The notes under the pieces are model-generated. The model made no database searches, was not told where the DNA came from, and was given only the letters and a program-made list of their open reading frames with translations. This document shows, piece by piece, positions 1 to 64,000 of a DNA stretch of 64,000 nucleotides; positions within the stretch are counted from its first letter, which is position 1, and every line of letters starts with the position of its first letter. The position numbers were made by a program, and so were the translations under genes. The stretch comes from Sneathiella sp. P13V-1 (lineage in GTDB: Bacteria > Pseudomonadota > Alphaproteobacteria > Sneathiellales > Sneathiellaceae), in the NCBI RefSeq assembly GCF_015143595.1, contig NZ_WYEU01000001.1:744001-808000 (forward strand), read 5' to 3'.

Positions 1-557
1 AGGAATATGCCCTCGTGGAACGCCTCACTGTCATGGAAAATATTCTGTCCGGACGGCTTGGTTATGTGGGTTTCTGGCGGAGCTTCTTCCGAAAATATGG
101 CGCCGAAGCGGAAGATACAGCCTTTCGCCTTCTGGATCAGGTAGGCCTTCCCGATGCCGCCGACAAACGGGCCGATGCCTTGTCTGGTGGTCAGCGTCAG
201 CGTGTCGGTATTGCCCGCGCGCTTATTCAGGATCCGTCCCTTCTTCTGGTGGATGAGCCAACCGCGTCCCTTGACCCCAAAACCGCCCGTCAGGTCATGC
301 GCCTGATCCGTGATTTATGTCGGGAGCGGAACCTTGCCGCTATTATCAACATTCACGACGTGGCCCTCGCCCAGCAATTTGTGGAGCGGGTTATTGGCCT
401 GAAAGCCGGTCAGATCGCCTATGACGGGCCGCCAGAAGGCCTCACCCAGGATGTTCTTACCGAAATTTACGGTGAAGAAGACTGGAACGAAACCATCCGC
501 AAAGTCGAAGATGACGATGAGGAAGGCGCTGAAGCTGATCAGGCGGTGACCGCATGA
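1..557 (+). CDS. phnC: PhnC-like phosphonate ABC transporter ATPase (5' end cut by window)
   Basis: The C-terminal part of an ABC ATPase is visible. The reading frame is open from the first bases of the window, so the Walker A region lies outside. The signature motif LSGGQRQRV, Walker B with D-loop ([13 protein letters not shown]) and the switch histidine (INIHDV) are present. The C-terminus is acidic. It overlaps the next gene by 4 bp and is followed by two PhnE-type permeases, which is the phosphonate/phosphate importer layout; the family energises uptake of phosphonates at the cytoplasmic membrane. A PhnD binding protein would be expected upstream but is not in view. The substrate is inferred from the permease type, so uptake of phosphate or phosphite remains possible. 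Confidence 0.85.
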
Positions 558-1360
558 CAGATCATACAGCAGATTTTCGGCGGTGGAAAAAACCGCCCAT
601 GATCAAAAACAGGTGGCTGCGCCTCCTCGTTTTTGTGGGGCTTCCCCTTTATGTGGCGCTCGCCTTTGGCAGCATGGAAATCAACTGGGTCCGTATCATC
701 GAAGGCCTGCCGCGCGGCAAGGATTTTATCCTGTCCTTCGCGACCCCCGATTTTGTGACCCGTTGGGCCGATATTCAGGAAGGCATTCTGGAAAGTATCG
801 AAATGGCCGTGGCCTCTACGGTTGTGGGTATCCTGATTTCCATTCCGATCGGGCTGGGGGCCGCACGTAATCTGGCCCCAACACCAGTATATCTTTTCTG
901 CCGGGGGATTATCTCCCTCAGCCGTGCACTGCAGGAAATCATCGTGGCAATCCTGATGGTGGCCATCTTTGGTTTTGGCCCGTTCGCAGGCTTCCTCACT
1001 CTTGCTTTCTCCACCATTGGCTTCCTTGCCAAATTGCTGGCCGAGGCGATTGAGGATATCAACAAATCCCAATCAGAAGCCGTGCGTTCCACTGGCGCAA
1101 GCTGGGGACAGTGGATCCTTTATGGCATTCAGCCACAGGTCTTCCCGCGCCTTATCGGGCTTAGCATGTATCGCCTTGATATTAACTTCCGCGAGTCTGC
1201 CGTGCTTGGCATCGTGGGTGCGGGCGGTATTGGTGCCACGCTTAACACAGCGTTTGACCGCTATGAATTTGATACGGCGGCGGCCGTGATCCTGATCATC
1301 GTGGCGCTTGTCATGGTGGCCGAATACACATCAAGCTGGTTAAGGGTGAAGGTGCAATAA
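554..1360 (+). CDS. phnE: PhnE-like phosphonate ABC transporter permease (first copy)
   Basis: A 268-residue integral membrane protein with several hydrophobic segments and a MetI-type permease core. The cytoplasmic EAA loop is visible near residues 176-190 ([12 protein letters not shown]), where the ATPase docks. Family knowledge: PhnE forms the membrane channel of the phosphonate importer together with PhnC and the periplasmic PhnD. It starts inside the end of phnC (4-bp overlap) and its stop overlaps the start of the second permease by one base, so the three are almost certainly one translationally coupled operon. The N-terminus is basic and cytoplasmic. Nothing looks damaged. Confidence 0.88.
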
Positions 1361-2184
1361 TGGCTGTTAGAACCTTGGAAGACGGCTCAAAGAAATGGAG
1401 CCGCAGGACCCTCCGCCAGAGCATGATGATCTGGTTTGGCTGGTTGATCGGACTGATTATCTTCGTCATCTGCTGGCAAGCGATCTCAGAGGCAACCACA
1501 TGGTTTTTTGTCCTTGACGCCCCGCGCATCGCAGAGGATATCTTCACACGGGCCATGCCGCCCAGATGGGGCTATATCGACAAATTGTGGGAGCCGTTAT
1601 GGGATACCTTTAACATCGCCACGCTTGGCACCGGCATTGCCATCTTGTTGGGCGTTCCCATGGCGTTTTTGACGGCACGGAACACAACCCCATCGGTCTA
1701 TTTTATCCGGCCGATCTGTATGTTGTTCATCGTGGCATCCCGCTCCATCAACTCGCTGATCTGGGCGCTTCTGACCGTGGCGATTATCGGCCCCGGCGTG
1801 CTTGCGGGTGTGGTGGCCATCGCCCTTCGCTCCATCGGCTTTTTCGCCAAGCTCGTCTATGAAAGCATCGAAGAGATCGACGAAACCCCGGTTGAAGCCA
1901 TCAAAGCCACGGGTGCCTCGCCCACGCAGGTGATGCTCTACGCCATCTGGCCTCAGGTGAAAGCGGCCTTTGTGGGTGTTGCCGTGTTCCGCTGGGACGT
2001 GAACATTCGCCACTCCACCGTGCTTGGTCTTGTGGGCGCGGGTGGTATCGGCCTGCAGCTGAGCTCCTCGCTCAACACGCTGGCCTGGCCACAGGTTTCT
2101 CTGATCATCCTCACGATCTTTATCACGGTGGTGATCTCCGAACTTGTCTCCGCCAAGATCCGCGCGGCGATCACCAAAAAATAA
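1360..2184 (+). CDS. phnE: PhnE-like phosphonate ABC transporter permease (second copy)
   Basis: A 274-residue permease of the same family as its upstream neighbour, with an EAA loop near residues 185-199 (EAIKATGASPTQ) and a conserved GAGGIG stretch before the last hydrophobic segments. Two PhnE-type permeases next to one PhnC is a known arrangement in alphaproteobacteria and suggests a heterodimeric channel. Its ATG uses the last base of the preceding stop codon, so translation is coupled. A hairpin follows directly after the stop codon, consistent with the operon ending here. Confidence 0.88.
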   Translation: MAVRTLEDGSKKWSRRTLRQSMMIWFGWLIGLIIFVICWQAISEATTWFFVLDAPRIAEDIFTRAMPPRWGYIDKLWEPLWDTFNIATLGTGIAILLGVPMAFLTARNTTPSVYFIRPICMLFIVASRSINSLIWALLTVAIIGPGVLAGVVAIALRSIGFFAKLVYESIEEIDETPVEAIKATGASPTQVMLYAIWPQVKAAFVGVAVFRWDVNIRHSTVLGLVGAGGIGLQLSSSLNTLAWPQVSLIILTIFITVVISELVSAKIRAAITKK

Positions 2185-2190
2185 CAGCTG

Positions 2191-2213
2191 TCGCAGGGCG
2201 CAAAGCGCGCCCT
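2191..2213 (+). terminator. GC-rich hairpin after the phn operon
   Basis: A 9-bp stem (GCAGGGCGC with GCGCCCTGC) around a 5-base loop begins 7 bp after the stop of the second permease. No T-run follows, so it is at best a weak intrinsic terminator or an mRNA 3'-end stabiliser. Confidence 0.45.
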
Positions 2214-2263
2214 GCACCTCCCCCGCAGTCAAAAAATTCGTGACAAGCGGGGGGATAAATGAT

Positions 2264-2296
2264 TAGTGACGAAGAATAGAAATGTCTTTGTCACTA
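2264..2296. promoter_or_regulatory. Inverted repeat in the psd leader
   Basis: Two 12-base arms (TAGTGACGAAGA and TCTTTGTCACTA) pair with a single G-U wobble around a 9-base loop, ending 22 bp before the psd start. A further GTGACAAG half-site lies just upstream near 2240. No T-run follows, so an operator for a dimeric regulator or a leader hairpin is likelier than a terminator. The bound factor is unknown. Confidence 0.4.
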
Positions 2297-2318
2297 TTGT
2301 TATCCAGCAAGGCGCGTT

Positions 2319-3215
2319 ATGAGCAAACCGGCCCCCATTTACGTTATCGATCGCAAAACCGGCGAACAGTTTGAAGAAGCCGTCTTGGGCGAAAAGTGGA
2401 TCCGCTGGGCCTATCAGAACTCTAACAGCAGCTTCCTTGAAAAGATTTTATTCCGCTCCTCTTTCATCAGTAAATTGATGGGCGCGTGGTACAGCTCTCC
2501 GCTCTCCAAGGGGAAGATCGCCCCCACCATCGCGGAGCTTTCCATCGACGAAAGTGAATTTCTGGATAGCACCGATAGCTACGCCACTTTCAACGACTTT
2601 TTCATTCGCCACCTGAAAGACGACGCCCGCCCCTATAGCGATAAGGCAGAAGACATCGTCTCCCCCGCGGATGGGCGCACGTTGGTTTTTCCAAAACTGG
2701 ATGAGAACACTTTTGTGCCGGTAAAAGGCTTCCCTTTTTCCATCAAGACAATGCTGCCGGGTGTGTATGAGCGTTTCACCAATGGCGCGCTGGCCATTGT
2801 GCGTCTGTGTCCCGCCGATTATCACCGCTATCATTTCCCATGCGCAGGCACCATCACCGACACCCGCGATATTGAGGGCGCGCTTCATTCGGTAAACCCC
2901 ATCGCGCTTGGCGCGGGCCCGGATGTGTTTGGCGACAATAAACGCACCTACACAATGATCGAGACGGAAAACGCCGGCACCATGTGCTTTATCGAAGTGG
3001 GCGCCTTTGGCGTTGGCAGCATCGTCAACACCAAAACCAACGGCACCGTCGCCAAAATGGAAGAAAAAGGCTACTTCAAATTCGGCGGCTCCACCGTCGT
3101 CGTCGTCTTCGAACCCGGCAAAATCGAGTTCAGCGAAGATTTGGTGAAAAACAGCGCGGCGGGTAAAGAGACCTTGCTAAAAGTCGGAGAGACGTTGGCG
3201 AGGGTTGTTGGGTGA
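2319..3215 (+). CDS. psd: Phosphatidylserine decarboxylase proenzyme
   Basis: A 298-residue protein that decarboxylates phosphatidylserine to phosphatidylethanolamine at the inner membrane. The self-cleavage motif is FGGST near residues 255-259; cleavage between Gly257 and Ser258 would give a pyruvoyl alpha chain of about 40 residues. The GGST form, rather than LGST, and the length near 300 match the type II (Clostridium/PSD-B-like) branch rather than the long E. coli type. DYHRYHFP around residues 166-173 is another conserved block. It starts 134 bp after the phn operon with its own leader, and converges with the foreign-looking genes on its right, so it marks the left edge of the conserved chromosome. 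Confidence 0.9.
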   Translation: MSKPAPIYVIDRKTGEQFEEAVLGEKWIRWAYQNSNSSFLEKILFRSSFISKLMGAWYSSPLSKGKIAPTIAELSIDESEFLDSTDSYATFNDFFIRHLKDDARPYSDKAEDIVSPADGRTLVFPKLDENTFVPVKGFPFSIKTMLPGVYERFTNGALAIVRLCPADYHRYHFPCAGTITDTRDIEGALHSVNPIALGAGPDVFGDNKRTYTMIETENAGTMCFIEVGAFGVGSIVNTKTNGTVAKMEEKGYFKFGGSTVVVVFEPGKIEFSEDLVKNSAAGKETLLKVGETLARVVG

Positions 3216-3372
3216 GTTGATTGCAGACAATCCCAAAGCACAACAAGTGCAACAATTCACTCTTTGAACTTTCTCAATGCTAAAAAACGTCAGCATCGAA
3301 TATATTTCCGAAAACACTCGCATACCAACTTTCTTAAATACTCTTTTATTAACTATCGCATATGTTGAAAAT

Positions 3373-3996
3373 CTAAGAATACTCATATATTAAGTTTTCA
3401 AAAGTATCCCCAATGAGTAGCATTAACTCTTCACACAACTGTGTATGCGATTTAACGAAATCATTTTCCATAGTGAACATCTCTCCATGTGCAACCATAT
3501 GCCTCCATTTCACCAGTTCACCATCGAGTCTAATTCTATGCTTTTGAAAAGGCTGAATATCCTCTCCTAAGATCGAATACACAAAGCGCAATCTATCAAA
3601 ATTTAGGTTTGATCTGGGCAACAGAACCTTTCTATCAAACAATGCAAAATCCTGATTTTTTATTCCTCTTAACTCCTGTGTGACAGTCAGTCGATTTGCT
3701 AAATTATCGGTCTTGTTTTTATAACTATCAAATATTGGAGTAACCGCGCCCAAGATAAAATTTTCATTGAGGTTATAATAAGAAAAACCCGCTTGTTGGA
3801 AATAGTCTATTAGCGTGTTTATACAGTCTGCAAAATATCCCTCCCAATGGGCATAGCATAATACAATCACAGCCCTCGAAGAAAACTTCTTGTTTCTCTC
3901 TAGATTAGTATCGTAGTGAAAAGCCCGAACATCCGATATTTCGCGTGCGCGCCAAATTCGGTTTATCGCAATTCGGTTCAAAGAAACATCGCGCAT
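3373..3996 (-). CDS. MAE_28990/MAE_18760-like HEPN nuclease
   Basis: A 207-residue protein from ATG 3996; an alternative TTG start at 4038 would overlap the upstream gene by 35 bp. It carries the HEPN ribonuclease signature R-x4-H (KWRHMVAHGE, about R165 and H170) and an N-terminal block (VIVLCYAHWEGYF) seen in the MAE_28990/MAE_18760 HEPN family. Family knowledge: HEPN proteins are usually metal-independent RNases acting as toxins or abortive-infection effectors. The partner DUF262 gene ends 7 bp upstream of the ATG, so they form an operon. The DNA is AT-rich compared with the phn/psd side, suggesting transfer. An antiviral or toxin role is inferred from family and pairing. Confidence 0.75.
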   Translation of the reverse strand: MRDVSLNRIAINRIWRAREISDVRAFHYDTNLERNKKFSSRAVIVLCYAHWEGYFADCINTLIDYFQQAGFSYYNLNENFILGAVTPIFDSYKNKTDNLANRLTVTQELRGIKNQDFALFDRKVLLPRSNLNFDRLRFVYSILGEDIQPFQKHRIRLDGELVKWRHMVAHGEMFTMENDFVKSHTQLCEELMLLIGDTFENLIYEYS

Positions 3997-4003
3997 GTTT
4001 GTA

Positions 4004-5134
4004 TTAGGCCTTCGCGGGATCGAACCAATTCGTTCCAAAAGGAACTGTTCTTTGAAGTCGTTGAGTACCTCTCAGCCCACCAACGGACATTTGCTGTACT
4101 TCTTCATTGTCCCAAAAGGTTTCAACACGATTTCTGAGGAAATTTTCAGGATCATCCAGTGCCTTGATATTCACTATATTCTTACAGACCCCAACAAAAA
4201 TTGCTTCTAGAGAACGTAAGGAAAATCGCTGACCTTTACCTTTTTTATCTCCAGCGAATGGAAATAATGCTCTATCCCCAAAACATGCATGCAATATTTC
4301 AATTGTCTCTGTAATATTGAGAATGACATCATCAATGTCTTCTTTTTCAAAGACATCAATTATTTGTGTATTCAGAAATTCTTGGACATCGCTTTTATTG
4401 TCATAGTCACGATAAGAATGAACCATAATCCTTGTAAGATAATCTAAATCCTTTTGCCCCTTCACTGAGTCTTCATTTATTGAAGTCATTGCTCTCAGTT
4501 TTTCATTAGATGCCAGCTCTCTTACTTTCCTCATTGCTTCAGGATTCGCCATAACCATCGCACACGACCTAACCTCTTGTTCGTTGGCATAAGCTCCTCC
4601 TCTATTCAGCCGCTGGAAAAGATGGAATTTTGTTTCTGAATCACTTGGCTGCTGCAAAATTTGAACATCAAACCTAGATCTCCGAAGCATGAGCTGAAGT
4701 GATTTATCCAATGGCACCTGGCTATTTATATCAAGGTTTTCGATATCTTCAGATCTCTCCCAGACAGTGTTTTGCAATGAAGGTAGGTAAGTTGTACCGG
4801 TCAGTACGGATCTTGGTAGTTTTTCATCCGTGTCTGGCTTTCTCAAGGAACCATGAAACTCTAATATTGTTGATAATCTCTGTAATCCATCCACTAATTC
4901 CCAAGTACCTTCTTCATTTTCAAAAACAAATATCGGAGGAATTGGGATATTAATTAGAATAGATTCAATCAAACTTGATTTTTTCTCTATTGACCATCTA
5001 AATAGTCTTTGAAAATCAGGCTGAATGTTGAGCTCACCTTCATTATACATCGAAATAATTTCGCCAATCGATAGAGCCAAATTCTCTGTTTTTACTGTTT
5101 GACGTGTTTTTTCTATTTCGTTTTTTAAGGTCAT
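4004..5134 (-). CDS. DUF262 domain protein paired with a HEPN nuclease
   Basis: A 376-residue protein with the DUF262 fold typical of GmrS and other ParB-like NTP-using proteins. The motifs IQPDFQR (about residues 37-43) and DGLQRLSTI (about 83-91, corresponding to the DGQQR box) are clear. It lacks the C-terminal DUF1524 HNH nuclease half found in full GmrSD enzymes; the nuclease role may instead be supplied by the HEPN protein encoded 7 bp downstream. Family knowledge: DUF262 proteins act in modified-DNA restriction and other defence systems. The strong AT bias and the location next to a tRNA remnant point to acquired DNA. Confidence 0.8.
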   Translation of the reverse strand: MTLKNEIEKTRQTVKTENLALSIGEIISMYNEGELNIQPDFQRLFRWSIEKKSSLIESILINIPIPPIFVFENEEGTWELVDGLQRLSTILEFHGSLRKPDTDEKLPRSVLTGTTYLPSLQNTVWERSEDIENLDINSQVPLDKSLQLMLRRSRFDVQILQQPSDSETKFHLFQRLNRGGAYANEQEVRSCAMVMANPEAMRKVRELASNEKLRAMTSINEDSVKGQKDLDYLTRIMVHSYRDYDNKSDVQEFLNTQIIDVFEKEDIDDVILNITETIEILHACFGDRALFPFAGDKKGKGQRFSLRSLEAIFVGVCKNIVNIKALDDPENFLRNRVETFWDNEEVQQMSVGGLRGTQRLQRTVPFGTNWFDPAKA

Positions 5135-5437
5135 TATCTTACCTACTCAATCCGCCTGATTTTACCCTTTTCTATTATACACACTATTTTATTTAAAAAA
5201 ACCTTAGGTTGATATAAAATTGAAACAATAATATCTCGTCAAGGTTGTTTGTAGAAAATAGCGTATATTCGACTGCTTATTTTAAAAAATAGATAAAACG
5301 TAAGTACCAATTTTTATATTTAAATCTTAAAAGTTTGATCTTTTCTTCATTGGGAGAAGAGCACTAACGGCATCAATCAACAACCTTGAAGAGCGTTTAA
5401 CTCACAATCTTCAAAAATGCTAAGTCATTGGAAAATA
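5135..5437. other. AT-rich intergenic stretch upstream of the DUF262 gene
   Basis: About 300 bp of AT-rich DNA between the DUF262 start and the first tRNA remnant. It presumably carries the promoter of the DUF262-HEPN operon on the minus strand. I see no convincing gene, structured RNA or strong repeat in it. Confidence 0.5.
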
Positions 5438-5502
5438 TGGCGCACCCGACAGGATTTGAACCTGTGACCTCTGCTTTCAGAGATTGTGCTCTATCCAGCT
5501 GA
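5438..5502 (-). pseudogene. Decayed tRNA-Arg 3' fragment
   Basis: Reading the minus strand, this covers the D-arm, anticodon-arm and T-arm regions plus the CCA end of a tRNA-Arg, but lacks the 5' acceptor strand. The anticodon arm no longer pairs, so it is not a working tRNA. The T-arm and the bases next to the CCA end match the copy at 7491 and differ from the intact gene at 46108. It is most likely the scar of an earlier integration at the tRNA gene. Confidence 0.8.
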
Positions 5503-5510
5503 AATAAGAA

Positions 5511-5692
5511 TACGGGGAAGGCTTCGACTTGCCTTACGATATTGCAGCATAGATTACAGCTCTTGCTGTCATGGCAAATATCCACCCGAGATTGCAACCG
5601 ATATACCTCACAACCATATAGGGCTGGACGATGCACGCGGTCATGCGGATGTTTTCAGAAAAGCAACCCAGCTCATGCGCGGCATATGATCA
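5511..5692 (+). pseudogene. Remnant of a DEDDh-type 3'-5' exonuclease C-terminus
   Basis: One plus-strand frame reads GFDLPYDIAA and then meets an in-frame TAG; a second frame continues as IPHNHIGLDDARGHADVFRK to a stop at the hipA end. The pattern, with a final GLDDARGHA box, resembles the last third of a DnaQ-like exonuclease, where the late Asp of the DEDDh set lies. A stop codon and a frameshift separate the pieces and the N-terminus is missing, so it is broken. It directly abuts the tRNA remnant, consistent with debris at an integration scar. The family call rests on short motifs only. Confidence 0.4.
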
Positions 5693-6994
5693 AAGTTGTT
5701 TTTCGATGGTAAGAGCATTTTGTTCAATTACCTCAGCAAACTCTTTCACGCTTTCTTCGGAGGCATCCGGCTGACAAGAAATTAATTCAATGGCTTCATT
5801 TCGCTTCGTCACCATGGCATCCACAATTTTACGGATTTGAACTTTCAAGTTACGTGGATTTGCTCCGATTTCTTTGGCGATAATGTCCCAATGTCGGCCT
5901 TCCAACCGTTTTGTTTCCCGTGATTTTCCGGCAAGTTTTTGTGCATATTTTTGGTTGATATTCTGTTTTTTCCAAAGCAACACCGTTGAAACATCATAAA
6001 GTGGCGCGAGGGTGCAATCGTTAAGCAGTATGGAATAGTTTTTGGCATGGGCATCTGTGTTGCCAATCAATATATTGAAAATCACTTGATCGAGGAGCTT
6101 CGGACGATCCGCGGGTTGTAACCTCTTACCTGTTTGCATCAACGCCTTTAACGTCAAACCAGGAACAGTCCCCTTTTCATATTTTTGTGTAGGATAAATG
6201 CCATTAGCCTGTGCAAAATCTTCCTGATGTAGTCGCTTGATACCCCCATTCCCGGTTACGCTTCGATCATATCTGGAAACAATCAATAGCTTTTTGTCTC
6301 CTGCTTTGCTGATCATTGCTTCAACAGCCTCAATACCGATTAATCTTGCTAATGCAAGGCAATAGGCTTCGTTCTCTACAATTCCAGGCAGCCTCTCATT
6401 TTGTGGTTTTACGATGATCGTTGACGGCGCGCCAGCCGTTGGTATGGCAAGTTGGTCACCTTCTTCCGGCAATCCAAGTTTGGGTTTATTATTGGTGCCC
6501 AAAACAGTTAGAACTGTCTTCTTCTGTCCTCCAGCAAGCGATAGCCTTATCCCTTCTTCACCCGCCATAAAGGGCCTTTGCTCTAGGTCGGAGACATGCG
6601 CTATCAATGACGTCTCTTCGTTTTTGGCGCCATAATACTCTTTGAGGGAAATAAATTTCCAATTGTCTCTCTCACTTGGCTCCCCAATTGAAAGAGCCCC
6701 CGCAGTGTCGCCCCCAATTTCTTTTAACAGCGCAAGAGGGTCGGAAGACGCAAGTTTTAAGATTTCTGTGAGACTGGCTAATTGTTGCTCTTCAGGCAGG
6801 AGATTAGCAATCCAAGGCAGAATCGTTTCATACTGATCATCCCCAACAGGCATAGTGGTGGATATGGGGAAGTTTCCAGCTGTATTTTTCCATTTATTTT
6901 CATAGGAAAATGACAACCCGGTTTCACTATCCACAAAGATGCGCCCGACGACGAAGCGGCTATAGAAGATTTCGACTGTATCGATGATTGTCAT
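5690..6994 (-). CDS. hipA: HipA-type serine/threonine kinase toxin
   Basis: A 434-residue protein of full HipA length. The N-terminal subdomain (about residues 1-110) is followed by the kinase-like core: a GAPSTIIVKP strand, SRYDR, the catalytic-loop-like GNTDAHAKN and the metal-binding APLYDVSTVL. Family knowledge: HipA toxins phosphorylate translation factors such as glutamyl-tRNA synthetase, causing growth arrest and persistence, and are neutralised by HipB. Its ATG overlaps the hipB stop by 4 bp. The pair sits between two tRNA-Arg remnants, so it travels on, or stabilises, a small integrated segment. All key motifs look intact. Confidence 0.9.
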   Translation of the reverse strand: MTIIDTVEIFYSRFVVGRIFVDSETGLSFSYENKWKNTAGNFPISTTMPVGDDQYETILPWIANLLPEEQQLASLTEILKLASSDPLALLKEIGGDTAGALSIGEPSERDNWKFISLKEYYGAKNEETSLIAHVSDLEQRPFMAGEEGIRLSLAGGQKKTVLTVLGTNNKPKLGLPEEGDQLAIPTAGAPSTIIVKPQNERLPGIVENEAYCLALARLIGIEAVEAMISKAGDKKLLIVSRYDRSVTGNGGIKRLHQEDFAQANGIYPTQKYEKGTVPGLTLKALMQTGKRLQPADRPKLLDQVIFNILIGNTDAHAKNYSILLNDCTLAPLYDVSTVLLWKKQNINQKYAQKLAGKSRETKRLEGRHWDIIAKEIGANPRNLKVQIRKIVDAMVTKRNEAIELISCQPDASEESVKEFAEVIEQNALTIEKQL

Positions 6995-7302
6995 TCATCT
7001 TCCCCCAGCGAATAGCCGTCTTCTTGGGGCTCTCTATCTGCAGTTTCCCCTTTTTGGGCCAAGGCCCCAGATTGCTCATCCCCCCCGATGAATAATTCCG
7101 GCAGTTTTATCCCAAGAGCCTCACACAGAGAAACCATTGTCGCGAGGGTGATATTGGCTTTACCTCTTTCAATTTTGGATAAATTTGCAATGGTCGCGCC
7201 TGATAACAAAGAGAGCTGTTCAAGGCTCAATCCTTCTCTGTCGCGCACTGTGCGAAATCTGCGGCCAATCTCTTGGGCCCAGTATTCTTTATCGTAAGAC
7301 AT
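6991..7302 (-). CDS. hipB: HipB-type Xre antitoxin and autorepressor
   Basis: A 103-residue protein with an Xre/Cro helix-turn-helix over roughly residues 10-65 (LSLEQLSLLSGATIANLSKIE). The C-terminal third is acidic and probably flexible. It precedes hipA with a 4-bp overlap, the classic hipBA order. Family knowledge: HipB binds HipA and represses the shared promoter. Three operator-like palindromes lie just upstream of the start, matching that role. Confidence 0.88.
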   Translation of the reverse strand: MSYDKEYWAQEIGRRFRTVRDREGLSLEQLSLLSGATIANLSKIERGKANITLATMVSLCEALGIKLPELFIGGDEQSGALAQKGETADREPQEDGYSLGEDE

Positions 7303-7312
7303 AATGTCACCA

Positions 7313-7428
7313 TTTATCCTAAAAGATAAATTGTATAGATAATCAATAGAAAATCAAATATTTTATCTTATAAAATAAATTCTACTGGATTTTGGCGAAT
7401 TTTCACATATTTTATCTTTAAAGATAAA
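7313..7428. promoter_or_regulatory. Triple palindromic operator of hipBA
   Basis: Three related 18-bp dyads lie upstream of hipB at 7313-7330 (TTTATCCTAAAAGATAAA), 7361-7378 (TTTATCTTATAAAATAAA) and 7411-7428 (TTTATCTTTAAAGATAAA). The last is a perfect palindrome. Their centres are 48 and 50 bp apart. Spaced TATC/GATA dyads are how HipB-type repressors bind DNA, so these are probably the autoregulatory sites; the first begins 11 bp before the hipB ATG. Confidence 0.75.
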
Positions 7429-7490
7429 TAATATGGCTGCAAAAAGCACCATTTAGAACACACTAAATTTTTGTTTTTAAGGGGAAAATA

Positions 7491-7537
7491 TGGCGCACCC
7501 GACAGGATTTGAACCTGTGACCTCTGCCTTCGGAGGG
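7491..7537 (-). repeat. attL: displaced tRNA-Arg 3' half at the left island end
   Basis: On the minus strand this reproduces the anticodon arm from its 5' stem, the T-arm and the CCA end of tRNA-Arg, then stops abruptly. Bases 7516-7537 are identical to 46133-46154 in the intact tRNA gene, a 22-bp shared core. The T-stem differs from the intact tRNA by paired (compensated) changes, so this is probably the host tRNA end displaced when the island brought in a replacement 3' half. Confidence 0.85.
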
Positions 7538-7877
7538 TCACCACGCATTGAGTTTCAAATTGGTGTCTTCTGTTGTCACTCGTTGAAAATCACTAACGCA
7601 TTGAATTAATTAAAAAAATATAAGTGCTAATTTAGGGCCTAATAAAGCCGATTTATTCAAGTAAGTATGGTTTGAATTCAATTTGGTCACAAAACACTTT
7701 TTATTTTCCTGGTATATTTACCAAGTTTTCTGATGGTGTTTCGCCTCAAAATAATAGTTTGCCTAATCGAAGCTTCAAAAAACTATTCGGAACTACTTTT
7801 TTCTTTAGTAAATTCATTGCTATCAAAAGTAGTTTTTTAAAGCTAGTTTAGATCGTTCTAGGACTCAGGGGAACAAC
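7538..7877. other. Non-coding left end of the island
   Basis: An AT-rich 340-bp stretch just inside attL. It contains TTTGGTCACAAAA at about 7683, a motif repeated at the opposite island end near 46032, and so may hold integrase arm sites. No gene is convincing. Confidence 0.5.
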
Positions 7878-8288
7878 ATGGGTGATGGCGTTTCTATCAG
7901 ATGCAGCAACTGTCAAAACCAAGAAGATTTTGGCATTGGTAGTGGTATGACAACTTATATGCCATTCATTAAACACGATAGTCGTTTTGGTGAAAATTCA
8001 GAAGTACGGAAAGCCATCGAGATATGGCAAAATAACGAGAATGTTCGAGATGTTTGCTCTTATCAGCTTTGTGTATGCCCAGAATGCAAGCGTATAAAAC
8101 ACCGATTATATATAGAGCTTTTTCTCGATAAGAAATTAGTATTCCAATCAAATTACATCTGCCGTAAACACAATAATGCCATGTCTTGGATTAAAGATCC
8201 TACAGTCAGTTTAGGCGATAATTGTGAGTGCCCAAAATGCGGTAGCCATGATCTATTATGTTATGATAATGGCTTAATGTGGGACTGA
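7878..8288 (+). CDS. Small multi-zinc-ribbon protein of unknown function
   Basis: A 136-residue protein with three Cys-x2-Cys pairs: CSNC near residue 9, CPEC near 71 and CPKC near 115. This suggests one or two zinc ribbons. An AGGGG ribosome-binding site precedes the ATG. It is the first gene inside the left island end. I do not recognise a family; a nucleic-acid-binding accessory role is only a guess from the zinc ribbons. Confidence 0.6.
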   Translation: MGDGVSIRCSNCQNQEDFGIGSGMTTYMPFIKHDSRFGENSEVRKAIEIWQNNENVRDVCSYQLCVCPECKRIKHRLYIELFLDKKLVFQSNYICRKHNNAMSWIKDPTVSLGDNCECPKCGSHDLLCYDNGLMWD

Positions 8289-8353
8289 GTTTGATCAGTA
8301 ATCATTAACATTCCCCATTTGGCTGACAAATACTTTTTACGTATAGCATTCAC

Positions 8354-8635
8354 ATGAGCCTTCGAAAGCAAATGAGTTTTGGTGAGTTGCTGTCTGGTTC
8401 AACGCAGAAGTTAGAGTGGCCTCAATCAAAATTTGAAGAAGCAAGATCATGTGCCCCTGCAGGTTCTTCATGTAAAAAAGATCTTGCTGTTCGGGAAGCT
8501 ATTGCGCTTCCCAATCCAATAGCTCGATTAGGATTTGTATCAGATCGTCCGGCTAACTGTAGTGTTGCCGGCGACTACCTGAGTTACAGTCAGGTGGTTC
8601 CGGAAAATAGGCTCTTCATTTCCCGGACAAATTAA
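8354..8635 (+). CDS. Doubtful 93-residue open frame
   Basis: A short frame with no recognisable domain and no clear ribosome-binding site. It follows the zinc-ribbon gene by 65 bp. It could be a cargo gene, a remnant or chance; listed only so the stretch is not left blank. Confidence 0.2.
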   Translation: MSLRKQMSFGELLSGSTQKLEWPQSKFEEARSCAPAGSSCKKDLAVREAIALPNPIARLGFVSDRPANCSVAGDYLSYSQVVPENRLFISRTN

Positions 8636-9013
8636 AATGCACAGCATGTAAAGAGTAGGTAACTGAGGCGCGTTTCCACTCTAGTTACGCTTATGAGACA
8701 TTTGTTTTAAATAAGGGTGACAACTAACCCGGCATTACCGCCAGGCAGAGGTTGCGTCACACAACCTCTCCCGCTCCCACTCAGTAGTCCTTGTCAAACC
8801 AATCTAAGATTGCAAGTATTAGCCTGATAATTCTGAGTAAGTTTGTCATTTGTTCACCTTATGTAGCAGGGGTACATGCGCTTAATTGCCACAATTGGTT
8901 GCTACATAGGTATTTATCAAAGTTGTGATTTTTACCGCTGAAACGGCTCAAAAAACGCTGAAAATTCCGGCTGAGTGTTCAGACATCAACTAACAAGCTT
9001 AATGGGGGGCAAC
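8636..9013. other. Non-coding stretch with two inverted repeats
   Basis: No convincing gene. It holds a hairpin at 8747-8769 (AGAGGTTG and CAACCTCT, 7-base loop) and a longer-range inverted repeat with arms TATGTAGCA at 8860-8868 and TGCTACATA at 8900-8908. These could mark a terminator and a regulatory site or the trace of a mobile element; no function can be assigned. Confidence 0.35.
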
Positions 9014-9322
9014 ATGAACGAAGAAAAAACACTAGTAATTGAGTGTCCTTATTGTGGACTGTGCCATTTTGATGAGGAAGAGTTTAAGGGGGTGAAGACC
9101 CTATTAAGAACTTATCGTGATGAAGGGCAATCAAATCCAGGAATGATCATGGAATGCTCATGCCATAATGAGTTTTCAGTCTCGTTGAAATTCCTCGACT
9201 GTGATCTTGGTGAGATCTACACAGGTGTGAAAATTGATGACGTCGGCGAACCAGGTCACATAAGAACAGCGGACCCTGGTTTTTTTGAATTAAAACCAAA
9301 ATGGTGGGAGATCTGGAAGTAG
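9014..9322 (+). CDS. Small zinc-ribbon-like protein of unknown function
   Basis: A 102-residue product from the ATG at 9014, chosen because a GGGGGG ribosome-binding site lies 5 bp upstream; an earlier in-frame start at 8975 has none. It has CPYC near residue 11 followed by a second CSC cluster near residue 48, suggesting one metal site. Otherwise unrecognised. It lies directly upstream of a decayed insertion sequence. Confidence 0.5.
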   Translation: MNEEKTLVIECPYCGLCHFDEEEFKGVKTLLRTYRDEGQSNPGMIMECSCHNEFSVSLKFLDCDLGEIYTGVKIDDVGEPGHIRTADPGFFELKPKWWEIWK

Positions 9323-9367
9323 TAGTCAGTATCATAAGCGGTCGTTTTTGACCACAGTTTGAAGCTG

Positions 9368-9666
9368 GGATTTCACGGTTCCAAAATAACCTCAGGCGTC
9401 GGGTGTAATTCCTATCGAGAACTTGATGAAGCCCTCGGTCTCAACCTAGTGACTGGGGACCACCGAAAGATGTGATCCTCGGTATGGTCTAGGGCATCAG
9501 CCCGGTCGACAGCAAGTAGGAAGGCGAGATCTACAATTGCCACTTTAGCTGCATCAATTACCATCCGCTGTTCCTATTCAACCAGTCGGGGGACCTCGAA
9601 CAGTATTCGCCGCGTCCTGGCAATGTGCATTGTACCGATGGCCGGCGGGATGTATTAGCACCGGTG
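9368..9666 (+). pseudogene. IS1380-family transposase remnant
   Basis: Two broken pieces read in different frames. The first (9368-9472) contains KITSGVGCNSYRELDEALGL, matching the conserved N-terminal TSDGG...RELDEALGL block of IS1380 transposases. The second (9508-about 9666) contains EGEIYNCHF, YHPLFLFNQSGDLE and PRPGNVH, matching the core YHPLFVF...RPGNVHSADG block, after an in-frame TAG. The rest of the element is gone. It shows the left part of the island has accumulated and lost insertion sequences. Confidence 0.75.
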
Positions 9667-9817
9667 TCGAGCGATAAAAGAAACGGAAGGTCCGGCTCCA
9701 ACTTCATGCGAACCTTGGTGTTGCCGAAAGAGGTTTCTCTTGCCCATTCCTTTTTAAGGAAATTTCTGGCATAAGAGAAATATGCCATCATCTGTCAAAG
9801 ATTAAATGGGTGGTCAA

Positions 9818-10168
9818 ATGCAGAGTGAGGAAATCACGGAAAACGGACTTTTGAGTCCTCATAAAATTGCTGAAGCCTTGGGCACTCCATTAGAGGAACT
9901 AGCGTGGGCGCTTGGTTTTAGTGAAGAGGATCTAAAGCGTAGTAGTTTTGTGCTTACCGACAAAGCGCAAAATCGCTTGAGCAACTTTATTGACATTTTG
10001 GCAATTGCGACACCTCGTTTTGGCTCGGCTTTACTGGCTTATGCCTGGTACAGATCTGAACCTCTGTCAGGGTATGCCGACCTAACCGCAATGCACCTGG
10101 TTTGGGAGGGAAACGCTAAGCAGGTTCTTGAGTATTTAGAAGCCATTGACTCGGGGGTTTTCGCTTGA
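9818..10168 (+). CDS. MbcA/ParS-type (DUF2384) antitoxin-like protein, no toxin partner
   Basis: A 116-residue protein, started at ATG 9818 because GGGTGG lies a few bases before it (an ATG at 9806 is the alternative). The C-terminal part (AWYRSEPLSGYADLTAMHLV through LEAIDSGVFA) matches the MbcA/ParS/Xre antitoxin C-terminal domain that normally binds RES or COG5654 toxins. No RES-domain gene follows: about 280 bp of non-coding DNA separates it from the exonuclease gene. It may be an orphan antitoxin left after loss of the toxin near the IS1380 remnant, or a stand-alone regulator. Confidence 0.6.
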   Translation: MQSEEITENGLLSPHKIAEALGTPLEELAWALGFSEEDLKRSSFVLTDKAQNRLSNFIDILAIATPRFGSALLAYAWYRSEPLSGYADLTAMHLVWEGNAKQVLEYLEAIDSGVFA

Positions 10169-10447
10169 TGTGGCGAAAAGGGTTTATCCTACTACTATTA
10201 GGTTCCAGAGCATTTTAAATAATATTATTGAATTACGCAGTAGTTTTTACTACTTTAGATAGTTTGAAGGTTTTTCTTTCTCTCTGAACTTCGGATTGCC
10301 CAAACTCAATTTGCACTTCGTTGTATTCCAGTCAGTTAGGAACTCTGAGGGTGGGTTTTTTGGGTCATCGATTGATAGAGTGTCTCATGCCAAGTTCAGT
10401 CCATTTGACGACGTAACAAACAAACTATTGGGAGTGTGGGGTGAATA
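10169..10447. other. Non-coding gap before the ExoI-like gene
   Basis: A 279-bp stretch where a toxin gene might be expected after the antitoxin-like gene. I see no open frame with family features. It probably contains the promoter of the downstream exonuclease gene. Confidence 0.4.
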
Positions 10448-11818
10448 ATGTTTGCATTCTATGACTTGGAAACCTCAGGGACATCACCTGCATTCGACCA
10501 GCCTTTGCAATTTGCTGGTATTCTGACAAACGATGACTTGGAAGAGGTAGAACGCGTTAATATCAGGTGTCGACTATCCCCTCATATTCTACCGGCTCCA
10601 TGGGCGATGGCTGTGACCGGTGTTACTCCGGATATGTTAGCTGACCCAAGCCTTCCTAGCGCTTTCGAGTTTGCACAAGAAGTGAAAGATTTGATTTCTC
10701 GATGGGGGCCTGCAACTTGGGTGGGTTTCAATAGCATTGCATTTGACGAACAGATGCTGCGTCAGATGTTTTATCAAAACCTACACCCTGATCTCTATAG
10801 TACTCAAATCAATGGGAACGATCGATTAGATATTATGAAATTGGTGTATGCAACATGGGTTCTGGCCAATGATGCATTAGCGTGGCCAACAGACGAAAAT
10901 GATAAGGTAATTTACAAATTGGACAGGTTGGCTCCAGCGAATGGATTTGTAAGTGACAATTTTCATGATGCCTTGGCCGATGTAGAAGCAACTATACACA
11001 TCGCAAAGTTGATACGTGACCGAGCCCCAGCGGTCTGGGAGCAATCTCTGAGAAACAGGTCTAAAAACGATGTGCTGGATTTGTTATCCTCAGGCCAGGT
11101 CTTAACGCTGATCGAAAGATTTGGAGCAGCTCCTCCGCGAGCTTACTTGGGTGCATATGCAGGTCAAAACCCTCAAAATCAAAACTCCATAGCTTATATG
11201 GACCTCGAATTAGTTGATCCCAAAAGCCTGGACCCTGTAGATAGTGGACAACTCGCTGACGCTGTAAATGCATCGCCAAAACAAGTGAGAACAATTGCAA
11301 TTAATAACGCTCCAAATTTATTCCAGATGGAGATTGACACTCAGGTAGTATTAAGCCGGGCCAACGAATTACAAAACATGCATGAATTGCATGAGGCTAT
11401 TGGTCAAGCACTGGCAGATAGGTATCAAGGAGCGGAAGAACCTGAAGAGATTGAGAAACAGATATATGCAGGCTTCTTTTCGTACGAGGACAAAAACAGA
11501 CTAATCCAATTTCAGAAAGTAGATTGGTTGACGCGTATCGAAATCGCCCAAGAATTTAGCGATCGACGACTGAGATGGCTTTCCAGCAAGCTGTTATACT
11601 TGAATAAGCCCGAATTGCTTTCGCAATCAGCAAGAGATCATTGGCAACAAAGTATCTCTCAGCGATGGCAAAGCAATGACCCAAAAGCTGAATGGACCAC
11701 ATTTTCTCAGGCTAATAAGCAGTTATCCGAAATCGAACAACAAGGAGCGATTGACACAGAGCAATATAATGCTCTCAAAGAGTTCTATGGAGATTTGGCT
11801 AGAAAATTCTCTCCATAG
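10448..11818 (+). CDS. Exodeoxyribonuclease I-like DEDDh exonuclease
   Basis: A 456-residue protein close to the length of E. coli ExoI (SbcB, 475). The DEDDh exonuclease domain fills the first 200 residues: YDLETSG with Asp6 and Glu8, FNSIAFDEQMLRQ, and FHDALADVEAT with the final His and Asp. ExoI-specific features follow, such as an SH3-like middle and a helical C-terminus ending in LKEFYGDL. Family knowledge: ExoI degrades single-stranded DNA 3' to 5' in repair and recombination. GGAGTGTGGGG precedes the ATG. Being on the island together with SbcC, SbcD and a helicase suggests a mobile DNA-processing set. Chromosomal sbcB, if any, is not in view. Confidence 0.8.
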   Translation: MFAFYDLETSGTSPAFDQPLQFAGILTNDDLEEVERVNIRCRLSPHILPAPWAMAVTGVTPDMLADPSLPSAFEFAQEVKDLISRWGPATWVGFNSIAFDEQMLRQMFYQNLHPDLYSTQINGNDRLDIMKLVYATWVLANDALAWPTDENDKVIYKLDRLAPANGFVSDNFHDALADVEATIHIAKLIRDRAPAVWEQSLRNRSKNDVLDLLSSGQVLTLIERFGAAPPRAYLGAYAGQNPQNQNSIAYMDLELVDPKSLDPVDSGQLADAVNASPKQVRTIAINNAPNLFQMEIDTQVVLSRANELQNMHELHEAIGQALADRYQGAEEPEEIEKQIYAGFFSYEDKNRLIQFQKVDWLTRIEIAQEFSDRRLRWLSSKLLYLNKPELLSQSARDHWQQSISQRWQSNDPKAEWTTFSQANKQLSEIEQQGAIDTEQYNALKEFYGDLARKFSP

Positions 11819-11881
11819 TAATTCGGGTTCAGCACATTTGGACTTTTACTGGCCGTATAGTGCATATATCGATTGATCACT

Positions 11882-11917
11882 AAAAAGCCCCACACATCTC
11901 TTTAGGATATGTGGGGC
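11882..11917. terminator. Terminator between converging genes
   Basis: A 12-bp stem with one mismatch (GCCCCACACATC with GATATGTGGGGC, about 11887-11917) around a short loop. On the minus strand it is followed by TTTTT, so it most clearly terminates the small minus-strand genes. It also sits 70 bp after the ExoI-like stop. Confidence 0.7.
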
Positions 11918-11934
11918 CTTCAATTTAATGCGAC

Positions 11935-12237
11935 CTATTGAGTAGCATCATATTCCTTTCCAGATGCCGTGATGAATATCCGCTGCACATCAACAGATGT
12001 TGTATCGTCATCCTCCAGTAAGGATTGATACTCCAAATGTATTGGAAATAAGGCGTTTCTCTCTTTAGCATATTTTGTCACATTTGGTTTTGAGAGATAG
12101 CCAACGAATTCGGCGACTTCAAATCTATTTTCAATAGGTACTGCAAAATCGGGTTTTCTAATGGGTTGCACTTTTTCTTGGATTTTGCGGCGAAAACTTA
12201 CAACAGATTTAATTGGGCTTTTTGCGGACTGGGTCAT
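11935..12237 (-). CDS. Small protein of unknown function (100 aa)
   Basis: A 100-residue protein from ATG 12237, preferred because AAAGAG lies before it; a longer start at 12288 has no clear site. The N-terminus is basic and Ser/Lys-rich, the C-terminus acidic (LLEDDDTTSVD). No recognised domain. It is the last of three small minus-strand genes (12971, 12640, 12237) that probably form an operon ending at the terminator on its left. Confidence 0.5.
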   Translation of the reverse strand: MTQSAKSPIKSVVSFRRKIQEKVQPIRKPDFAVPIENRFEVAEFVGYLSKPNVTKYAKERNALFPIHLEYQSLLEDDDTTSVDVQRIFITASGKEYDATQ

Positions 12238-12316
12238 GGTAACTCTTTCTAATGAATAGGTGATGGGAACAATGAAAACGGGCAGCAAGTACTTATTGCT
12301 ATTGCCCGTTGAGGTT

Positions 12317-12640
12317 CTATTGGTATAGGAATTTCTTCAAAGAGATTGGGGTGAGCTCATCTGAACTACCGGGCTTATGGCGGCCGCTGGTGATGATCTT
12401 GTGGTGGTGGGTAATGATTGGGCCATAACCTTCATTTTCTTGAACGATTTTATCGACTTGGAAATCGCTCAAATGTTCGTCTACGACCACCGATCTTTGA
12501 TATGCATCAACGAATTCTTGTTGCTCGGTCGCAAGATGGAGCTTTTCTCTAGGGTTGCGATAAACGCTTTCATCGAAAAGGTTCAAAGGCGGTTCTTCGG
12601 TGAAAAAATAGATATAAGTGCGATAACGTAGATAAGACAT
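12317..12640 (-). CDS. Small protein of unknown function, paralogue of the next gene upstream
   Basis: A 107-residue protein with a good AGAAGGA ribosome-binding site. Its middle (EFVDAYQRSVVVDEHLSDFQ through GYGPIITHHHKIITSG) aligns with the C-terminal half of the protein from 12708-12971 (EFFHNHAVSFSCEKYLTDTE through GFAPIFISRSHSSIMTG). The shared pattern is an E-F-x pair, (L)(S/T)D, then G(Y/F)xPI and a closing Ser/Thr-Gly. Two diverged copies in one operon imply a real family, but I do not know it. The intervening spacing is 67 bp. Confidence 0.55.
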   Translation of the reverse strand: MSYLRYRTYIYFFTEEPPLNLFDESVYRNPREKLHLATEQQEFVDAYQRSVVVDEHLSDFQVDKIVQENEGYGPIITHHHKIITSGRHKPGSSDELTPISLKKFLYQ

Positions 12641-12707
12641 AGTAATTCCTTCTCTTGGGTGAGTTTAGTCTTAAGAAGATTAGATTTTGGGATGTGGTAA
12701 GGGGCGC

Positions 12708-12971
12708 CTATCCAGTCATAATCGAACTATGAGAACGGCTAATGAATATGGGAGCGAAACCCTGCCTCTTAGAAACAAGAGTCTCGATCTCAGTATCTGT
12801 CAGATATTTTTCACAAGAGAAACTAACAGCGTGGTTGTGAAAAAATTCCTCTGCAGAAAGTCTGATTTCAAAGCTCTTGAAAGAGCCTTTTGATAGGCCC
12901 TCACCAATTGAGGCAGGCGGTTTTTGGTCCATAAATGTGATGGATGTAAGTGAACTTGCATTCGGATACAT
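12708..12971 (-). CDS. Small protein of unknown function, paralogue of the 12317-12640 product
   Basis: An 87-residue protein from ATG 12971, chosen for the GGAGAAGAGT site just upstream; the longest frame would start at 13025. The C-terminal 45 residues align with those of the neighbouring small protein. No membrane segment, signal peptide or known motif is seen. It is the first gene of the putative three-gene minus-strand operon, diverging from the recombinase module across a 350-bp gap that should hold both promoters. Confidence 0.5.
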   Translation of the reverse strand: MYPNASSLTSITFMDQKPPASIGEGLSKGSFKSFEIRLSAEEFFHNHAVSFSCEKYLTDTEIETLVSKRQGFAPIFISRSHSSIMTG

Positions 12972-13321
12972 ACTCTTCTCCGTAACAGAATGTGGGTTTT
13001 GGCTTGAGCCGGTTCGAAAGAACAATCCGGCTCAAACCAATACCCACTTGAAGACTCAATGAGCGTCGAACGACGGGATTTGTTTTAGGGATAACTTCCA
13101 TGCCATAGGCATTAGTCCGCCAAGGCCAGAGTATGAGGGGAGTCAAAAACCTTAAAATTAATTATTATTTATCAATGCGTTATATCAATTTCCCAATTAA
13201 ATCCGTAATTATTGGGCCGATTTGCGTGCAGTTTTTTCTGATAAGTCTAAATCTTACTTACCCGCTGATAACGGGCGGTGAAGCTAGTAGCAATCTGCGG
13301 AATTGCATGGAGACGAGAGTA
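12972..13321. promoter_or_regulatory. Divergent promoter region
   Basis: About 350 bp between the small minus-strand operon and the plus-strand recombinase module. It should contain promoters for both directions. I see no strong palindrome; the part after 13150 is AT-rich. Confidence 0.4.
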
Positions 13322-13750
13322 ATGAAAAAGATATTGAGGCGGCAAAATTGGGACGCAAATTTTCGACAATTACAGAAGTATTATGAGATCCACGGGCATA
13401 TTCATGTGCCAAATATAAAACAGTATTCGAGCTTGCGTGCTTGGCGAAGGTATCAAACTGAACGTGCCCGGCAGGACCGCTTGCCTGATGATCAGCGAGA
13501 GAAGCTAAAATCTCTCGGAATGTTCGGTGAAACTCTCGAGGAGAAATGGCTTAGGAATTTTGACAAATTGGTGGCTTTTCACGAAGAACACGATCATTTT
13601 CGTGTTCCGCGGACAGGTGACACCAGTGCGCTCGCTCATTGGCTGCGCCGTCAAAAACAACAGAAAAAGCAAGGTCGCCTGCGCGTGTTCTATGAGCGGA
13701 AACTGCGGAGGTTGGGTGTTCCCTATTTTGAGTATGAGGCACGTCAATAA
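13322..13750 (+). CDS. Helicase-associated (HA) domain repeat protein
   Basis: A 142-residue protein from ATG 13322, which has a GGAG-type site 10 bp upstream; the frame extends further 5' without support. It contains two helicase-associated repeats (residues about 6-62 and 73-138): NW..NF..L..YYEIHGHIHVPN...LRAWRRYQ and KW..NFDKLVAFHEEHDHFRVPR...LAHWLRRQK. Such HA domains are probably nucleic-acid binding and usually occur in long helicases; here they stand alone. The stop codon overlaps the next start (TAATG). It is the first gene of a three-gene recombinase module and may target or assist the giant recombinase. Confidence 0.7.
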   Translation: MKKILRRQNWDANFRQLQKYYEIHGHIHVPNIKQYSSLRAWRRYQTERARQDRLPDDQREKLKSLGMFGETLEEKWLRNFDKLVAFHEEHDHFRVPRTGDTSALAHWLRRQKQQKKQGRLRVFYERKLRRLGVPYFEYEARQ

Positions 13751-14301
13751 TGTCAGCGTTTGATGTAAGCGCAGGCAAGTCGCAAACGATATCGACCAAA
13801 GCTCAAATCTTGACTGTTCATTCTCAAGCTGAATCGGCTTTTGATGCCTGGCGCGAAGTTACTTTTCAGCAGCCAAGTTGGAATTTACCTAAACGTACAG
13901 CTGATATTATTGCTGCAAGGCATCCCCTTTTTGCCATGAAGCATGGAAAGAGTAGCTATCAGTTTTTTGGTGGATTTATGACCGCAAGCCTGTTCCTTAC
14001 GGGGCAAGTCACGAAGGCCCGGTGTTTGGAATTTAGTAATAGGAACTCGATAAATATTGAGCGCGTCGCATGGGAGGAGTTTCAATTTCTATTGAGCTTT
14101 CAACTCGATCGGCGTCAAGGCTTGGATAGTGTTTATCAATCGGTAAAGGGTTTCATCTCTAAAGAAATTGCAGAGCAGATTTATGGGAAAAAACAGATCA
14201 GCCGTCATATTCTCCACAAAGTCACAGGAGTGCCAGTAGAGCAGTTTAGATACCGTCAGAAATTTATGACAGCGCCTTCAAAAAAAGCAAATCAACAGTA
14301 G
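13750..14301 (+). CDS. Conserved-looking partner protein of the giant recombinase
   Basis: A 183-residue soluble protein without a family I can name. It is translationally coupled to the HA-domain gene by a TAATG overlap and followed 10 bp later by the 1839-residue recombinase, so the three are expressed together. The middle has a pattern of hydrophobic helices (WEEFQFLLSFQLDRRQGLDS) and a basic helix-turn-helix-like C-terminus (QISRHILHKVTGVPVEQFRY), hinting at DNA binding. Small proteins of this kind accompany some large integrase-like proteins, but that link is from memory and untested. Confidence 0.55.
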   Translation: MSAFDVSAGKSQTISTKAQILTVHSQAESAFDAWREVTFQQPSWNLPKRTADIIAARHPLFAMKHGKSSYQFFGGFMTASLFLTGQVTKARCLEFSNRNSINIERVAWEEFQFLLSFQLDRRQGLDSVYQSVKGFISKEIAEQIYGKKQISRHILHKVTGVPVEQFRYRQKFMTAPSKKANQQ

Positions 14302-14311
14302 GGTGTGAGCA

Positions 14312-17300
14312 ATGCAAGCCATCACATGTCTTAAAATTGAAGAGCTGCCGGAGTGTTTTCATCATGCGGTCTATAGTGAGATTTTCGAGGTTTTGACCCG
14401 ATTGGAAAATAGTCATCCTTGGGCAAAAAAGCTAGTCGATGGAGCACGTGATTTTCTCTGTTGGCCAGGGGGTGACGGAGGGGAAGCGGAAAGCCTTGGC
14501 GGTGTATGGCATCACCTAAAAAGCGAGAGAAAAGTTTCTGAAGCTCCTTTTACAGCGATGCTGGCTTTTTTGGGTTCTGAGGTGCAACTGGATCCAAAAA
14601 TTTCCGTTTATCGCGATGTTTATATTTTGCTCTTTTTGGCGTTATTGAAGCGAAAAGAGGCAAACCCTGAATTTAATGCCCTGAGTGCTATTGAAAATGC
14701 GTCAAGCTGTTTAAGGCAACTTACAACGTCCAAATATCAGGATTTGCGTGAAGCATTACCCTGGGAATTTAGTGATTTTTCCGATTTGCTTGCGCAAATG
14801 GAAGGCCTAAAAAAAGCACTAGAAAGTAATGATAAAATTTTTAGTTCTCTCAACCGACTAATGCCGCCACTACGTTATGTAGTGAAGCATTTCATCCCTC
14901 CAAAGAGAGAGAGAAAGGATGCAAGTAAAGGAAGTTCAAAATTAGAGCGAGCAACCGTTAAGACCTCCCCTACGCTGGAAAGCGAAGAGACCCACGAAAC
15001 TGTTGAAGATGTTACTTTTCTTCCTATCAAGTCAGTTGAAGCCGAAGAGCAAAAAGGAGACCCGGCATCTTCTATTCAATATAATCAATTTGAGGGAGGC
15101 GAACCTGACGGCGTTAATCAATCTAATGCGCTAAAACAGAAACAGGCCAGAGGCTTGGTCAACGACATGTCCATGAAGAATTACTTGCCTTCTTGCCATT
15201 GGGACTATTTACATCTGGGTGAGATTTCTGATGGAGTTAGGGAGTTGTGGAATATTGCGACGGGCGATGAGCCAAAAGGGAAAGATCAGCAAATCGCCGC
15301 AACTCTTTGTTGTCTTATCATATTGACAGGCCGGTCTTTTGAGCGTTGCGTTGCAATGTTGGAGGCTGCAGCCGAAGGCAAATTAGAGTGGTTGTTTCGT
15401 GCGGAGAATTTTGAGAATCGTAGTGGTTTTCATGAATTTCTCTATGTTGCAAAAGATGCCCGAATGTTGGGACTGCGGGCAAAAACGGTTCTCCCTAAGC
15501 ATCGTTCTTACGCATCTCAAACAAAAGATAAACCCACCGAGGGCACATGGATGATGCTACCTATTACTTTGTTGCCCGCTGTCCAAATGTTGATTGAGAA
15601 TTATAAAAGCCTTCCCGAAAAAATGGCGGTGGCAAGTTTTCTTAAGGATATTGCACGAAAATCAAATACACGGACCACCATTGCACGACTTACAAACTTG
15701 CTTTTCTCGGTTGTTAAGCAGCAGACGGGTTCGAAACTTATGGCAGGGCATGTTACCGGAAAATCACCACGGCAGATTCCAGCTACTTATTATACTCACC
15801 TTGGTGAGTTGGAGGTTAAAAAGGCACATCAGCGGGCAGTGAATTGCATTTTGGAGGCTGCTTCCTTGCCATTAATGAGAGGAAAGTTTGATCGTAATAA
15901 TAAATTGGGAAGCTTGATTAGAGTTGATGAAAGTAAGCTCTTTGAATCCATTGCCTTGATCCGCGAGGAGGTTATCAAAAAACAACGCCAGAAAACTGTA
16001 TCTCCAGTTGATATACATGGCGACATGGTTGCATATACTTTGTTATTGCTCAATATATGCACTGCTCATCGCCCTGTTTCAACCCCTTTTGATTGCCTGA
16101 ACAATTTTGATTTAGAGCGAGAGCTGGTTTGGATTAGTGATAAAGAAAACCAGTCAAGCCTTGCGGCTCGCACAGTGTATTTGCCTAAAGTGGCAATTGA
16201 GCAGATAAAAAGTTACATCACTCACTTACATGAATTACGCGTTTATCTTAAGCGGTATCAAAATTCCAATATCTGTTGGGTAGAAGAAGCTATTTCTGGA
16301 CTAGGTCCTTTATTTTTTGTTGCAAAGACCAATAAGGTAAGTAGTCCAGAAAAACAAAAATTTGAAATAGCACTTCCCAAGCATTTCGATCTTTATTTTG
16401 CAGACAAAATCCCTCTTCCGCTCAATTGGCCGAGGCATTATTGGGCGACCTATTTGAGGTTTGAAACGTCACTTTCTGAGGAACTGATTGACGCCATGTT
16501 TGGACATGGCGGCTTTGGAGAGGAAGCTCAGGGCTGTTGGTCAGGATTATCTGTGCAAGGTCTCAAAAGTACGAGAGATATTATTTCCGAAAAATTAAGT
16601 GAAGGAACTTTTCCTGTCCTTCCTATTCCTCAAAAAGAACGAGAGAATTTAGCCTTTAACATAAGAAAAAAGGAAGAGGAGGAAAACGAAGACAAGCTCT
16701 ATGGCTCAGTATTGCGCGCTCAGAAAAGAAAAAACGAAATCTTGAGAGTTAGGGCAGAAATTGAAGCAAAATTTAGATCTCATGTTTTCAGTTTAACGTC
16801 GCCTGATAAAAGCATAGTAGAAAAAAACAGCGTGGTTGATTTTCTTGTAAGTTCTATTGATGAAAAAGGATATGGACTTGAACATATTTGGGTAGCAAAA
16901 GAGTGTTTGGCACGCCTTGTTAGCAACTTGAACACGGATCAAAACTTAATGTTGAGAGTGCCAGCAGTCCCTCAGCGCGTTACCCGTTTAAAGCAGACCA
17001 GAACGAGAAACTGGAAGGATAAAGCATGTGAAGTAACCAATCTCAAAATAGAGTTTTTGGCATCCCTAGAAAAGAATGGCAGTATTGATCAATTGACCCC
17101 CCGCCATCGCTTAGGGCTTTGCATCATTTCAGCGGCTTTATTTGGTGCTCTCAATACAGAAGCAGTTTTAGTTGCTCTTGCTAATAAGTTAGCTTCTGAG
17201 GAAATGCCGCTAACGATTACTAATGTATCAAGTGAAGCTCCAAAGTGGTTAGATGCGGCAAAAACATATCTGGATTTATTTTACCATGACGGCAATATCC

Positions 17301-19831
17301 ATTCCATACAGAAAGACGGGCTGCTTACCAGTCACAAAAGATGGCATCCAGATCCTTTGTCTCTTTGTTTTTTACAGGGTTTTTCTAACGGTAGAACATC
17401 TGATCAGCTTAGTTTAGAGCCCAGTTTCAAAAAAGAAAGTCTGAGATCACTGCTTGGTGACACTCTGGAAGCGCTGCAATTAATTGGAAAAGGCAAGAAG
17501 ACTCGCAAGAAAAGACAGTTGGTCAATAGTCTCATTAGGGCCGGTATAGTTGTAGCTGAAGAGCAAGAATGTGTTGATTTGAGCAATGCGTTGGCAGAAT
17601 GCGCAATGGGCCATCAAGTTACTGCCCCTTTGCCGCCAGAATTTTATCGTTTCATATTTGAGGACAAGCAGTGGCCTATCGTTAAGCTTGATCTCCACCA
17701 ATATGGTGCGTTGGATCGGGAAAGAGCTTCGGCTAATCGACGACTCTACAAAGCCAAAAATTTCGGCCGGTTGGAGTACAAAAAATTGCGTAATGCGATT
17801 TCGTCAAAGACAGAGGCCGGAGCCAAAAGATCATCCCATGAAGTGATGCAAAAACTACGTCTACTAGAGACAAAAAACTGGTGCTTGTCGGTCTCAATTA
17901 TGCGGGATTGGGCCTTAAAACTTTTGGCTGAAGATAAGATCAAGGTTACGACGCTCAACACATATATTTCGCGAATTAGTAGCCATTTTAGGGAGATGGA
18001 TGCAACGTGTGATTTGCAAGAGATGGAACCCGAGGAGTTTGAGGCCTGCTATGCAGAAATTATGGAAACGGTCAAAACCGCTGCAAAGAAAAATGATCTT
18101 GCATGGTATGTGAACCGGTTGCACGAATTTTGTGTGGATAAGTATGACTTTCCTCTACTCACAAATAATATTGCAGCTGGCCCAAATTCAATACCGGTAG
18201 TGCGGGCAGGCTACATCAGTCAAAAGCTATATTCTGCAACGCTTGAAAGTATTTTGCGGCAAAATCATTGGTCCGGTGATTTTATTAGATCCATAAGGCT
18301 CTTGGTGATCTTAGCATATCGTACCGGCATGCGTATTGGCGAAATTTTAAAGCTGCAGCTTTCTGATGTGGTAGGCGATAAACAGCAGTTTGTGGTCTTA
18401 CGGCCCAATAGATACGGCAATAACAAGACAAACTCTTCAAAGCGCGTGCTTCCTGTCCAAACCTTATTGTCCAAAGATGAGTTTGGTGAATTTAGGACTT
18501 TATTGCGAAATAGAAATTCAGTCGCAAAATCCAAAAATGAGCTCCTTTTTTGCTCCTCTAACAATGGCTATATTGCATGGAATGCCATTACATTCTCTCG
18601 TATGTTGAGTGATTTGATGCGCAAGCTATCTGGCATTGAAACAATAGTCTTCCACCATTTGCGCCATACGGCTTTATCAAATTTGCAGGTGATTATTGAG
18701 AAAGAGTCTGGCTTAGCGTACTTCCTCACTGGTTTCAGTGAACAAAAACAAAAAGAGATTTATGTTGCCATTTGCGGGAGTGAAAATGCGAAGCTTGGTA
18801 AATATTGGTGTCTTGCTAAAGCCGCGGGGCATGTAAACCCAGAGACTACTTTCCGGCACTATTTACATTTTTCTGAACTGATCAGCTCTTTAAAACTCAA
18901 TCAATCAATTGAAGTTTACAGTCGTAAATTATTGTCGAATATTTCAGGTTTGAGCCTTAATAAACTTACTCGCCTTGCAGGCGAGACAGAGCGAACGATA
19001 CCAAAGCTTCCTGCCCAAATGTTGAAACCCGCATTTTGTGAAAAATTACCGAAATCGGAGGAGATGAGAGTAGTGAGTGAGGCTTATGAGCCGGCTTATC
19101 CAAGCCATGAAGATTTCATGATTGATATGCGCCACTCACATGATGTGGTCTTGCGAATATTACAGCATATTGAAAATGGTCGATCCATTGAAAGGATTGC
19201 TGAAGAGTTTCTCATTGAGACAACTATGATCGAAAATTATGTGGAAAATTGTCACCTAATTCAAAACCAGAATACTCGAGAGGGACGGTCTCGGGTAATG
19301 ATGGAACGAATAGAAAATGATGTTGAGGGACGACGGTTTGCGCCAATTAAACCCAATAAGTCTGGAGTGTTAAAACGAGCTGAACGTCTCATTGACACGA
19401 TGGATCCTGTCTTACGAGAAAAAGGTGGAGAGGCGGAAAAACTAAAGTCTTGCCTGAAACATTACATACAAAACTCCCGTCGCGGTCATACATTCATTAG
19501 TTTTAAAAATTTTGAAGCCCAAGAGCAATTCATTGAATCTCTTAAGCCTTACATAAACCGCAATCGATGGGATAGAGATAATCATACGATTATGGAAGAG
19601 GAGGTCGCCCGAAAAAAAAGGGGCCATAAGATCGATCGAAATTTTAAGGGCCGATACCATCTGACCTTGTGCGAAGATGCTGTAAAGCACAAGAAGCTTA
19701 GCGGTAGAGAAAGGGCGGACGCGCCTAAAGCTGCATCAGAGATCAGATATGCGTTCACTATTTTAGCCATCATATATTTTAACTCTCAAGACCGAGCGAG
19801 CTTGCAAGGCTATTCATCCTTGGTCATGTAA
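14312..19831 (+). CDS. Giant (1839-residue) tyrosine-recombinase-like protein
   Basis: The C-terminal third contains a complete tyrosine recombinase catalytic set: Arg1341 (YRTGMRIGEIL), H-H-L-R at 1448-1451, GH at 1506-1507 and Tyr1517 (TTFRHYLH). Two further segments look like degenerate recombinase domains: residues about 330-500 (LTGRSFERC with Arg341; GH at 479-480; ATYYTH at 491-496) and about 580-750 (AHRPVSTPFDC with Arg587; RHYWATYLRF at 708-717; GHGGFGEE from 731). The linker at about 200-270 is charged; a basic helical region follows the third domain. Phage integrases are usually 350-450 residues, so this is four times normal. It is the third gene of a coupled module. Probably a DNA recombinase of a mobile element; target and mechanism unknown. 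Confidence 0.75.
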   Translation: MQAITCLKIEELPECFHHAVYSEIFEVLTRLENSHPWAKKLVDGARDFLCWPGGDGGEAESLGGVWHHLKSERKVSEAPFTAMLAFLGSEVQLDPKISVYRDVYILLFLALLKRKEANPEFNALSAIENASSCLRQLTTSKYQDLREALPWEFSDFSDLLAQMEGLKKALESNDKIFSSLNRLMPPLRYVVKHFIPPKRERKDASKGSSKLERATVKTSPTLESEETHETVEDVTFLPIKSVEAEEQKGDPASSIQYNQFEGGEPDGVNQSNALKQKQARGLVNDMSMKNYLPSCHWDYLHLGEISDGVRELWNIATGDEPKGKDQQIAATLCCLIILTGRSFERCVAMLEAAAEGKLEWLFRAENFENRSGFHEFLYVAKDARMLGLRAKTVLPKHRSYASQTKDKPTEGTWMMLPITLLPAVQMLIENYKSLPEKMAVASFLKDIARKSNTRTTIARLTNLLFSVVKQQTGSKLMAGHVTGKSPRQIPATYYTHLGELEVKKAHQRAVNCILEAASLPLMRGKFDRNNKLGSLIRVDESKLFESIALIREEVIKKQRQKTVSPVDIHGDMVAYTLLLLNICTAHRPVSTPFDCLNNFDLERELVWISDKENQSSLAARTVYLPKVAIEQIKSYITHLHELRVYLKRYQNSNICWVEEAISGLGPLFFVAKTNKVSSPEKQKFEIALPKHFDLYFADKIPLPLNWPRHYWATYLRFETSLSEELIDAMFGHGGFGEEAQGCWSGLSVQGLKSTRDIISEKLSEGTFPVLPIPQKERENLAFNIRKKEEEENEDKLYGSVLRAQKRKNEILRVRAEIEAKFRSHVFSLTSPDKSIVEKNSVVDFLVSSIDEKGYGLEHIWVAKECLARLVSNLNTDQNLMLRVPAVPQRVTRLKQTRTRNWKDKACEVTNLKIEFLASLEKNGSIDQLTPRHRLGLCIISAALFGALNTEAVLVALANKLASEEMPLTITNVSSEAPKWLDAAKTYLDLFYHDGNIHSIQKDGLLTSHKRWHPDPLSLCFLQGFSNGRTSDQLSLEPSFKKESLRSLLGDTLEALQLIGKGKKTRKKRQLVNSLIRAGIVVAEEQECVDLSNALAECAMGHQVTAPLPPEFYRFIFEDKQWPIVKLDLHQYGALDRERASANRRLYKAKNFGRLEYKKLRNAISSKTEAGAKRSSHEVMQKLRLLETKNWCLSVSIMRDWALKLLAEDKIKVTTLNTYISRISSHFREMDATCDLQEMEPEEFEACYAEIMETVKTAAKKNDLAWYVNRLHEFCVDKYDFPLLTNNIAAGPNSIPVVRAGYISQKLYSATLESILRQNHWSGDFIRSIRLLVILAYRTGMRIGEILKLQLSDVVGDKQQFVVLRPNRYGNNKTNSSKRVLPVQTLLSKDEFGEFRTLLRNRNSVAKSKNELLFCSSNNGYIAWNAITFSRMLSDLMRKLSGIETIVFHHLRHTALSNLQVIIEKESGLAYFLTGFSEQKQKEIYVAICGSENAKLGKYWCLAKAAGHVNPETTFRHYLHFSELISSLKLNQSIEVYSRKLLSNISGLSLNKLTRLAGETERTIPKLPAQMLKPAFCEKLPKSEEMRVVSEAYEPAYPSHEDFMIDMRHSHDVVLRILQHIENGRSIERIAEEFLIETTMIENYVENCHLIQNQNTREGRSRVMMERIENDVEGRRFAPIKPNKSGVLKRAERLIDTMDPVLREKGGEAEKLKSCLKHYIQNSRRGHTFISFKNFEAQEQFIESLKPYINRNRWDRDNHTIMEEEVARKKRGHKIDRNFKGRYHLTLCEDAVKHKKLSGRERADAPKAASEIRYAFTILAIIYFNSQDRASLQGYSSLVM

Positions 19832-19880
19832 CTTAAGGGTAGCGCAATGCATCAGCTTTATTCAGGGGTATGATTAGTAC

Positions 19881-19904
19881 ATCCGGGCTTCTTGAAGCCC
19901 GGAT
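19881..19904. terminator. Perfect hairpin between converging recombinase and integrase genes
   Basis: An 11-bp perfect inverted repeat (ATCCGGGCTTC and GAAGCCCGGAT) with a 2-base centre, 49 bp after the giant recombinase stop and 15 bp before the integrase stop on the other strand. No T-run on either side, so it is a likely but atypical bidirectional terminator. Confidence 0.6.
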
Positions 19905-19919
19905 GGTTAGGGTGGCATC

Positions 19920-21104
19920 TCAAGATGAAGGAGAAGGAGGTTCTGAGAAGCTTCGTTGCAGTGTTGCTTCAAAAGCAGAACCGTCTTGCCTGGTTAGATT
20001 TGGCACATATCTGGAATAGACCCTGAATAACATTTCGGTAGTGGAATGACCCATTTGCCGAGCAATCCATTCGGGATTTTCACCAGAAGCAAGCCATAAA
20101 GTGGCCGTCGTATGTCTTGTTTGATATGGCCGTCTTTTTTCAAGATCAAGAAGGCGTAATAGTGGATACCAGACCCTCTTCGTGAAATGAGAGTTATCAA
20201 TTGGTGCTCCTTGAGTGTTGCAAAAGACATACTCGCCGAGATGCCTCGAAGCCTTCTCTTGAATTTTTAAGGCATCAAATACTGGTTGAGACATATCGAT
20301 TGCTCGAAATGACGCATCAGTCTTTGTATCTACCTGTCTACGTTGTACATTCGCCTCCCTGATAAGTATTTGTCGTCTTTTGAAATCAACATACTTCCAT
20401 TTCAAACCGTGAATTTCACTTGTACGCATACCTGTAAAGAAACGCACTTCAAAATAGGCTCGGAAATCTTTCCGCACTGTATCTAAAATGAGTGAAACCT
20501 CTTCGATTGAGAAAGGGTGAATTTCAACGCGAGGCTCTTTGAGCGGTTTGATGTTTCGCCAAGGATTAGTGAATTCAAATCGATCAGACGCTTCAGTTAA
20601 GATCATACGCAGTGGCGTCATCACATGATTGATGCGTGAAGCTGACAAGGTGGTATTCTGTTTCCTCCCTGGTTTCATAGATAGTTGCCTGCGAAATTCC
20701 AGGATATCTGCTTTTTCAATCATCCCAACAGCTTTATCTCCAAAATATGGAATGAGATGGGTGTGAAGGTTGATTACGGAAGTATCAAAATAGGATTGAC
20801 GCCACTCAACTCGTTTTTCTCGAAGCCAGGTTTCGGCAAAGTCAGTGAAAAGCGGCGTACCGCTTTTCTGGTTCTCCAAGAGCCTTGCTCTTTTGGAGAA
20901 TGTTCTAGCCTTTTTGCTGTTTGGAAAGTACTTCGCGTAATCGAGCTGATCTAACAGTATTTCAGCTTCGATTTTGTTAAGGGCTTTCTCCAGTTTTTGT
21001 CGATTAGCCGGTGTGTCCATTAGGTTAGTTTTTTCGCGGCAGCGTTGATTTTGATAACGAAAGTCAAGATAGAGGCGGCCGTTGCGATTTGTAATCGATC
21101 CCAT
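19920..21104 (-). CDS. int: Tyrosine site-specific integrase
   Basis: A 394-residue phage-type integrase. The N-terminus (GSITNRNGRLYLDFRY) is an arm-binding domain, a core-binding SAM-like domain spans about 85-190, and the catalytic domain has FFTGMRTSEIHGL (first Arg), QTRHTTAT (His/Arg box), QMGHSTTEM and the nucleophile in FRVYSRY. The small excisionase-like gene lies 12 bp upstream, the usual int/xis pair. Unlike most island integrases it is more than 12 kb from either attachment site, so it may belong to a nested element or have been moved inward. Its orientation is opposite to that of the giant recombinase. Confidence 0.9.
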   Translation of the reverse strand: MGSITNRNGRLYLDFRYQNQRCREKTNLMDTPANRQKLEKALNKIEAEILLDQLDYAKYFPNSKKARTFSKRARLLENQKSGTPLFTDFAETWLREKRVEWRQSYFDTSVINLHTHLIPYFGDKAVGMIEKADILEFRRQLSMKPGRKQNTTLSASRINHVMTPLRMILTEASDRFEFTNPWRNIKPLKEPRVEIHPFSIEEVSLILDTVRKDFRAYFEVRFFTGMRTSEIHGLKWKYVDFKRRQILIREANVQRRQVDTKTDASFRAIDMSQPVFDALKIQEKASRHLGEYVFCNTQGAPIDNSHFTKRVWYPLLRLLDLEKRRPYQTRHTTATLWLASGENPEWIARQMGHSTTEMLFRVYSRYVPNLTRQDGSAFEATLQRSFSEPPSPSS

Positions 21105-21116
21105 TATCCAACCTCC

Positions 21117-21332
21117 TTAGTTTAAGCCAGCGATGATAGAGGCAGTGGAAGAGTCTTTTTGCATATCCGCTTCAATGGTTTCCCAGATATAGAGGATTTT
21201 GCGACCGCCAAACGGGCGGAAATAATGCACTCCTTCAAAAAGCACTGTGTCTTTAAGGCGCTCTCTAATCGTTCTGGTATCGTAATGAATGCGGTCAGAG
21301 AGTTCTTGGGTTGTAAGGTAAGTTTGAGACAT
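21117..21332 (-). CDS. Excisionase-like DNA-binding protein
   Basis: A 71-residue protein starting at ATG 21332 after a GGAGGGA site; the longer frame to 21413 runs into an inverted repeat and is less likely. It has a MerR/Xis-like winged-helix pattern (YLTTQELSDRIHYDTRTIRE, then a wing at FRPFGGRKILY). It is encoded immediately before the integrase. Family knowledge: such proteins bend attachment-site DNA to direct excision and may repress their own promoter. Confidence 0.7.
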   Translation of the reverse strand: MSQTYLTTQELSDRIHYDTRTIRERLKDTVLFEGVHYFRPFGGRKILYIWETIEADMQKDSSTASIIAGLN

Positions 21333-21384
21333 TGAGTCCCTCCTATTCAAATTTGTGGAAATTTGAAACTCTTTGGAGGGCGCG

Positions 21385-21442
21385 TAACCCTTTGTCCGAA
21401 AGTCGTTTCGCAAAGCATGAATGACTTTCGGACAAAGGGTTA
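21385..21442. repeat. Perfect 20-bp inverted repeat upstream of xis-int
   Basis: Left arm TAACCCTTTGTCCGAAAGTC (21385-21404) and right arm GACTTTCGGACAAAGGGTTA (21423-21442) are exact reverse complements around an 18-base loop. It lies 53 bp upstream of the excisionase start and 61 bp after the stop of the helicase gene, both on the minus strand. No T-run follows in either direction. It could be a recombinase or excisionase site, an operator, or a strong but atypical terminator. Confidence 0.8.
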
Positions 21443-21502
21443 AATGCCAGTAGAACTAGTCTACATTGGCATCAAATCGTCATAAATTGGAAAAGTACCT
21501 TC

Positions 21503-24211
21503 TCACCAGTTTGCTTCAAAATGAGAGGAGAGTGACTGTATCTGCTCCGGAATTTCACCTTGGAATGTAATACCCAAATATGTAGCCGCGCGTGTTGCTC
21601 CGACATAGAGATATTTGAAATACAGTTCTGGATGACTATCGATAGTAGTGTCTAAGTCGATGAAGAACACTGCTTCGAACTCAAGGCCTTTAATATGCTC
21701 AAGATTGAATACGCGCACATCTCGGTCGTTGCCTACTACCCTTCCATCTTTACAAGCGATAGCAGATAGATTGATGTCTTCAAGGTGTTTGTTTAACTCA
21801 ACAGCTAACGGCTCTACTTGTTCCTCCGTATTAACCAGAATAGCGATTGTTGTCCCATTTGGTAAGGTCCGGTCAATTTCACGAATTCGTTCAGTTAACC
21901 ATTTAGCAGTTTCGTTATATTCTGAAAGGCCCGATTTCCAAACAGGGGCGACACCTTCTGCGTCAACACGGTCGGGTAAGATGATATCATCTGCGCTTAC
22001 TCCACCAAGCCTTGCAATGTCCTTGGCAAAATTTACGAGATGCCTACTTTGGCGATAAGAAACTGTAACCGACTTATGCTGAATGGGAATACTTAACCAA
22101 TCTAATGCTTCATTAGACTTTACACCCCATGACGTCAGGCGCTGATTTACGTCACCACACATAAAAAAGGATTTCGTAGCCGGGTGAGCAAGCTCAAGCA
22201 TAGCTGCAAGTTGAACTCGAGAAAAATCTGTCGCTTCGTCGACCAATATCTGTGCTCGCTTTAAATACCGAACTTCAGATAGGGGGCCAGTAGTAGGTAA
22301 CTCTTCCCCAACTTTTTCTCTATACGTAGTCAGAAGCACATTTGCTATTTGAAAAGTGGCTAAAACTAGAAGATCAAGCTCTTTCCAGTGGATGTCCGAA
22401 GATTTAGCAGGTGTTGAACTGTACCAGCGGGACACATTGGTGCGCTCACTTCGAAAACGCTTATATTTTTGCGGAATGGCTCGTAAAAAAAGTCGATCTA
22501 GACGTTCAAATTTACGCAATCGACCTTGTTCCTCCAGGAGTGTACCGAGAGTTGCAATGTCATCATCGGAAGGTAATCTTTCGGGCCCGAGCCAAGCAAG
22601 TAGCATGCCATTCTGCGACTTATTTGATATTTTACGTCTGTTTGATTTAGCCTTTGCTAATACTTTTAGCGCGCGTTCAAACCTAGAGAGGGCTTGCTTA
22701 AAACTAACCGGCTGGCCCGCCTGTGGTTCAGCTGTATTCGCATCGTCATCTTCCAATGCAATATCCATATCTTCATCGTCTACAATGTCGTTCGATTCTG
22801 CAGCTAATTGCTTTGAAATCTGTTCCCTGAGAAGATTAGGAAAATTTCTATCAGAATAGGTGATGGTATTTCTGGTACGGGTAAGTATTCGATCAATGTC
22901 TTGACTTCTGGTTTCGATAGCCTCTTGGATTTGAGGAATTAAATCAGAGACGCCGAAGAAAGTGCGGGCGTAAAAATTATGTTTTGAAGAGTTGAGTATC
23001 TTGAGAAGACGCTCGCCAATAAGTTCAAGTTCTTCAACTTCACTTTCCAAAAGCCATTGTGAATCAGTTTTGAGCTCGAGAGCATTAACACTGTCGATGT
23101 AGCTACGAAAATCATCGTACCATGCCGCATCGTCAACGGTATCAGAATTTAAGTACTGTTCATTTTGTTTTTCAATAAATGGGCCCGCTCCTGCACTGGT
23201 GCGCAGAAGCCCAAGGCGCTCTCGACTCAATTCTCGCCGGAAAGTGCCCCAAGTCCGAATATGCTCGTCTGAGGCAACCAATCCTTCACGAGCGAACGCT
23301 TCTTTTACATATTGACGTAGTAGCTCCGTGGGCGAAAAAAGAACCCAACTAGAGATATGATTTAGTCCCGTATCATTTTCAACTAGTCGTGTAAGTCTAG
23401 CCTCTTCCAATGATTCCTCTAAAACTTGAGTATCAGTCTTTTGCCCTAACCTACGAATTAAGGTTGTAGTTTTACCCGTTCCAGGCGGTCCAGAGAGAAA
23501 ACATTGACTATTGATCGGCATGCGAAAAATTTCGTCTTGATGTTGATCTAAAATTGGTTGGTCTCGAAGCCCCATGTGAGTAAGAATAGCTCGGCGTACA
23601 CCAGCGACGACATTTTCATCACTTTCATCTTCCCATAGAGATTCAAGCTCACTCTCATCGATTTCGAGTTTGGGTTCGAGAATTGCACGAAGAGAACCAA
23701 CAGTAAATTGGCCTATATCTCTGATATCGATTTCAGAATTAAAAGAGTCCCAAACACCCTGCTCTTGGCGAGGAGTAAGCTTGGCAGTATTTTCGACCAA
23801 TAGGTCTTGAGAGGAACCTGCAAAAGAGAATATTCCATCATCACCCGCAGCCAATGAAGCAATTCGTCCTAATGGGGAGCGATAGCTGGCTATCGTAAAT
23901 CCTCGGACCGACCTCGGAGTATTACGGGTAATAAAGACGGTATCTTCTCTTCCTTGCTCGTCTGTAAAATGAACACGCGCTATAATAGGTTGCGCCAGTA
24001 ATTCACTAAGATTCAGCGTTTCTGCGTCAGAAATCCTACCTAGGTTGCGGATTTGTTGTTGATTGTTGAAAGTGTTCATATGCGCAAAAGAGCCGGCATT
24101 TCCACGCCTATGTGCAATTAATGCTTTTTCAGCCTCATCAGCAACCTTCTCAATGCAATCAAGGGAACTCGTTGCTATACTCGCAATCGCCACGTCTTTA
24201 TTGTTTTTCAA
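21503..24211 (-). CDS. SF1 (UvrD/Rep-type) DNA helicase-like ATPase
   Basis: About 902 residues if started at TTG 24211, which has a GGGGGA site just before it; an upstream TTG at 24280 would add 23 residues. Walker A is LSGPPGTGKTTTL near residues 240-252, Walker B is AQILVDEATDFSR, followed by MCGDVNQRLTSWG, and a C-terminal UvrD-like motif (EHIKGLEFEAVFFID; YVGATRA). The N-terminal 230 residues are not recognised. It follows sbcD and sbcC on the same strand with a 119-187 bp gap, suggesting a helicase-nuclease set. Acidic stretch near residue 500. Function in defence or repair is inferred from context. Confidence 0.75.
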   Translation of the reverse strand: MKNNKDVAIASIATSSLDCIEKVADEAEKALIAHRRGNAGSFAHMNTFNNQQQIRNLGRISDAETLNLSELLAQPIIARVHFTDEQGREDTVFITRNTPRSVRGFTIASYRSPLGRIASLAAGDDGIFSFAGSSQDLLVENTAKLTPRQEQGVWDSFNSEIDIRDIGQFTVGSLRAILEPKLEIDESELESLWEDESDENVVAGVRRAILTHMGLRDQPILDQHQDEIFRMPINSQCFLSGPPGTGKTTTLIRRLGQKTDTQVLEESLEEARLTRLVENDTGLNHISSWVLFSPTELLRQYVKEAFAREGLVASDEHIRTWGTFRRELSRERLGLLRTSAGAGPFIEKQNEQYLNSDTVDDAAWYDDFRSYIDSVNALELKTDSQWLLESEVEELELIGERLLKILNSSKHNFYARTFFGVSDLIPQIQEAIETRSQDIDRILTRTRNTITYSDRNFPNLLREQISKQLAAESNDIVDDEDMDIALEDDDANTAEPQAGQPVSFKQALSRFERALKVLAKAKSNRRKISNKSQNGMLLAWLGPERLPSDDDIATLGTLLEEQGRLRKFERLDRLFLRAIPQKYKRFRSERTNVSRWYSSTPAKSSDIHWKELDLLVLATFQIANVLLTTYREKVGEELPTTGPLSEVRYLKRAQILVDEATDFSRVQLAAMLELAHPATKSFFMCGDVNQRLTSWGVKSNEALDWLSIPIQHKSVTVSYRQSRHLVNFAKDIARLGGVSADDIILPDRVDAEGVAPVWKSGLSEYNETAKWLTERIREIDRTLPNGTTIAILVNTEEQVEPLAVELNKHLEDINLSAIACKDGRVVGNDRDVRVFNLEHIKGLEFEAVFFIDLDTTIDSHPELYFKYLYVGATRAATYLGITFQGEIPEQIQSLSSHFEANW

Positions 24212-24398
24212 AATATCCCCCAGTTTAGTCTGATGCCAATAATTATTACATATAAACGCTATAATTGAATTACCTTTCAAGCAAAAATACTAAATTACCA
24301 AAAGATCCACACTAGTAAATTTCGAGTTCAATTTTTCAAAGTTTGGACTTCATTTACTTGCATGAACACACGTTACACTTTGAAGATAAACTAACCAA

Positions 24399-27300
24399 CT
24401 AAAGGGCGTTTCTAGTTTCTACTGAGCTACCTCCTATACTCTTTTGGACATAAAACCCGTTAGGGACGGCTTCTTGTACGAGAGGTACATGTGAAATCAA
24501 ACCAACGGAGCGGTTCTGGCTTACAAGGGTGTTAAGTACATTTAGAACTTGGTCCAGAGTGCCTGCGCCGTTTTCTGTGTCCAGACTACCGAAGCCTTCG
24601 TCGATAAAAATGGTGTCCAGTCGAACCTTCCCACTCGAACATTCAACGATATCCGCCAACCCAAGTGCCAGCGCCAGAGCTGCAATAAAAGTCTCGCCGC
24701 CAGACAGCGTTGAAGTCGGGCGCGTCTTTCCTGTGTGAAGGTCGAAGACCTGAATTCCCAAGCCTCTTCGACCACGGCCACCGCCATCGATGTCGCGTTC
24801 GAGCTGATACCGATTGGAGGTCATTGGTCCAAGCCTCAGATTCGCTGCTTCGAGAACTTGATCGAACATCGTGCCGATAGCGAATGTTTCCAGGTCAAGC
24901 TTATATGGATTGTCACCATTTGTTAGTGCCGCTAGGCCGCGCAATGGTCCAGAAGTTTTTTCTTCCTCTTCAAGCATACTTAATGTTTCTGCGAGCTCAT
25001 CGCGTAACTCTGTTAGGTGAGTTAAACCTTGCTGAGCGGCGGCACGCTCGTCAGTCGCTTCATTTAGATTGGCTTGGGCTTGATCCTGTTTTGATCCAAT
25101 TTCTTTGAGATCGGGGCGAACCAAGTCGTGAATTTCGCCAGCTTTCGTTTTGGCGGAATCTTCTGCGTTCTTGAGGTTGCGACGATACTCCTCAATAGTC
25201 TCGCGAACATCCTCTATGCTCTCGATGGCCGGTTTGAGCCTTACAAATTCATCATGTGTTAGGTTTGCTTTTTTTAGCCGTGAAATGAAGGAGTCTTCTG
25301 CTTGTTTCCGGCGTTCAATGCATTCCGTCAAGGCCGTTGTTGCGGCCTTATGTTCCTCACTAGCAATGATGGCACGTTCTCTGGCCTCAGTGGCCGCTTT
25401 CTCTGCTGCTAGTTTGGCATTTTTTCTTTCGTCTAAGGCGCTGGAGGTTTCTTCGGTTTGCTCGGCTAGTGCTTCAGGCGTGCGAAGTTCTTCCGGTACG
25501 CTTGTGAGCATCTCTTCGAGCCGAGCAGAAGCCGAGGCCGATGATTGTCGTTTGCTAGAGCAGTCTTCACGCAATCTCTCTCGTTCATCTTCTAAGCCAG
25601 TTATCTCTTCTGCTAGGCGGTCAATCTCGGCTTCAGCTGTAAGTATGTCTGTTTCGGAGCCGAGGTCTTCCAACTCACTCTCTTCAGATTTGATTTGTGC
25701 GCGGATGTCAGCGGCGGGTTCCTCAGGTTTTGGAAGGTCTGCTAGAGCCTGCTTATGGACTTCTAACGTACTCGTCGCGCCCGCAACATCTTGCTCGGCC
25801 TTTCGGACTACTGCTGTGGCTTTCTCTAAACTTGCCTTTGCCTCGCGAAACGTCTTGTCCAAACCGGCTTGTTCTATAGTCCCGATTGCCAGACTGGGGT
25901 GGTCAGTTGCTCCACATACGGGGCACGGATCTCCGTCTAAGAGTTTTGAGGCGAGGTGAAGTGCTTGGGCTTCCGAGAGATTATTCTCGGCAGTTTTAGA
26001 CTCTTCTTGAGCCTTGCGCTCGCCATTTTGTGCCAATTCAAGGGTGGATGTGAGTGTTTCAAGATTCTCCTCTGAAGTCGTAATGGTGGACTGGGTCTTC
26101 TCATAGGCCTCTGCGGCAGAGAGGGAGTTATTGAGATTGGTCAGGCGAGCGTTGATCCTGGTCCGCTGCGTCTCGGCCTCCCGTGCTGCCTTGAGTACAT
26201 CTGCTTTTTGCCGTTTTTTGTTTTGATGCTCATGTAGTCGTGTTTGAGCGTTTTCGAGTTTCTTTGATGCTTCATTTCCTGCGGCAACTGCCTTGTCAAC
26301 GCTCTTGTTCAACACTTTAGCTCTTTCAAGGGTTTCTTTATGCCGTTCCAGATCGTTAAGCTGCTTAGCCAAATCATTAATTTCGGAGGATCGTTCCTCC
26401 TCTCGTTTCAAAATTTCATCAGCAGAGGTAGCATTTTCCTTTGCACTCGCGTCAGCTAACCGAGCGGTTTCGAGTTTCTTTTCTGCTACTGTGGCGCTGT
26501 TCGTGGCTTCTGTGAACACGCTCTCGCGGTCAAGAAGTAGCTGAGCTTTTTCTGCTTTTTTTACCTGCGCAGCCAACTCGTCCATACTGACTTTGCCTTC
26601 TTGGAGTCCGGCGAGTGTTTCATGAGCATCCTCAGAAGCCTTGAATTTGCCTTCCAATATATGAGCGTCATGCAATGCCTTCTGCGCGCCCGCAAAGGCG
26701 GTGCGTGCGAGCGTTTCCTTCTTTTTAAGATCGGTGAGTTTTTGTTCGGAATCCGAGATTTCCATCACTAAGGCATCAGTGCTTTCGAACCCTTCTGAGA
26801 CTAGTCGACGGGCACATATCTCACGTTCGTCACGGACGCGGCGTTCCACGATTTCTGCATCAGCCTTTAGCTTTTCGGTGAGTTGTCGGTATAGGGACAC
26901 ATCAAATAGGTCACGGAGAATGTCGACGCGTTCCTTGGTCTTGGCGGAGAGGAATTTCTCAAATCGGCCTTGTGGGAGGAGGACGATTTGACGGAATTGC
27001 TCAGATCCGTATCCGAGTAAATCTTCTATGGTTAAGTCGACAGAGCGGACTTTTTTCTCTTCAATGATTTTGCCACGTTGTTCCTTGTTGATTTCGTCAA
27101 GCGCCATACCCGTTGCATCAAAAAGGAAGGCCTCGTGCTTGCTGGTGGTTTCTCCTTCTCCTCGCAGCTTTGGACGAACCTGATCCGGGCGGCGGACAAC
27201 GACAAAACGGCGCTCGCCAATATCGAAGACAAATTCAACTTCGGTTGTAAGGCTTGGATCAGCATGGTCAGACCGAAGAGACGGCGCATCCTGTTCGGAT

Positions 27301-27473
27301 TTTGCAGCCTCTCCAAAAAGCGCAAAAGTCATCGCGCTAAAGATTGTCGATTTGCCAGACCCTGTAGGCCCGTAAATACCAAAAAGACCTGCATTTACAG
27401 CATCACGAAAATCTATGACTTGGCGATTGGAGTAGGGGCCGAGGGCCTGCATAGTTAGGCGTAATGGTCTCAT
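24399..27473 (-). CDS. sbcC: SbcC-like SMC/Rad50-family ATPase
   Basis: A 1024-residue Rad50/SbcC homologue. Walker A (GPTGSGKST) is near residues 35-43, the Q-loop LLPQGRF near 166-172, long coiled coils fill the middle, a zinc-hook CPVC lies near 516, and the C-terminal head has LSGGETF and Walker B TIFIDEGFGSLD. Family knowledge: with SbcD it forms an ATP-gated nuclease that opens hairpins and trims DNA ends. Its ATG overlaps the sbcD stop by 4 bp. The zinc hook and both ATPase halves look intact, so the complex should be functional. Island location suggests an acquired copy, possibly with an antiphage role. Confidence 0.9.
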   Translation of the reverse strand: MRPLRLTMQALGPYSNRQVIDFRDAVNAGLFGIYGPTGSGKSTIFSAMTFALFGEAAKSEQDAPSLRSDHADPSLTTEVEFVFDIGERRFVVVRRPDQVRPKLRGEGETTSKHEAFLFDATGMALDEINKEQRGKIIEEKKVRSVDLTIEDLLGYGSEQFRQIVLLPQGRFEKFLSAKTKERVDILRDLFDVSLYRQLTEKLKADAEIVERRVRDEREICARRLVSEGFESTDALVMEISDSEQKLTDLKKKETLARTAFAGAQKALHDAHILEGKFKASEDAHETLAGLQEGKVSMDELAAQVKKAEKAQLLLDRESVFTEATNSATVAEKKLETARLADASAKENATSADEILKREEERSSEINDLAKQLNDLERHKETLERAKVLNKSVDKAVAAGNEASKKLENAQTRLHEHQNKKRQKADVLKAAREAETQRTRINARLTNLNNSLSAAEAYEKTQSTITTSEENLETLTSTLELAQNGERKAQEESKTAENNLSEAQALHLASKLLDGDPCPVCGATDHPSLAIGTIEQAGLDKTFREAKASLEKATAVVRKAEQDVAGATSTLEVHKQALADLPKPEEPAADIRAQIKSEESELEDLGSETDILTAEAEIDRLAEEITGLEDERERLREDCSSKRQSSASASARLEEMLTSVPEELRTPEALAEQTEETSSALDERKNAKLAAEKAATEARERAIIASEEHKAATTALTECIERRKQAEDSFISRLKKANLTHDEFVRLKPAIESIEDVRETIEEYRRNLKNAEDSAKTKAGEIHDLVRPDLKEIGSKQDQAQANLNEATDERAAAQQGLTHLTELRDELAETLSMLEEEEKTSGPLRGLAALTNGDNPYKLDLETFAIGTMFDQVLEAANLRLGPMTSNRYQLERDIDGGGRGRRGLGIQVFDLHTGKTRPTSTLSGGETFIAALALALGLADIVECSSGKVRLDTIFIDEGFGSLDTENGAGTLDQVLNVLNTLVSQNRSVGLISHVPLVQEAVPNGFYVQKSIGGSSVETRNAL

Positions 27474-28612
27474 GCTGCATCCTCACCATACTGAAGGGCC
27501 TGAAGTGTTTCGGCTATGATGGCTTTCTCGATATCATCTATGGCTTCGGCTCGAACAGTTTGAACAAATTCATCAATGACGTCAGAAGGTTTGGTCACAG
27601 GAGCTATCCTTGATCCGGTCGCCTCTAATTCCAATTTCCTTTCATTCCTTTCGTAGGTTAACTCGCAAACGTTGGGAAATATTTCGCGCAAGCGCTTCAT
27701 GCCATCGATGACTGGAGCATCATCAGTAAGAACGACTTTTATAAAATCTGTTGAAGGTTCCCCGAGAAGCAATTCAGCGTGTATTCCTCGAAGGATGCGA
27801 ACATTACGCATTGGCGTGAGCGGAATTGTTTCAATCTGTGCGACGCCCTCTTTATTGAGATCAATGAAGCTCATGGATTTTTGCGCGTCGGCTTCATCAA
27901 ATCCAAATGCAAGTGGCGATCCTGAATAGCGAATATGATTGCTTCCAACCTTTTGAGGACGGTGAAGATGCCCGAGAGCTACATAATGCGCCCCCTCGAA
28001 GATATCTGTCGGAACTGTTTCGATCCCTCCAACACGGGTTAGGGAGCGCTCGCTTTCGCTGTGTTTTGCACCAGAAACGAAGGCGTGTGCGATTACAACC
28101 CAACGTGCGTCCTTGGGTACATTCGCACGAGCCCTAGCAACCTGTGCTGTCAGGACATCTTCAGGCGTCTGCAGGCTCTCATCTTCAAAGCATTCACGCG
28201 CTGCGTACTCATACGAAAACGGCAAGCCAGAGAATGCTACAGGACCATATTCATCTCTAAGGATGAGGGGTTTTTCTTCAGCACTCACGCCCCCTCGTAT
28301 ATGTGCGCGTGCTTTATCGGTCATGATCGACATAGAAGCAATGCGATCGCCGGAATCATGGTTACCAGCAATCATAACTACAGCCGCTTCGGTATCTTGG
28401 GCAATCCTCTCAAGAAAGCCATTAAACTGACGAACCGCTGTCGCAGGTGGTGAAGCCCGGTCGAAAATGTCGCCAGCTAATATGAGGACATCAATGGAGT
28501 GGTCGGTAACTGCACACGCAATTTGGTCAAGGATTGATCTGTGATCATCTTCTAGTGGAATACCGTTGAATTGACGACCCAAATGCAAATCAGACGTGTG
28601 CAGAATTTTCAT
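27470..28612 (-). CDS. sbcD: SbcD-like Mre11-family nuclease subunit
   Basis: About 380 residues, started at ATG 28612 (MKILHTSDLHLG; a second ATG at 28621 adds three residues). The metallophosphoesterase motifs are all present: DLHLG, AGDIFDR, AGNHDSGD, IAHAFVSG and ALGHLHRPQ. It heads the sbcD-sbcC-helicase operon. The 77-bp gap to the divergent BrxR-type regulator should contain both promoters, so that regulator may control this operon. Confidence 0.9.
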   Translation of the reverse strand: MKILHTSDLHLGRQFNGIPLEDDHRSILDQIACAVTDHSIDVLILAGDIFDRASPPATAVRQFNGFLERIAQDTEAAVVMIAGNHDSGDRIASMSIMTDKARAHIRGGVSAEEKPLILRDEYGPVAFSGLPFSYEYAARECFEDESLQTPEDVLTAQVARARANVPKDARWVVIAHAFVSGAKHSESERSLTRVGGIETVPTDIFEGAHYVALGHLHRPQKVGSNHIRYSGSPLAFGFDEADAQKSMSFIDLNKEGVAQIETIPLTPMRNVRILRGIHAELLLGEPSTDFIKVVLTDDAPVIDGMKRLREIFPNVCELTYERNERKLELEATGSRIAPVTKPSDVIDEFVQTVRAEAIDDIEKAIIAETLQALQYGEDAA

Positions 28613-28689
28613 TATATACATCCATATAGTTATTACACGTATAAAAAATATATAGACATAGCAGTGAGAGTCAAGTTAAGAGTATTCTC
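28613..28689. promoter_or_regulatory. Divergent promoter between sbcD and the BrxR-type regulator
   Basis: A very AT-rich 77-bp gap serving two genes transcribed away from each other. Imperfect dyad symmetry is visible around TTATTACACGTATAA near 28630. Autoregulation by the WYL protein encoded on its right is plausible; the exact site is not certain. Confidence 0.45.
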
Positions 28690-29487
28690 ATGTACTTTGA
28701 TGATCTGAAACATGCTCAACGAGAGCGCCTGATTTTTCTTGACCGCTGTTTTACATGGCGGGGAATGGCCAATCGCCGAAACCTTATTTATCGCTTTGGA
28801 ATATCTGAGGCTCAGGCGGCTTTGGATTTTCGTACATATTTGGATTTGGTGACGACAGCACCAACCTACGACAATGTTCGCAAAAGCTACATTGCTGCTG
28901 ATAACCATATACCTCTATCGCCCTCAACGCTCACGGAAGCATTTGAGGTTGTTGTCGGCGAAGATGGATACAATGACATGGCTGTTCTTCCGCGCCCGGA
29001 ACGAAAAGCAGACCCATCTACTGTAGCCAAGTTATATCAAGCTATGAAAGCAAGAAATTCTCTTCATATTCGGTATACATCAATGTCTTCCGGGCACGAT
29101 GAAGGTCAATGGGTTGCTCCGGTGAGATTTACCTCAGATGGAGAGAGTGTCTATTTTAGGGCCTTTAGTTTTAAACATGGCGAATATCGGAACTACCTAC
29201 CAATTAGAATTAGCTTAGATAGTAGCTTTGATCAGATGGAGCTTTTAGGTGAGCTGCCTCAAGACATTGATTGGAATACAAAGGCGATCATTTGGTTGCG
29301 ACCACGGTCAGATTTATCTGATGAACAAGTGCAGGTAGTGCGTCGGGAATATGGGTTTGACGGAGAATTTCTGCGCATTGAAACCAGAAAGGCTTTAGAG
29401 TTTTTCTTCTCTCGACGTTGGGGGTTGGCAGAAGAAGGGGCTCGGTTGAAAATAATTAAAATCGAGTACGAATCAATGGAAGTATAA
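28690..29487 (+). CDS. brxR: BrxR/CapW-family WYL-domain transcriptional regulator
   Basis: A 265-residue protein with an N-terminal winged helix (residues about 10-70: RLIFLDRCFTWRGMANRRNL, then FGISEAQAALDF), a central WYL domain (about 125-200) and a C-terminal WCX-like extension. The N-terminal sequence pattern is characteristic of the BrxR/CapW regulators that repress BREX, CBASS and other defence loci until infection. It lies upstream of the BREX operon in the same direction with a 305-bp gap and diverges from sbcD, so it could govern either or both. WYL ligands are thought to be nucleic-acid or nucleotide signals. Confidence 0.85.
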   Translation: MYFDDLKHAQRERLIFLDRCFTWRGMANRRNLIYRFGISEAQAALDFRTYLDLVTTAPTYDNVRKSYIAADNHIPLSPSTLTEAFEVVVGEDGYNDMAVLPRPERKADPSTVAKLYQAMKARNSLHIRYTSMSSGHDEGQWVAPVRFTSDGESVYFRAFSFKHGEYRNYLPIRISLDSSFDQMELLGELPQDIDWNTKAIIWLRPRSDLSDEQVQVVRREYGFDGEFLRIETRKALEFFFSRRWGLAEEGARLKIIKIEYESMEV

Positions 29488-29792
29488 GATCTTCAAGCCC
29501 TTTCATTTTTCTTTTCTTCCAGATACAAGACTATGTATGTTGAGTGCAGCTGATCTATTTTAGATTGTATTTTCTTGAGGGTATGTTACGTGTTAGTGAA
29601 TAGAGTGGGTGCTTGTGTTATTGTGGCTGATTTACTTTGAAAGAGGAAGAGAAACTTCAAAAAGATTTATAGTTGGGGGTAACTTGATGCGACGATGCGA
29701 CTTATAGGTTAATAACCTGAAACCTATGTATGGTGAGCAAAGCTAGATCATTGCGCAAGTTACGGACAATCAAACTAATGGTTGGGTAGTTA
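29488..29792 (+). promoter_or_regulatory. Presumed BREX operon promoter region
   Basis: A 305-bp gap before brxE. It contains a tandem GATGCGAC repeat (29686-29701) followed by AGGTTAATAACCT dyad symmetry near 29706-29718, a candidate site for the WYL regulator. No gene is seen. Confidence 0.45.
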
Positions 29793-30302
29793 ATGAACAA
29801 TAATGTTGAAAAGTTGATTGTAGAACTTCGGCTACTAGTAGGGTTTCTCGGCGAGAAGTCTCAAGGCAATTGGTGGGGCAGCAATTTTATCGGCACCAGC
29901 AGCGAGGCATTTCTAGTGCCTATTTTTTCTCGTACCACGATGTTTGCACGTTATCACGGCGTTTGCGAAGCGGCAATGCTCGTGCATGATGAGCATATTG
30001 GTGTCGGCACCAATTTCCACTTGTATCGTATGCCAGATTCTGTCGAACGTGGAGCCGCTAAGGCGCTTGCCGATAGCGACTTCCAACAACGGCTGAACGA
30101 TGTCTTGGGCAGCAGCGAGGTAGCCCAAACACGGCTTGTTGAGCTGGTAACCACCGACACAAATATTGTCGAGGGCCCAGTTGTATTGGGTACTTACGCT
30201 GATGCCGGTCTGAATCAGCGGTTACATCAGGCTGCTAGTCACTATTTGCGAGCATTTAAAGAGGGTTACAAGTGCTTTCCCTATATGCGGGAGGCACAGT
30301 GA
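29793..30302 (+). CDS. brxE: BrxE-like BREX protein
   Basis: A 169-residue protein at the head of the BREX operon. The N-terminal pattern (ELRLLVGFLGEKSQGNWW, then FLVPIFSRTTMFARYHGVCE) and the VHDEHIGVG block agree with what I know of the BrxE family, whose function is not established. Its stop overlaps the brxA GTG start (GTGA). BrxE was described from type 6 BREX loci, yet the other genes here are of type 1, making its presence notable. Confidence 0.75.
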   Translation: MNNNVEKLIVELRLLVGFLGEKSQGNWWGSNFIGTSSEAFLVPIFSRTTMFARYHGVCEAAMLVHDEHIGVGTNFHLYRMPDSVERGAAKALADSDFQQRLNDVLGSSEVAQTRLVELVTTDTNIVEGPVVLGTYADAGLNQRLHQAASHYLRAFKEGYKCFPYMREAQ

Positions 30303-31084
30303 ACGAAATTAAGCCCTTCTACACGACGCAGCTGCAAGCTGGGCTGGGCCTGGTTGATGAGACGAAACTGTTGTTGTCCTTATATGGAAAGGATTTGTCG
30401 GCAAATCAGCTATACGAAAAGGCGCTGACTTCCGGGCTGTTTCCCATGGTCTCAGCGAGAAGGCTTCGCAACATCGTCGTTGAGTGCTTTGCGCCAAGGT
30501 ATATCAAGACAGGTGGTGCCGAGTATTTAGATCGTCTGGCTGCACATTTGTCGTCATCAGCTATCAACCAGTTGTTTCTGATTTATACCGCAACTGCCAA
30601 TGAGATCCTGCAGGATTTTATTCAGGAAATTTACTGGGACCGATATTCAGGTGGCTACGATTCGATATCGACGGATGATGCTAAAGGTTTCGTTGGGCAT
30701 GCAGTCAGGGAAGGTAAGACCCAGAAGCCGTGGTCAGACTCTACTATCAAACGTGTTTCATCTTACCTTATCGGTTGTTGTGCGGATTACGGGATGCTGT
30801 CGACCGGTCGCGGATCAAAGCGCACCATACAACCTGTGCGCGTCCAAAAATCCACCGTTCTCTATCTCGCCTATAAGCTCCATTTTGACGAACTGGGTGA
30901 CAACGCGGTTATCAATCACAAGGCTTGGGCGCTGTTCGGTCTTGATGGCTCCGATGTGAGAGAAGAGCTCAAGCGGCTGGCGAAGAACGGGTGGCTTATT
31001 GTCCAGTCTGCCGGTGATGTCACACGGATTGGCTGGCAGTTCAAATCCATGGAGGAGGTGATCGATGTCATCACTCAAATCTGA
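30299..31084 (+). CDS. brxA: BrxA (DUF1819) BREX protein
   Basis: A 261-residue protein started at GTG 30299, which has GGGAGGCAC before it and overlaps the brxE stop; an upstream ATG at 30272 is less likely. It matches the BrxA/DUF1819 family, helical DNA-binding proteins of the NusB-like fold needed for BREX activity. The C-terminus overlaps brxB by 20 bp. No anomaly is seen. Confidence 0.88.
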   Translation: MNEIKPFYTTQLQAGLGLVDETKLLLSLYGKDLSANQLYEKALTSGLFPMVSARRLRNIVVECFAPRYIKTGGAEYLDRLAAHLSSSAINQLFLIYTATANEILQDFIQEIYWDRYSGGYDSISTDDAKGFVGHAVREGKTQKPWSDSTIKRVSSYLIGCCADYGMLSTGRGSKRTIQPVRVQKSTVLYLAYKLHFDELGDNAVINHKAWALFGLDGSDVREELKRLAKNGWLIVQSAGDVTRIGWQFKSMEEVIDVITQI

Positions 31085-31637
31085 TTTCAATGAGCTGATG
31101 GAGCGCATCAAAGCCGGCCGGGATTTTGGACATGCCAGCTTCGAGCCCATTTTCTACCTGGTTTTTTCGCCCGCCTCGATACTGGAAGTCAAAAGACAGA
31201 CGTCTGCGTGGGAAGCGAAGCTTCGTAATGACGGCTGGAGTGTGCACAAGTTTTCCATCGCTGAAGAAATACAGAAAATCCTCGATGCGGCACCGTTGAA
31301 AAAGATCTGGATTGTGGCAGATAGCAAAGAGCCGCTGCAGTGGGAAAAAACTAACAAAGCTTTGGCAAATGCACTGACTAATGGTTCGCTGCAAGAGCGA
31401 TTAGAAACTGTGTTACGGAAACTCGAGGGTCAACGTAACACTATTTTATTGGTGACGGATGTAGAGGCGCTTCACCCTTACATGCGCATTGGTTCTATTG
31501 AGAGCCAGCTTCAGGGCAAATTTCATGTGCCCACTGTCTTCTTCTACCCAGGTGTCAGAACTGGCAAAACCCAACTCAAGTTCTTGGGCTTCTACCCAGA
31601 AGATGGCAACTATCGCTCGGTTCATGTGGGCGGATAA
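31065..31637 (+). CDS. brxB: BrxB (DUF1788) BREX protein
   Basis: A 190-residue DUF1788 protein. Conserved stretches include PIFYLVFSP near residue 27 and the C-terminal VPTVFFYPG then LKFLGFYPEDGNYR. BrxB is required for BREX methylation and restriction; its molecular role is unclear. It overlaps the end of brxA by 20 bp and lies 19 bp before brxC, in the standard type 1 order. Confidence 0.9.
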   Translation: MSSLKSDFNELMERIKAGRDFGHASFEPIFYLVFSPASILEVKRQTSAWEAKLRNDGWSVHKFSIAEEIQKILDAAPLKKIWIVADSKEPLQWEKTNKALANALTNGSLQERLETVLRKLEGQRNTILLVTDVEALHPYMRIGSIESQLQGKFHVPTVFFYPGVRTGKTQLKFLGFYPEDGNYRSVHVGG

Positions 31638-31656
31638 GAACGTTTTAGGAAAAACG

Positions 31657-34600
31657 ATGGAAATAAAACAGTTATTCGATAGCAACAAAGACATCTATCG
31701 CACCATCGAAAAGGTGATCACCTACAGCGCGTCTCAGGAACAGCGCTTGAAGGCCGAAATATCCGAATACGTGGTGACCGAAAGCATCGAAGAGCAGTTC
31801 GAAAAACTGTTGGGAAAGATGCAGGCAGCCATGGAAGTCGGAGGGGAAAATGAAGTTGGCGTCTGGGTATCTGGTTTTTATGGTTCAGGTAAAAGTTCGT
31901 TTACCAAGTACCTCGGTTTAGCGTTTGACGAAAGCGTCACCATCGATGGCACGCCTTTCATTCAGCATTTACAGAATCGCTTCAAGAAGCAAACAACCAA
32001 GCAGCTACTGTCCACCGTAGCCAAACGGTTCCCGGCTGCTGTCGTCATGCTCGATCTGGCCAGTACTCAACTCGCCGATGCCAGTATGAAAGAGGTATCG
32101 ACGGTTCTCTACTATAAGATCCTGGAATGGGCGGGCTATTCGCAAAACCTCAAAGTTGCGGCTTTTGAGCGCAGGCTGAAAAAGGAAGGCCGATATGAGG
32201 AATTCCTTAACATCTTCGCCGACCAACTCGGTGGCGAACAGTGGGCCAACTATCGCAATGACCCCCTGGTTGTTGATAGCGTGGTGCCGGAAATCGCGCA
32301 CCAGATGTATCCCAATTTCTTCAAAACCGCTGAGTCATTTTCCACAGTAACGGAAGACTGGTTGGTGTTCACCGACCAGCAAGTAGAGGAGATGCTGGAG
32401 ATTGCCCGTGAGGCAACCGGTAAGGAATACATCATCTTTATCGTGGATGAGGTGGGCCAGTATGTGGGCTCCCGCCAGAACCTTATTTTGAACCTGGATG
32501 GCCTTGCCAAAAACCTCAAAAACATCGGCGATGGCAAAGTCTGGATTGTCGGTACGGCCCAGCAAACCCTGACCGAGGATGATCCCAAAGCCTCGCTGAA
32601 CTCACCCGAGCTGTACAAGCTAAAAGACCGCTTCCCCATCCAGATCGACCTGGAAGCCAACGATATCAAAGAGATCTGCTACAGCCGCTTGCTGGGTAAA
32701 TCGCCGAGTGGTGAAACGGAACTCGGTAACCTGTTCGATAAGCATGGCCAGGCCCTACGCCACAACACCAAGCTGGTGGATGCTCGCGCCTATGGCGCCG
32801 ATTTTGACAAGCAGACCTTTATCAATCTGTATCCATTCCTGCCAGCGCATTTCGATATCCTGCTGCATCTGTTAGGCGCTCTGGCGAAATCCACCGGCGG
32901 TATCGGACTGCGTTCTGCCATCAAGGTGATTCAGGACGTATTGGTAGAAGGGGCCGACCACAGTACTCCAATAGCAAACCAACCGGTGGGATGGCTGGCC
33001 ACTACGGTCACGCTGTTCGATGCTCTCAAGAAGGACATCGAAAAAGGCTACCTGTCGCTATACCAGTCGGTGGGCAAAGTAAAAATCCGCTTCCCCGATT
33101 CCAAGCTGCACCAGGACATCGCCAAGACGGTCTGCGTTCTGCAAATCCTGGGCAACCTGCCTATCTCTATTCAGAACGTTACCAGCCTCATGCATGGCGG
33201 TGTTGCTGATGCATCAGCGGCAGATCAGTTTGAGAAAGCGGTAGAAGAACTGATTAGCGATGCCATCGTGCCGCTGGGTGAGCAAGATGGCAATCTGTGC
33301 TTCCACAGTGAAAAACTCAACGACATAGAGCAGGAGCGGGGCACCATCCCCTTGCGTGCGGTAGAGCTGCGTCGTATTCAAAATGAAACCTTGCGCGAGG
33401 CCTACTCTCCACCGCCCTCAACACTCCTGAATGGCACCTTAACGGTACAAACGGGGCTCAAGGCGCAAACGTCTGGTGGTGTACCGACTTCCCTTTCCGG
33501 AGAACGTAACACCGTACAAACGGTGGTCGAGCTGGTTGATCCCACCGACTACGAAGCCGCCAAGGCCAGGCTAACGGAAGAGAGCCGACACAAGAGCGCC
33601 AATTACACCATCTTCCTGTTCGGCCGCACCTCGCCCGAGATGGAGGAATTGACCGCAGAAATCTACCGCAGCAAAGAGATTGTCAATAAATACCGCAACG
33701 AGCCGGATCAAGAGGTCAAGGAATACTGCAACGGCCAAACCGATCGCGCCAATCGCCTGATGGGCGAATTGGAGCGGCTGATTAAACGAAGCCTGGTTCA
33801 GGGGTCGTTTATCTTCCGGGGTGAGATCACCGCAGCAGAGAGCATCAACCAGGATCTAGCCGAGGCAGCACGCAAGCATCTTGCCAGCGTGGCCGAGCAA
33901 GTCTTTGATCGGTACAACGAAGCGCCGGTGCGGGCGGGAACTGACCTCGCAGAGAAATTCCTTCGCCTCGGTAACCTGAGCGGCGTCACCAACGCAACCG
34001 ACCCATTAAGCTTGGTGCAAACCCAGGGCGGCAGGCCGTCCATCAATACCGGCCACAAGGCCATCACCAGTATTCGGGACATGATCGAGCGCCAGGGTTC
34101 CATCGAGGGCAAGCGCCTGATCGACTTGTTTACTGATGCGCCCTATGGCTGGTCACAAGATACCCTGCGTTACCTGGTAGCTGCCATGCTGGTTGCGGGG
34201 GAGATCAAACTCAAAGTCGCAGGCCGCGAAGTGACGGTAAATGGTCAGCAGGCGATTGATGCCCTGAAAACCAATAACGCTTTCAAGTCTGTTGGCGTCT
34301 CCCTGCGCGAGGAGCGGCCAAGTAATGAGATCCTGGCAAAGGCCGCTGAACGCCTGACCGAACTCAGTGGTGACATGGTCGTGCCGCTAGAGGACGATAT
34401 CAGTAAGGCGACCACGAAGCTTTTCCCCCAGTTACAGCACCAGTACGGTCCCCTGGCCGAAAAGCTGAAGGGCCTGAAGTTGCCTGGTTCAGATCGTCTA
34501 GAAAGCCTGAGCCAGGATATCAAGGATATTCTGTTCACCGATGCTTCCGATGCACCCCAGCGACTGGGTGGGGAAGAATCCGAGCTCTACGCCAACCTCA

Positions 34601-35304
34601 AATGGGCGGCTGACCTTAAACGCGCATTGGAGCAGGGCCTGGAGCAAACCCTGGGCGAGCTACAGCAACATCGCCGTGAGCTGGAAAGCCTCCCCGCCAG
34701 CGGCACGCCTGGCCAACTAAAAACCGAGTTGCAGGATGAAATCGCGGGATTGAACGAACGCCTAAACCATGCGGACTTCTTCAAGTACAGCACCGAGTTC
34801 GCCGGCAGCTTAACCACCTTGAAATCCAGGGTGCGGGATACCGCCATTGCCCTGCAAACTGAGCAGCAACAGCGCATCACCGATGCCGAGCAAGACCTGC
34901 GCCGCCTGTCAGAGTGGCCGGAGTTGACTCAGCAGGAACAGAACAATCTGCTGGCTGACCTGGAAAAGCTGGCTGTTACCGCCAGCGAAGATCTCACGGG
35001 TCTGCGCCTGCTCGTCAATCAGGAGTACACCATCCAGAGCCAGGTACAGGATATCAAACAGCGTATCCAGCGTATTGGCCAACAGCGCTTGCAGGACAAG
35101 TTAAGTGAAGAGCAGGAGCAAGCCAAGAAAGAGGGTAAAAAGAAGATCTCTCGCACCCTCAACTCGAAAGCGCTGATTACCTCTCTGTCGGATCTGGATG
35201 CACTGATTGTCGAGCTGCAACAGCTGCGCGGTGAGCTAAAATACGCCCACGATTTTGAGCTGGTGATTGGGGTCAGCGATAACGATGACACACAAGAATC
35301 CTAA
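31657..35304 (+). CDS. brxC: BrxC (PglY-like) BREX ATPase
   Basis: A 1215-residue protein from ATG 31657 (MEIKQLFDSN), preferred over the longer frame at 31489, which would overlap most of brxB's end. Walker A is GFYGSGKS at residues 73-80 and a Walker-B-like IIFIVDEVGQY lies near 262-272. Large helical regions fill the C-terminus. Family knowledge: BrxC/PglY is the large P-loop ATPase of BREX, thought to form an assembly with PglX and PglZ for methylation and phage exclusion. Length and motifs are intact. Confidence 0.92.
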   Translation: MEIKQLFDSNKDIYRTIEKVITYSASQEQRLKAEISEYVVTESIEEQFEKLLGKMQAAMEVGGENEVGVWVSGFYGSGKSSFTKYLGLAFDESVTIDGTPFIQHLQNRFKKQTTKQLLSTVAKRFPAAVVMLDLASTQLADASMKEVSTVLYYKILEWAGYSQNLKVAAFERRLKKEGRYEEFLNIFADQLGGEQWANYRNDPLVVDSVVPEIAHQMYPNFFKTAESFSTVTEDWLVFTDQQVEEMLEIAREATGKEYIIFIVDEVGQYVGSRQNLILNLDGLAKNLKNIGDGKVWIVGTAQQTLTEDDPKASLNSPELYKLKDRFPIQIDLEANDIKEICYSRLLGKSPSGETELGNLFDKHGQALRHNTKLVDARAYGADFDKQTFINLYPFLPAHFDILLHLLGALAKSTGGIGLRSAIKVIQDVLVEGADHSTPIANQPVGWLATTVTLFDALKKDIEKGYLSLYQSVGKVKIRFPDSKLHQDIAKTVCVLQILGNLPISIQNVTSLMHGGVADASAADQFEKAVEELISDAIVPLGEQDGNLCFHSEKLNDIEQERGTIPLRAVELRRIQNETLREAYSPPPSTLLNGTLTVQTGLKAQTSGGVPTSLSGERNTVQTVVELVDPTDYEAAKARLTEESRHKSANYTIFLFGRTSPEMEELTAEIYRSKEIVNKYRNEPDQEVKEYCNGQTDRANRLMGELERLIKRSLVQGSFIFRGEITAAESINQDLAEAARKHLASVAEQVFDRYNEAPVRAGTDLAEKFLRLGNLSGVTNATDPLSLVQTQGGRPSINTGHKAITSIRDMIERQGSIEGKRLIDLFTDAPYGWSQDTLRYLVAAMLVAGEIKLKVAGREVTVNGQQAIDALKTNNAFKSVGVSLREERPSNEILAKAAERLTELSGDMVVPLEDDISKATTKLFPQLQHQYGPLAEKLKGLKLPGSDRLESLSQDIKDILFTDASDAPQRLGGEESELYANLKWAADLKRALEQGLEQTLGELQQHRRELESLPASGTPGQLKTELQDEIAGLNERLNHADFFKYSTEFAGSLTTLKSRVRDTAIALQTEQQQRITDAEQDLRRLSEWPELTQQEQNNLLADLEKLAVTASEDLTGLRLLVNQEYTIQSQVQDIKQRIQRIGQQRLQDKLSEEQEQAKKEGKKKISRTLNSKALITSLSDLDALIVELQQLRGELKYAHDFELVIGVSDNDDTQES

Positions 35305-35320
35305 GAAGGTTGCACAGTAA

Positions 35321-38300
35321 ATGGCATTTGATCAGAGCACCCGTAACCGCCTGCAGAAGTTTGTTAACGATGCACGCAACCTGCTGACCGAGGAGTTCAC
35401 CCGGCAGTTGCAAGCAACTTACGGCCTCGATCCCAAGGCCGGATCTGTCGCGGATGTCGATTCGCTGACACATCTGGATAATCGGCAGCGGCAAACGGCA
35501 AATGTTCTACGAGACACCCTGGCGCATTACCTCGCTACAACCCATGGTAAAGGTGAAAAGGACCGCACCAAGCAGGCTTTAAGTCGCATAGTTCGCGAAC
35601 AGGCATTTACCGTGCTGAACCGCCTGGCCGCCTTGCGAATGGCGGAAGCCCGTGGATTTTTGTTGGAGACAATAGCCAAAGGCTACAATGCCAAAGGGTT
35701 CCAGCTTTATAAGCAGCTCGCCGGAAGTTCATTGGGTGAGACAGGCGAAGCCTACCGCAACTACCTCTACAGCGTATTCGATGAATTCAGCCTGGATTTG
35801 GCGGTGCTGTTCGACCGTCATAGTGCTCAAGGCCGCTTGTTTCCGAGAGACTCAGCGTTATTAGAATTACTCGACCTTATCAACCATCACGAAATCGAAC
35901 CACTGTGGGCCGAAGATGAAACCATCGGCTGGATATATCAGTTTTGGAATGCACGTGATGAAATTGATCAAATGCGCTCCGCTTCTCGGGCACCTCGAAA
36001 TAGTAGAGAAATGGCTGTCCGCAACCAGTTCTTCACGCCGCGTTATGTGATTGAGTTTCTAACTGACAACACCCTGGGACGCATCTGGTACGAAATGACC
36101 CAGGGCAATACCGGCTTGGTCGAGAGCTGCCGATACCTGGTGCGTCGGCCTACAGAGGTCTTTCTAAAGCTAGGAGAGCTGGCCCCCGAACAAGAGGAGA
36201 TGCCAGGGCATACGGAAACGCTAAGCCAGGAAGAGCTATTAAAGCAACCTATCTACATAACACATCGTGCCATTAAAGACCCGCGTTGTATACGCATGCT
36301 AGATCCGGCCTGTGGCTCCATGCACTTTGGTCTTTATGCCTTCGACTTGTATGAACACATTTACGAAGAAGCCTGGCAATTGGAGTCAGAACTGGGCGCA
36401 GAGGCCTTTGTTCGCGAGGGTGATCTAAAGCCTCTTCATCAATCCTATGACAGTTTTGAAAGCTACAGAACAGAAATCCCGCGACTCATTATTGAGCACA
36501 ATATTCATGGCGTTGATATTGATTCCCGCGCGGTACAGATTGCCGGACTTTCACTGTGGCAACGTGCCCAACGCGCATGGAAACAACAGGGTGTCAACCC
36601 CCAGCAGCGCCCTATGGTTAAAAAGTCCAATATCGTTTGCGCCGAGCCGATGCCTGGCGAAAGAACATTGCTGGAAGAGTTTTCTAATACTCTGAATCCA
36701 CCAGTGTTAGGGCAGTTACTTGAAGCCATCTTCGAGAAAATGGAGCTTGCGGGGGAAGCGGGCACTTTGCTGAAGATGGAGGAAGAAATTCAGTCTTCCA
36801 TTCATAAGGCAAGAGACCAGTGGCATGCCAGGGCCGGCTTAAATTCCGTCCGAGATATGTTTCAGGCCGAACTAGATCAAGCGACACCTCAGAAGGAGTT
36901 AGGCTTCGATCTCAGCGGTGTTGATGACGAGTCATTCTGGGATGGAGCGGAGTTGCTGATTCTGGAAGCACTTAGCGAGTATGCGAGCAAAGCTGAGTCA
37001 AATATAGATCAAAAACGACTGTTCGCTGAGGATGCATCAAGAGGGTTTGCATTTATCGATCTTTGCAGAAAGCGATATGACGCATTGATGATGAATCCGC
37101 CTTTTGGCGAAGCCTCCACAGCTTCGAAAAAGTACATCGACGAAACATACACAAGGACTAAAGGTGACGTTCTATCTAACTTCATAGAAAGGGCGATCGA
37201 AATTACTGGAAGTTCTGGGTTGGTTGGTGCGATTACGAGCAGAACCTGCTTATTTTTGTCAACCATGTCAGGACTTCGTGAAGAGGTGTTAGGTGTTGAA
37301 GCAGAGATAGAGCTCTGCGCAGATCTCGGTGACGGCGTACTGGATGCAATGGTTGAAACCGCTGCCTATACGATTTCTAAGTCATTTATTCAGCCCCAGT
37401 TCTATCGCCTTACATTAGAGAGTGACAAGCAGAGTGAGCTTGAAGATTTATGTAATGGAACACTCAAAAAAGGAACTGGCTTTATTGTCGATGCCGCAAA
37501 CTTCAGAAAGCTTAATGGGTCGCCATATTGTTATTGGATCGATGTATCAATTATCGACAAACTTGCACTTGCGTCGATAGAGCCAGCCGCTTGTCTCGTC
37601 AAGGTAGGACTTCAAACAGGTGATGATTTCAGGTTTTTGCGTAATTTCTGGGAGGTGCCTTCATCAAGCGAAGAGTGGAAATTTTTTAGTAAAACCGAAA
37701 GGGCTATAGCTTGGCATTCCCCCATTCAAATGAAACTGCGTTGGGTGAACGAAGGTGAAGAGCTTAAAGGGTTTACTGATGATAAAGGAAAGCCAAGATC
37801 TGCATTGAGGAGCCCACAGCAGTACTTTAAGCCAGGCTTTAGCTACATGCTGCGCTCATCGCGCTTGGTTCCGTACATTGTACCTAAAGGGTGCATTCCA
37901 ACGGCAGGTCGATCTCAGGTTTTTCCGGATCTAGGAAAGGAAATTGATGTGCTCACAATTTGCGCTTCTAACTTAGGGAGTGCGGTTGCCAGATTTAGAG
38001 GAGAAATGTTTGCCCGGCCCAAATTCCAGGCTAGCATGGTACAGCAACTACCCTTTACTGATTTGTCTGATGATGTGAAAGCATCAGCAGAACACACTAT
38101 GTTGACCGAAATTGCAGCCGCCAAGAAATTCTATTCAACAGATGAAACAACTCTTGATTATTCTGGCTGTGCAGACCTTGAAATCAAGCGAGAACCTACT
38201 ACAAATTTCAGAACTTTGTTGGGTGAGAACAATGAGATTGCAGTCGCAAAATGCTATGGCTTATCGCGCGACGAATACGATGATCTTCAATTAGATCTTC

Positions 38301-39322
38301 AACAAGCTGTTTCTCTGCGCAAAGACTATGAGGCGACCCCTGAAGAAGAACTATCCAAGCAGGCGGCATTTAGATATCTATCTTGGCTCATTGGTAGAGT
38401 TTTCGGGCGCTGGCAAGATAAAGTGGTACAATATGTTGATACTGACATTTACGCGGAACTGCCGGAGCAGGCACCAGCATTTCAGCGGCAACAGATTAGT
38501 AGTGCAATACAGCTGAATGGTGTTGCGGACTTAGAGTCAAACACATCCTTGATTAAACATGTTGAAGAAATAGCTACTCCAGACATGATTGAAAAATGTC
38601 TTGCGTTGCTCGGCGAAAAGGACTGGGTAATGTTTTTGTCAAAACCGACGCAGTTCTTTGCATTGCATTATGATCAATACTCACAGAATAGACGATATGC
38701 GCCTATTTACTGGCCTCTACAAACTCCCTCCGGTTCCTATACTCTATGGGTTTATTATCATCGACTGAACGCGCAAACTCCCTATATCTGCGTTAACAAT
38801 TTTGTTCAACCAAAGATTGAGAAAACGGAGCAAGATCTCAATAATTTGCGCGGAAAATCGGCTCGTAGTATCCAAGAAGAGAAAGAGCTAGTGAAACTCA
38901 CTGACCTTTCCAGCGAACTGAGTGATTTTCGTGACGAATTGTTGCGGCTAGCCAAATTCTGGAAGCCCAACCTCAATGATGGCGTACAAGTTACTGCCGC
39001 ACCGCTTTGGAAGTTGTTCCAACACAAGGCCTGGCAGAAGAAACTGAACGACACCTGGGAAAAGTTAGAGCAGGGCGACTATGACTGGACGCATCTCGCG
39101 ATGAACTATTGGCCCGAGCGCGTGCTGCGCAAATGCCACCAGGACCGCAGCTTGGCCATCGCCCACGATTTTGAAGACACCTTCTGGCATGAAGTCGAAG
39201 TGCCCGTCATGCGAGGCAAAAAGCCTACTGGCGAAACCAAGTTGGAGTGGCAACCCAAGGCACTGACAGACGATGAGCTGGATGCGCTGATCCAGGCGAA
39301 GATCAAGGAGATGCGCGCATGA
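35321..39322 (+). CDS. pglX: PglX (BrxX) adenine DNA methyltransferase
   Basis: A 1333-residue BREX methyltransferase. The SAM-binding motif I is LDPACGSMHFG (Asp328 onward) and the catalytic motif IV is NPPF at 592-595. Family knowledge: PglX methylates the sixth-position adenine-type site of non-palindromic hexamers so BREX can tell self from phage DNA. The central section (about 36990-38900) is visibly more AT-rich than the ends and the flanking genes; that is where target recognition lies, so domain swapping is likely. Its last bases overlap the next gene by 4 bp. Confidence 0.92.
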   Translation: MAFDQSTRNRLQKFVNDARNLLTEEFTRQLQATYGLDPKAGSVADVDSLTHLDNRQRQTANVLRDTLAHYLATTHGKGEKDRTKQALSRIVREQAFTVLNRLAALRMAEARGFLLETIAKGYNAKGFQLYKQLAGSSLGETGEAYRNYLYSVFDEFSLDLAVLFDRHSAQGRLFPRDSALLELLDLINHHEIEPLWAEDETIGWIYQFWNARDEIDQMRSASRAPRNSREMAVRNQFFTPRYVIEFLTDNTLGRIWYEMTQGNTGLVESCRYLVRRPTEVFLKLGELAPEQEEMPGHTETLSQEELLKQPIYITHRAIKDPRCIRMLDPACGSMHFGLYAFDLYEHIYEEAWQLESELGAEAFVREGDLKPLHQSYDSFESYRTEIPRLIIEHNIHGVDIDSRAVQIAGLSLWQRAQRAWKQQGVNPQQRPMVKKSNIVCAEPMPGERTLLEEFSNTLNPPVLGQLLEAIFEKMELAGEAGTLLKMEEEIQSSIHKARDQWHARAGLNSVRDMFQAELDQATPQKELGFDLSGVDDESFWDGAELLILEALSEYASKAESNIDQKRLFAEDASRGFAFIDLCRKRYDALMMNPPFGEASTASKKYIDETYTRTKGDVLSNFIERAIEITGSSGLVGAITSRTCLFLSTMSGLREEVLGVEAEIELCADLGDGVLDAMVETAAYTISKSFIQPQFYRLTLESDKQSELEDLCNGTLKKGTGFIVDAANFRKLNGSPYCYWIDVSIIDKLALASIEPAACLVKVGLQTGDDFRFLRNFWEVPSSSEEWKFFSKTERAIAWHSPIQMKLRWVNEGEELKGFTDDKGKPRSALRSPQQYFKPGFSYMLRSSRLVPYIVPKGCIPTAGRSQVFPDLGKEIDVLTICASNLGSAVARFRGEMFARPKFQASMVQQLPFTDLSDDVKASAEHTMLTEIAAAKKFYSTDETTLDYSGCADLEIKREPTTNFRTLLGENNEIAVAKCYGLSRDEYDDLQLDLQQAVSLRKDYEATPEEELSKQAAFRYLSWLIGRVFGRWQDKVVQYVDTDIYAELPEQAPAFQRQQISSAIQLNGVADLESNTSLIKHVEEIATPDMIEKCLALLGEKDWVMFLSKPTQFFALHYDQYSQNRRYAPIYWPLQTPSGSYTLWVYYHRLNAQTPYICVNNFVQPKIEKTEQDLNNLRGKSARSIQEEKELVKLTDLSSELSDFRDELLRLAKFWKPNLNDGVQVTAAPLWKLFQHKAWQKKLNDTWEKLEQGDYDWTHLAMNYWPERVLRKCHQDRSLAIAHDFEDTFWHEVEVPVMRGKKPTGETKLEWQPKALTDDELDALIQAKIKEMRA

Positions 39323-41205
39323 GCATTATGCAGCAGTCCAGCAAGGCCCAGGATCGAACGCTGGGTGTCTGGTTCCAGGCTATCCAACAGGGGCAGGTTA
39401 AATTGCCGCGGTTTCAGCGTTATGAAGCCTGGGACCGAGGGCGTATCACCAGCTTTCTCAACACCATTATCAATAACCTTCCGGTTGGCGTAACACTCGC
39501 ATTGGATGTGGCGGGGGACGAGAAGTTTATCTCTCGCTATATCGTTTCTGCTGATCCCGCCGTGCCCGGAACGGTTACGCAGCACTTGCTTGATGGCCAG
39601 CAGCGACTGACTGCGTTCTGGCGCGCGATGCACAACAACTACGAAGATGAAGATTATTTTATCTACCTGCCGGAATTTGATCAGAAGTGGAATCTCTCTG
39701 AGGAAATTGAGGTTTACTGCCAGAGCCGCTGGCCTAATAAGGAAGGGGCGTGCCGCCCAGTGTGGGCCGATCGCCCTTCAAAGTGTCTAGAACGAGGTCT
39801 GTTTCCCATTGATTTGTTGTGTCCGGGCGATAAAGCGACAGAAGTTGATAAGTGGGTTAACAAGGCAACACTTCATCTTGAGCCAAACGAGGATGATCCA
39901 GAAGCGCTCAAGAAATACAAGGTATACACAGCGACCAAGGAAAAGCTGAAACAGGAGATCAATACCCTCCGCGAGCGGGTGACGCACTTCAACCTGCCGT
40001 ATCTCTCATTGCCCTCCAATACACCAAAAGACGTGGCGCTCCAGGTATTCATTAATATGAATACCAACAGCAAGCCGCTCTCCTTGTACGACATTATCGT
40101 TGCCGAAGTGGAGAGTGTAGCGGGCAAGTCCCTGCATGATTTGGAAGAGCACCTGGTCAGCAAGTGCCCCAAGGCGGCGCGCTTTGGCGATGTCAGAAAT
40201 CTGATATTGGCGACCTCGGCGCTGTTGCAGGAGAAAACGCCCAATAACAAGGGCATGGTCGAGATGGACAAACAGGTGCTGCTCGACAATTGGGAGAAGC
40301 TGGAACACGGTCTGGAGCGCATGGCTAATCTGTTGGAAAGCCAGGGTGTCTTTGATGAAGCGCGCTTGCCCACCAGCAACGTTTTGGCGGTCGTCGCGGC
40401 AGCCTATGAGCTGGTGCCGGAACATGGCGATTTTGTCGCCAAGGCTGAAAAGCTGTTGCGTGCCTATTTGTGGTCGTCCTTCTTTACCGACCGCTACGAG
40501 AATTCCGCCGCCTCCAGGGCCTATGCCGATTTTATTGGTGTGAAGGACAAACATCGTGGCATCAAAGCATTTTTGAGTATGCCAGATTTTGATGAAAAGG
40601 CGTTATCCGAAGTGCCTGTCTTCAACCGCAGGGAGCATGAGCTGGCGGACGTAGACGCCCTGATGGCCGCAGGCTGGCCGAAGAAAAAGGGTATTGAAGC
40701 TAGAGGAATACTGGCGGTTTCCAATTATTTTGGCGCCCATGACTTTGCTGACAGTAAGCCAGCATCATACGAGAGTATTCAAAACCGCGAATATCACCAC
40801 ATCTTCCCCGATGCGCTACTCTCTGAGGTGGGTATCGACAGTTACTACGCGCTGAACTGTGCCCTGATTACCTGGAAGACCAACCGCATAATCGGTCGCA
40901 AAGATCCGCTGGACTACCTGAAAGAACGTGTGCAATGGGCGGATGAACTCGCAGTATCTAACCGGTTGAAAACGCACCTGGTCTCCTTCGACTTGTTGAG
41001 CAATGCCCATTACCAAAGCTTGGAGGGTGAAGCACTTAAAACCAAGCTGGAGGAGGATTTTCGCCGGTTTATGCGTGATCGGGCAAAGCTGGTTCACAAG
41101 GCGGTGGTTCGTCTTGCTAGTGGTGAGCAGCCTTCGCTGGATTCCATTTGGACGGTGTATTCAGATGAGTCAGCGGTAATTATTCAGCAGGAGGCTTCGA
41201 ACTGA
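39319..41205 (+). CDS. DUF262/DUF1524 (GmrSD-like) nuclease embedded in BREX
   Basis: A 628-residue protein with an N-terminal DUF262 domain (LPRFQRYEAW near residue 30; LLDGQQRLTAF near 90) and a C-terminal DUF1524 HNH-type nuclease region (EYHHIFPDALL near 492-502; later NRIIG). Family knowledge: GmrSD and BrxU enzymes use NTP and cut DNA with modified cytosines, a type IV restriction activity. It is overlapped by pglX (4 bp) and followed 1 bp later by pglZ, so it is an integral operon member, complementing BREX against phages whose DNA modification would block BREX. Catalytic activity is inferred from the retained motifs. Confidence 0.85.
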   Translation: MSIMQQSSKAQDRTLGVWFQAIQQGQVKLPRFQRYEAWDRGRITSFLNTIINNLPVGVTLALDVAGDEKFISRYIVSADPAVPGTVTQHLLDGQQRLTAFWRAMHNNYEDEDYFIYLPEFDQKWNLSEEIEVYCQSRWPNKEGACRPVWADRPSKCLERGLFPIDLLCPGDKATEVDKWVNKATLHLEPNEDDPEALKKYKVYTATKEKLKQEINTLRERVTHFNLPYLSLPSNTPKDVALQVFINMNTNSKPLSLYDIIVAEVESVAGKSLHDLEEHLVSKCPKAARFGDVRNLILATSALLQEKTPNNKGMVEMDKQVLLDNWEKLEHGLERMANLLESQGVFDEARLPTSNVLAVVAAAYELVPEHGDFVAKAEKLLRAYLWSSFFTDRYENSAASRAYADFIGVKDKHRGIKAFLSMPDFDEKALSEVPVFNRREHELADVDALMAAGWPKKKGIEARGILAVSNYFGAHDFADSKPASYESIQNREYHHIFPDALLSEVGIDSYYALNCALITWKTNRIIGRKDPLDYLKERVQWADELAVSNRLKTHLVSFDLLSNAHYQSLEGEALKTKLEEDFRRFMRDRAKLVHKAVVRLASGEQPSLDSIWTVYSDESAVIIQQEASN

Positions 41206-41206
41206 T

Positions 41207-43729
41207 ATGAGTTTTGCAGAGTTCTTCAAAAGCTCGGTGCTGGAAGCGCGGCTTGCGAAATCACAGGTCATGGTGGTGTATGACCCGGAACGGCGCTATC
41301 GGGATGTTTGCCTGGAGATGGCGACAGAGAAAAGAGCGGTGGTCGATAGTTCTGAATCGAGCATCATCAGCCGGGCAAAGGCGATAGCTGATCTAGGCAA
41401 GCTGGGTGAGCGCCAAATCGAGCAGTTGCTGGTCTATGTGCCGGCCGCCAAGCCGCTAGAAGATGAAGACAAACAAAAAGATCCCTTCGCGTTATATGGC
41501 GCGTGTGGCGATGTCTTCCCCAGTGGTGATGGTGATAACTACCTGAGCTTGTGTCTGAAAGCGAAACCCGACCATGCGACACAAGTGCGGGCGGTATTTG
41601 ATCAAGACCCTAACCCCAGTTTAGCAGTGATTGATGCTATCGGTGGCGGCCTGAACTGGCCCAGTCTGCGTGCCTTGCTCAAGGTTGAGTCTACCCGTGA
41701 CATTTTGTTCGCACTGTTGGTGCCCAGTGATCTACAGCAAAATGCACTGAAGGAGAGTGATACTTGGGTATCGGAAGCTAAAGCACTTCTGCAGGCCAGT
41801 ATTGGTTTGGGACTGAAAACTCGTGGTAAGGCCAGGTCGGCCATTGGCGATGAGTTATGGCGCTTTGTGCTGTTCAGTGAGTTTGTCTTTGATCTGCCGG
41901 AGGAATTACCACCCAGTTTGCAGGATGTACCGTGTGCTGCAGCGGCGGCACAGCCGCTGATAGAGGATATGTGTGAGCGACTGCGCAGCGACCGACGCAC
42001 CCAGAATATCTATATCGAACGAGCCGAAACGATTGAGGCAGAGCTGGATCTACCCAGCATTTGTGGGCATATGGCGGATTTGGGCGAACGAGATACCTTC
42101 CCGTTTGAGGAACGGACCTTCTTGCAGCGCGCCATGGAGGCTTTGGCACGCGACGATACCGACAAGGTAAAAGCTATTCTTGGGCGCCATGCCCAATCGG
42201 TTTGGACCGGTAAAGGCGAGAGTCAGGCGCAATGGGATCTGATTCGCTCAGCATTTTCTCTGATGGAGTGCTGCCAAGATAATGATCGTTTGCTCAGCGA
42301 GCATACACGGAGCATGGACCGCCTGATTGATTTGTATGTGAGCCAACTACGGGAAATCGACCGCCTGCATCGCGAGTTTGAGCAAGCGGTCAGTGATTAC
42401 GATTGGCAGGATGCGCAGGGCATTATGCAGCCGGTTCAACAGCAGGCGCGCAAGCAGTACGGCAAACTGATCGAGAAAGTCCAACTGCTCTTTACAAAGC
42501 ACCTACAGCATACGGGCTGGCCGGTTGTCGGACGGCTGGCCAATGGCGACGTATTCGATAAGTTGGTGGCACCCAAACTGCAGCAAAGTGGTATCAAAGT
42601 CGCTTACTTAATGGTGGATGCCCTCCGTTATGAGTTGGGTGTCGCGCTCGAAAAGCAGCTGGCGGAGGATGGCATGGTTGAACTGAAACCAGCGCTTGCT
42701 CAGTTGCCGAGTATTACACCGGTCGGCATGGCTAGTCTGTTGCCAGGTGCCGGTACCGGCCTGCGACTGGTAAAAAATGAAAGTGGCTATACCCCGCATC
42801 TCGGCGATCAACCGGTAGCAAACGTTGGTCAGCGGATGGAGATTCTCCGTAAGCGATATGGGCAGCGATTCCAGGAAGGGCGTTTGGAGGAGTTCGTCCG
42901 CAATCGGTTCGAGGTTGACGGCGATGTTGAATTGCTGGTGCTGCGCTCAGTAGAGATCGACAGCCACTTCGAAAATCATCCGGATACCGCCCCGACCGAG
43001 ATCATCAATGCCCTTAAGCGTATTCGGGTGGCTGTACACAAGTTGAAAGATGCGGGCTTCAGCGAAGTCGTGATCGCAACCGATCACGGGTTCTTTATGA
43101 ACACCCATGCCGGGGCGGGAGACACCTGTAGCAAGTTGCCGGGTGACTGGCTGAACGAACACCAGCGCTGTTTGTTGGGTGACGGGAGTTCCGATAGTCA
43201 CCACTATCTGTTGAGTGCCGAGAAGGCTGGTATTCGCGGCGACTTCACCAGTATCGCTGGGCCATTGAGTATGGCTTCTTATAAGTCGGGGATGCTCTAT
43301 TACCACGGTGGTGCCTCGCTACAGGAATGCGTTGTGCCAGTGATTACTCTGCAACTGGACGCTTCAGAGCAGGCGCCGGTCTCCCAGGCGACGGTTTCCT
43401 TGAATTACAAGAACGGTGCTAAACGCATCACCACACGCTTGCCCGTGATCGAAATCAGCCTCGATAACCAGGATATGTTCTCAGTGGGCCGTGATTTCGA
43501 GATCTTGCTGGAAGCCCACGACAAGAAAGGCGAAGTGGTCGGTGAAGCGAAGCCTGGCGGACTGGTGAATCCCGCTACCGGCACGATCACGCTGAAGCCG
43601 GGTGACAAGGTACAGGTCACTTTGAAGATGCAGATGGAATACGAAGGCAAGTTCAAGGTGAAAGCGCTCAATCCGTCCACGATGGTAGCGTTCTGCCAGC
43701 TGGACTTAGAGACTGATTATACGGTGTAA
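41207..43729 (+). CDS. pglZ: PglZ alkaline-phosphatase-like BREX protein
   Basis: An 840-residue PglZ. The phosphatase-superfamily domain shows LMVDALRYELG with Asp471 and a second metal-site block ATDHGFF with Asp626/His627. Family knowledge: PglZ is one of the two signature BREX proteins and binds PglX; it may act as a metal-dependent nuclease or phosphatase. It sits 1 bp after the GmrSD-like gene and 3 bp before brxL, confirming one transcript. Sequence looks complete. Confidence 0.92.
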   Translation: MSFAEFFKSSVLEARLAKSQVMVVYDPERRYRDVCLEMATEKRAVVDSSESSIISRAKAIADLGKLGERQIEQLLVYVPAAKPLEDEDKQKDPFALYGACGDVFPSGDGDNYLSLCLKAKPDHATQVRAVFDQDPNPSLAVIDAIGGGLNWPSLRALLKVESTRDILFALLVPSDLQQNALKESDTWVSEAKALLQASIGLGLKTRGKARSAIGDELWRFVLFSEFVFDLPEELPPSLQDVPCAAAAAQPLIEDMCERLRSDRRTQNIYIERAETIEAELDLPSICGHMADLGERDTFPFEERTFLQRAMEALARDDTDKVKAILGRHAQSVWTGKGESQAQWDLIRSAFSLMECCQDNDRLLSEHTRSMDRLIDLYVSQLREIDRLHREFEQAVSDYDWQDAQGIMQPVQQQARKQYGKLIEKVQLLFTKHLQHTGWPVVGRLANGDVFDKLVAPKLQQSGIKVAYLMVDALRYELGVALEKQLAEDGMVELKPALAQLPSITPVGMASLLPGAGTGLRLVKNESGYTPHLGDQPVANVGQRMEILRKRYGQRFQEGRLEEFVRNRFEVDGDVELLVLRSVEIDSHFENHPDTAPTEIINALKRIRVAVHKLKDAGFSEVVIATDHGFFMNTHAGAGDTCSKLPGDWLNEHQRCLLGDGSSDSHHYLLSAEKAGIRGDFTSIAGPLSMASYKSGMLYYHGGASLQECVVPVITLQLDASEQAPVSQATVSLNYKNGAKRITTRLPVIEISLDNQDMFSVGRDFEILLEAHDKKGEVVGEAKPGGLVNPATGTITLKPGDKVQVTLKMQMEYEGKFKVKALNPSTMVAFCQLDLETDYTV

Positions 43730-43732
43730 GCT

Positions 43733-45820
43733 ATGGATGAATTAGATAAGAAGGTTACGGGTGTATTTGATGGCAAGGTCGTGAGAAAAGACCTGCTCCA
43801 TCGGATTAAAAAAGGCACCAACGTGCCCACCTTCGTGCTGGAGTTTTTGTTGGCGCGGTACTGTGCCAGCGACGACGAAGCTGAGATCCAGGGCGGATTG
43901 GAGGCAGTACTTGAAACCCTGAACGATAACTATGTGCGCCCCAACGAGGCCAACAAAGCACAGTCCAAAGTTGCGACCAAGGGTAAGTACAAATTCATCG
44001 ATAAAGTACACGTCAACTACGTGGAGAAAGACCGCCGCCATTGGGCGGCCCTGGAAAACTTTGATTCCAGGCGTGTCGCGATCTCTGAAAAATTCTACCG
44101 TGACAACGATCGACTGCTACAGGGTGGGTTGTGGTGCGAGGTCTCCATCGCCTACAACGAGATTGAGGACGACGATTACGCGTTCTACATCGAAGACCTG
44201 CGCCCGATTCAGCTTAGCCGGTTTAACTTCGAGCAATACTGCGAAGGCAGGGAACAATGCTCACGTGATGAATGGTTCGATATCGTACTGCGATCGGTTG
44301 GCTTGGAGCCCAGTAAGTTAACGCACCGGGTCAAAATGCACTTCGTTGCCCGGTTACTCCCACTGGTTGAGCCGAATTTTAACTTCATCGAGCTTGGTCC
44401 TCGCGGTACCGGCAAATCTTATTTCTTCAGCGAGTTTTCACCGTACTCCACGCTGATTAGTGGAGGCCAGGCTACGAAAGCTACCCTGTTTTATAACAAT
44501 CAACGCAAGAAAATTGGCCTTGTGGGATTTTGGGATACCGTCGCATTTGATGAAGTAGGCGGCATTAAAGTCAAAGACCCCGACACCATTCAGATCATGA
44601 AGGACTTTATGGCCAATGGCCGGTTCTCGCGTGGGGTGGAGGTGATCGCCGACGCCTCTATGGCCTTTGTCGGGAACCTCGATCTTTCCGTCTCACAGAT
44701 TGTGAATTCCGAGGTCTACGATCTGTTCCAGCCGCTACCCAAGGAATTTGATCTTGCAGTAATGGATCGGTTCGCCTGCTATCTGCCCGGTTGGGAGATG
44801 CCGAAAAACAGCAGTGAGTTCTTGACCAGTAACTATGGCTTCATCACTGATTACCTGGCCGAAGCTTTCCATCACCAGCTCAAGCAGACCAACCGTTTTG
44901 AAGAGGTCAACAAACGCATTCGTCTCGGTGCATCAGTCGAAGGCCGTGACGAGAAGGGTATCAAGAAAACCGTTGCGGCTTTTCTGAAGATTCTACATCC
45001 CGCTGGCGCGCCTTCCGATGAGGAGTTCCAGGAGTATGTGGAATATGCGGTCGAATGCCGACGCCGCGTGAAGGAGCAGATGAACAAGCGCAAGTCAGAT
45101 GATGAGTTTGCCAAGATCAATCTGTCCTATATCAGTGCGGATGGCAAAGAGGTGGTCGTTTACTGCCCCGAATCGAAGTCGGCTCCAGCTACACAAGAAC
45201 CTATTCGACGTGATATCCATTCCGACGAGGCGCCAGACCAGGCATCTAAAGAACCACCAAAATCCGAGGCAGTGGCAACACCACCCCAGGTCGCCGCGGA
45301 CGTCGCTGAGATTCCTGAACCGCCACCGGTAGATGAACCCGTCATTGAGGAATTGAAAGAACAGCACTACACCATTCATTACGGTGCCACGGGATACAAC
45401 TATGAATCGATTGTCGGGCCCTATTTGGAAGGTGCCAAGTCGATTGAAATAGAAGACCCCTATATTCGAGTGACGCATCAAATCCACAATTTTGTTCGTT
45501 TCTGCGAAGCGGTGATCAAGACCCCAACGGTTCGCAAGATTCGCTTGGTTACCAGCTATGACGACGATACGGACGTTAAAAAAATGTCGGAGAACCTGAG
45601 CGAGCTGAAACAAAGCCTACTTGAACTCGATATCGAGTTGGAGCTCAAGGTCAACGAGCACATGCACGACCGGGAAATTCGTATCGATAACGGTTGGACA
45701 GTGAAGATCGGGCGCGGTTTAGATTTTTTCCAGAAGCCGGATAGCTGGTTTGGGGTCGGTGCCAATGACTTGAATCTTAGGAAGTGCCTGGAAACAAAGG
45801 TAGATATCTTTAAACGTTAG
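43733..45820 (+). CDS. brxL: BrxL AAA+ protein with MIT_C-like C-terminal domain
   Basis: A 695-residue BrxL. Walker A is GPRGTGKS at residues 222-229; a Walker-B-like TVAFDEVGG is near 265. A Pro/Ala/Glu-rich linker (about 480-540) leads to a C-terminal domain (about 545-690) with YLEGAKSIEIEDPYIR, HQIHNFVRFCE, HDREIRIDNGW and IGRGLDFFQ, which closely match the phospholipase-D-like domain at the end of eukaryotic MIT-domain (MITD1) proteins. Family knowledge: BrxL is a DNA-binding AAA+ ring that is needed for phage restriction in type 1 BREX. It ends the operon; about 290 bp of non-coding DNA then leads to the tRNA. Confidence 0.9.
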   Translation: MDELDKKVTGVFDGKVVRKDLLHRIKKGTNVPTFVLEFLLARYCASDDEAEIQGGLEAVLETLNDNYVRPNEANKAQSKVATKGKYKFIDKVHVNYVEKDRRHWAALENFDSRRVAISEKFYRDNDRLLQGGLWCEVSIAYNEIEDDDYAFYIEDLRPIQLSRFNFEQYCEGREQCSRDEWFDIVLRSVGLEPSKLTHRVKMHFVARLLPLVEPNFNFIELGPRGTGKSYFFSEFSPYSTLISGGQATKATLFYNNQRKKIGLVGFWDTVAFDEVGGIKVKDPDTIQIMKDFMANGRFSRGVEVIADASMAFVGNLDLSVSQIVNSEVYDLFQPLPKEFDLAVMDRFACYLPGWEMPKNSSEFLTSNYGFITDYLAEAFHHQLKQTNRFEEVNKRIRLGASVEGRDEKGIKKTVAAFLKILHPAGAPSDEEFQEYVEYAVECRRRVKEQMNKRKSDDEFAKINLSYISADGKEVVVYCPESKSAPATQEPIRRDIHSDEAPDQASKEPPKSEAVATPPQVAADVAEIPEPPPVDEPVIEELKEQHYTIHYGATGYNYESIVGPYLEGAKSIEIEDPYIRVTHQIHNFVRFCEAVIKTPTVRKIRLVTSYDDDTDVKKMSENLSELKQSLLELDIELELKVNEHMHDREIRIDNGWTVKIGRGLDFFQKPDSWFGVGANDLNLRKCLETKVDIFKR

Positions 45821-46107
45821 CAATATTTGAACTGTGATGACTGTCTTACCACTTGCTTCTTAATCTGGATAATTCAGAGGAAATATTTCTAATCAATCTG
45901 AGGATGAAAAATTTATTTAGTAGTTTAATTTAATTTCCATGGGGTTTGACCTGAGACACTTGATGATAATGGTAACTTCTGAATCTCAATTTCTATTATT
46001 GTTAATGATGAGATTTCTATCCTGGTCACGTTTTGGTCACAAAATGGTCACCGCGAAAATTGACAACTTTTCGCAACTGCGTAAGTGATTGATATTATTA
46101 AGGAAAA
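45821..46107. other. Non-coding right end of the island
   Basis: An AT-rich 287-bp stretch between brxL and the tRNA-Arg 3' end. No gene is seen. Its main content is the cluster of GGTCAC repeats described separately. Confidence 0.5.
46023..46051. repeat. Three helically phased TGGTCAC repeats near attR
   Basis: TGGTCAC occurs at 46023, 46034 and 46045, exactly 11 bp apart, about 80 bp inside the attR core. A copy in TTTGGTCACAAAA sits at about 7683 near attL. Short direct repeats at one helical turn are typical of integrase arm-type binding sites. Confidence 0.6.
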
Positions 46108-46184
<77 letters not shown>

Positions 46185-46260
46185 TGAAGAGCGGTCAGCT
46201 ATACCGGAATGCCGGGAAAAGTGCAACGTGAAATCGAGGCCCCATAACCACCGAAAAACC

Positions 46261-46280
46261 TATTAGACGTATATCTAATA
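46261..46280. promoter_or_regulatory. Palindrome upstream of the ubiquitin-autotransporter gene
   Basis: TATTAGA at 46261-46267 and TCTAATA at 46274-46280 are exact reverse complements with a 6-base spacer, about 99 bp before the gene start. The spacing of one to two helical turns suits a dimeric repressor or activator. It is the only clear dyad in the gap between the tRNA and the gene. Confidence 0.4.
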
Positions 46281-46378
46281 TACAATTGCATCTTAAAATG
46301 GCAAAAACGCTTCCTAAGGACACCGCATTAGTGCTAAACCCATAAAAAAGAAACAAATTTGCTTAATCGTGGCTTCCT

Positions 46379-48001
46379 ATGCATCTCCTCCCTTCAAAGG
46401 TCTCTGGCCTTTTTACCCTCTTGTTTTGTGTTGTTTTCCTTAGTTTTGCTATGGCTGGCACCGCCCATGCCATGCAGATTTTTGTCAAAACACAGACAGG
46501 AAAAGTCATCTCACTTGATGTGGAAGCGGGTGACACCATAGAAAATGTGAAAGCAAAAATTCAAGATAAAGAAGGTGTTCCACCAGAACAGCAACGGCTG
46601 ATTTTTGCAGGAAAGGAACTCGAAGATGGGCGCACCCTTAGCGATTATAATATCCAGAAAGAAAGCACGCTTCATCTTGTCCTCAGATTGAGAGATGAGA
46701 CTGAAGATGTCAAAAAAGACAAGCAGGAACAAGCTGTTAATCAGGCCGCCTCTAATACGCAAATCGCCTTTAATGTAAAAACCGTTCGCTACCGGTTCCA
46801 AAAATTCAATTCCGGAGGTGGCTTTTCACGGCCCGCCGCCCCAAGCACCCCGACCCCCGGCGGACCAAATGCACCAACGACTTCTTCTGGGAATAACGGC
46901 ACGAGTTTCGCGTCTATTTCGGCCTCAAATGATGAGCCTTATGTAAATACAGATTTGACGAGCTTTGCCTCCCTCCTGTCGTTTGATACATCTGACACAA
47001 CTGTGGCGGAGGCTTCAACTTCTGGATCAAAATCCGCCCTCTCTTCACCGCTCACCATTTGGGGGCAAGGGGGATATCTTTCACTTGAAAATGATCGAAA
47101 TAACGCGAGCGAAGATAACCGCATGGATGGCCATGTGTGGGGATACAATTTGGGCGCAGACTATCGCATTACGGATCAATGGTTGCTGGGTCTCGCCCTT
47201 GGGTATACCACCACCGATGTGACAACCGATTTTAACGATGGCTCTTACGAGGAGGATACATTCTCAGTTCTCCCCTACATCATGTATAAACCAACCGAAA
47301 ATCTGTCTCTGTCTGTGGTGGCAGGATACAGCATCGGCCGGGTGGACCGGACGAAAGACACGACAGATACCGGCAAAACCGACAGTGACGGATGGTTCGC
47401 CAATCTGCGTGGCTCCTATGAACATAAATTTGCCAAAATCCCTTTATCCCTAAAGGGTAAGTTGGAGTTTGAAGCGGGTCGCAAAACCCTTGATGCCTTT
47501 ACCTACAGCGACGCAACAGTAGAAGAAAAATCCATCTCCGATACCCAACGCCTCTCCCCCGGTGTGGAGATGGCCTATAGCTTTGACTTGGAAGATTTGC
47601 AGATAGAGCCCTTTGGTGGTGTTGAGTATGTATATGATTTTGGCGATACCATTAACGGAGACGAAGATGCCTATAACCTGTCAGCGGGTTTGCGCCTTAA
47701 CTCCAAAGGGTATGGGCTTTCCGGCTCGCTGATTGCAGAGAGAACAGTTGGACGCGAAGACTATCAGGAATTTTCCATATCTGGCCTGATCTCTTATGGC
47801 TGGCAAATCGATGACCGCCGCGGCGAAACCCTCGGTATCGCCATGCCATTCATGAAATTCGATTTCGATGAAGAAGAAGGGGCTTACCTTAACACGGGCC
47901 TTAGTTTCAAAAATGCCATTGGAAACCTCTCCGCCGACTTGAACATCGGACAGTCAGAGATCAGCACCTTTGGCGGCGCAAGGCTCACCCTCGCTTTTTG
48001 A
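46379..48001 (+). CDS. Surface ubiquitin: signal peptide, ubiquitin domain, autotransporter barrel
   Basis: A 540-residue protein. Residues 1-31 are a signal peptide with an AHA cleavage site. Residues 32-107 align without gaps to human ubiquitin with 65 of 76 identities by hand count, starting MQIFVKT and including [18 protein letters not shown] and [20 protein letters not shown]. All seven lysines (K6, 11, 27, 29, 33, 48, 63) and Ile44, His68 and Val70 are kept; Leu8 is Gln and Gly75-Gly76 are Asp-Glu. Residues about 110-220 are a Ser/Thr/Pro/Asn-rich linker, and about 220-540 an autotransporter-type beta-barrel with amphipathic strands ending in Phe. This predicts an outer-membrane protein displaying ubiquitin. 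The ribosome-binding site is weak. The origin must be eukaryotic transfer. Confidence 0.93.
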
Positions 48002-48003
48002 GG

Positions 48004-48195
48004 TTACGAGCTGCGCGCTGACATTACTCGGATCTTTTCCCGATTTTGACTGCTGTAGGTGGCTTCCTCTACCCTGTGAGCCAGTTGGCGGCCATGATGC
48101 GTGAAATTGCTGCGCTGCATGGCTTTTTCGCGCTGCATCCGTTGCCAGAAACGCTGTTTTTCGGACATTCTGCGGCTGAGATCGTGACTTAACAT
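48004..48195 (-). CDS. Small basic protein of unknown function
   Basis: A 63-residue, highly basic, Gln/Arg-rich helical protein with an AGGAGAG ribosome-binding site at ideal spacing. It converges with the autotransporter gene, ending 2 bp from its stop. No motif is recognised; DNA or RNA binding is possible from charge only. Confidence 0.55.
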   Translation of the reverse strand: MLSHDLSRRMSEKQRFWQRMQREKAMQRSNFTHHGRQLAHRVEEATYSSQNREKIRVMSARSS

Positions 48196-48254
48196 CTGCT
48201 CTCTCCTGCTACTAATCAGATGTCCTATTATATCACATTTTCAGCATAAAAACA

Positions 48255-48290
48255 AAAACCGGCCCCAATTTAAATTTTGGGGCCGGTTTT
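48255..48290. terminator. Intrinsic terminator
   Basis: A perfect 14-bp stem (AAAACCGGCCCCAA with TTGGGGCCGGTTTT) around an 8-base loop, flanked by A/T runs on both sides. It lies 25 bp after the amidohydrolase stop on the minus strand. Confidence 0.9.
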
Positions 48291-48314
48291 CTTGTTTTGG
48301 GTTGGGAGTGCTTT

Positions 48315-49505
48315 TTAAGCGAACATCACTTCCTTGCCGTTTTTATAAACGGTGCGGAGGTTCTCATGGTCCGCCGCCTGCATGATGTCTTCGGCGGGGT
48401 TGCCCTCCACGATCAGCATGTCAGCCTTGAAGCCTTCCTTGATCTGACCACGATCTTCGAACTGCATCAATGAGTGACCCACAGATGTGGCAGCGCGCAG
48501 GCTGTCCATATTGCTCATGCCGCATTCCACCATAAAGGCCAGCTCCATGGCATTTTTGCCGTGCAGGTTAAAAGGGGTGCCCGCATCGGTGCCCATGGCG
48601 ATCTTACCGCCCGCCTTGTAGAACATTTCAAAGCTTTCGATATGGCGGTCATAAACACGCAAGGATTTATCCACGGCGCTTTGCGGGATGCCTTTATCCT
48701 TGTTGTTGATGATGTTTTTCACTGCTGCGAGAGTTGGTACCAGATAAGTGCCCCGCTCCAACATAGCATCCAGGCATTCCTGATCCATGAAGATGCCATG
48801 CTCGATAGACGTGATGCCCGCATTAACCGCGTTCATGATGCCTTCGGCGCCTTGTGCGTGGGAGGCAGAGGTTTTATGGAAACGGGCCGCTTCGTGAACG
48901 CCAGCTTTCATTTCTTCGGCGCTGTAATGAGCGTCTTCGGGGTTCACACCCGGGGTCATCACGCCGCCCGTCGCCATGATCTTGATAAGGTCGCTGCCTG
49001 CGTGAATCTGTTCCCGCACGGCTTTCACCACTTCATCGCAGCCATCGGCCACACGGCCATAGCGGTTACCATGACCGCCTGTCATACAGATCATGCGGCC
49101 AGACGCCATGATGTTCGGCCCTAAAAAACGGCCTGAGTTACAGGCATCACGCACCGGAAATTCAATATATTCCTTACCACCGCAATCGCGAACGGCAGTG
49201 ATGCCGTTTTTAAGGGAGGTCTGCGCATTTTCCAGAACACGCAAAGAAAGCTCAGACGCGCTGGCGTCAGAAACGCTGGCATGTGGGTTGGCTTCCCCGT
49301 GGTAAATCAGGTGCACGTGGCAATCGGCGATGCCCGGCATCAAGGTGCCGCCAGAGGTATCCACGCGGTCGCCGTCATAATCAGCAAAATCACCCACTGG
49401 CGCAATTGTTTTGACATTTGCGTCTTCTACGAGGACGGCCATGCCTTCCTGCATTTCGCCGACGCCATCAAAAAGAAGTCCGCCGCTAAAAAGTGTTGTT
49501 GTCAT
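48315..49505 (-). CDS. Amidohydrolase-superfamily metal-dependent hydrolase
   Basis: A 396-residue protein of the imidazolonepropionase/prolidase-like amidohydrolase group. The metal site is shown by HVH in GIADCHVHLIYHG (about residues 58-70), the lysine in IKIMATGG, SHAQG, SIEHG and the final Asp in MGTDAGTP. The family hydrolyses cyclic amides or Xaa-Pro/Arg dipeptides; the substrate cannot be told here. It is a single gene with its own terminator, with an 85-bp gap to the ABC ATPase gene upstream on the same strand. Confidence 0.85.
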   Translation of the reverse strand: MTTTLFSGGLLFDGVGEMQEGMAVLVEDANVKTIAPVGDFADYDGDRVDTSGGTLMPGIADCHVHLIYHGEANPHASVSDASASELSLRVLENAQTSLKNGITAVRDCGGKEYIEFPVRDACNSGRFLGPNIMASGRMICMTGGHGNRYGRVADGCDEVVKAVREQIHAGSDLIKIMATGGVMTPGVNPEDAHYSAEEMKAGVHEAARFHKTSASHAQGAEGIMNAVNAGITSIEHGIFMDQECLDAMLERGTYLVPTLAAVKNIINNKDKGIPQSAVDKSLRVYDRHIESFEMFYKAGGKIAMGTDAGTPFNLHGKNAMELAFMVECGMSNMDSLRAATSVGHSLMQFEDRGQIKEGFKADMLIVEGNPAEDIMQAADHENLRTVYKNGKEVMFA

Positions 49506-49590
49506 TTTTATTCCCGTACAAAAAAACTAAAAATCTGCGCCCATTGTTTTACGTCCACCAATTATGCACAGATCATGGGGATAAATCCAG

Positions 49591-50541
49591 TTAGCCTTGC
49601 GATGACGTCATCTGAAGGAAAGCATCTTCCAGATCCGGCTCCTCGGTTGAAAGATCCGTAATCGTAAGACCGGCGGCGCTCACCTCGCTTAAAATATCGG
49701 TAATGGCAATTTCACTTGGGGCATAATTCACACTAAGGCGACGACCGTGAGACAGGCTGGCGTTAAAGCGGGCGAGGCTGTCCGGTACCTCCCCAATTTC
49801 TTCCGCCAAGGTGAGGTTCACGGTTTTCGCATCCAGACGAGAGAGCAGATTTTCCGTTTTCTCGCACGCCACCACTTCGCCGTGGTTAATGATGGCGATC
49901 TCATCACACAACTCTTCGGCTTCTTCCAGATAGTGGGTGGTCAGAATAATCGTGGTGCCCGCTTCGTTCAGCGCGCGGATATACTGCCAAAGCTGCTGCC
50001 TGAGGCCGATATCCACACCGGCAGTTGGCTCGTCCAGGATCAAAACCTCTGGTTGGTGCACCATGGCTTTGGCCACCAGAAGACGGCGGCGCATCCCGCC
50101 TGACAAGGTGCGGGCATAGGAATCGGCCTTATCGGCAAGACCCATGGCCTCCAGAATTTCATTGGTGCGGCGAGCGGATTTTGGAACGCCGTAAAGCCCT
50201 GCCTGAAATTCCATCACCTCATATGGGGTGAAGAACGCGTCCAAGTTCAGCTCCTGTGGGACCACCCCCAATGCCCTGCGCGCGGCGCGCATATCTTTTT
50301 CAATGTCATGCCCACAAACGCGGGCGGTGCCGCTTGTGCGGTTTACAAGACCTGCCAGAATGTTGATCAAAGTGGATTTACCCGCACCATTTGGCCCAAG
50401 CAAACCAAAGAAGGATCCGCGCTTTACCTGTAAGGAAACACCTTTCAAAGCCTCTTTATCGGGGGCTTTACCTTTGCCTTTATAGATTTTGCGAAGGTTC
50501 TCTACTTCAAGCGCATATGGGGAGTTAGACGCGGCGGTCAT
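49591..50541 (-). CDS. ABC-2-type exporter ATPase subunit
   Basis: A 316-residue ABC ATPase: Walker A GPNGAGKST near residue 53, Q-loop VPQE, signature LSGGMRRRL, Walker B VLILDEPTAG, switch His in TTHYLEEAEEL. The C-terminal about 80 residues resemble the regulatory extension of DrrA/NodI-type exporters. No permease gene is adjacent in view, so the partner is unknown. It faces away from the small zinc-finger gene. Confidence 0.85.
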   Translation of the reverse strand: MTAASNSPYALEVENLRKIYKGKGKAPDKEALKGVSLQVKRGSFFGLLGPNGAGKSTLINILAGLVNRTSGTARVCGHDIEKDMRAARRALGVVPQELNLDAFFTPYEVMEFQAGLYGVPKSARRTNEILEAMGLADKADSYARTLSGGMRRRLLVAKAMVHQPEVLILDEPTAGVDIGLRQQLWQYIRALNEAGTTIILTTHYLEEAEELCDEIAIINHGEVVACEKTENLLSRLDAKTVNLTLAEEIGEVPDSLARFNASLSHGRRLSVNYAPSEIAITDILSEVSAAGLTITDLSTEEPDLEDAFLQMTSSQG

Positions 50542-50706
50542 GGGTCACCTTTGAATAGTGCAAGCAATCAACTACATTTCAAACTTGCGAAAGCACGGGC
50601 TTTCGATATCATCCGGGCAGATGTACCGAATTGTTAGATCAAACACTTAAGGTGTTGGTCGATCGGATGCAAGTTTTGTCGATAGAAACAGGAACGGAAA
50701 CGGGTC

Positions 50707-50886
50707 ATGAGCGCACCTGAAACAACCGAAGTCACCACATTAAAAGTTCATTGCGATGGTGGAAAAGGGCCATTGGGTCACCCACGGGTTTATCTGAACC
50801 TTGGCAATGACAATCAAGTGGAATGCCCTTATTGCGGCCATCTGTTTAAGCTGAAAGAAGGCGCGAAGGTCAGCGACGCCCACTAA
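50707..50886 (+). CDS. zf-CHCC (NDUFS6-like) zinc-finger protein
   Basis: A 59-residue protein too short for usual gene finders. It has Cys16, His25, Cys40 and Cys43 with ECPYCGHLFKL, the CHCC zinc site found in mitochondrial complex I subunit NDUFS6 and in alphaproteobacterial homologues. In that group it is linked with complex I assembly. It lies 37 bp before polA and reads the same way. Confidence 0.85.
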   Translation: MSAPETTEVTTLKVHCDGGKGPLGHPRVYLNLGNDNQVECPYCGHLFKLKEGAKVSDAH

Positions 50887-50923
50887 TCCCACCTTTCGGG
50901 CGCCTCAAACAGAAGGAAACACC

Positions 50924-53803
50924 ATGAAGGAAGCCGACGTCACCGGAGATCCGAACCAGAAGCATCGCGTCTATCTGGTGGATGGATCCGGGTATATTTT
51001 CCGTGCCTATTTCGCGATGATCCGCGGGCGCGGTCCCATTACCCGATCCGACGGAACACCAACCGGTGCGGTTCTCGGCTTTTCCAACATGCTGTTCAAG
51101 CTGATCCAGGACACGCAGCGTGATGACCGGGTCAGCCACTTGGCGGTTATTTTTGATACCAGCCGGAAAACCTTCCGCACGGATATCTATCCGGAATACA
51201 AAGCCAACCGGGATGCGCCGCCTGAAGACCTGATCCCGCAATTCCCGCTAGTGCGTGAAGCCACCCGCGCCTTTAACGTGCCTGCCATTGAAAAGGCGGG
51301 GTATGAGGCCGATGACATCATCGCCACCTACGCCCGTCAGGCACGCGAGCAGGATATGGAATGCGTGATTGTCTCGTCTGATAAGGACTTGATGCAGCTT
51401 GTGGGCGGTCCGGTGACCATGCTGGACCCCATGAAGAACAAGCCGGTCGCCGAAGACGAAGTCTTTGAAAAGTTTGGCGCAGGCCCGGACAAGGTCGTGG
51501 ATATTCAGGCCCTTGCCGGGGACAGCGTGGATAATGTGCCGGGTGTACCGGGGATCGGCATTAAGACCGCCGCGCTTCTGATCAATGAATATGGGGATCT
51601 TGATACCCTGCTGGAGCGGGCGGGTGAGATCAAACAAAAAGGCCGGCGCGAGAAATTGTTGGAACATGCGGACAAAGCCCGTATCAGCCGCGAACTTGTC
51701 CGCCTGAAAGATGATGTGGAACTGGACATTCCAGTGACAGACCTCAACATCAAGGATCCGGTGATCGAGGAACTGACCAGCTTCATCAAGGAAAATGAAT
51801 TCCGCCAGCTGAGCAGCCGTATCGCGTCTTTCTATGGCCCTGATTTTGCGGTCACCATTCCGGCAAGCCCGGCAAAGCAATCCGTCAAAGAAGAGGCCGC
51901 CGCGGCAAGCAACATTGACCTTTCCAGTGTTGAAAAGAAATACAGCACCGTCACGACAGAGGCGGATCTGGATAAATGGATCGCCAAGGCGCGCAAAATC
52001 GGTACCCTTGCCATTGATACGGAAACCACCAGCCTGCATGCCATGGAAGCAGAGCTTGTAGGGATTTCATTATCTGTGGAACCGGGGGAAGCCTGCTACA
52101 TCCCTGTGGGGCATGTGGGGCCAAAGGTTCAAGGCGGTTTTGATTTTGGCGATGGCGGGGAAGTGACCACCGATGATGGCAAACCGGACCAGCTGGATAA
52201 AGCGCTGGTTATTGAAAAACTGAAGCCATTGCTTGCGGACCCTACGGTTTTGAAAGTCGGTCAGAATATCAAATATGATATGACTGTTCTTGCCAACGAA
52301 GGCGTGGTTCTGCACCCAGTCGATGACACCATGTTGCTTTCCTATTGTCTGGATGCGGGTCTTCACGGGCATGGCATGGATGAACTGTCCCGCCTGCATT
52401 TTGACATCAGCCCGATCCCCTACAAAGAGGTGGCAGGCACCGGCAAATCACAAATCAGCTTTGCTGAAGTTCCGATCGAAAAGGCATCTGAATATGCGGC
52501 GGAAGATGCGGATATCACCTTGCGCCTTCATAAAACATTGCGCCCGCAATTGTTCCGTAAAAAAGTCACCACCCTTTACGATACAATCGAACGCCCTTTG
52601 GTGCCTGTGATTGCGGATATGGAACAGGCCGGTATCAAAGTGGATGCCGCTTTCTTAAGCCATCTATCGGAAGATTTCGGTGCGCGTATGGATGGGTTCG
52701 TGAAGGAAATCCACGAACTTGCCGGTGAAGAATTTAATGTGGGATCGCCCAAGCAGCTTGGTGAAATTCTGTTTGATAAAATGGAAATTCCGGGCGGCAA
52801 GAAGGGTAAAAACGGCGCTTACACGACCGATGTAAACGTGCTGGAAGGCCTTGCCGCAGATGGGGTGGAACTGGCCGCGAAAGTTCTGGAATGGCGTCAG
52901 CTTTCCAAACTGAAAAGCACCTACACAGATGCGCTGCAGGCGCAGATTAATTCCAAGACAGGCCGCATTCACACATCCTTTAGTCTGGCAGCGGCGGCAA
53001 CGGGCCGTTTGGCGTCAAGTGAGCCAAACCTGCAAAATATCCCGATCCGCACCGAAGAAGGTCGCAAACTTCGTCAGGCCTTTATTGCCAAAGAAGGCTG
53101 CAAACTGATCAGTGCCGACTATTCGCAGATTGAACTTCGTATTCTGGCCCATATGGCCAATATCGAAAGCCTGCAACAAGCCTTCGCAGATGGCATTGAT
53201 ATTCACGCGAAAACCGCATCGCAAGTCTTTGGCGTGCCCTTAGAGGGCATGGATCCCATGATGCGCCGTTCTGCCAAGGCCATCAATTTCGGGATCATCT
53301 ACGGGATCAGCGCCTTTGGCCTGGCCCGTCAGCTGGATGTCAGCCGCACACAGGCACAAGGCTATATTGACGCTTATTTTGAGCAATATCCTGGCATCCG
53401 CAAATACATGGAAGAAACCAAAGCCTTTGCCAAAGAACATGGCTATGTGGAGACCCTGTTTGGCCGCCGCGTCCATCTTCCGGGTATGCAGGATACAAAC
53501 GGTGCCCGCCGCAGTTTCTCTGAACGGGCCGCGATCAACGCCCCTATTCAGGGCAGTGCCGCCGATATCATCAAACGCGCCATGATCCGCCTTCCAGATG
53601 CGCTCAAAAATGCCAATCTGAAAGCCAAGATGCTGCTACAAGTCCATGACGAATTGATCTTTGAGGTCCCTGAGAATGAGGCCGATGCCACCATTAAGGT
53701 AATAAAAGACATCATGGAAAATGCCGCAAGCCCCGCCATTGATATGGCGGTTCCACTGATCGTGGATGCGGATGTAGGTGATAACTGGGGTGAAGCACAC
53801 TAA
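50924..53803 (+). CDS. polA: DNA polymerase I
   Basis: A 959-residue full-length Pol I. The 5' nuclease domain covers about 1-310 (YLVDGSGYIFRAYFA; EADDIIATYA; GDSVDNVPG), the 3'-5' exonuclease about 345-545 (AIDTETTSLHA; YAAEDADITLRL) and the polymerase about 560-959, with motif A DYSQIELRILAH near 732, motif B RRSAKAINFGIIYG near 780 and motif C VHDELIFEV near 907. It removes RNA primers and fills repair gaps in the cytoplasm. All catalytic residues of the three activities appear present. Confidence 0.97.
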   Translation: MKEADVTGDPNQKHRVYLVDGSGYIFRAYFAMIRGRGPITRSDGTPTGAVLGFSNMLFKLIQDTQRDDRVSHLAVIFDTSRKTFRTDIYPEYKANRDAPPEDLIPQFPLVREATRAFNVPAIEKAGYEADDIIATYARQAREQDMECVIVSSDKDLMQLVGGPVTMLDPMKNKPVAEDEVFEKFGAGPDKVVDIQALAGDSVDNVPGVPGIGIKTAALLINEYGDLDTLLERAGEIKQKGRREKLLEHADKARISRELVRLKDDVELDIPVTDLNIKDPVIEELTSFIKENEFRQLSSRIASFYGPDFAVTIPASPAKQSVKEEAAAASNIDLSSVEKKYSTVTTEADLDKWIAKARKIGTLAIDTETTSLHAMEAELVGISLSVEPGEACYIPVGHVGPKVQGGFDFGDGGEVTTDDGKPDQLDKALVIEKLKPLLADPTVLKVGQNIKYDMTVLANEGVVLHPVDDTMLLSYCLDAGLHGHGMDELSRLHFDISPIPYKEVAGTGKSQISFAEVPIEKASEYAAEDADITLRLHKTLRPQLFRKKVTTLYDTIERPLVPVIADMEQAGIKVDAAFLSHLSEDFGARMDGFVKEIHELAGEEFNVGSPKQLGEILFDKMEIPGGKKGKNGAYTTDVNVLEGLAADGVELAAKVLEWRQLSKLKSTYTDALQAQINSKTGRIHTSFSLAAAATGRLASSEPNLQNIPIRTEEGRKLRQAFIAKEGCKLISADYSQIELRILAHMANIESLQQAFADGIDIHAKTASQVFGVPLEGMDPMMRRSAKAINFGIIYGISAFGLARQLDVSRTQAQGYIDAYFEQYPGIRKYMEETKAFAKEHGYVETLFGRRVHLPGMQDTNGARRSFSERAAINAPIQGSAADIIKRAMIRLPDALKNANLKAKMLLQVHDELIFEVPENEADATIKVIKDIMENAASPAIDMAVPLIVDADVGDNWGEAH

Positions 53804-53822
53804 TGCGGGGGGCTGACATCAT

Positions 53823-54764
53823 ATGTTAGCCGTTCTTGAGGTCATCGGTCCCGTTTTTGCCCTTGTTGCACTTGGTTATTTCAGTGTTCACCGGGGCCTC
53901 TTCCCCACAAGTGGCGTGGGCGGACTTATTGCCTTTGTGAATAACTTCGCAACGCCGTGTCTGTTGTTTCAGGCCATGCTCAATATAGATTTTGGCGCGG
54001 CCTTCAAAGTGACCTATATCTTTTCCTTCTATGCGGGGGCGTTCTCTGCCTTTCTTATATCCTACATGATTGCCAGATTTGCCTTCAAACGCCCTCCGGG
54101 ACAGTCAGTCGCGGTTGGCTTTTCGGCTTATTTCACCAATACGGTTCTTTTGGGTCTGCCCATCATTCAGCGCGCCTACGGGGACGAGGCCTTGCCGTCC
54201 CTTTACGCCATTATCGGCTTTCACGCGCCGCTTCTCATGAGCTTTGGCATGCTGGCTATGGAGTTTTCCCGTCGTGATGGGGCGCCCATGGGACAGGCGG
54301 CCGTGCAATCCCTTTCCCGTGTGATCCGAAACCCGCTTCTAATTGGAATATCGCTCGGGATCATTGCAAATTTCAGCGGGATTACCCTCCCCACCGTCAT
54401 TGATGACGCCACCAAGATGCTGGCGACAGCAGTTCTGCCTGCGGCACTTTTCGGTCTTGGTGGGGCGCTCAATCAATATAAGCTTCGTGAAAGCGTTGGG
54501 GCGGCACTTATCTCATCCTCATTGAAACTTGTTCTTCATCCAATGATCGCGCTTATTCTGTCTCACTATGTGTTTGGGCTCGATCCAGCCTTGGTGCGAG
54601 TAGCCGTTCTCACGGCCGCCATGCCAGCCGGGCTTAACGTCTATATTTTCGCAACGCTCTATGATCGCGCCACAGACATCGCCGCCAACACGGTGCTTTG
54701 CAGTACCGTGCTGGGTGTTGTGTCTATTTCCGGCTGGCTTTTGTTTTTGGAAGCGCTGCTTTAA
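53823..54764 (+). CDS. AEC-family (auxin efflux carrier-like) transporter
   Basis: A 313-residue protein of ten hydrophobic segments with the AEC-fold pattern (NFATPCLLFQAM near the N-terminus; AAMPAGLNVYIFA near 270). The family includes malonate and other organic-anion permeases; the substrate is unknown. The stop overlaps the stop of the convergent quinone oxidoreductase gene by 4 bp. Confidence 0.85.
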   Translation: MLAVLEVIGPVFALVALGYFSVHRGLFPTSGVGGLIAFVNNFATPCLLFQAMLNIDFGAAFKVTYIFSFYAGAFSAFLISYMIARFAFKRPPGQSVAVGFSAYFTNTVLLGLPIIQRAYGDEALPSLYAIIGFHAPLLMSFGMLAMEFSRRDGAPMGQAAVQSLSRVIRNPLLIGISLGIIANFSGITLPTVIDDATKMLATAVLPAALFGLGGALNQYKLRESVGAALISSSLKLVLHPMIALILSHYVFGLDPALVRVAVLTAAMPAGLNVYIFATLYDRATDIAANTVLCSTVLGVVSISGWLLFLEALL

Positions 54765-55786
54765 AGCGGCTGGTAGTCAATTTCTTCAAATTCAACGACG
54801 CATTTACCGTCCACCTTCCGGTCCAGAACCGCCGTCATGGCCTCTTTAAATTCGTGAAGCGGATAGCTCGCGCCGATGGTGGGTTTCAGGTAACCCTTCC
54901 TATAAAGGTCAAACACCCCTGCCACCATCTCATCCAACTCTTCCACAAAGTCATGGCGATGACATCCGGGGGACCATCCAAAGAAATGTCCTAAGTTAAA
55001 TCCCATCACTGAGGCATTTTTTAACAGCAGCCGATTGGCGGGAATGTCGGGAATGGTGCCAGACGCATATCCGATAGTGAGGATCCGTCCCTCCCATGCC
55101 AGGGTGCGCAGGGAACTGGCCATCACCTCACCGCCAATGCTGTCATAGATGACATCCGCACCATATCCGTCTGTAATTTCCAGAACCTTTTCCCGGAAAT
55201 CTTCTTCGCGGTGATCAATGACATAGTCCGCACCATGTTCCTTGGCTGTTTTGCAGTGGGCAGGACCACCTGCAACCGCAATAACTTTGGCGCCAATAGC
55301 CTTGCCAATCTCAACAGCAGCAACCCCAACGGCACCTGCCGCACCGTGAACCACAAGCCATTCACCCGCCTTTAACTTCGCCCGGCGGATAAGCGCACCA
55401 TAAGATGTGGTGTAGGAGAGAACCATGGCCGTTCCCTCAGCAAAGCTCATGCCACCCGGCATCACATGACAGCAAACCTGATCCATCAGGTTAAAACCCG
55501 AAAGGCCACCACTATCCACGTTACACATCACCCGATCCCCAACTTTCACACGGGTAACGCCTTCACCAACGGCATGGACAATACCGGAGCTTTCTGTAAC
55601 TGGAGAGAAGGGCCGTGGCGGTTTCCGCTGATACTTCCCGGCAATGGTGAGAGAAGTCGCAAAGCTCACCCCGCAGGCCTTTTGTTTAACAACAACATCA
55701 CCGGGGCCTGGTGTGGGGATGGGTAAATTTTCAAGATTGGCAGCGGTCAGATAATGACCAAATTCGTGGACGACAATTGCGCGCAT
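54761..55786 (-). CDS. Zinc-independent quinone oxidoreductase (MDR family)
   Basis: A 341-residue NADPH:quinone reductase-type medium-chain dehydrogenase/reductase. The N-terminal catalytic fold is followed by the nucleotide-binding AAGAVGVAAVEIGKAIGA (about residues 145-165). The structural zinc cysteines of alcohol dehydrogenases are absent, supporting the quinone-reductase branch. It probably reduces quinones or enones. The gap on its upstream side to the chemoreceptor gene is 72 bp. Confidence 0.85.
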   Translation of the reverse strand: MRAIVVHEFGHYLTAANLENLPIPTPGPGDVVVKQKACGVSFATSLTIAGKYQRKPPRPFSPVTESSGIVHAVGEGVTRVKVGDRVMCNVDSGGLSGFNLMDQVCCHVMPGGMSFAEGTAMVLSYTTSYGALIRRAKLKAGEWLVVHGAAGAVGVAAVEIGKAIGAKVIAVAGGPAHCKTAKEHGADYVIDHREEDFREKVLEITDGYGADVIYDSIGGEVMASSLRTLAWEGRILTIGYASGTIPDIPANRLLLKNASVMGFNLGHFFGWSPGCHRHDFVEELDEMVAGVFDLYRKGYLKPTIGASYPLHEFKEAMTAVLDRKVDGKCVVEFEEIDYQPL

Positions 55787-55858
55787 GTTATCTCCTTAGT
55801 GACCCGGCGGTCAGAGCTTTTTTCTATACTATGCCCTGCCGCCGGATAGGAGACAACC

Positions 55859-57904
55859 TTAACCTACCGATTTAACCTCCGACAGGAAGGCTTCGATCTG
55901 ACCTTTAAAGCTATGTGTGGCTTCGCGCATCTGTTCAGAAATGGACCGGACATTGCTCGATGCCTGTTCACTTTCCTCTACACCTGAACGGATTTGCTCC
56001 ACGCTCCCGGCAACGTCATTGGCTGCGGAAGCAGCTTCTTGAACACTGCCTGAGATTTCGCTAGTTGCGGCGCTTTGTTCTTCTACCGCGGCGGAGATGC
56101 CTGTGGTGATGTCGTTATTGTTGTTGATCTGGTTACTGATCTTATCCAGAACACTTACAACTTCAGACGTAACAGATTGCATTTCCTGAATTTGCTGACC
56201 GATTTCCTCGGTCGCTTTCGAAGTCTGGTTCGCAAGACTTTTCACTTCGCTTGCCACAACGGCAAAACCTTTACCCGCTTCACCAGCACGGGCCGCTTCA
56301 ATGGTGGCGTTGAGCGCCAGCAGGTTTGTCTGATTGGCGATATCCTGAATAAGATCCACCACGGTTTCAATTTTCTGGCCCGCGGTTTCCAGATCCCGGG
56401 CATGCCCAACACCGGTTTCTGCACTGTTTACGGCACTTGAACTCGCCGCTGCGGAATTTTGAACCTGCTGGGAAATCTCCCGGATCGAGGCGGACAGCTG
56501 TTCCGTTGCAGATGCCACGGCACCCACATTGTTGGACATGGTGCCGCACCGCTGATCAACGCGTTCTGCCAGATTGCCATTTTGCGATGCCAGAGAACTC
56601 ATCTGATCAGAGGCATTCATCATTTCAGAGGATACATTTTCAAGTGTTCCCATCGCATGTTTAACATGTTGATCAAAATCTGCGATCAATCTGTTGAGAG
56701 TTTCTGCTTTCGCTGCAGCTTCGGCTGTATCTCTGGCCAATCGTTCCTGCTCAGCCTTTTCGGCTTCACGTTGACGGGCCAGCTGTTCGGCTTCCGCTCT
56801 TGCCCGTTCTTCACGGGCACGCTCATTCTCTTCACTCAGACGCTTATTCTCAATGGCGTTGACTTTAAACACATTCACAGCCGTTGCCATGGCACCGATG
56901 ATATCCTTCCGCTCAGTGCTTGGAACATCGGTATCGAGTTTTCCATCCGCAAGTCTGTTCATCGCTTTTGTCATGGCTGACATCAGGCCAGACAGACTGC
57001 GCCCAATAAGTGTTGTACAGACTATCATCAACAACCCGATCACAACCAAAGCAAAGGTTATCCAGAAACTGGCATTTTGCCTTGCATCATCGGTTGCCAC
57101 CTGAATTTTCTCGTAAACTTCTTGCAGGTAATCAATGGTAGCCTGATTTGCAGCTTCCGCAGTATTTGCGGACGTTTCCAGAGATGTTACGTCCTCCCGC
57201 AGTTTAAGCCACCCCTCTGCCATGGTTTTAAAATCTTTATGATAAGCTGCCATTCGCTGCGTAATCACCGCTTTTGCATTATCTGGGATATCCGCAACTT
57301 TCAATTGCTCTGTAAATTCGGCGAGTCGCTTGTCCATACGCCCGATATATTTGGGATCAAAGCGTAGCAGAAAATCTTTTTCATGACGGCGCATCATCAA
57401 CATGGTGACCGTCAGTTTGTCGTTTTGATGCTCTTTCAGCAATTCCTCAACGGAGTGTACCGCTTTGCGAAGGGCGCCCTGAAAGCCCGCTTTTTCATTT
57501 TCGCCGACGACCTTAATCTGACTGACAACAGACTGAAAACTCGCTTCATAATTATCGATGCCACTGATCATGTTTTGAACCAAGGTCTTTTCATCCTCGG
57601 TTGTCGTTGCCTCCATAATCTGGGTAGCAAGCAGTCTTGCCTCTTCAAGCAGCGCTTTGTGATGATCGATCAGTTCCGGCTGACGATATTGAATGTAATC
57701 CGTCTCAGCTTTCCGTGCTTTTAGGAAATCTGCTTCAAGATGGAGGATATTCTGACTGACCTTATTCGTGCCAACCATAACGCCCATAATCCGTTCACTG
57801 ACATTGGCGTTAAAGAAGAAAATAGCTGCTATGAACAGCAGGCCGATCACTGTCGCAACAATAGGTACCGCAAGTTGTGCCTTAAAGGACATGCGAGAAA
57901 ACAT
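55859..57904 (-). CDS. Methyl-accepting chemotaxis protein with helical sensor domain
   Basis: A 681-residue chemoreceptor from ATG 57904 (MFSRMSF; preferred for the GGGA site). It has one N-terminal membrane segment, an all-helical periplasmic region of about 240 residues resembling the HBM bimodular sensor, a second membrane segment near 285-305, a HAMP region, and the signalling hairpin with [23 protein letters not shown] receptors sense organic acids or amines; no ligand can be named. No che genes are adjacent. Confidence 0.88.
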
Positions 57905-58004
57905 GATGATACATCCCAATTGAACATGATAAACACATACATTAGATGTATTCGATGCATCCTTAAAATTGAGTAAATTTTTATTATTCTAATATTTAAT
58001 TTGC

Positions 58005-59081
58005 CTACAAATGAATGGCGTGATTATCCCATTTGAAATCCGCTATTTCCGCGACAATATTGCGGGAGATTGTGATCGCACCCCTCCCTGTCGCACCAAT
58101 AAACCACTCTTCTTTTGGGCTGACGGCGCAGATATCCTGATGGCGGAACACGTCTTTCAATTGACCTGATATTTCATCAAAGATAAGCAGCATATTTCCT
58201 CTGGGTGCAGAAACCGCAACCAACCCCGCCTTTGGATTAGCGGACACCGACCCACCATAATTTCTGGTCTCAATTGCAATTTCTTCTGGCAAGGAAACAA
58301 GCTCTAATCTCTCTTTCCCGGGAGAATAGTAACCCACCATATCTACCGGACGGATTTTATCTCCCTGTTGTTGTCCTGCAAACCAGACCCGCCCCTCATT
58401 CCCTTCGGATATATGACGGATGGACAGCTTATGCATCTCGCTAGGTAGCGTGGCACGCGACATAAGATCGCCAGACACTGCGTCCAGCAAAACCATTGAC
58501 GGTTTCATCTCAGAGACATTCAATTTCTGACGCGGGAAATCGGGATGGGTCGCGATCCCCCCATTTGCAACCGCGATGGTTTTCCCATCCGACATCATCA
58601 GCGCCTCATGAGGGCCAATGCCGCCAGTGTCAATCTCGCCCACCCGCACATAATTCTTTCGCGTGTCATAAATGCCGAGAACCCCCTGTTCGCCATCGAA
58701 ATCATTTTCCGTAGCGTAAAGAAAATTTCCATCTGGCGTGAAGAAACCGTGGCCATAGAAATGACGATCTGAGATAGGGTCAATATCCCGTTCAATCTCT
58801 CCGGATTGCAGGTCGATCATTCGAATATAATATCCCGGCCGCCGGGCGAAAACGGCAAGTTTGCGTCCATCGGGACTGACCGCCAACCCGTGCCCCCGCC
58901 CTTCCAATGGATATGTTTGAAGGACACTCCCCCCACCATCCAGAACGGCCACAATGTAACCAGTGCCAGCTTTACCAGCTACGGCAAAACGATAGGTGCT
59001 TGCCGCAGCCCCTTTCCCCAAAAAAGGAACCGCGCCCAAAGCCAAAGCCCCTTGCATAAATATGCGTCTATTAGTCACCAT
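58005..59081 (-). CDS. DUF1513 periplasmic propeller-like protein
   Basis: A 358-residue protein from ATG 59081, which overlaps the preceding stop by 11 bp. The N-terminus MVTNRRIFMQGALALGAVPF looks like a twin-arginine-type signal peptide. The rest has repeated beta motifs (GHGLAVSPDGRKLAVF; GHGFFTPDGNFLYATEND) typical of DUF1513, a WD40/YVTN-like propeller. It is the last gene of the imelysin iron cluster and is probably periplasmic; its biochemical role is unknown. Confidence 0.85.
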   Translation of the reverse strand: MVTNRRIFMQGALALGAVPFLGKGAAASTYRFAVAGKAGTGYIVAVLDGGGSVLQTYPLEGRGHGLAVSPDGRKLAVFARRPGYYIRMIDLQSGEIERDIDPISDRHFYGHGFFTPDGNFLYATENDFDGEQGVLGIYDTRKNYVRVGEIDTGGIGPHEALMMSDGKTIAVANGGIATHPDFPRQKLNVSEMKPSMVLLDAVSGDLMSRATLPSEMHKLSIRHISEGNEGRVWFAGQQQGDKIRPVDMVGYYSPGKERLELVSLPEEIAIETRNYGGSVSANPKAGLVAVSAPRGNMLLIFDEISGQLKDVFRHQDICAVSPKEEWFIGATGRGAITISRNIVAEIADFKWDNHAIHL

Positions 59082-60165
59082 CCAAAGAGTTAAACCCCAA
59101 TTGAAAGCCAAGAGTTTGTGGATAATCTTCACTTAGTAGACTTCTCATACCTCGGATAGGGAATTGAACATATTGAAGTTTTTCATATCCCACAGATGAT
59201 ATGACCAAATCAGTCCATGTTGTTTCTTTAACCATCAGCTCTGCAAAAGTTTCTTTGGCTTGCCTGTTTTCAAACTGAAAACTGTTTCCTAAATGAGCAT
59301 CCTCGTCTTCAATCAAACTATCCAAATTAATCACTTTAAACAGATCTTCCACTGCTTCGATATTTTTTGAAAAACCCGTCAAAGTCAGTCCTGACCGCCA
59401 GAAAGGCGCACGTTTTGGTTTCGGTTTGCCCGCTGATTTTCCAAGGCTGCTGCCGATCTTGCTTGCATCCAGTAATTGCAGAAGTTCTACAGGCATTTTG
59501 ATAATGTCCTGCATAACCTCATCTTCATTTCGGTAAATCGGATTTTCAGGCCCATGGGATTTCATTAAAGCATGGTAGCCCCAAGGACCGACCCATCCAT
59601 CCGTCAGTTCCCTAGAAATATTTCGGATGTTACCTGTTATGGCCTTTACAAAAGAACATCTGCTGCCCGTTCCAATAAACTGCTTCGTCACATCACCCGG
59701 TTTGGGGAAAAGCAGAAACTCCAGCGCAGGCAAACCTTGTGTTGCAACGCTCGTATGCTTCATATTCTGTAGTGACTTGGACAGTTTTTCTGGCTCTTCA
59801 TTAAGGCGGCGCTCAACCTGCTTTAACCCACGGGAGCGAACATCAGGCCAGAAGAAAATTCTCTCAAGCCGCCCCTGTTCACGAATAGGACCGATACGAA
59901 TAACTTCTGCATATGACCAATTGACCATCAAATCTTTAAAAGCGCCGCGTGCTGCCTCTAAGGTATTTTTTGAAGGCGTGGCACATAACGCATGTGCCGC
60001 CTTATCCATCGCTTCTGACGCCGTTAAAAGCGCCCGGTACGCCGGAATAACAAATTCAGATCCAAACCGTTCAATGACGTCAGTGTATGTACCGTCAGCG
60101 AGCGCTTTTTGTAACGGGAAAACCATCGCCCCCAGTACAATGATCAATGTCAGATATTTCTTCAT
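59071..60165 (-). CDS. Imelysin-like periplasmic protein with altered motif
   Basis: A 364-residue protein with a signal peptide (LIIVLGAMVFPLQKALA). It belongs to the imelysin/EfeO-like fold, but the usual GxHxxE motif reads GLPALEFLLF, lacking the histidine. Family knowledge: imelysins bind iron or haem-related ligands in the periplasm. Ten bases separate it from the upstream di-haem gene, so they share an operon. The missing histidine suggests a structural or changed metal-binding role. Confidence 0.82.
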   Translation of the reverse strand: MKKYLTLIIVLGAMVFPLQKALADGTYTDVIERFGSEFVIPAYRALLTASEAMDKAAHALCATPSKNTLEAARGAFKDLMVNWSYAEVIRIGPIREQGRLERIFFWPDVRSRGLKQVERRLNEEPEKLSKSLQNMKHTSVATQGLPALEFLLFPKPGDVTKQFIGTGSRCSFVKAITGNIRNISRELTDGWVGPWGYHALMKSHGPENPIYRNEDEVMQDIIKMPVELLQLLDASKIGSSLGKSAGKPKPKRAPFWRSGLTLTGFSKNIEAVEDLFKVINLDSLIEDEDAHLGNSFQFENRQAKETFAELMVKETTWTDLVISSVGYEKLQYVQFPIRGMRSLLSEDYPQTLGFQLGFNSLDGD

Positions 60166-60174
60166 ACCGGTACC

Positions 60175-61701
60175 CTAAAGGGAATTGAGGAAACTGATCA
60201 GTGCTTCCCGGTTTGCTTTTGGCAAAGCAACAAACGCTTCTTTCGCGGCTTTACCTTCACCGCCATGCCAGAGGATCGCTTCTTTCAGGTTTCGCGCACG
60301 CCCATCATGCAGAAAGAAAGTATGACCGCTGACCGTTTCCGTCAGGCCAATTCCCCAAAGAGGTGCCGTACGCCATTCTGATCCTGCTGCCTCTCCTACC
60401 GGGCGATTATCGGAAAGACCCGGGCCCATATCATGAAGAAGCAGATCCGAATAAGGCCAGATCAACTGAAACGCATGTTCTTTCTGAGCCGCGTCCCGGC
60501 GGGTCACAAATTTCGGCGTATGACAGCTGGCGCATCCGATGGAGTGGAAAATCTCTTTGCCTTTTAGAACTTCCGGATCGCCTACGTTACGTCGTGCAGG
60601 TACTGCAAGGTTGCTGGAATAAAAGCTCACAAGATCCATCACAGGATCAGGGGCTTCTGTATCCCCAAGGCGCTTTTGGACACCGGTGCGCGCCTCAAGG
60701 CAGGCTTTCTGGTTTTCGGTACAATCACCGTAGTGGCGCGGCGCATCAGGGGAGGAAATGCCGATATCCCCAGCAAAGGCACCTGCGGATTGCTGTCGCA
60801 CTGTTGGAGTGGAAGCCTTCCAGCCAAAACGTCCGATAACGCGATTTGGGTCAGACTTTGCCCCGACCCAACTGATCTTGCCTGAAATACCGTCCTTATC
60901 TTTGTCGTCTGGGTCTGCAAGATGCGATATGTCAGCAGGATGTATGGCTTCCAGAAGGCCAAGTCCGATCATCTGAGGTGCCACACGGGGTGAGAACATG
61001 ACATCTTTTGACATGGGACCATAGCCAAGATCTGCCACACCATATGTTGGCTTGCGAAGTGAGACTACTTCTCCCCCTTCAAGCGTAACTGATTGCTCCT
61101 CATAAGAAATGGTCATACGACCTTCTGCAGGGACACCCTGGATGGCGAAATCCTGAAACTGACCCCCATAGGTCGGCTCGGGAATCAGAGCTTTCTCACC
61201 ACTTTCAATGGCTTGCCTTTCTTCACTATTCCTTGGCGGAACAGAAAGGCGCAGGAACATGGATATGGCCGTATCTTCAGGGGAGGTCGGTGGATGACCG
61301 CGACCATCTTTTAAATGACAACGCTGGCAAGATCTTGCATTAAATAGCGGCCCCAAACCATCCGAGGCTTGCGTTGACGAAGGAGAGGAAACCCATAGTT
61401 TTCGGAATAGGCCATTCCCCAACTTAAACTTCTCTTGACCTTCAAAGCTCAAATTCGCGGAATGCTCCGAAAAAGCGTTCCGATCCGGCGTGCCCTTGTG
61501 CGTTCCTGCACCGCCTGACATATTTTCAAAGGCTTCGGGTTTAGAAAACTGCTCTGCCGACCTGATGACTGCCTCAACTCGGGCACGGTCTTTCTCGGAC
61601 AAATCTGTTCTGACAGTATTTTCTGAAGCCGTGGCAGAAACGCAAAATAGGGACAATGCCAGAAAACTGGCGCCCCCCACACAACGGATAAAATTTTTCA
61701 T
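60175..61701 (-). CDS. DUF1111 di-haem oxidoreductase-like cytochrome
   Basis: A 508-residue secreted protein with a signal peptide and two c-type haem motifs: CQRCH near residue 128 and CASCH near 392. It matches the DUF1111 thiol-oxidoreductase-like cytochromes commonly encoded between imelysin genes. It likely transfers electrons in the periplasm, perhaps oxidising or reducing iron for the neighbouring imelysins. No damage is visible. Confidence 0.9.
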   Translation of the reverse strand: MKNFIRCVGGASFLALSLFCVSATASENTVRTDLSEKDRARVEAVIRSAEQFSKPEAFENMSGGAGTHKGTPDRNAFSEHSANLSFEGQEKFKLGNGLFRKLWVSSPSSTQASDGLGPLFNARSCQRCHLKDGRGHPPTSPEDTAISMFLRLSVPPRNSEERQAIESGEKALIPEPTYGGQFQDFAIQGVPAEGRMTISYEEQSVTLEGGEVVSLRKPTYGVADLGYGPMSKDVMFSPRVAPQMIGLGLLEAIHPADISHLADPDDKDKDGISGKISWVGAKSDPNRVIGRFGWKASTPTVRQQSAGAFAGDIGISSPDAPRHYGDCTENQKACLEARTGVQKRLGDTEAPDPVMDLVSFYSSNLAVPARRNVGDPEVLKGKEIFHSIGCASCHTPKFVTRRDAAQKEHAFQLIWPYSDLLLHDMGPGLSDNRPVGEAAGSEWRTAPLWGIGLTETVSGHTFFLHDGRARNLKEAILWHGGEGKAAKEAFVALPKANREALISFLNSL

Positions 61702-61758
61702 TTGCTCAAACCTGAAAGCGGGCGACTATCCGACCAAAGAAAGCCGCCCCGGTTACTG

Positions 61759-63045
61759 TTAGTTGAAGACGGCGTTTGGATTATCGAGGCTGTCCGAACC
61801 TTCAATTTCCAGCGCTTCAAGACCCAACGCGCTCACGACGCGTTCAATGGAACGGGTCTGCGCAACCAAATCATCAATAGCCGCTTGAACAACCGCGTTT
61901 CCTTCCACATTGCCTTCACCAATCATTTGGTCATAGGCTTCGATGGTTTCTGCACGGGATTTCATTGCCGCCATGGATACAACAGTTGCGTTGAGCTTAC
62001 CTGTCATTTCACGGTCCAGATCTGCACTTTTGGATTTGACCAGGTCAGAAAGGGACGGGCCGGAGACAACGGATCCGTCCAGACGCTTGTAACGTCCTGA
62101 ATAAACGTTGCGAATACCGATCTGATCAAAATAGTGGGAGTTATGCGTGTTATCGGAAAAACAATCATGCTCTTCTTCCGGATCCTTCAACATGAGACCC
62201 AGCTTCATGCGCTCACCTGCCAATTCACCATAGGACAGAGATCCCATACCTGTCAGCATCACAGAAAGAGCGGTTGAAGGGTTTTTCATCAAACCAACAC
62301 GTGCCGCGCCGCCTGCTTTCCAGTTGGCCAGCATTTCTTCCAGATCAGTAATCAGCAAACTAGTTGCTGATACCAGATACTCTGCGCGGCGGTCACAATT
62401 CCCGCCCGTGCAGTTCTTCACGTCAAAATCTGTGTAAGGGCGATTACCTGCACCGGCACCTGTCCCGTTCAGGTCCTGCCCCCACAAAAGAAATTCAATG
62501 GCGTGATACCCTGTGGCCACATTGGCTTCTACGTCTTCTGCTTCATGCAAAGTGTCTGCAAGCAAGGCAGGGGTAATTTTTGAGGCATCCACTTTTTTAC
62601 CGCTGACGGTCAACGTGCTGTTGGCAATCACATTTACAGTATAAAGCGCGTTTTCATCGGATTCGCTACCATAACCCTGATCCACATAATCTATCAGACC
62701 TTCGTCCAGTGGCCACGCATTTACGCGACCTTCCCAGTCGTCGACAATGGCATTACCGAAACGATAAGCTTCACTTTGCTGATAAGGAACACGGGCCGCA
62801 ACCCAGGCCGCACGCGCCGCATCCAATGACCCTTGAGAAGGGTTGGCAACAAGCGCATTAACAGCAGCCTTCAGCGCTTTGGCACTGATCAGGCTATCTT
62901 CATAAATCGCTTCAGCCACGTTGGCATAAGTTTCGACAATTGCTTTCTCCTTTACCATTTCCGCAGCCGCAAGCGGGCTGGACAGTAGTGAAGTCGCAGC
63001 AATGGTCACGCCCATCGCCTGCACAAATCGTTTTCCAAACAGCAT
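61759..63045 (-). CDS. Imelysin-family (IrpA-like) iron-regulated protein
   Basis: A 428-residue protein from ATG 63045, behind an AGAGAAA site; an in-frame ATG at 63096 would place the signal peptide too far in. The signal peptide ends near SPLAAAE. The imelysin GxHxxE motif is intact in GYHAIEFLLWGQDLNGT (near residue 175). It leads the four-gene cluster, with a Fur-like box upstream, so iron-repressed expression is likely. Confidence 0.9.
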   Translation of the reverse strand: MLFGKRFVQAMGVTIAATSLLSSPLAAAEMVKEKAIVETYANVAEAIYEDSLISAKALKAAVNALVANPSQGSLDAARAAWVAARVPYQQSEAYRFGNAIVDDWEGRVNAWPLDEGLIDYVDQGYGSESDENALYTVNVIANSTLTVSGKKVDASKITPALLADTLHEAEDVEANVATGYHAIEFLLWGQDLNGTGAGAGNRPYTDFDVKNCTGGNCDRRAEYLVSATSLLITDLEEMLANWKAGGAARVGLMKNPSTALSVMLTGMGSLSYGELAGERMKLGLMLKDPEEEHDCFSDNTHNSHYFDQIGIRNVYSGRYKRLDGSVVSGPSLSDLVKSKSADLDREMTGKLNATVVSMAAMKSRAETIEAYDQMIGEGNVEGNAVVQAAIDDLVAQTRSIERVVSALGLEALEIEGSDSLDNPNAVFN

Positions 63046-63140
63046 TAAATTTCTCTTTGTAAGTGGGATGAGGGTGAAATAGCGGAACTGCCCCACGCGA
63101 TTTCTCCCTCAAAAAAACTGGTGGAATTTTAATAATGCTT

Positions 63141-63159
63141 TTGAGAATGATTTGCAAGT
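63141..63159. promoter_or_regulatory. Possible Fur-type box
   Basis: TTGAGAATGATTTGCAAGT contains GAGAATGATTTGC, close to the GATAATGAT half of the Fur consensus, about 100 bp upstream of the first imelysin gene. The second half is weak. The iron-related cluster downstream supports the reading. Confidence 0.4.
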
Positions 63160-63213
63160 AGTAAAAACTGACTATGCCATATTGGGAGTAATCTCGTTTT
63201 TAAAACCTGCTAA

Positions 63214-63906
63214 TTAAGTGGCACGCACCATTTTGAACGCGATCGACCCCGCAAAAGTGGTTTTACCGCTTCCTGTGGTTAGGTTGTGATCTGCATTAAA
63301 CAAGAATGAACCAGCTCCGCCTTCACCATCTTTACAGGTCATATCCCAAATCCCCCTATTCCCTCTTTTGAATTGGAAAACCACACGGCACTGACGGTTG
63401 TCATCTACAATAAATTCTTCGGTCTGGCCTTCTTTCCCCTGTTGAGAGAGGTTAAACGAATGAGTTGTTTTAGTCTCCTTGTCGACCCAGGTGACGGTCA
63501 ATAGATGGGGGGTGTCTTTCAAGACAAACTTGGGAGCCTTAGTTGGATAGGATTTCTGAGAAAGCGCCTCTTTTTTTGCGTAGGTCAGTTTAAGGCTACC
63601 ATTCACATAACCGCATTCTGGCGGAGTTGCCCAGTCGTATTGCGTATAGTTTATGAAATGCCGATAACCCGCTTCGAATTCACTACTATTGCTGTATTTG
63701 GTACGAAAATGATTGATGATTTTGTTATCAATCCTATTACCCGTGAACTGAGCACACATCTCACTATAGCCGACAAATCGCCCCAGATTCTTTTCTCCAA
63801 AAATAATCCCAGGCTCTTGACCTTTAAGGTTCTTGTTAGACGTTTGACAAGCAACCAATCCACCTGCAATTGCAATCAATACAGACACCCTAATAACTGT
63901 TTTCAT
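63214..63906 (-). CDS. Lipoprotein of unknown function
   Basis: A 230-residue protein from ATG 63906, preferred over the 63942 start because a CGGGGTAAG site precedes it. The N-terminus has a lipoprotein signal with the lipobox LVAC followed by QTS, so it should be lipid-anchored. The remainder is a beta-rich soluble domain without a family I recognise. It lies upstream of the imelysin cluster on the same strand, separated by the Fur-like region. Confidence 0.65.
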   Translation of the reverse strand: MKTVIRVSVLIAIAGGLVACQTSNKNLKGQEPGIIFGEKNLGRFVGYSEMCAQFTGNRIDNKIINHFRTKYSNSSEFEAGYRHFINYTQYDWATPPECGYVNGSLKLTYAKKEALSQKSYPTKAPKFVLKDTPHLLTVTWVDKETKTTHSFNLSQQGKEGQTEEFIVDDNRQCRVVFQFKRGNRGIWDMTCKDGEGGAGSFLFNADHNLTTGSGKTTFAGSIAFKMVRAT

Positions 63907-64000
63907 ATTCTTACCCCGAAGATTTCTCTGACAATGGCACAAGTCTGAAATCTATGGTTTTTGATCCAACCTTACCGCCCCCCGAATAGATACTTGTGGT

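Follow-up and report, generated by a model that had tools for sequence, protein, structure and literature searches.

Genes at the locus

The window, a 64,000-nucleotide stretch of the Sneathiella sp. P13V-1 genome, contains a frame of 1,839 codons that begins with ATG, has no internal stop and encodes a protein homologous to two separate genes in other genomes, here called B and C. It is preceded on the same strand by gene A, which has no Pfam family and no match to tyrosine recombinases (YRs), and by a gene for a protein with two helicase-associated (HA) domains, a similar gene occupying the equivalent place in G006, another genome of the genus (Table 1). Pfam recognizes a single integrase domain in the fused protein (PF00589, residues 1328–1458, E = 3e-15) and is blank over the two earlier segments, B1 and B2.

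The module sits in a lower-G+C part of the window. It belongs to a defence island that reaches to a tRNA-Arg gene and also contains an ordinary arm-type integrase, a helicase gene, genes resembling SbcC and SbcD, and a BREX set. The SbcC-like gene matches LmuB and other defence models, and a GmrSD/DUF262-type protein at 4004–5134 gives a strong match to the NsnA defence model (E = 3e-52). Two copies of the 3' part of tRNA-Arg bracket a HipA/HTH gene pair; just upstream of its HTH gene are three repeats with 49-bp spacing (7313–7434) that are possibly operator sites.

Table 1 Features of the module and its surroundings, in window positions
Feature	Position	Strand	Evidence
Second copy of tRNA-Arg 3' part	5434..5502		84% match; 53-nt direct repeat
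tRNA-Arg 3' half copy (tRNA positions 31-77), candidate attachment-site remnant	7487..7537		92-94% match
205-aa protein, two HA domains	13133..13750	+	PF03457, 7e-24; overlaps gene A
Gene A, 183 aa	13750..14301	+	Same place in G006; small gene also precedes B in plasmid loci
Fused B-C protein, 1839 aa	14312..19831	+	Open frame; homologue of 32% identity over the full length in G006
B1, degenerate YR core, aa ~295-516	15194..15859	+	SSV1 integrase fold match; Y494 in 49/49
Tyr494 of B1	codon 15791-15793	+	Invariant
B2, degenerate YR core, aa ~535-766	15914..16609	+	Xer 4a8e match; residue counts; B1-B2 profile alignment
Possible fourth YR core, degenerate, in the first part of C, aa ~894-1120	16991..17671	+	Weak profile match
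C, core-binding and complete catalytic domain, aa ~1191-1526	17882..18889	+	PF00589; fold matches; catalytic set
Nucleophile Tyr1517 of C	codon 18860-18862	+	Catalytic set kept in homologues
Convergent arm-type tyrosine integrase, 88 bp beyond fused gene	19920..21104	-	PF12167 and PF00589
Small ORF beside integrase, resembling AlpA-type excisionase	21117..21413	-	By eye
UvrD/HelD-like helicase, SbcC- and SbcD-like genes, between integrase and BREX	21503-28621	-	Domain and defence-model matches
BREX set (BrxA, BrxB, BrxC, PglX, DUF262-like gene, PglZ, BrxL), adjoining tRNA-Arg	30272-45820		
Intact tRNA-Arg(CCG)	46108..46184	-	ARAGORN

One complete and two degenerate recombinase cores

We modelled C (1,023 residues, 50 sequences, pLDDT 78) and B (residues 1–823, 49 sequences, pLDDT 75) with AlphaFold2 and compared the predictions with known structures using VIA-align. 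Residues ~375–710 of the C model matched XerA (5hxy, Z 15.7) and XerH (5jjv, Z 15.4); among the matches listed for C, the catalytic core took the places. R1341, H1448, R1451, H1507 and Y1517, named in a sequence-only reading of this locus as the catalytic residues of the third segment, all lie at those positions, and K1372 completes the set. Six residues are invariant in all 50 C homologues (R1341, K1372, R1378, R1451, H1507 and Y1517), with His (30 proteins) or Tyr (19) at position 1448. By both its catalytic fold and its R-K-H/Y-R-H-Y residues, the C part belongs to the tyrosine recombinase superfamily. The start of C weakly resembles B1 alone (E = 0.002 in profile comparison), a hint of a possible fourth core.

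In the predicted model of B, B2 matched the Xer recombinase 4a8e (Z 14.9, 170 residues, rmsd 2.4) and integrases at Z 12–13. The best matches of B1 were SSV1 integrase entries (Z 9.5–10.3), led by the catalytic domain 3vcf, which aligned with residues 298–516 (Z 10.3, 146 residues, rmsd 3.7). Plain Foldseek searches with B gave weak E-values (best 0.1). Profile comparison linked B1 to B2 and B2 to the C core, each at E = 1e-4, and together with the model it places B1 and B2 in the tyrosine recombinase superfamily by their catalytic fold. The chain thus carries three YR folds, of which B1 and B2 are degenerate and C is complete; the sequence-only reading had proposed three such segments, and the predicted structures of the first two do contain the fold.

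Complementary residues in B1 and B2

Neither B1 nor B2 holds a complete catalytic set within one core. Across 49 diverse B proteins only nine columns are invariant. Tyr494 of B1 (49/49) occupies the nucleophile place, the spacing of a conserved Gly plus 11 residues being like that in C, and the Arg and His positions of the pocket are lost from B1. Six of the invariant columns fall in B2 (R587, K611, R620, R708, H709 and H732; 49/49), at or beside pocket positions, and the first pocket His is replaced by Asn (N705, 48/49). The position equivalent to the catalytic Tyr in B2, residue 743, is variable (Phe in 21, Tyr in 11, His in 9 and Met in 4). We considered whether Ser744, directly after it and present in 47/49, could replace the catalytic Tyr of B2, and dropped the idea, as the profile alignment sets 743 opposite Tyr and Ser744 one residue later.

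Relatives at 14–22% identity keep the same residues in 49/49 copies, a pattern that therefore goes beyond chance. The degenerate cores are not random relics, each having kept a different half of the catalytic residues. The sequence-only reading had tentatively given the chain one active and two structural or DNA-binding copies; the count of one complete and two degenerate cores stands, and the role given to the latter may be too simple because the R-K-R-H set of B2 and the Tyr of B1 are invariant.

Flp is a recombinase whose tyrosine is lent in trans. By analogy, B1 might provide Tyr494 for the R-K-N-R-H pocket in B2, which would make B a second catalytic unit; this would refine, and not exclude, a role of the operon in integration. 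Such a composite site would fit a Tyr that alone is invariant in B1 and a pocket that alone is invariant in B2 (49/49 each), as well as the SSV1 integrase entries that are the best fold matches of B1, but 11 of the 49 B2 cores have a Tyr at the aligned position 743 and Asn replaces the first pocket His, and we regard a shared B1/B2 site as doubtful. It is similarly unlikely that the protein is a split-active-site recombinase in which a tyrosine core and an R-K-R-H pocket core stand beside a complete core in one polypeptide. The complementary residue pattern itself is observed; a shared active site is no more than an inference from it.

Relatives, gene order and recurrent fusion

The G006 homologue is full-length (32% identity over query residues 64–1829), with one in-frame TAG within its C part, and in a third genome of the genus (G013) the homologue is split into two genes. 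Plasmids of Acinetobacter, Vibrio, Aeromonas and Ketogulonicigenium carry overlapping genes B (~725–790 aa) and C (~995–1,120 aa) downstream of a small gene A. Most relatives have the genes split, with both degenerate cores in B (~750 aa) and with a C of ~1,000 aa, and the two usually overlap, most commonly by 16 nt. A scan of 84,980 genomes yielded 65 loci, nearly all from Gammaproteobacteria and one from Malonomonas. The order A-B-C is found across Gammaproteobacteria and on one alphaproteobacterial plasmid, with the genes fused in the Malonomonas contig. Viral contigs scanned with single proteins or with the B alignment gave no match, and the C alignment returned two loci; one viral-collection contig carries the fused form. 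Two deep alignments (A1 and A2) proved too diverse to yield search patterns.

Fused forms occupy at least three clades of the B+C tree: one pairing the window with G006 and one of Idiomarinaceae (support 1.0 for each), and one in which Malonomonas groups with the viral contig (0.74). A distant fused homologue of 1,683 aa lies on an A. haemolyticus plasmid. Both degenerate cores share one protein in every relative, split or fused. Because fusions are scattered and the split form is the majority, the sequences suggest that the 1,839-aa chain is a derived fusion of the neighbouring genes B and C.

Transfer RNA fragments and element ends

In 27 loci of chromosomal relatives, a count that takes in partial matches at L038, L050 and L058, the 3' half of a tRNA lies 693–1,018 bp upstream of B, in one orientation throughout. 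The fragments derive from tRNA-Asp(GTC) (13 loci), tRNA-Gly(TCC) (9), tRNA-Gly(GCC) (4) and tRNA-Arg(TCT) (1), are cut in the anticodon arm and run from tRNA position ~28–32 through the CCA end. Chromosomal Acinetobacter copies and several others have no tRNA fragment. In the window, 6.8 and 8.8 kb separate the tRNA-Arg repeats from B, unlike the 0.7–1.0 kb of relatives; the repeats are too distant to assign, and no left end was identified for the window's module.

On Acinetobacter plasmids, four unrelated left flanks join the same terminal sequence ~165–200 bp before gene A (GTAATAACAGAAAACTAAAAAAAAGTGGAAGAAT; one copy reads AATAACGAAAAATCAAAAAAAAGTGGAAGAAT). Chromosomal locus pairs likewise carry the same module with differing flanks. 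A sharp left end is thus present on the Acinetobacter plasmids, and a search of these for a right end and an inverted terminal repeat found neither. No empty site or circle of the A-B-C module was seen.

HipA/HTH and Fic/YhfG toxin cassettes lie upstream of some modules, each starting with a left-end-like sequence in the same orientation (at 5915, 8515 and 10474 in L083, the A. variabilis plasmid NZ_CP104653; also in L120–L122, L115 and L082). Their left flanks differ, which would fit non-autonomous cassettes mobilised by the module. Around position 4000 of the A. seifertii plasmid p5E-022166 (L118), the left flank of the module resembles, by eye, the N6-adenine methylase motif DPTCGSG, and this copy seemingly sits inside an hsdM-like gene.

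A candidate integration module

We propose that the 1,839-aa protein probably serves as recombinase in a site-specific integration module of three genes, A-B-C, in which B and C are fused here. The spacing and orientation of the tRNA fragments, the scarcity of nearby YRs at tRNA-Gly loci and the sharp left end on plasmids argue that the operon most likely recombines the element that carries it, and that an ordinary integrase was added in one clade. Less favourable to this view are the failure to see an empty site or circle, the distant tRNA-Arg repeats and adjacent integrase of the window, the copies with no tRNA fragment, and the position of the G006 module outside the stretch next to tRNA-Arg.

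The operon could instead be a passenger, with a function that may lie in regulation or defence, located distally in tRNA islands that the ordinary arm-type integrase moves. Both the window and the tRNA-Asp clade have related, convergent integrases of this type after C, many relatives have one in the equivalent place, and the islands at tRNA-Arg in the window and in G006 both contain integrases, all of which favours cargo. Against it stand the tRNA-fragment spacing, constant at 0.7–1.0 kb for all four tRNA identities, the sharp ends of plasmid copies without a tRNA, and the tRNA-Gly loci, in most of which we detected no other YR open reading frame within ~8–10 kb rightward, an integrase farther out being possible; on balance we think the passenger explanation improbable. 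In G006, a tRNA-Arg 3' half and its own integrase mark a separate element at the same tRNA, with the module outside it; the window's tRNA-Arg insertion may be the work of either the module or the neighbouring arm-type integrase. Decay of an inactive operon into a pseudogene-like fusion would suit the TAG in the G006 copy and is very unlikely given the open window frame of 1,839 codons, its full complement of catalytic residues and the recurrence of fused forms, residues kept, in several clades.

For the integration module, we infer a division of work among A, B and C. C would cleave and rejoin DNA through Tyr1517, B would supply some of the synapse's subunits, which would bind the core sites and cleave only partly or not at all, and A, together with the HA protein in the window's lineage, would assist DNA binding.

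Comparison with known multi-recombinase systems

SE elements show strand-biased circularisation with a 6-bp footprint. They encode intA-tfp-intB-srap, in which Tfp has the YR fold but not the motif (PMC10214605), and thus resemble A-B-C as an operon that combines active YRs with a YR-fold protein lacking the catalytic set, in Gammaproteobacteria; unlike SE, the family described here has A first in order, only one complete YR and many copies at tRNA targets. Against B and C profiles, the tfp, intB and srap products of the pAQU1 SE copy showed no detectable homology and intA matched through the generic core only; direct kinship was therefore rejected, as the proteins of this element match B or C by the generic YR core at most.

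GInts carry ginABCD, with several YR-type proteins of which one misses part of the motif, a small protein and cargo, and their published insertions lie in a coding gene, at its 5' end (PMC5385486). They share with A-B-C several YR-type proteins, one with an incomplete motif, plus a small protein, but in GInts the integrase genes are three, each separate, with ginD after them, and A-B-C is set apart from them by gene layout alone. RIT elements have three separate recombinase genes (PMC8138268) and, similarly, several YRs acting side by side. Here, A is without a YR match, YR-type genes number two and the B cores are incomplete, the distinction again being one of layout; the suggestion of a single-chain RIT equivalent accordingly fails, since the relatives have two YR-type genes and a small non-YR gene A and not three complete recombinases.

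The Gamma-mobile-trio (GMT; GmtY, GmtZ and GmtX) is also a three-gene YR module of Gammaproteobacteria associated with defence genes, but its order, read from loci, is Y-Z-X and GmtY has ~440 aa. The fused protein gives no hit to the NCBIfam GmtY family NF040693. Profile comparison with Vibrio GMT loci gave weak generic YR similarity only, and kinship was rejected.

We found no description of the A-B-C family in the open-access literature; an earlier one is possible, as subscription papers lay mostly outside this search. Public annotation labels these genes merely 'hypothetical protein', 'integrase' or 'tyrosine-type recombinase', although many are found at tRNA sites and some next to defence systems. 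A-B-C is a variant of the multi-recombinase mobile elements with an unusual distribution of catalytic residues.

RIT, GInt, SE, GMT and Tn554 share the question of what role extra, apparently inactive recombinase-like subunits play. In the A-B-C family, two degenerate cores with complementary invariant residues are held in one chain, to which the active core is joined in some members, and this single-chain arrangement makes stoichiometry and active-site sharing directly testable.
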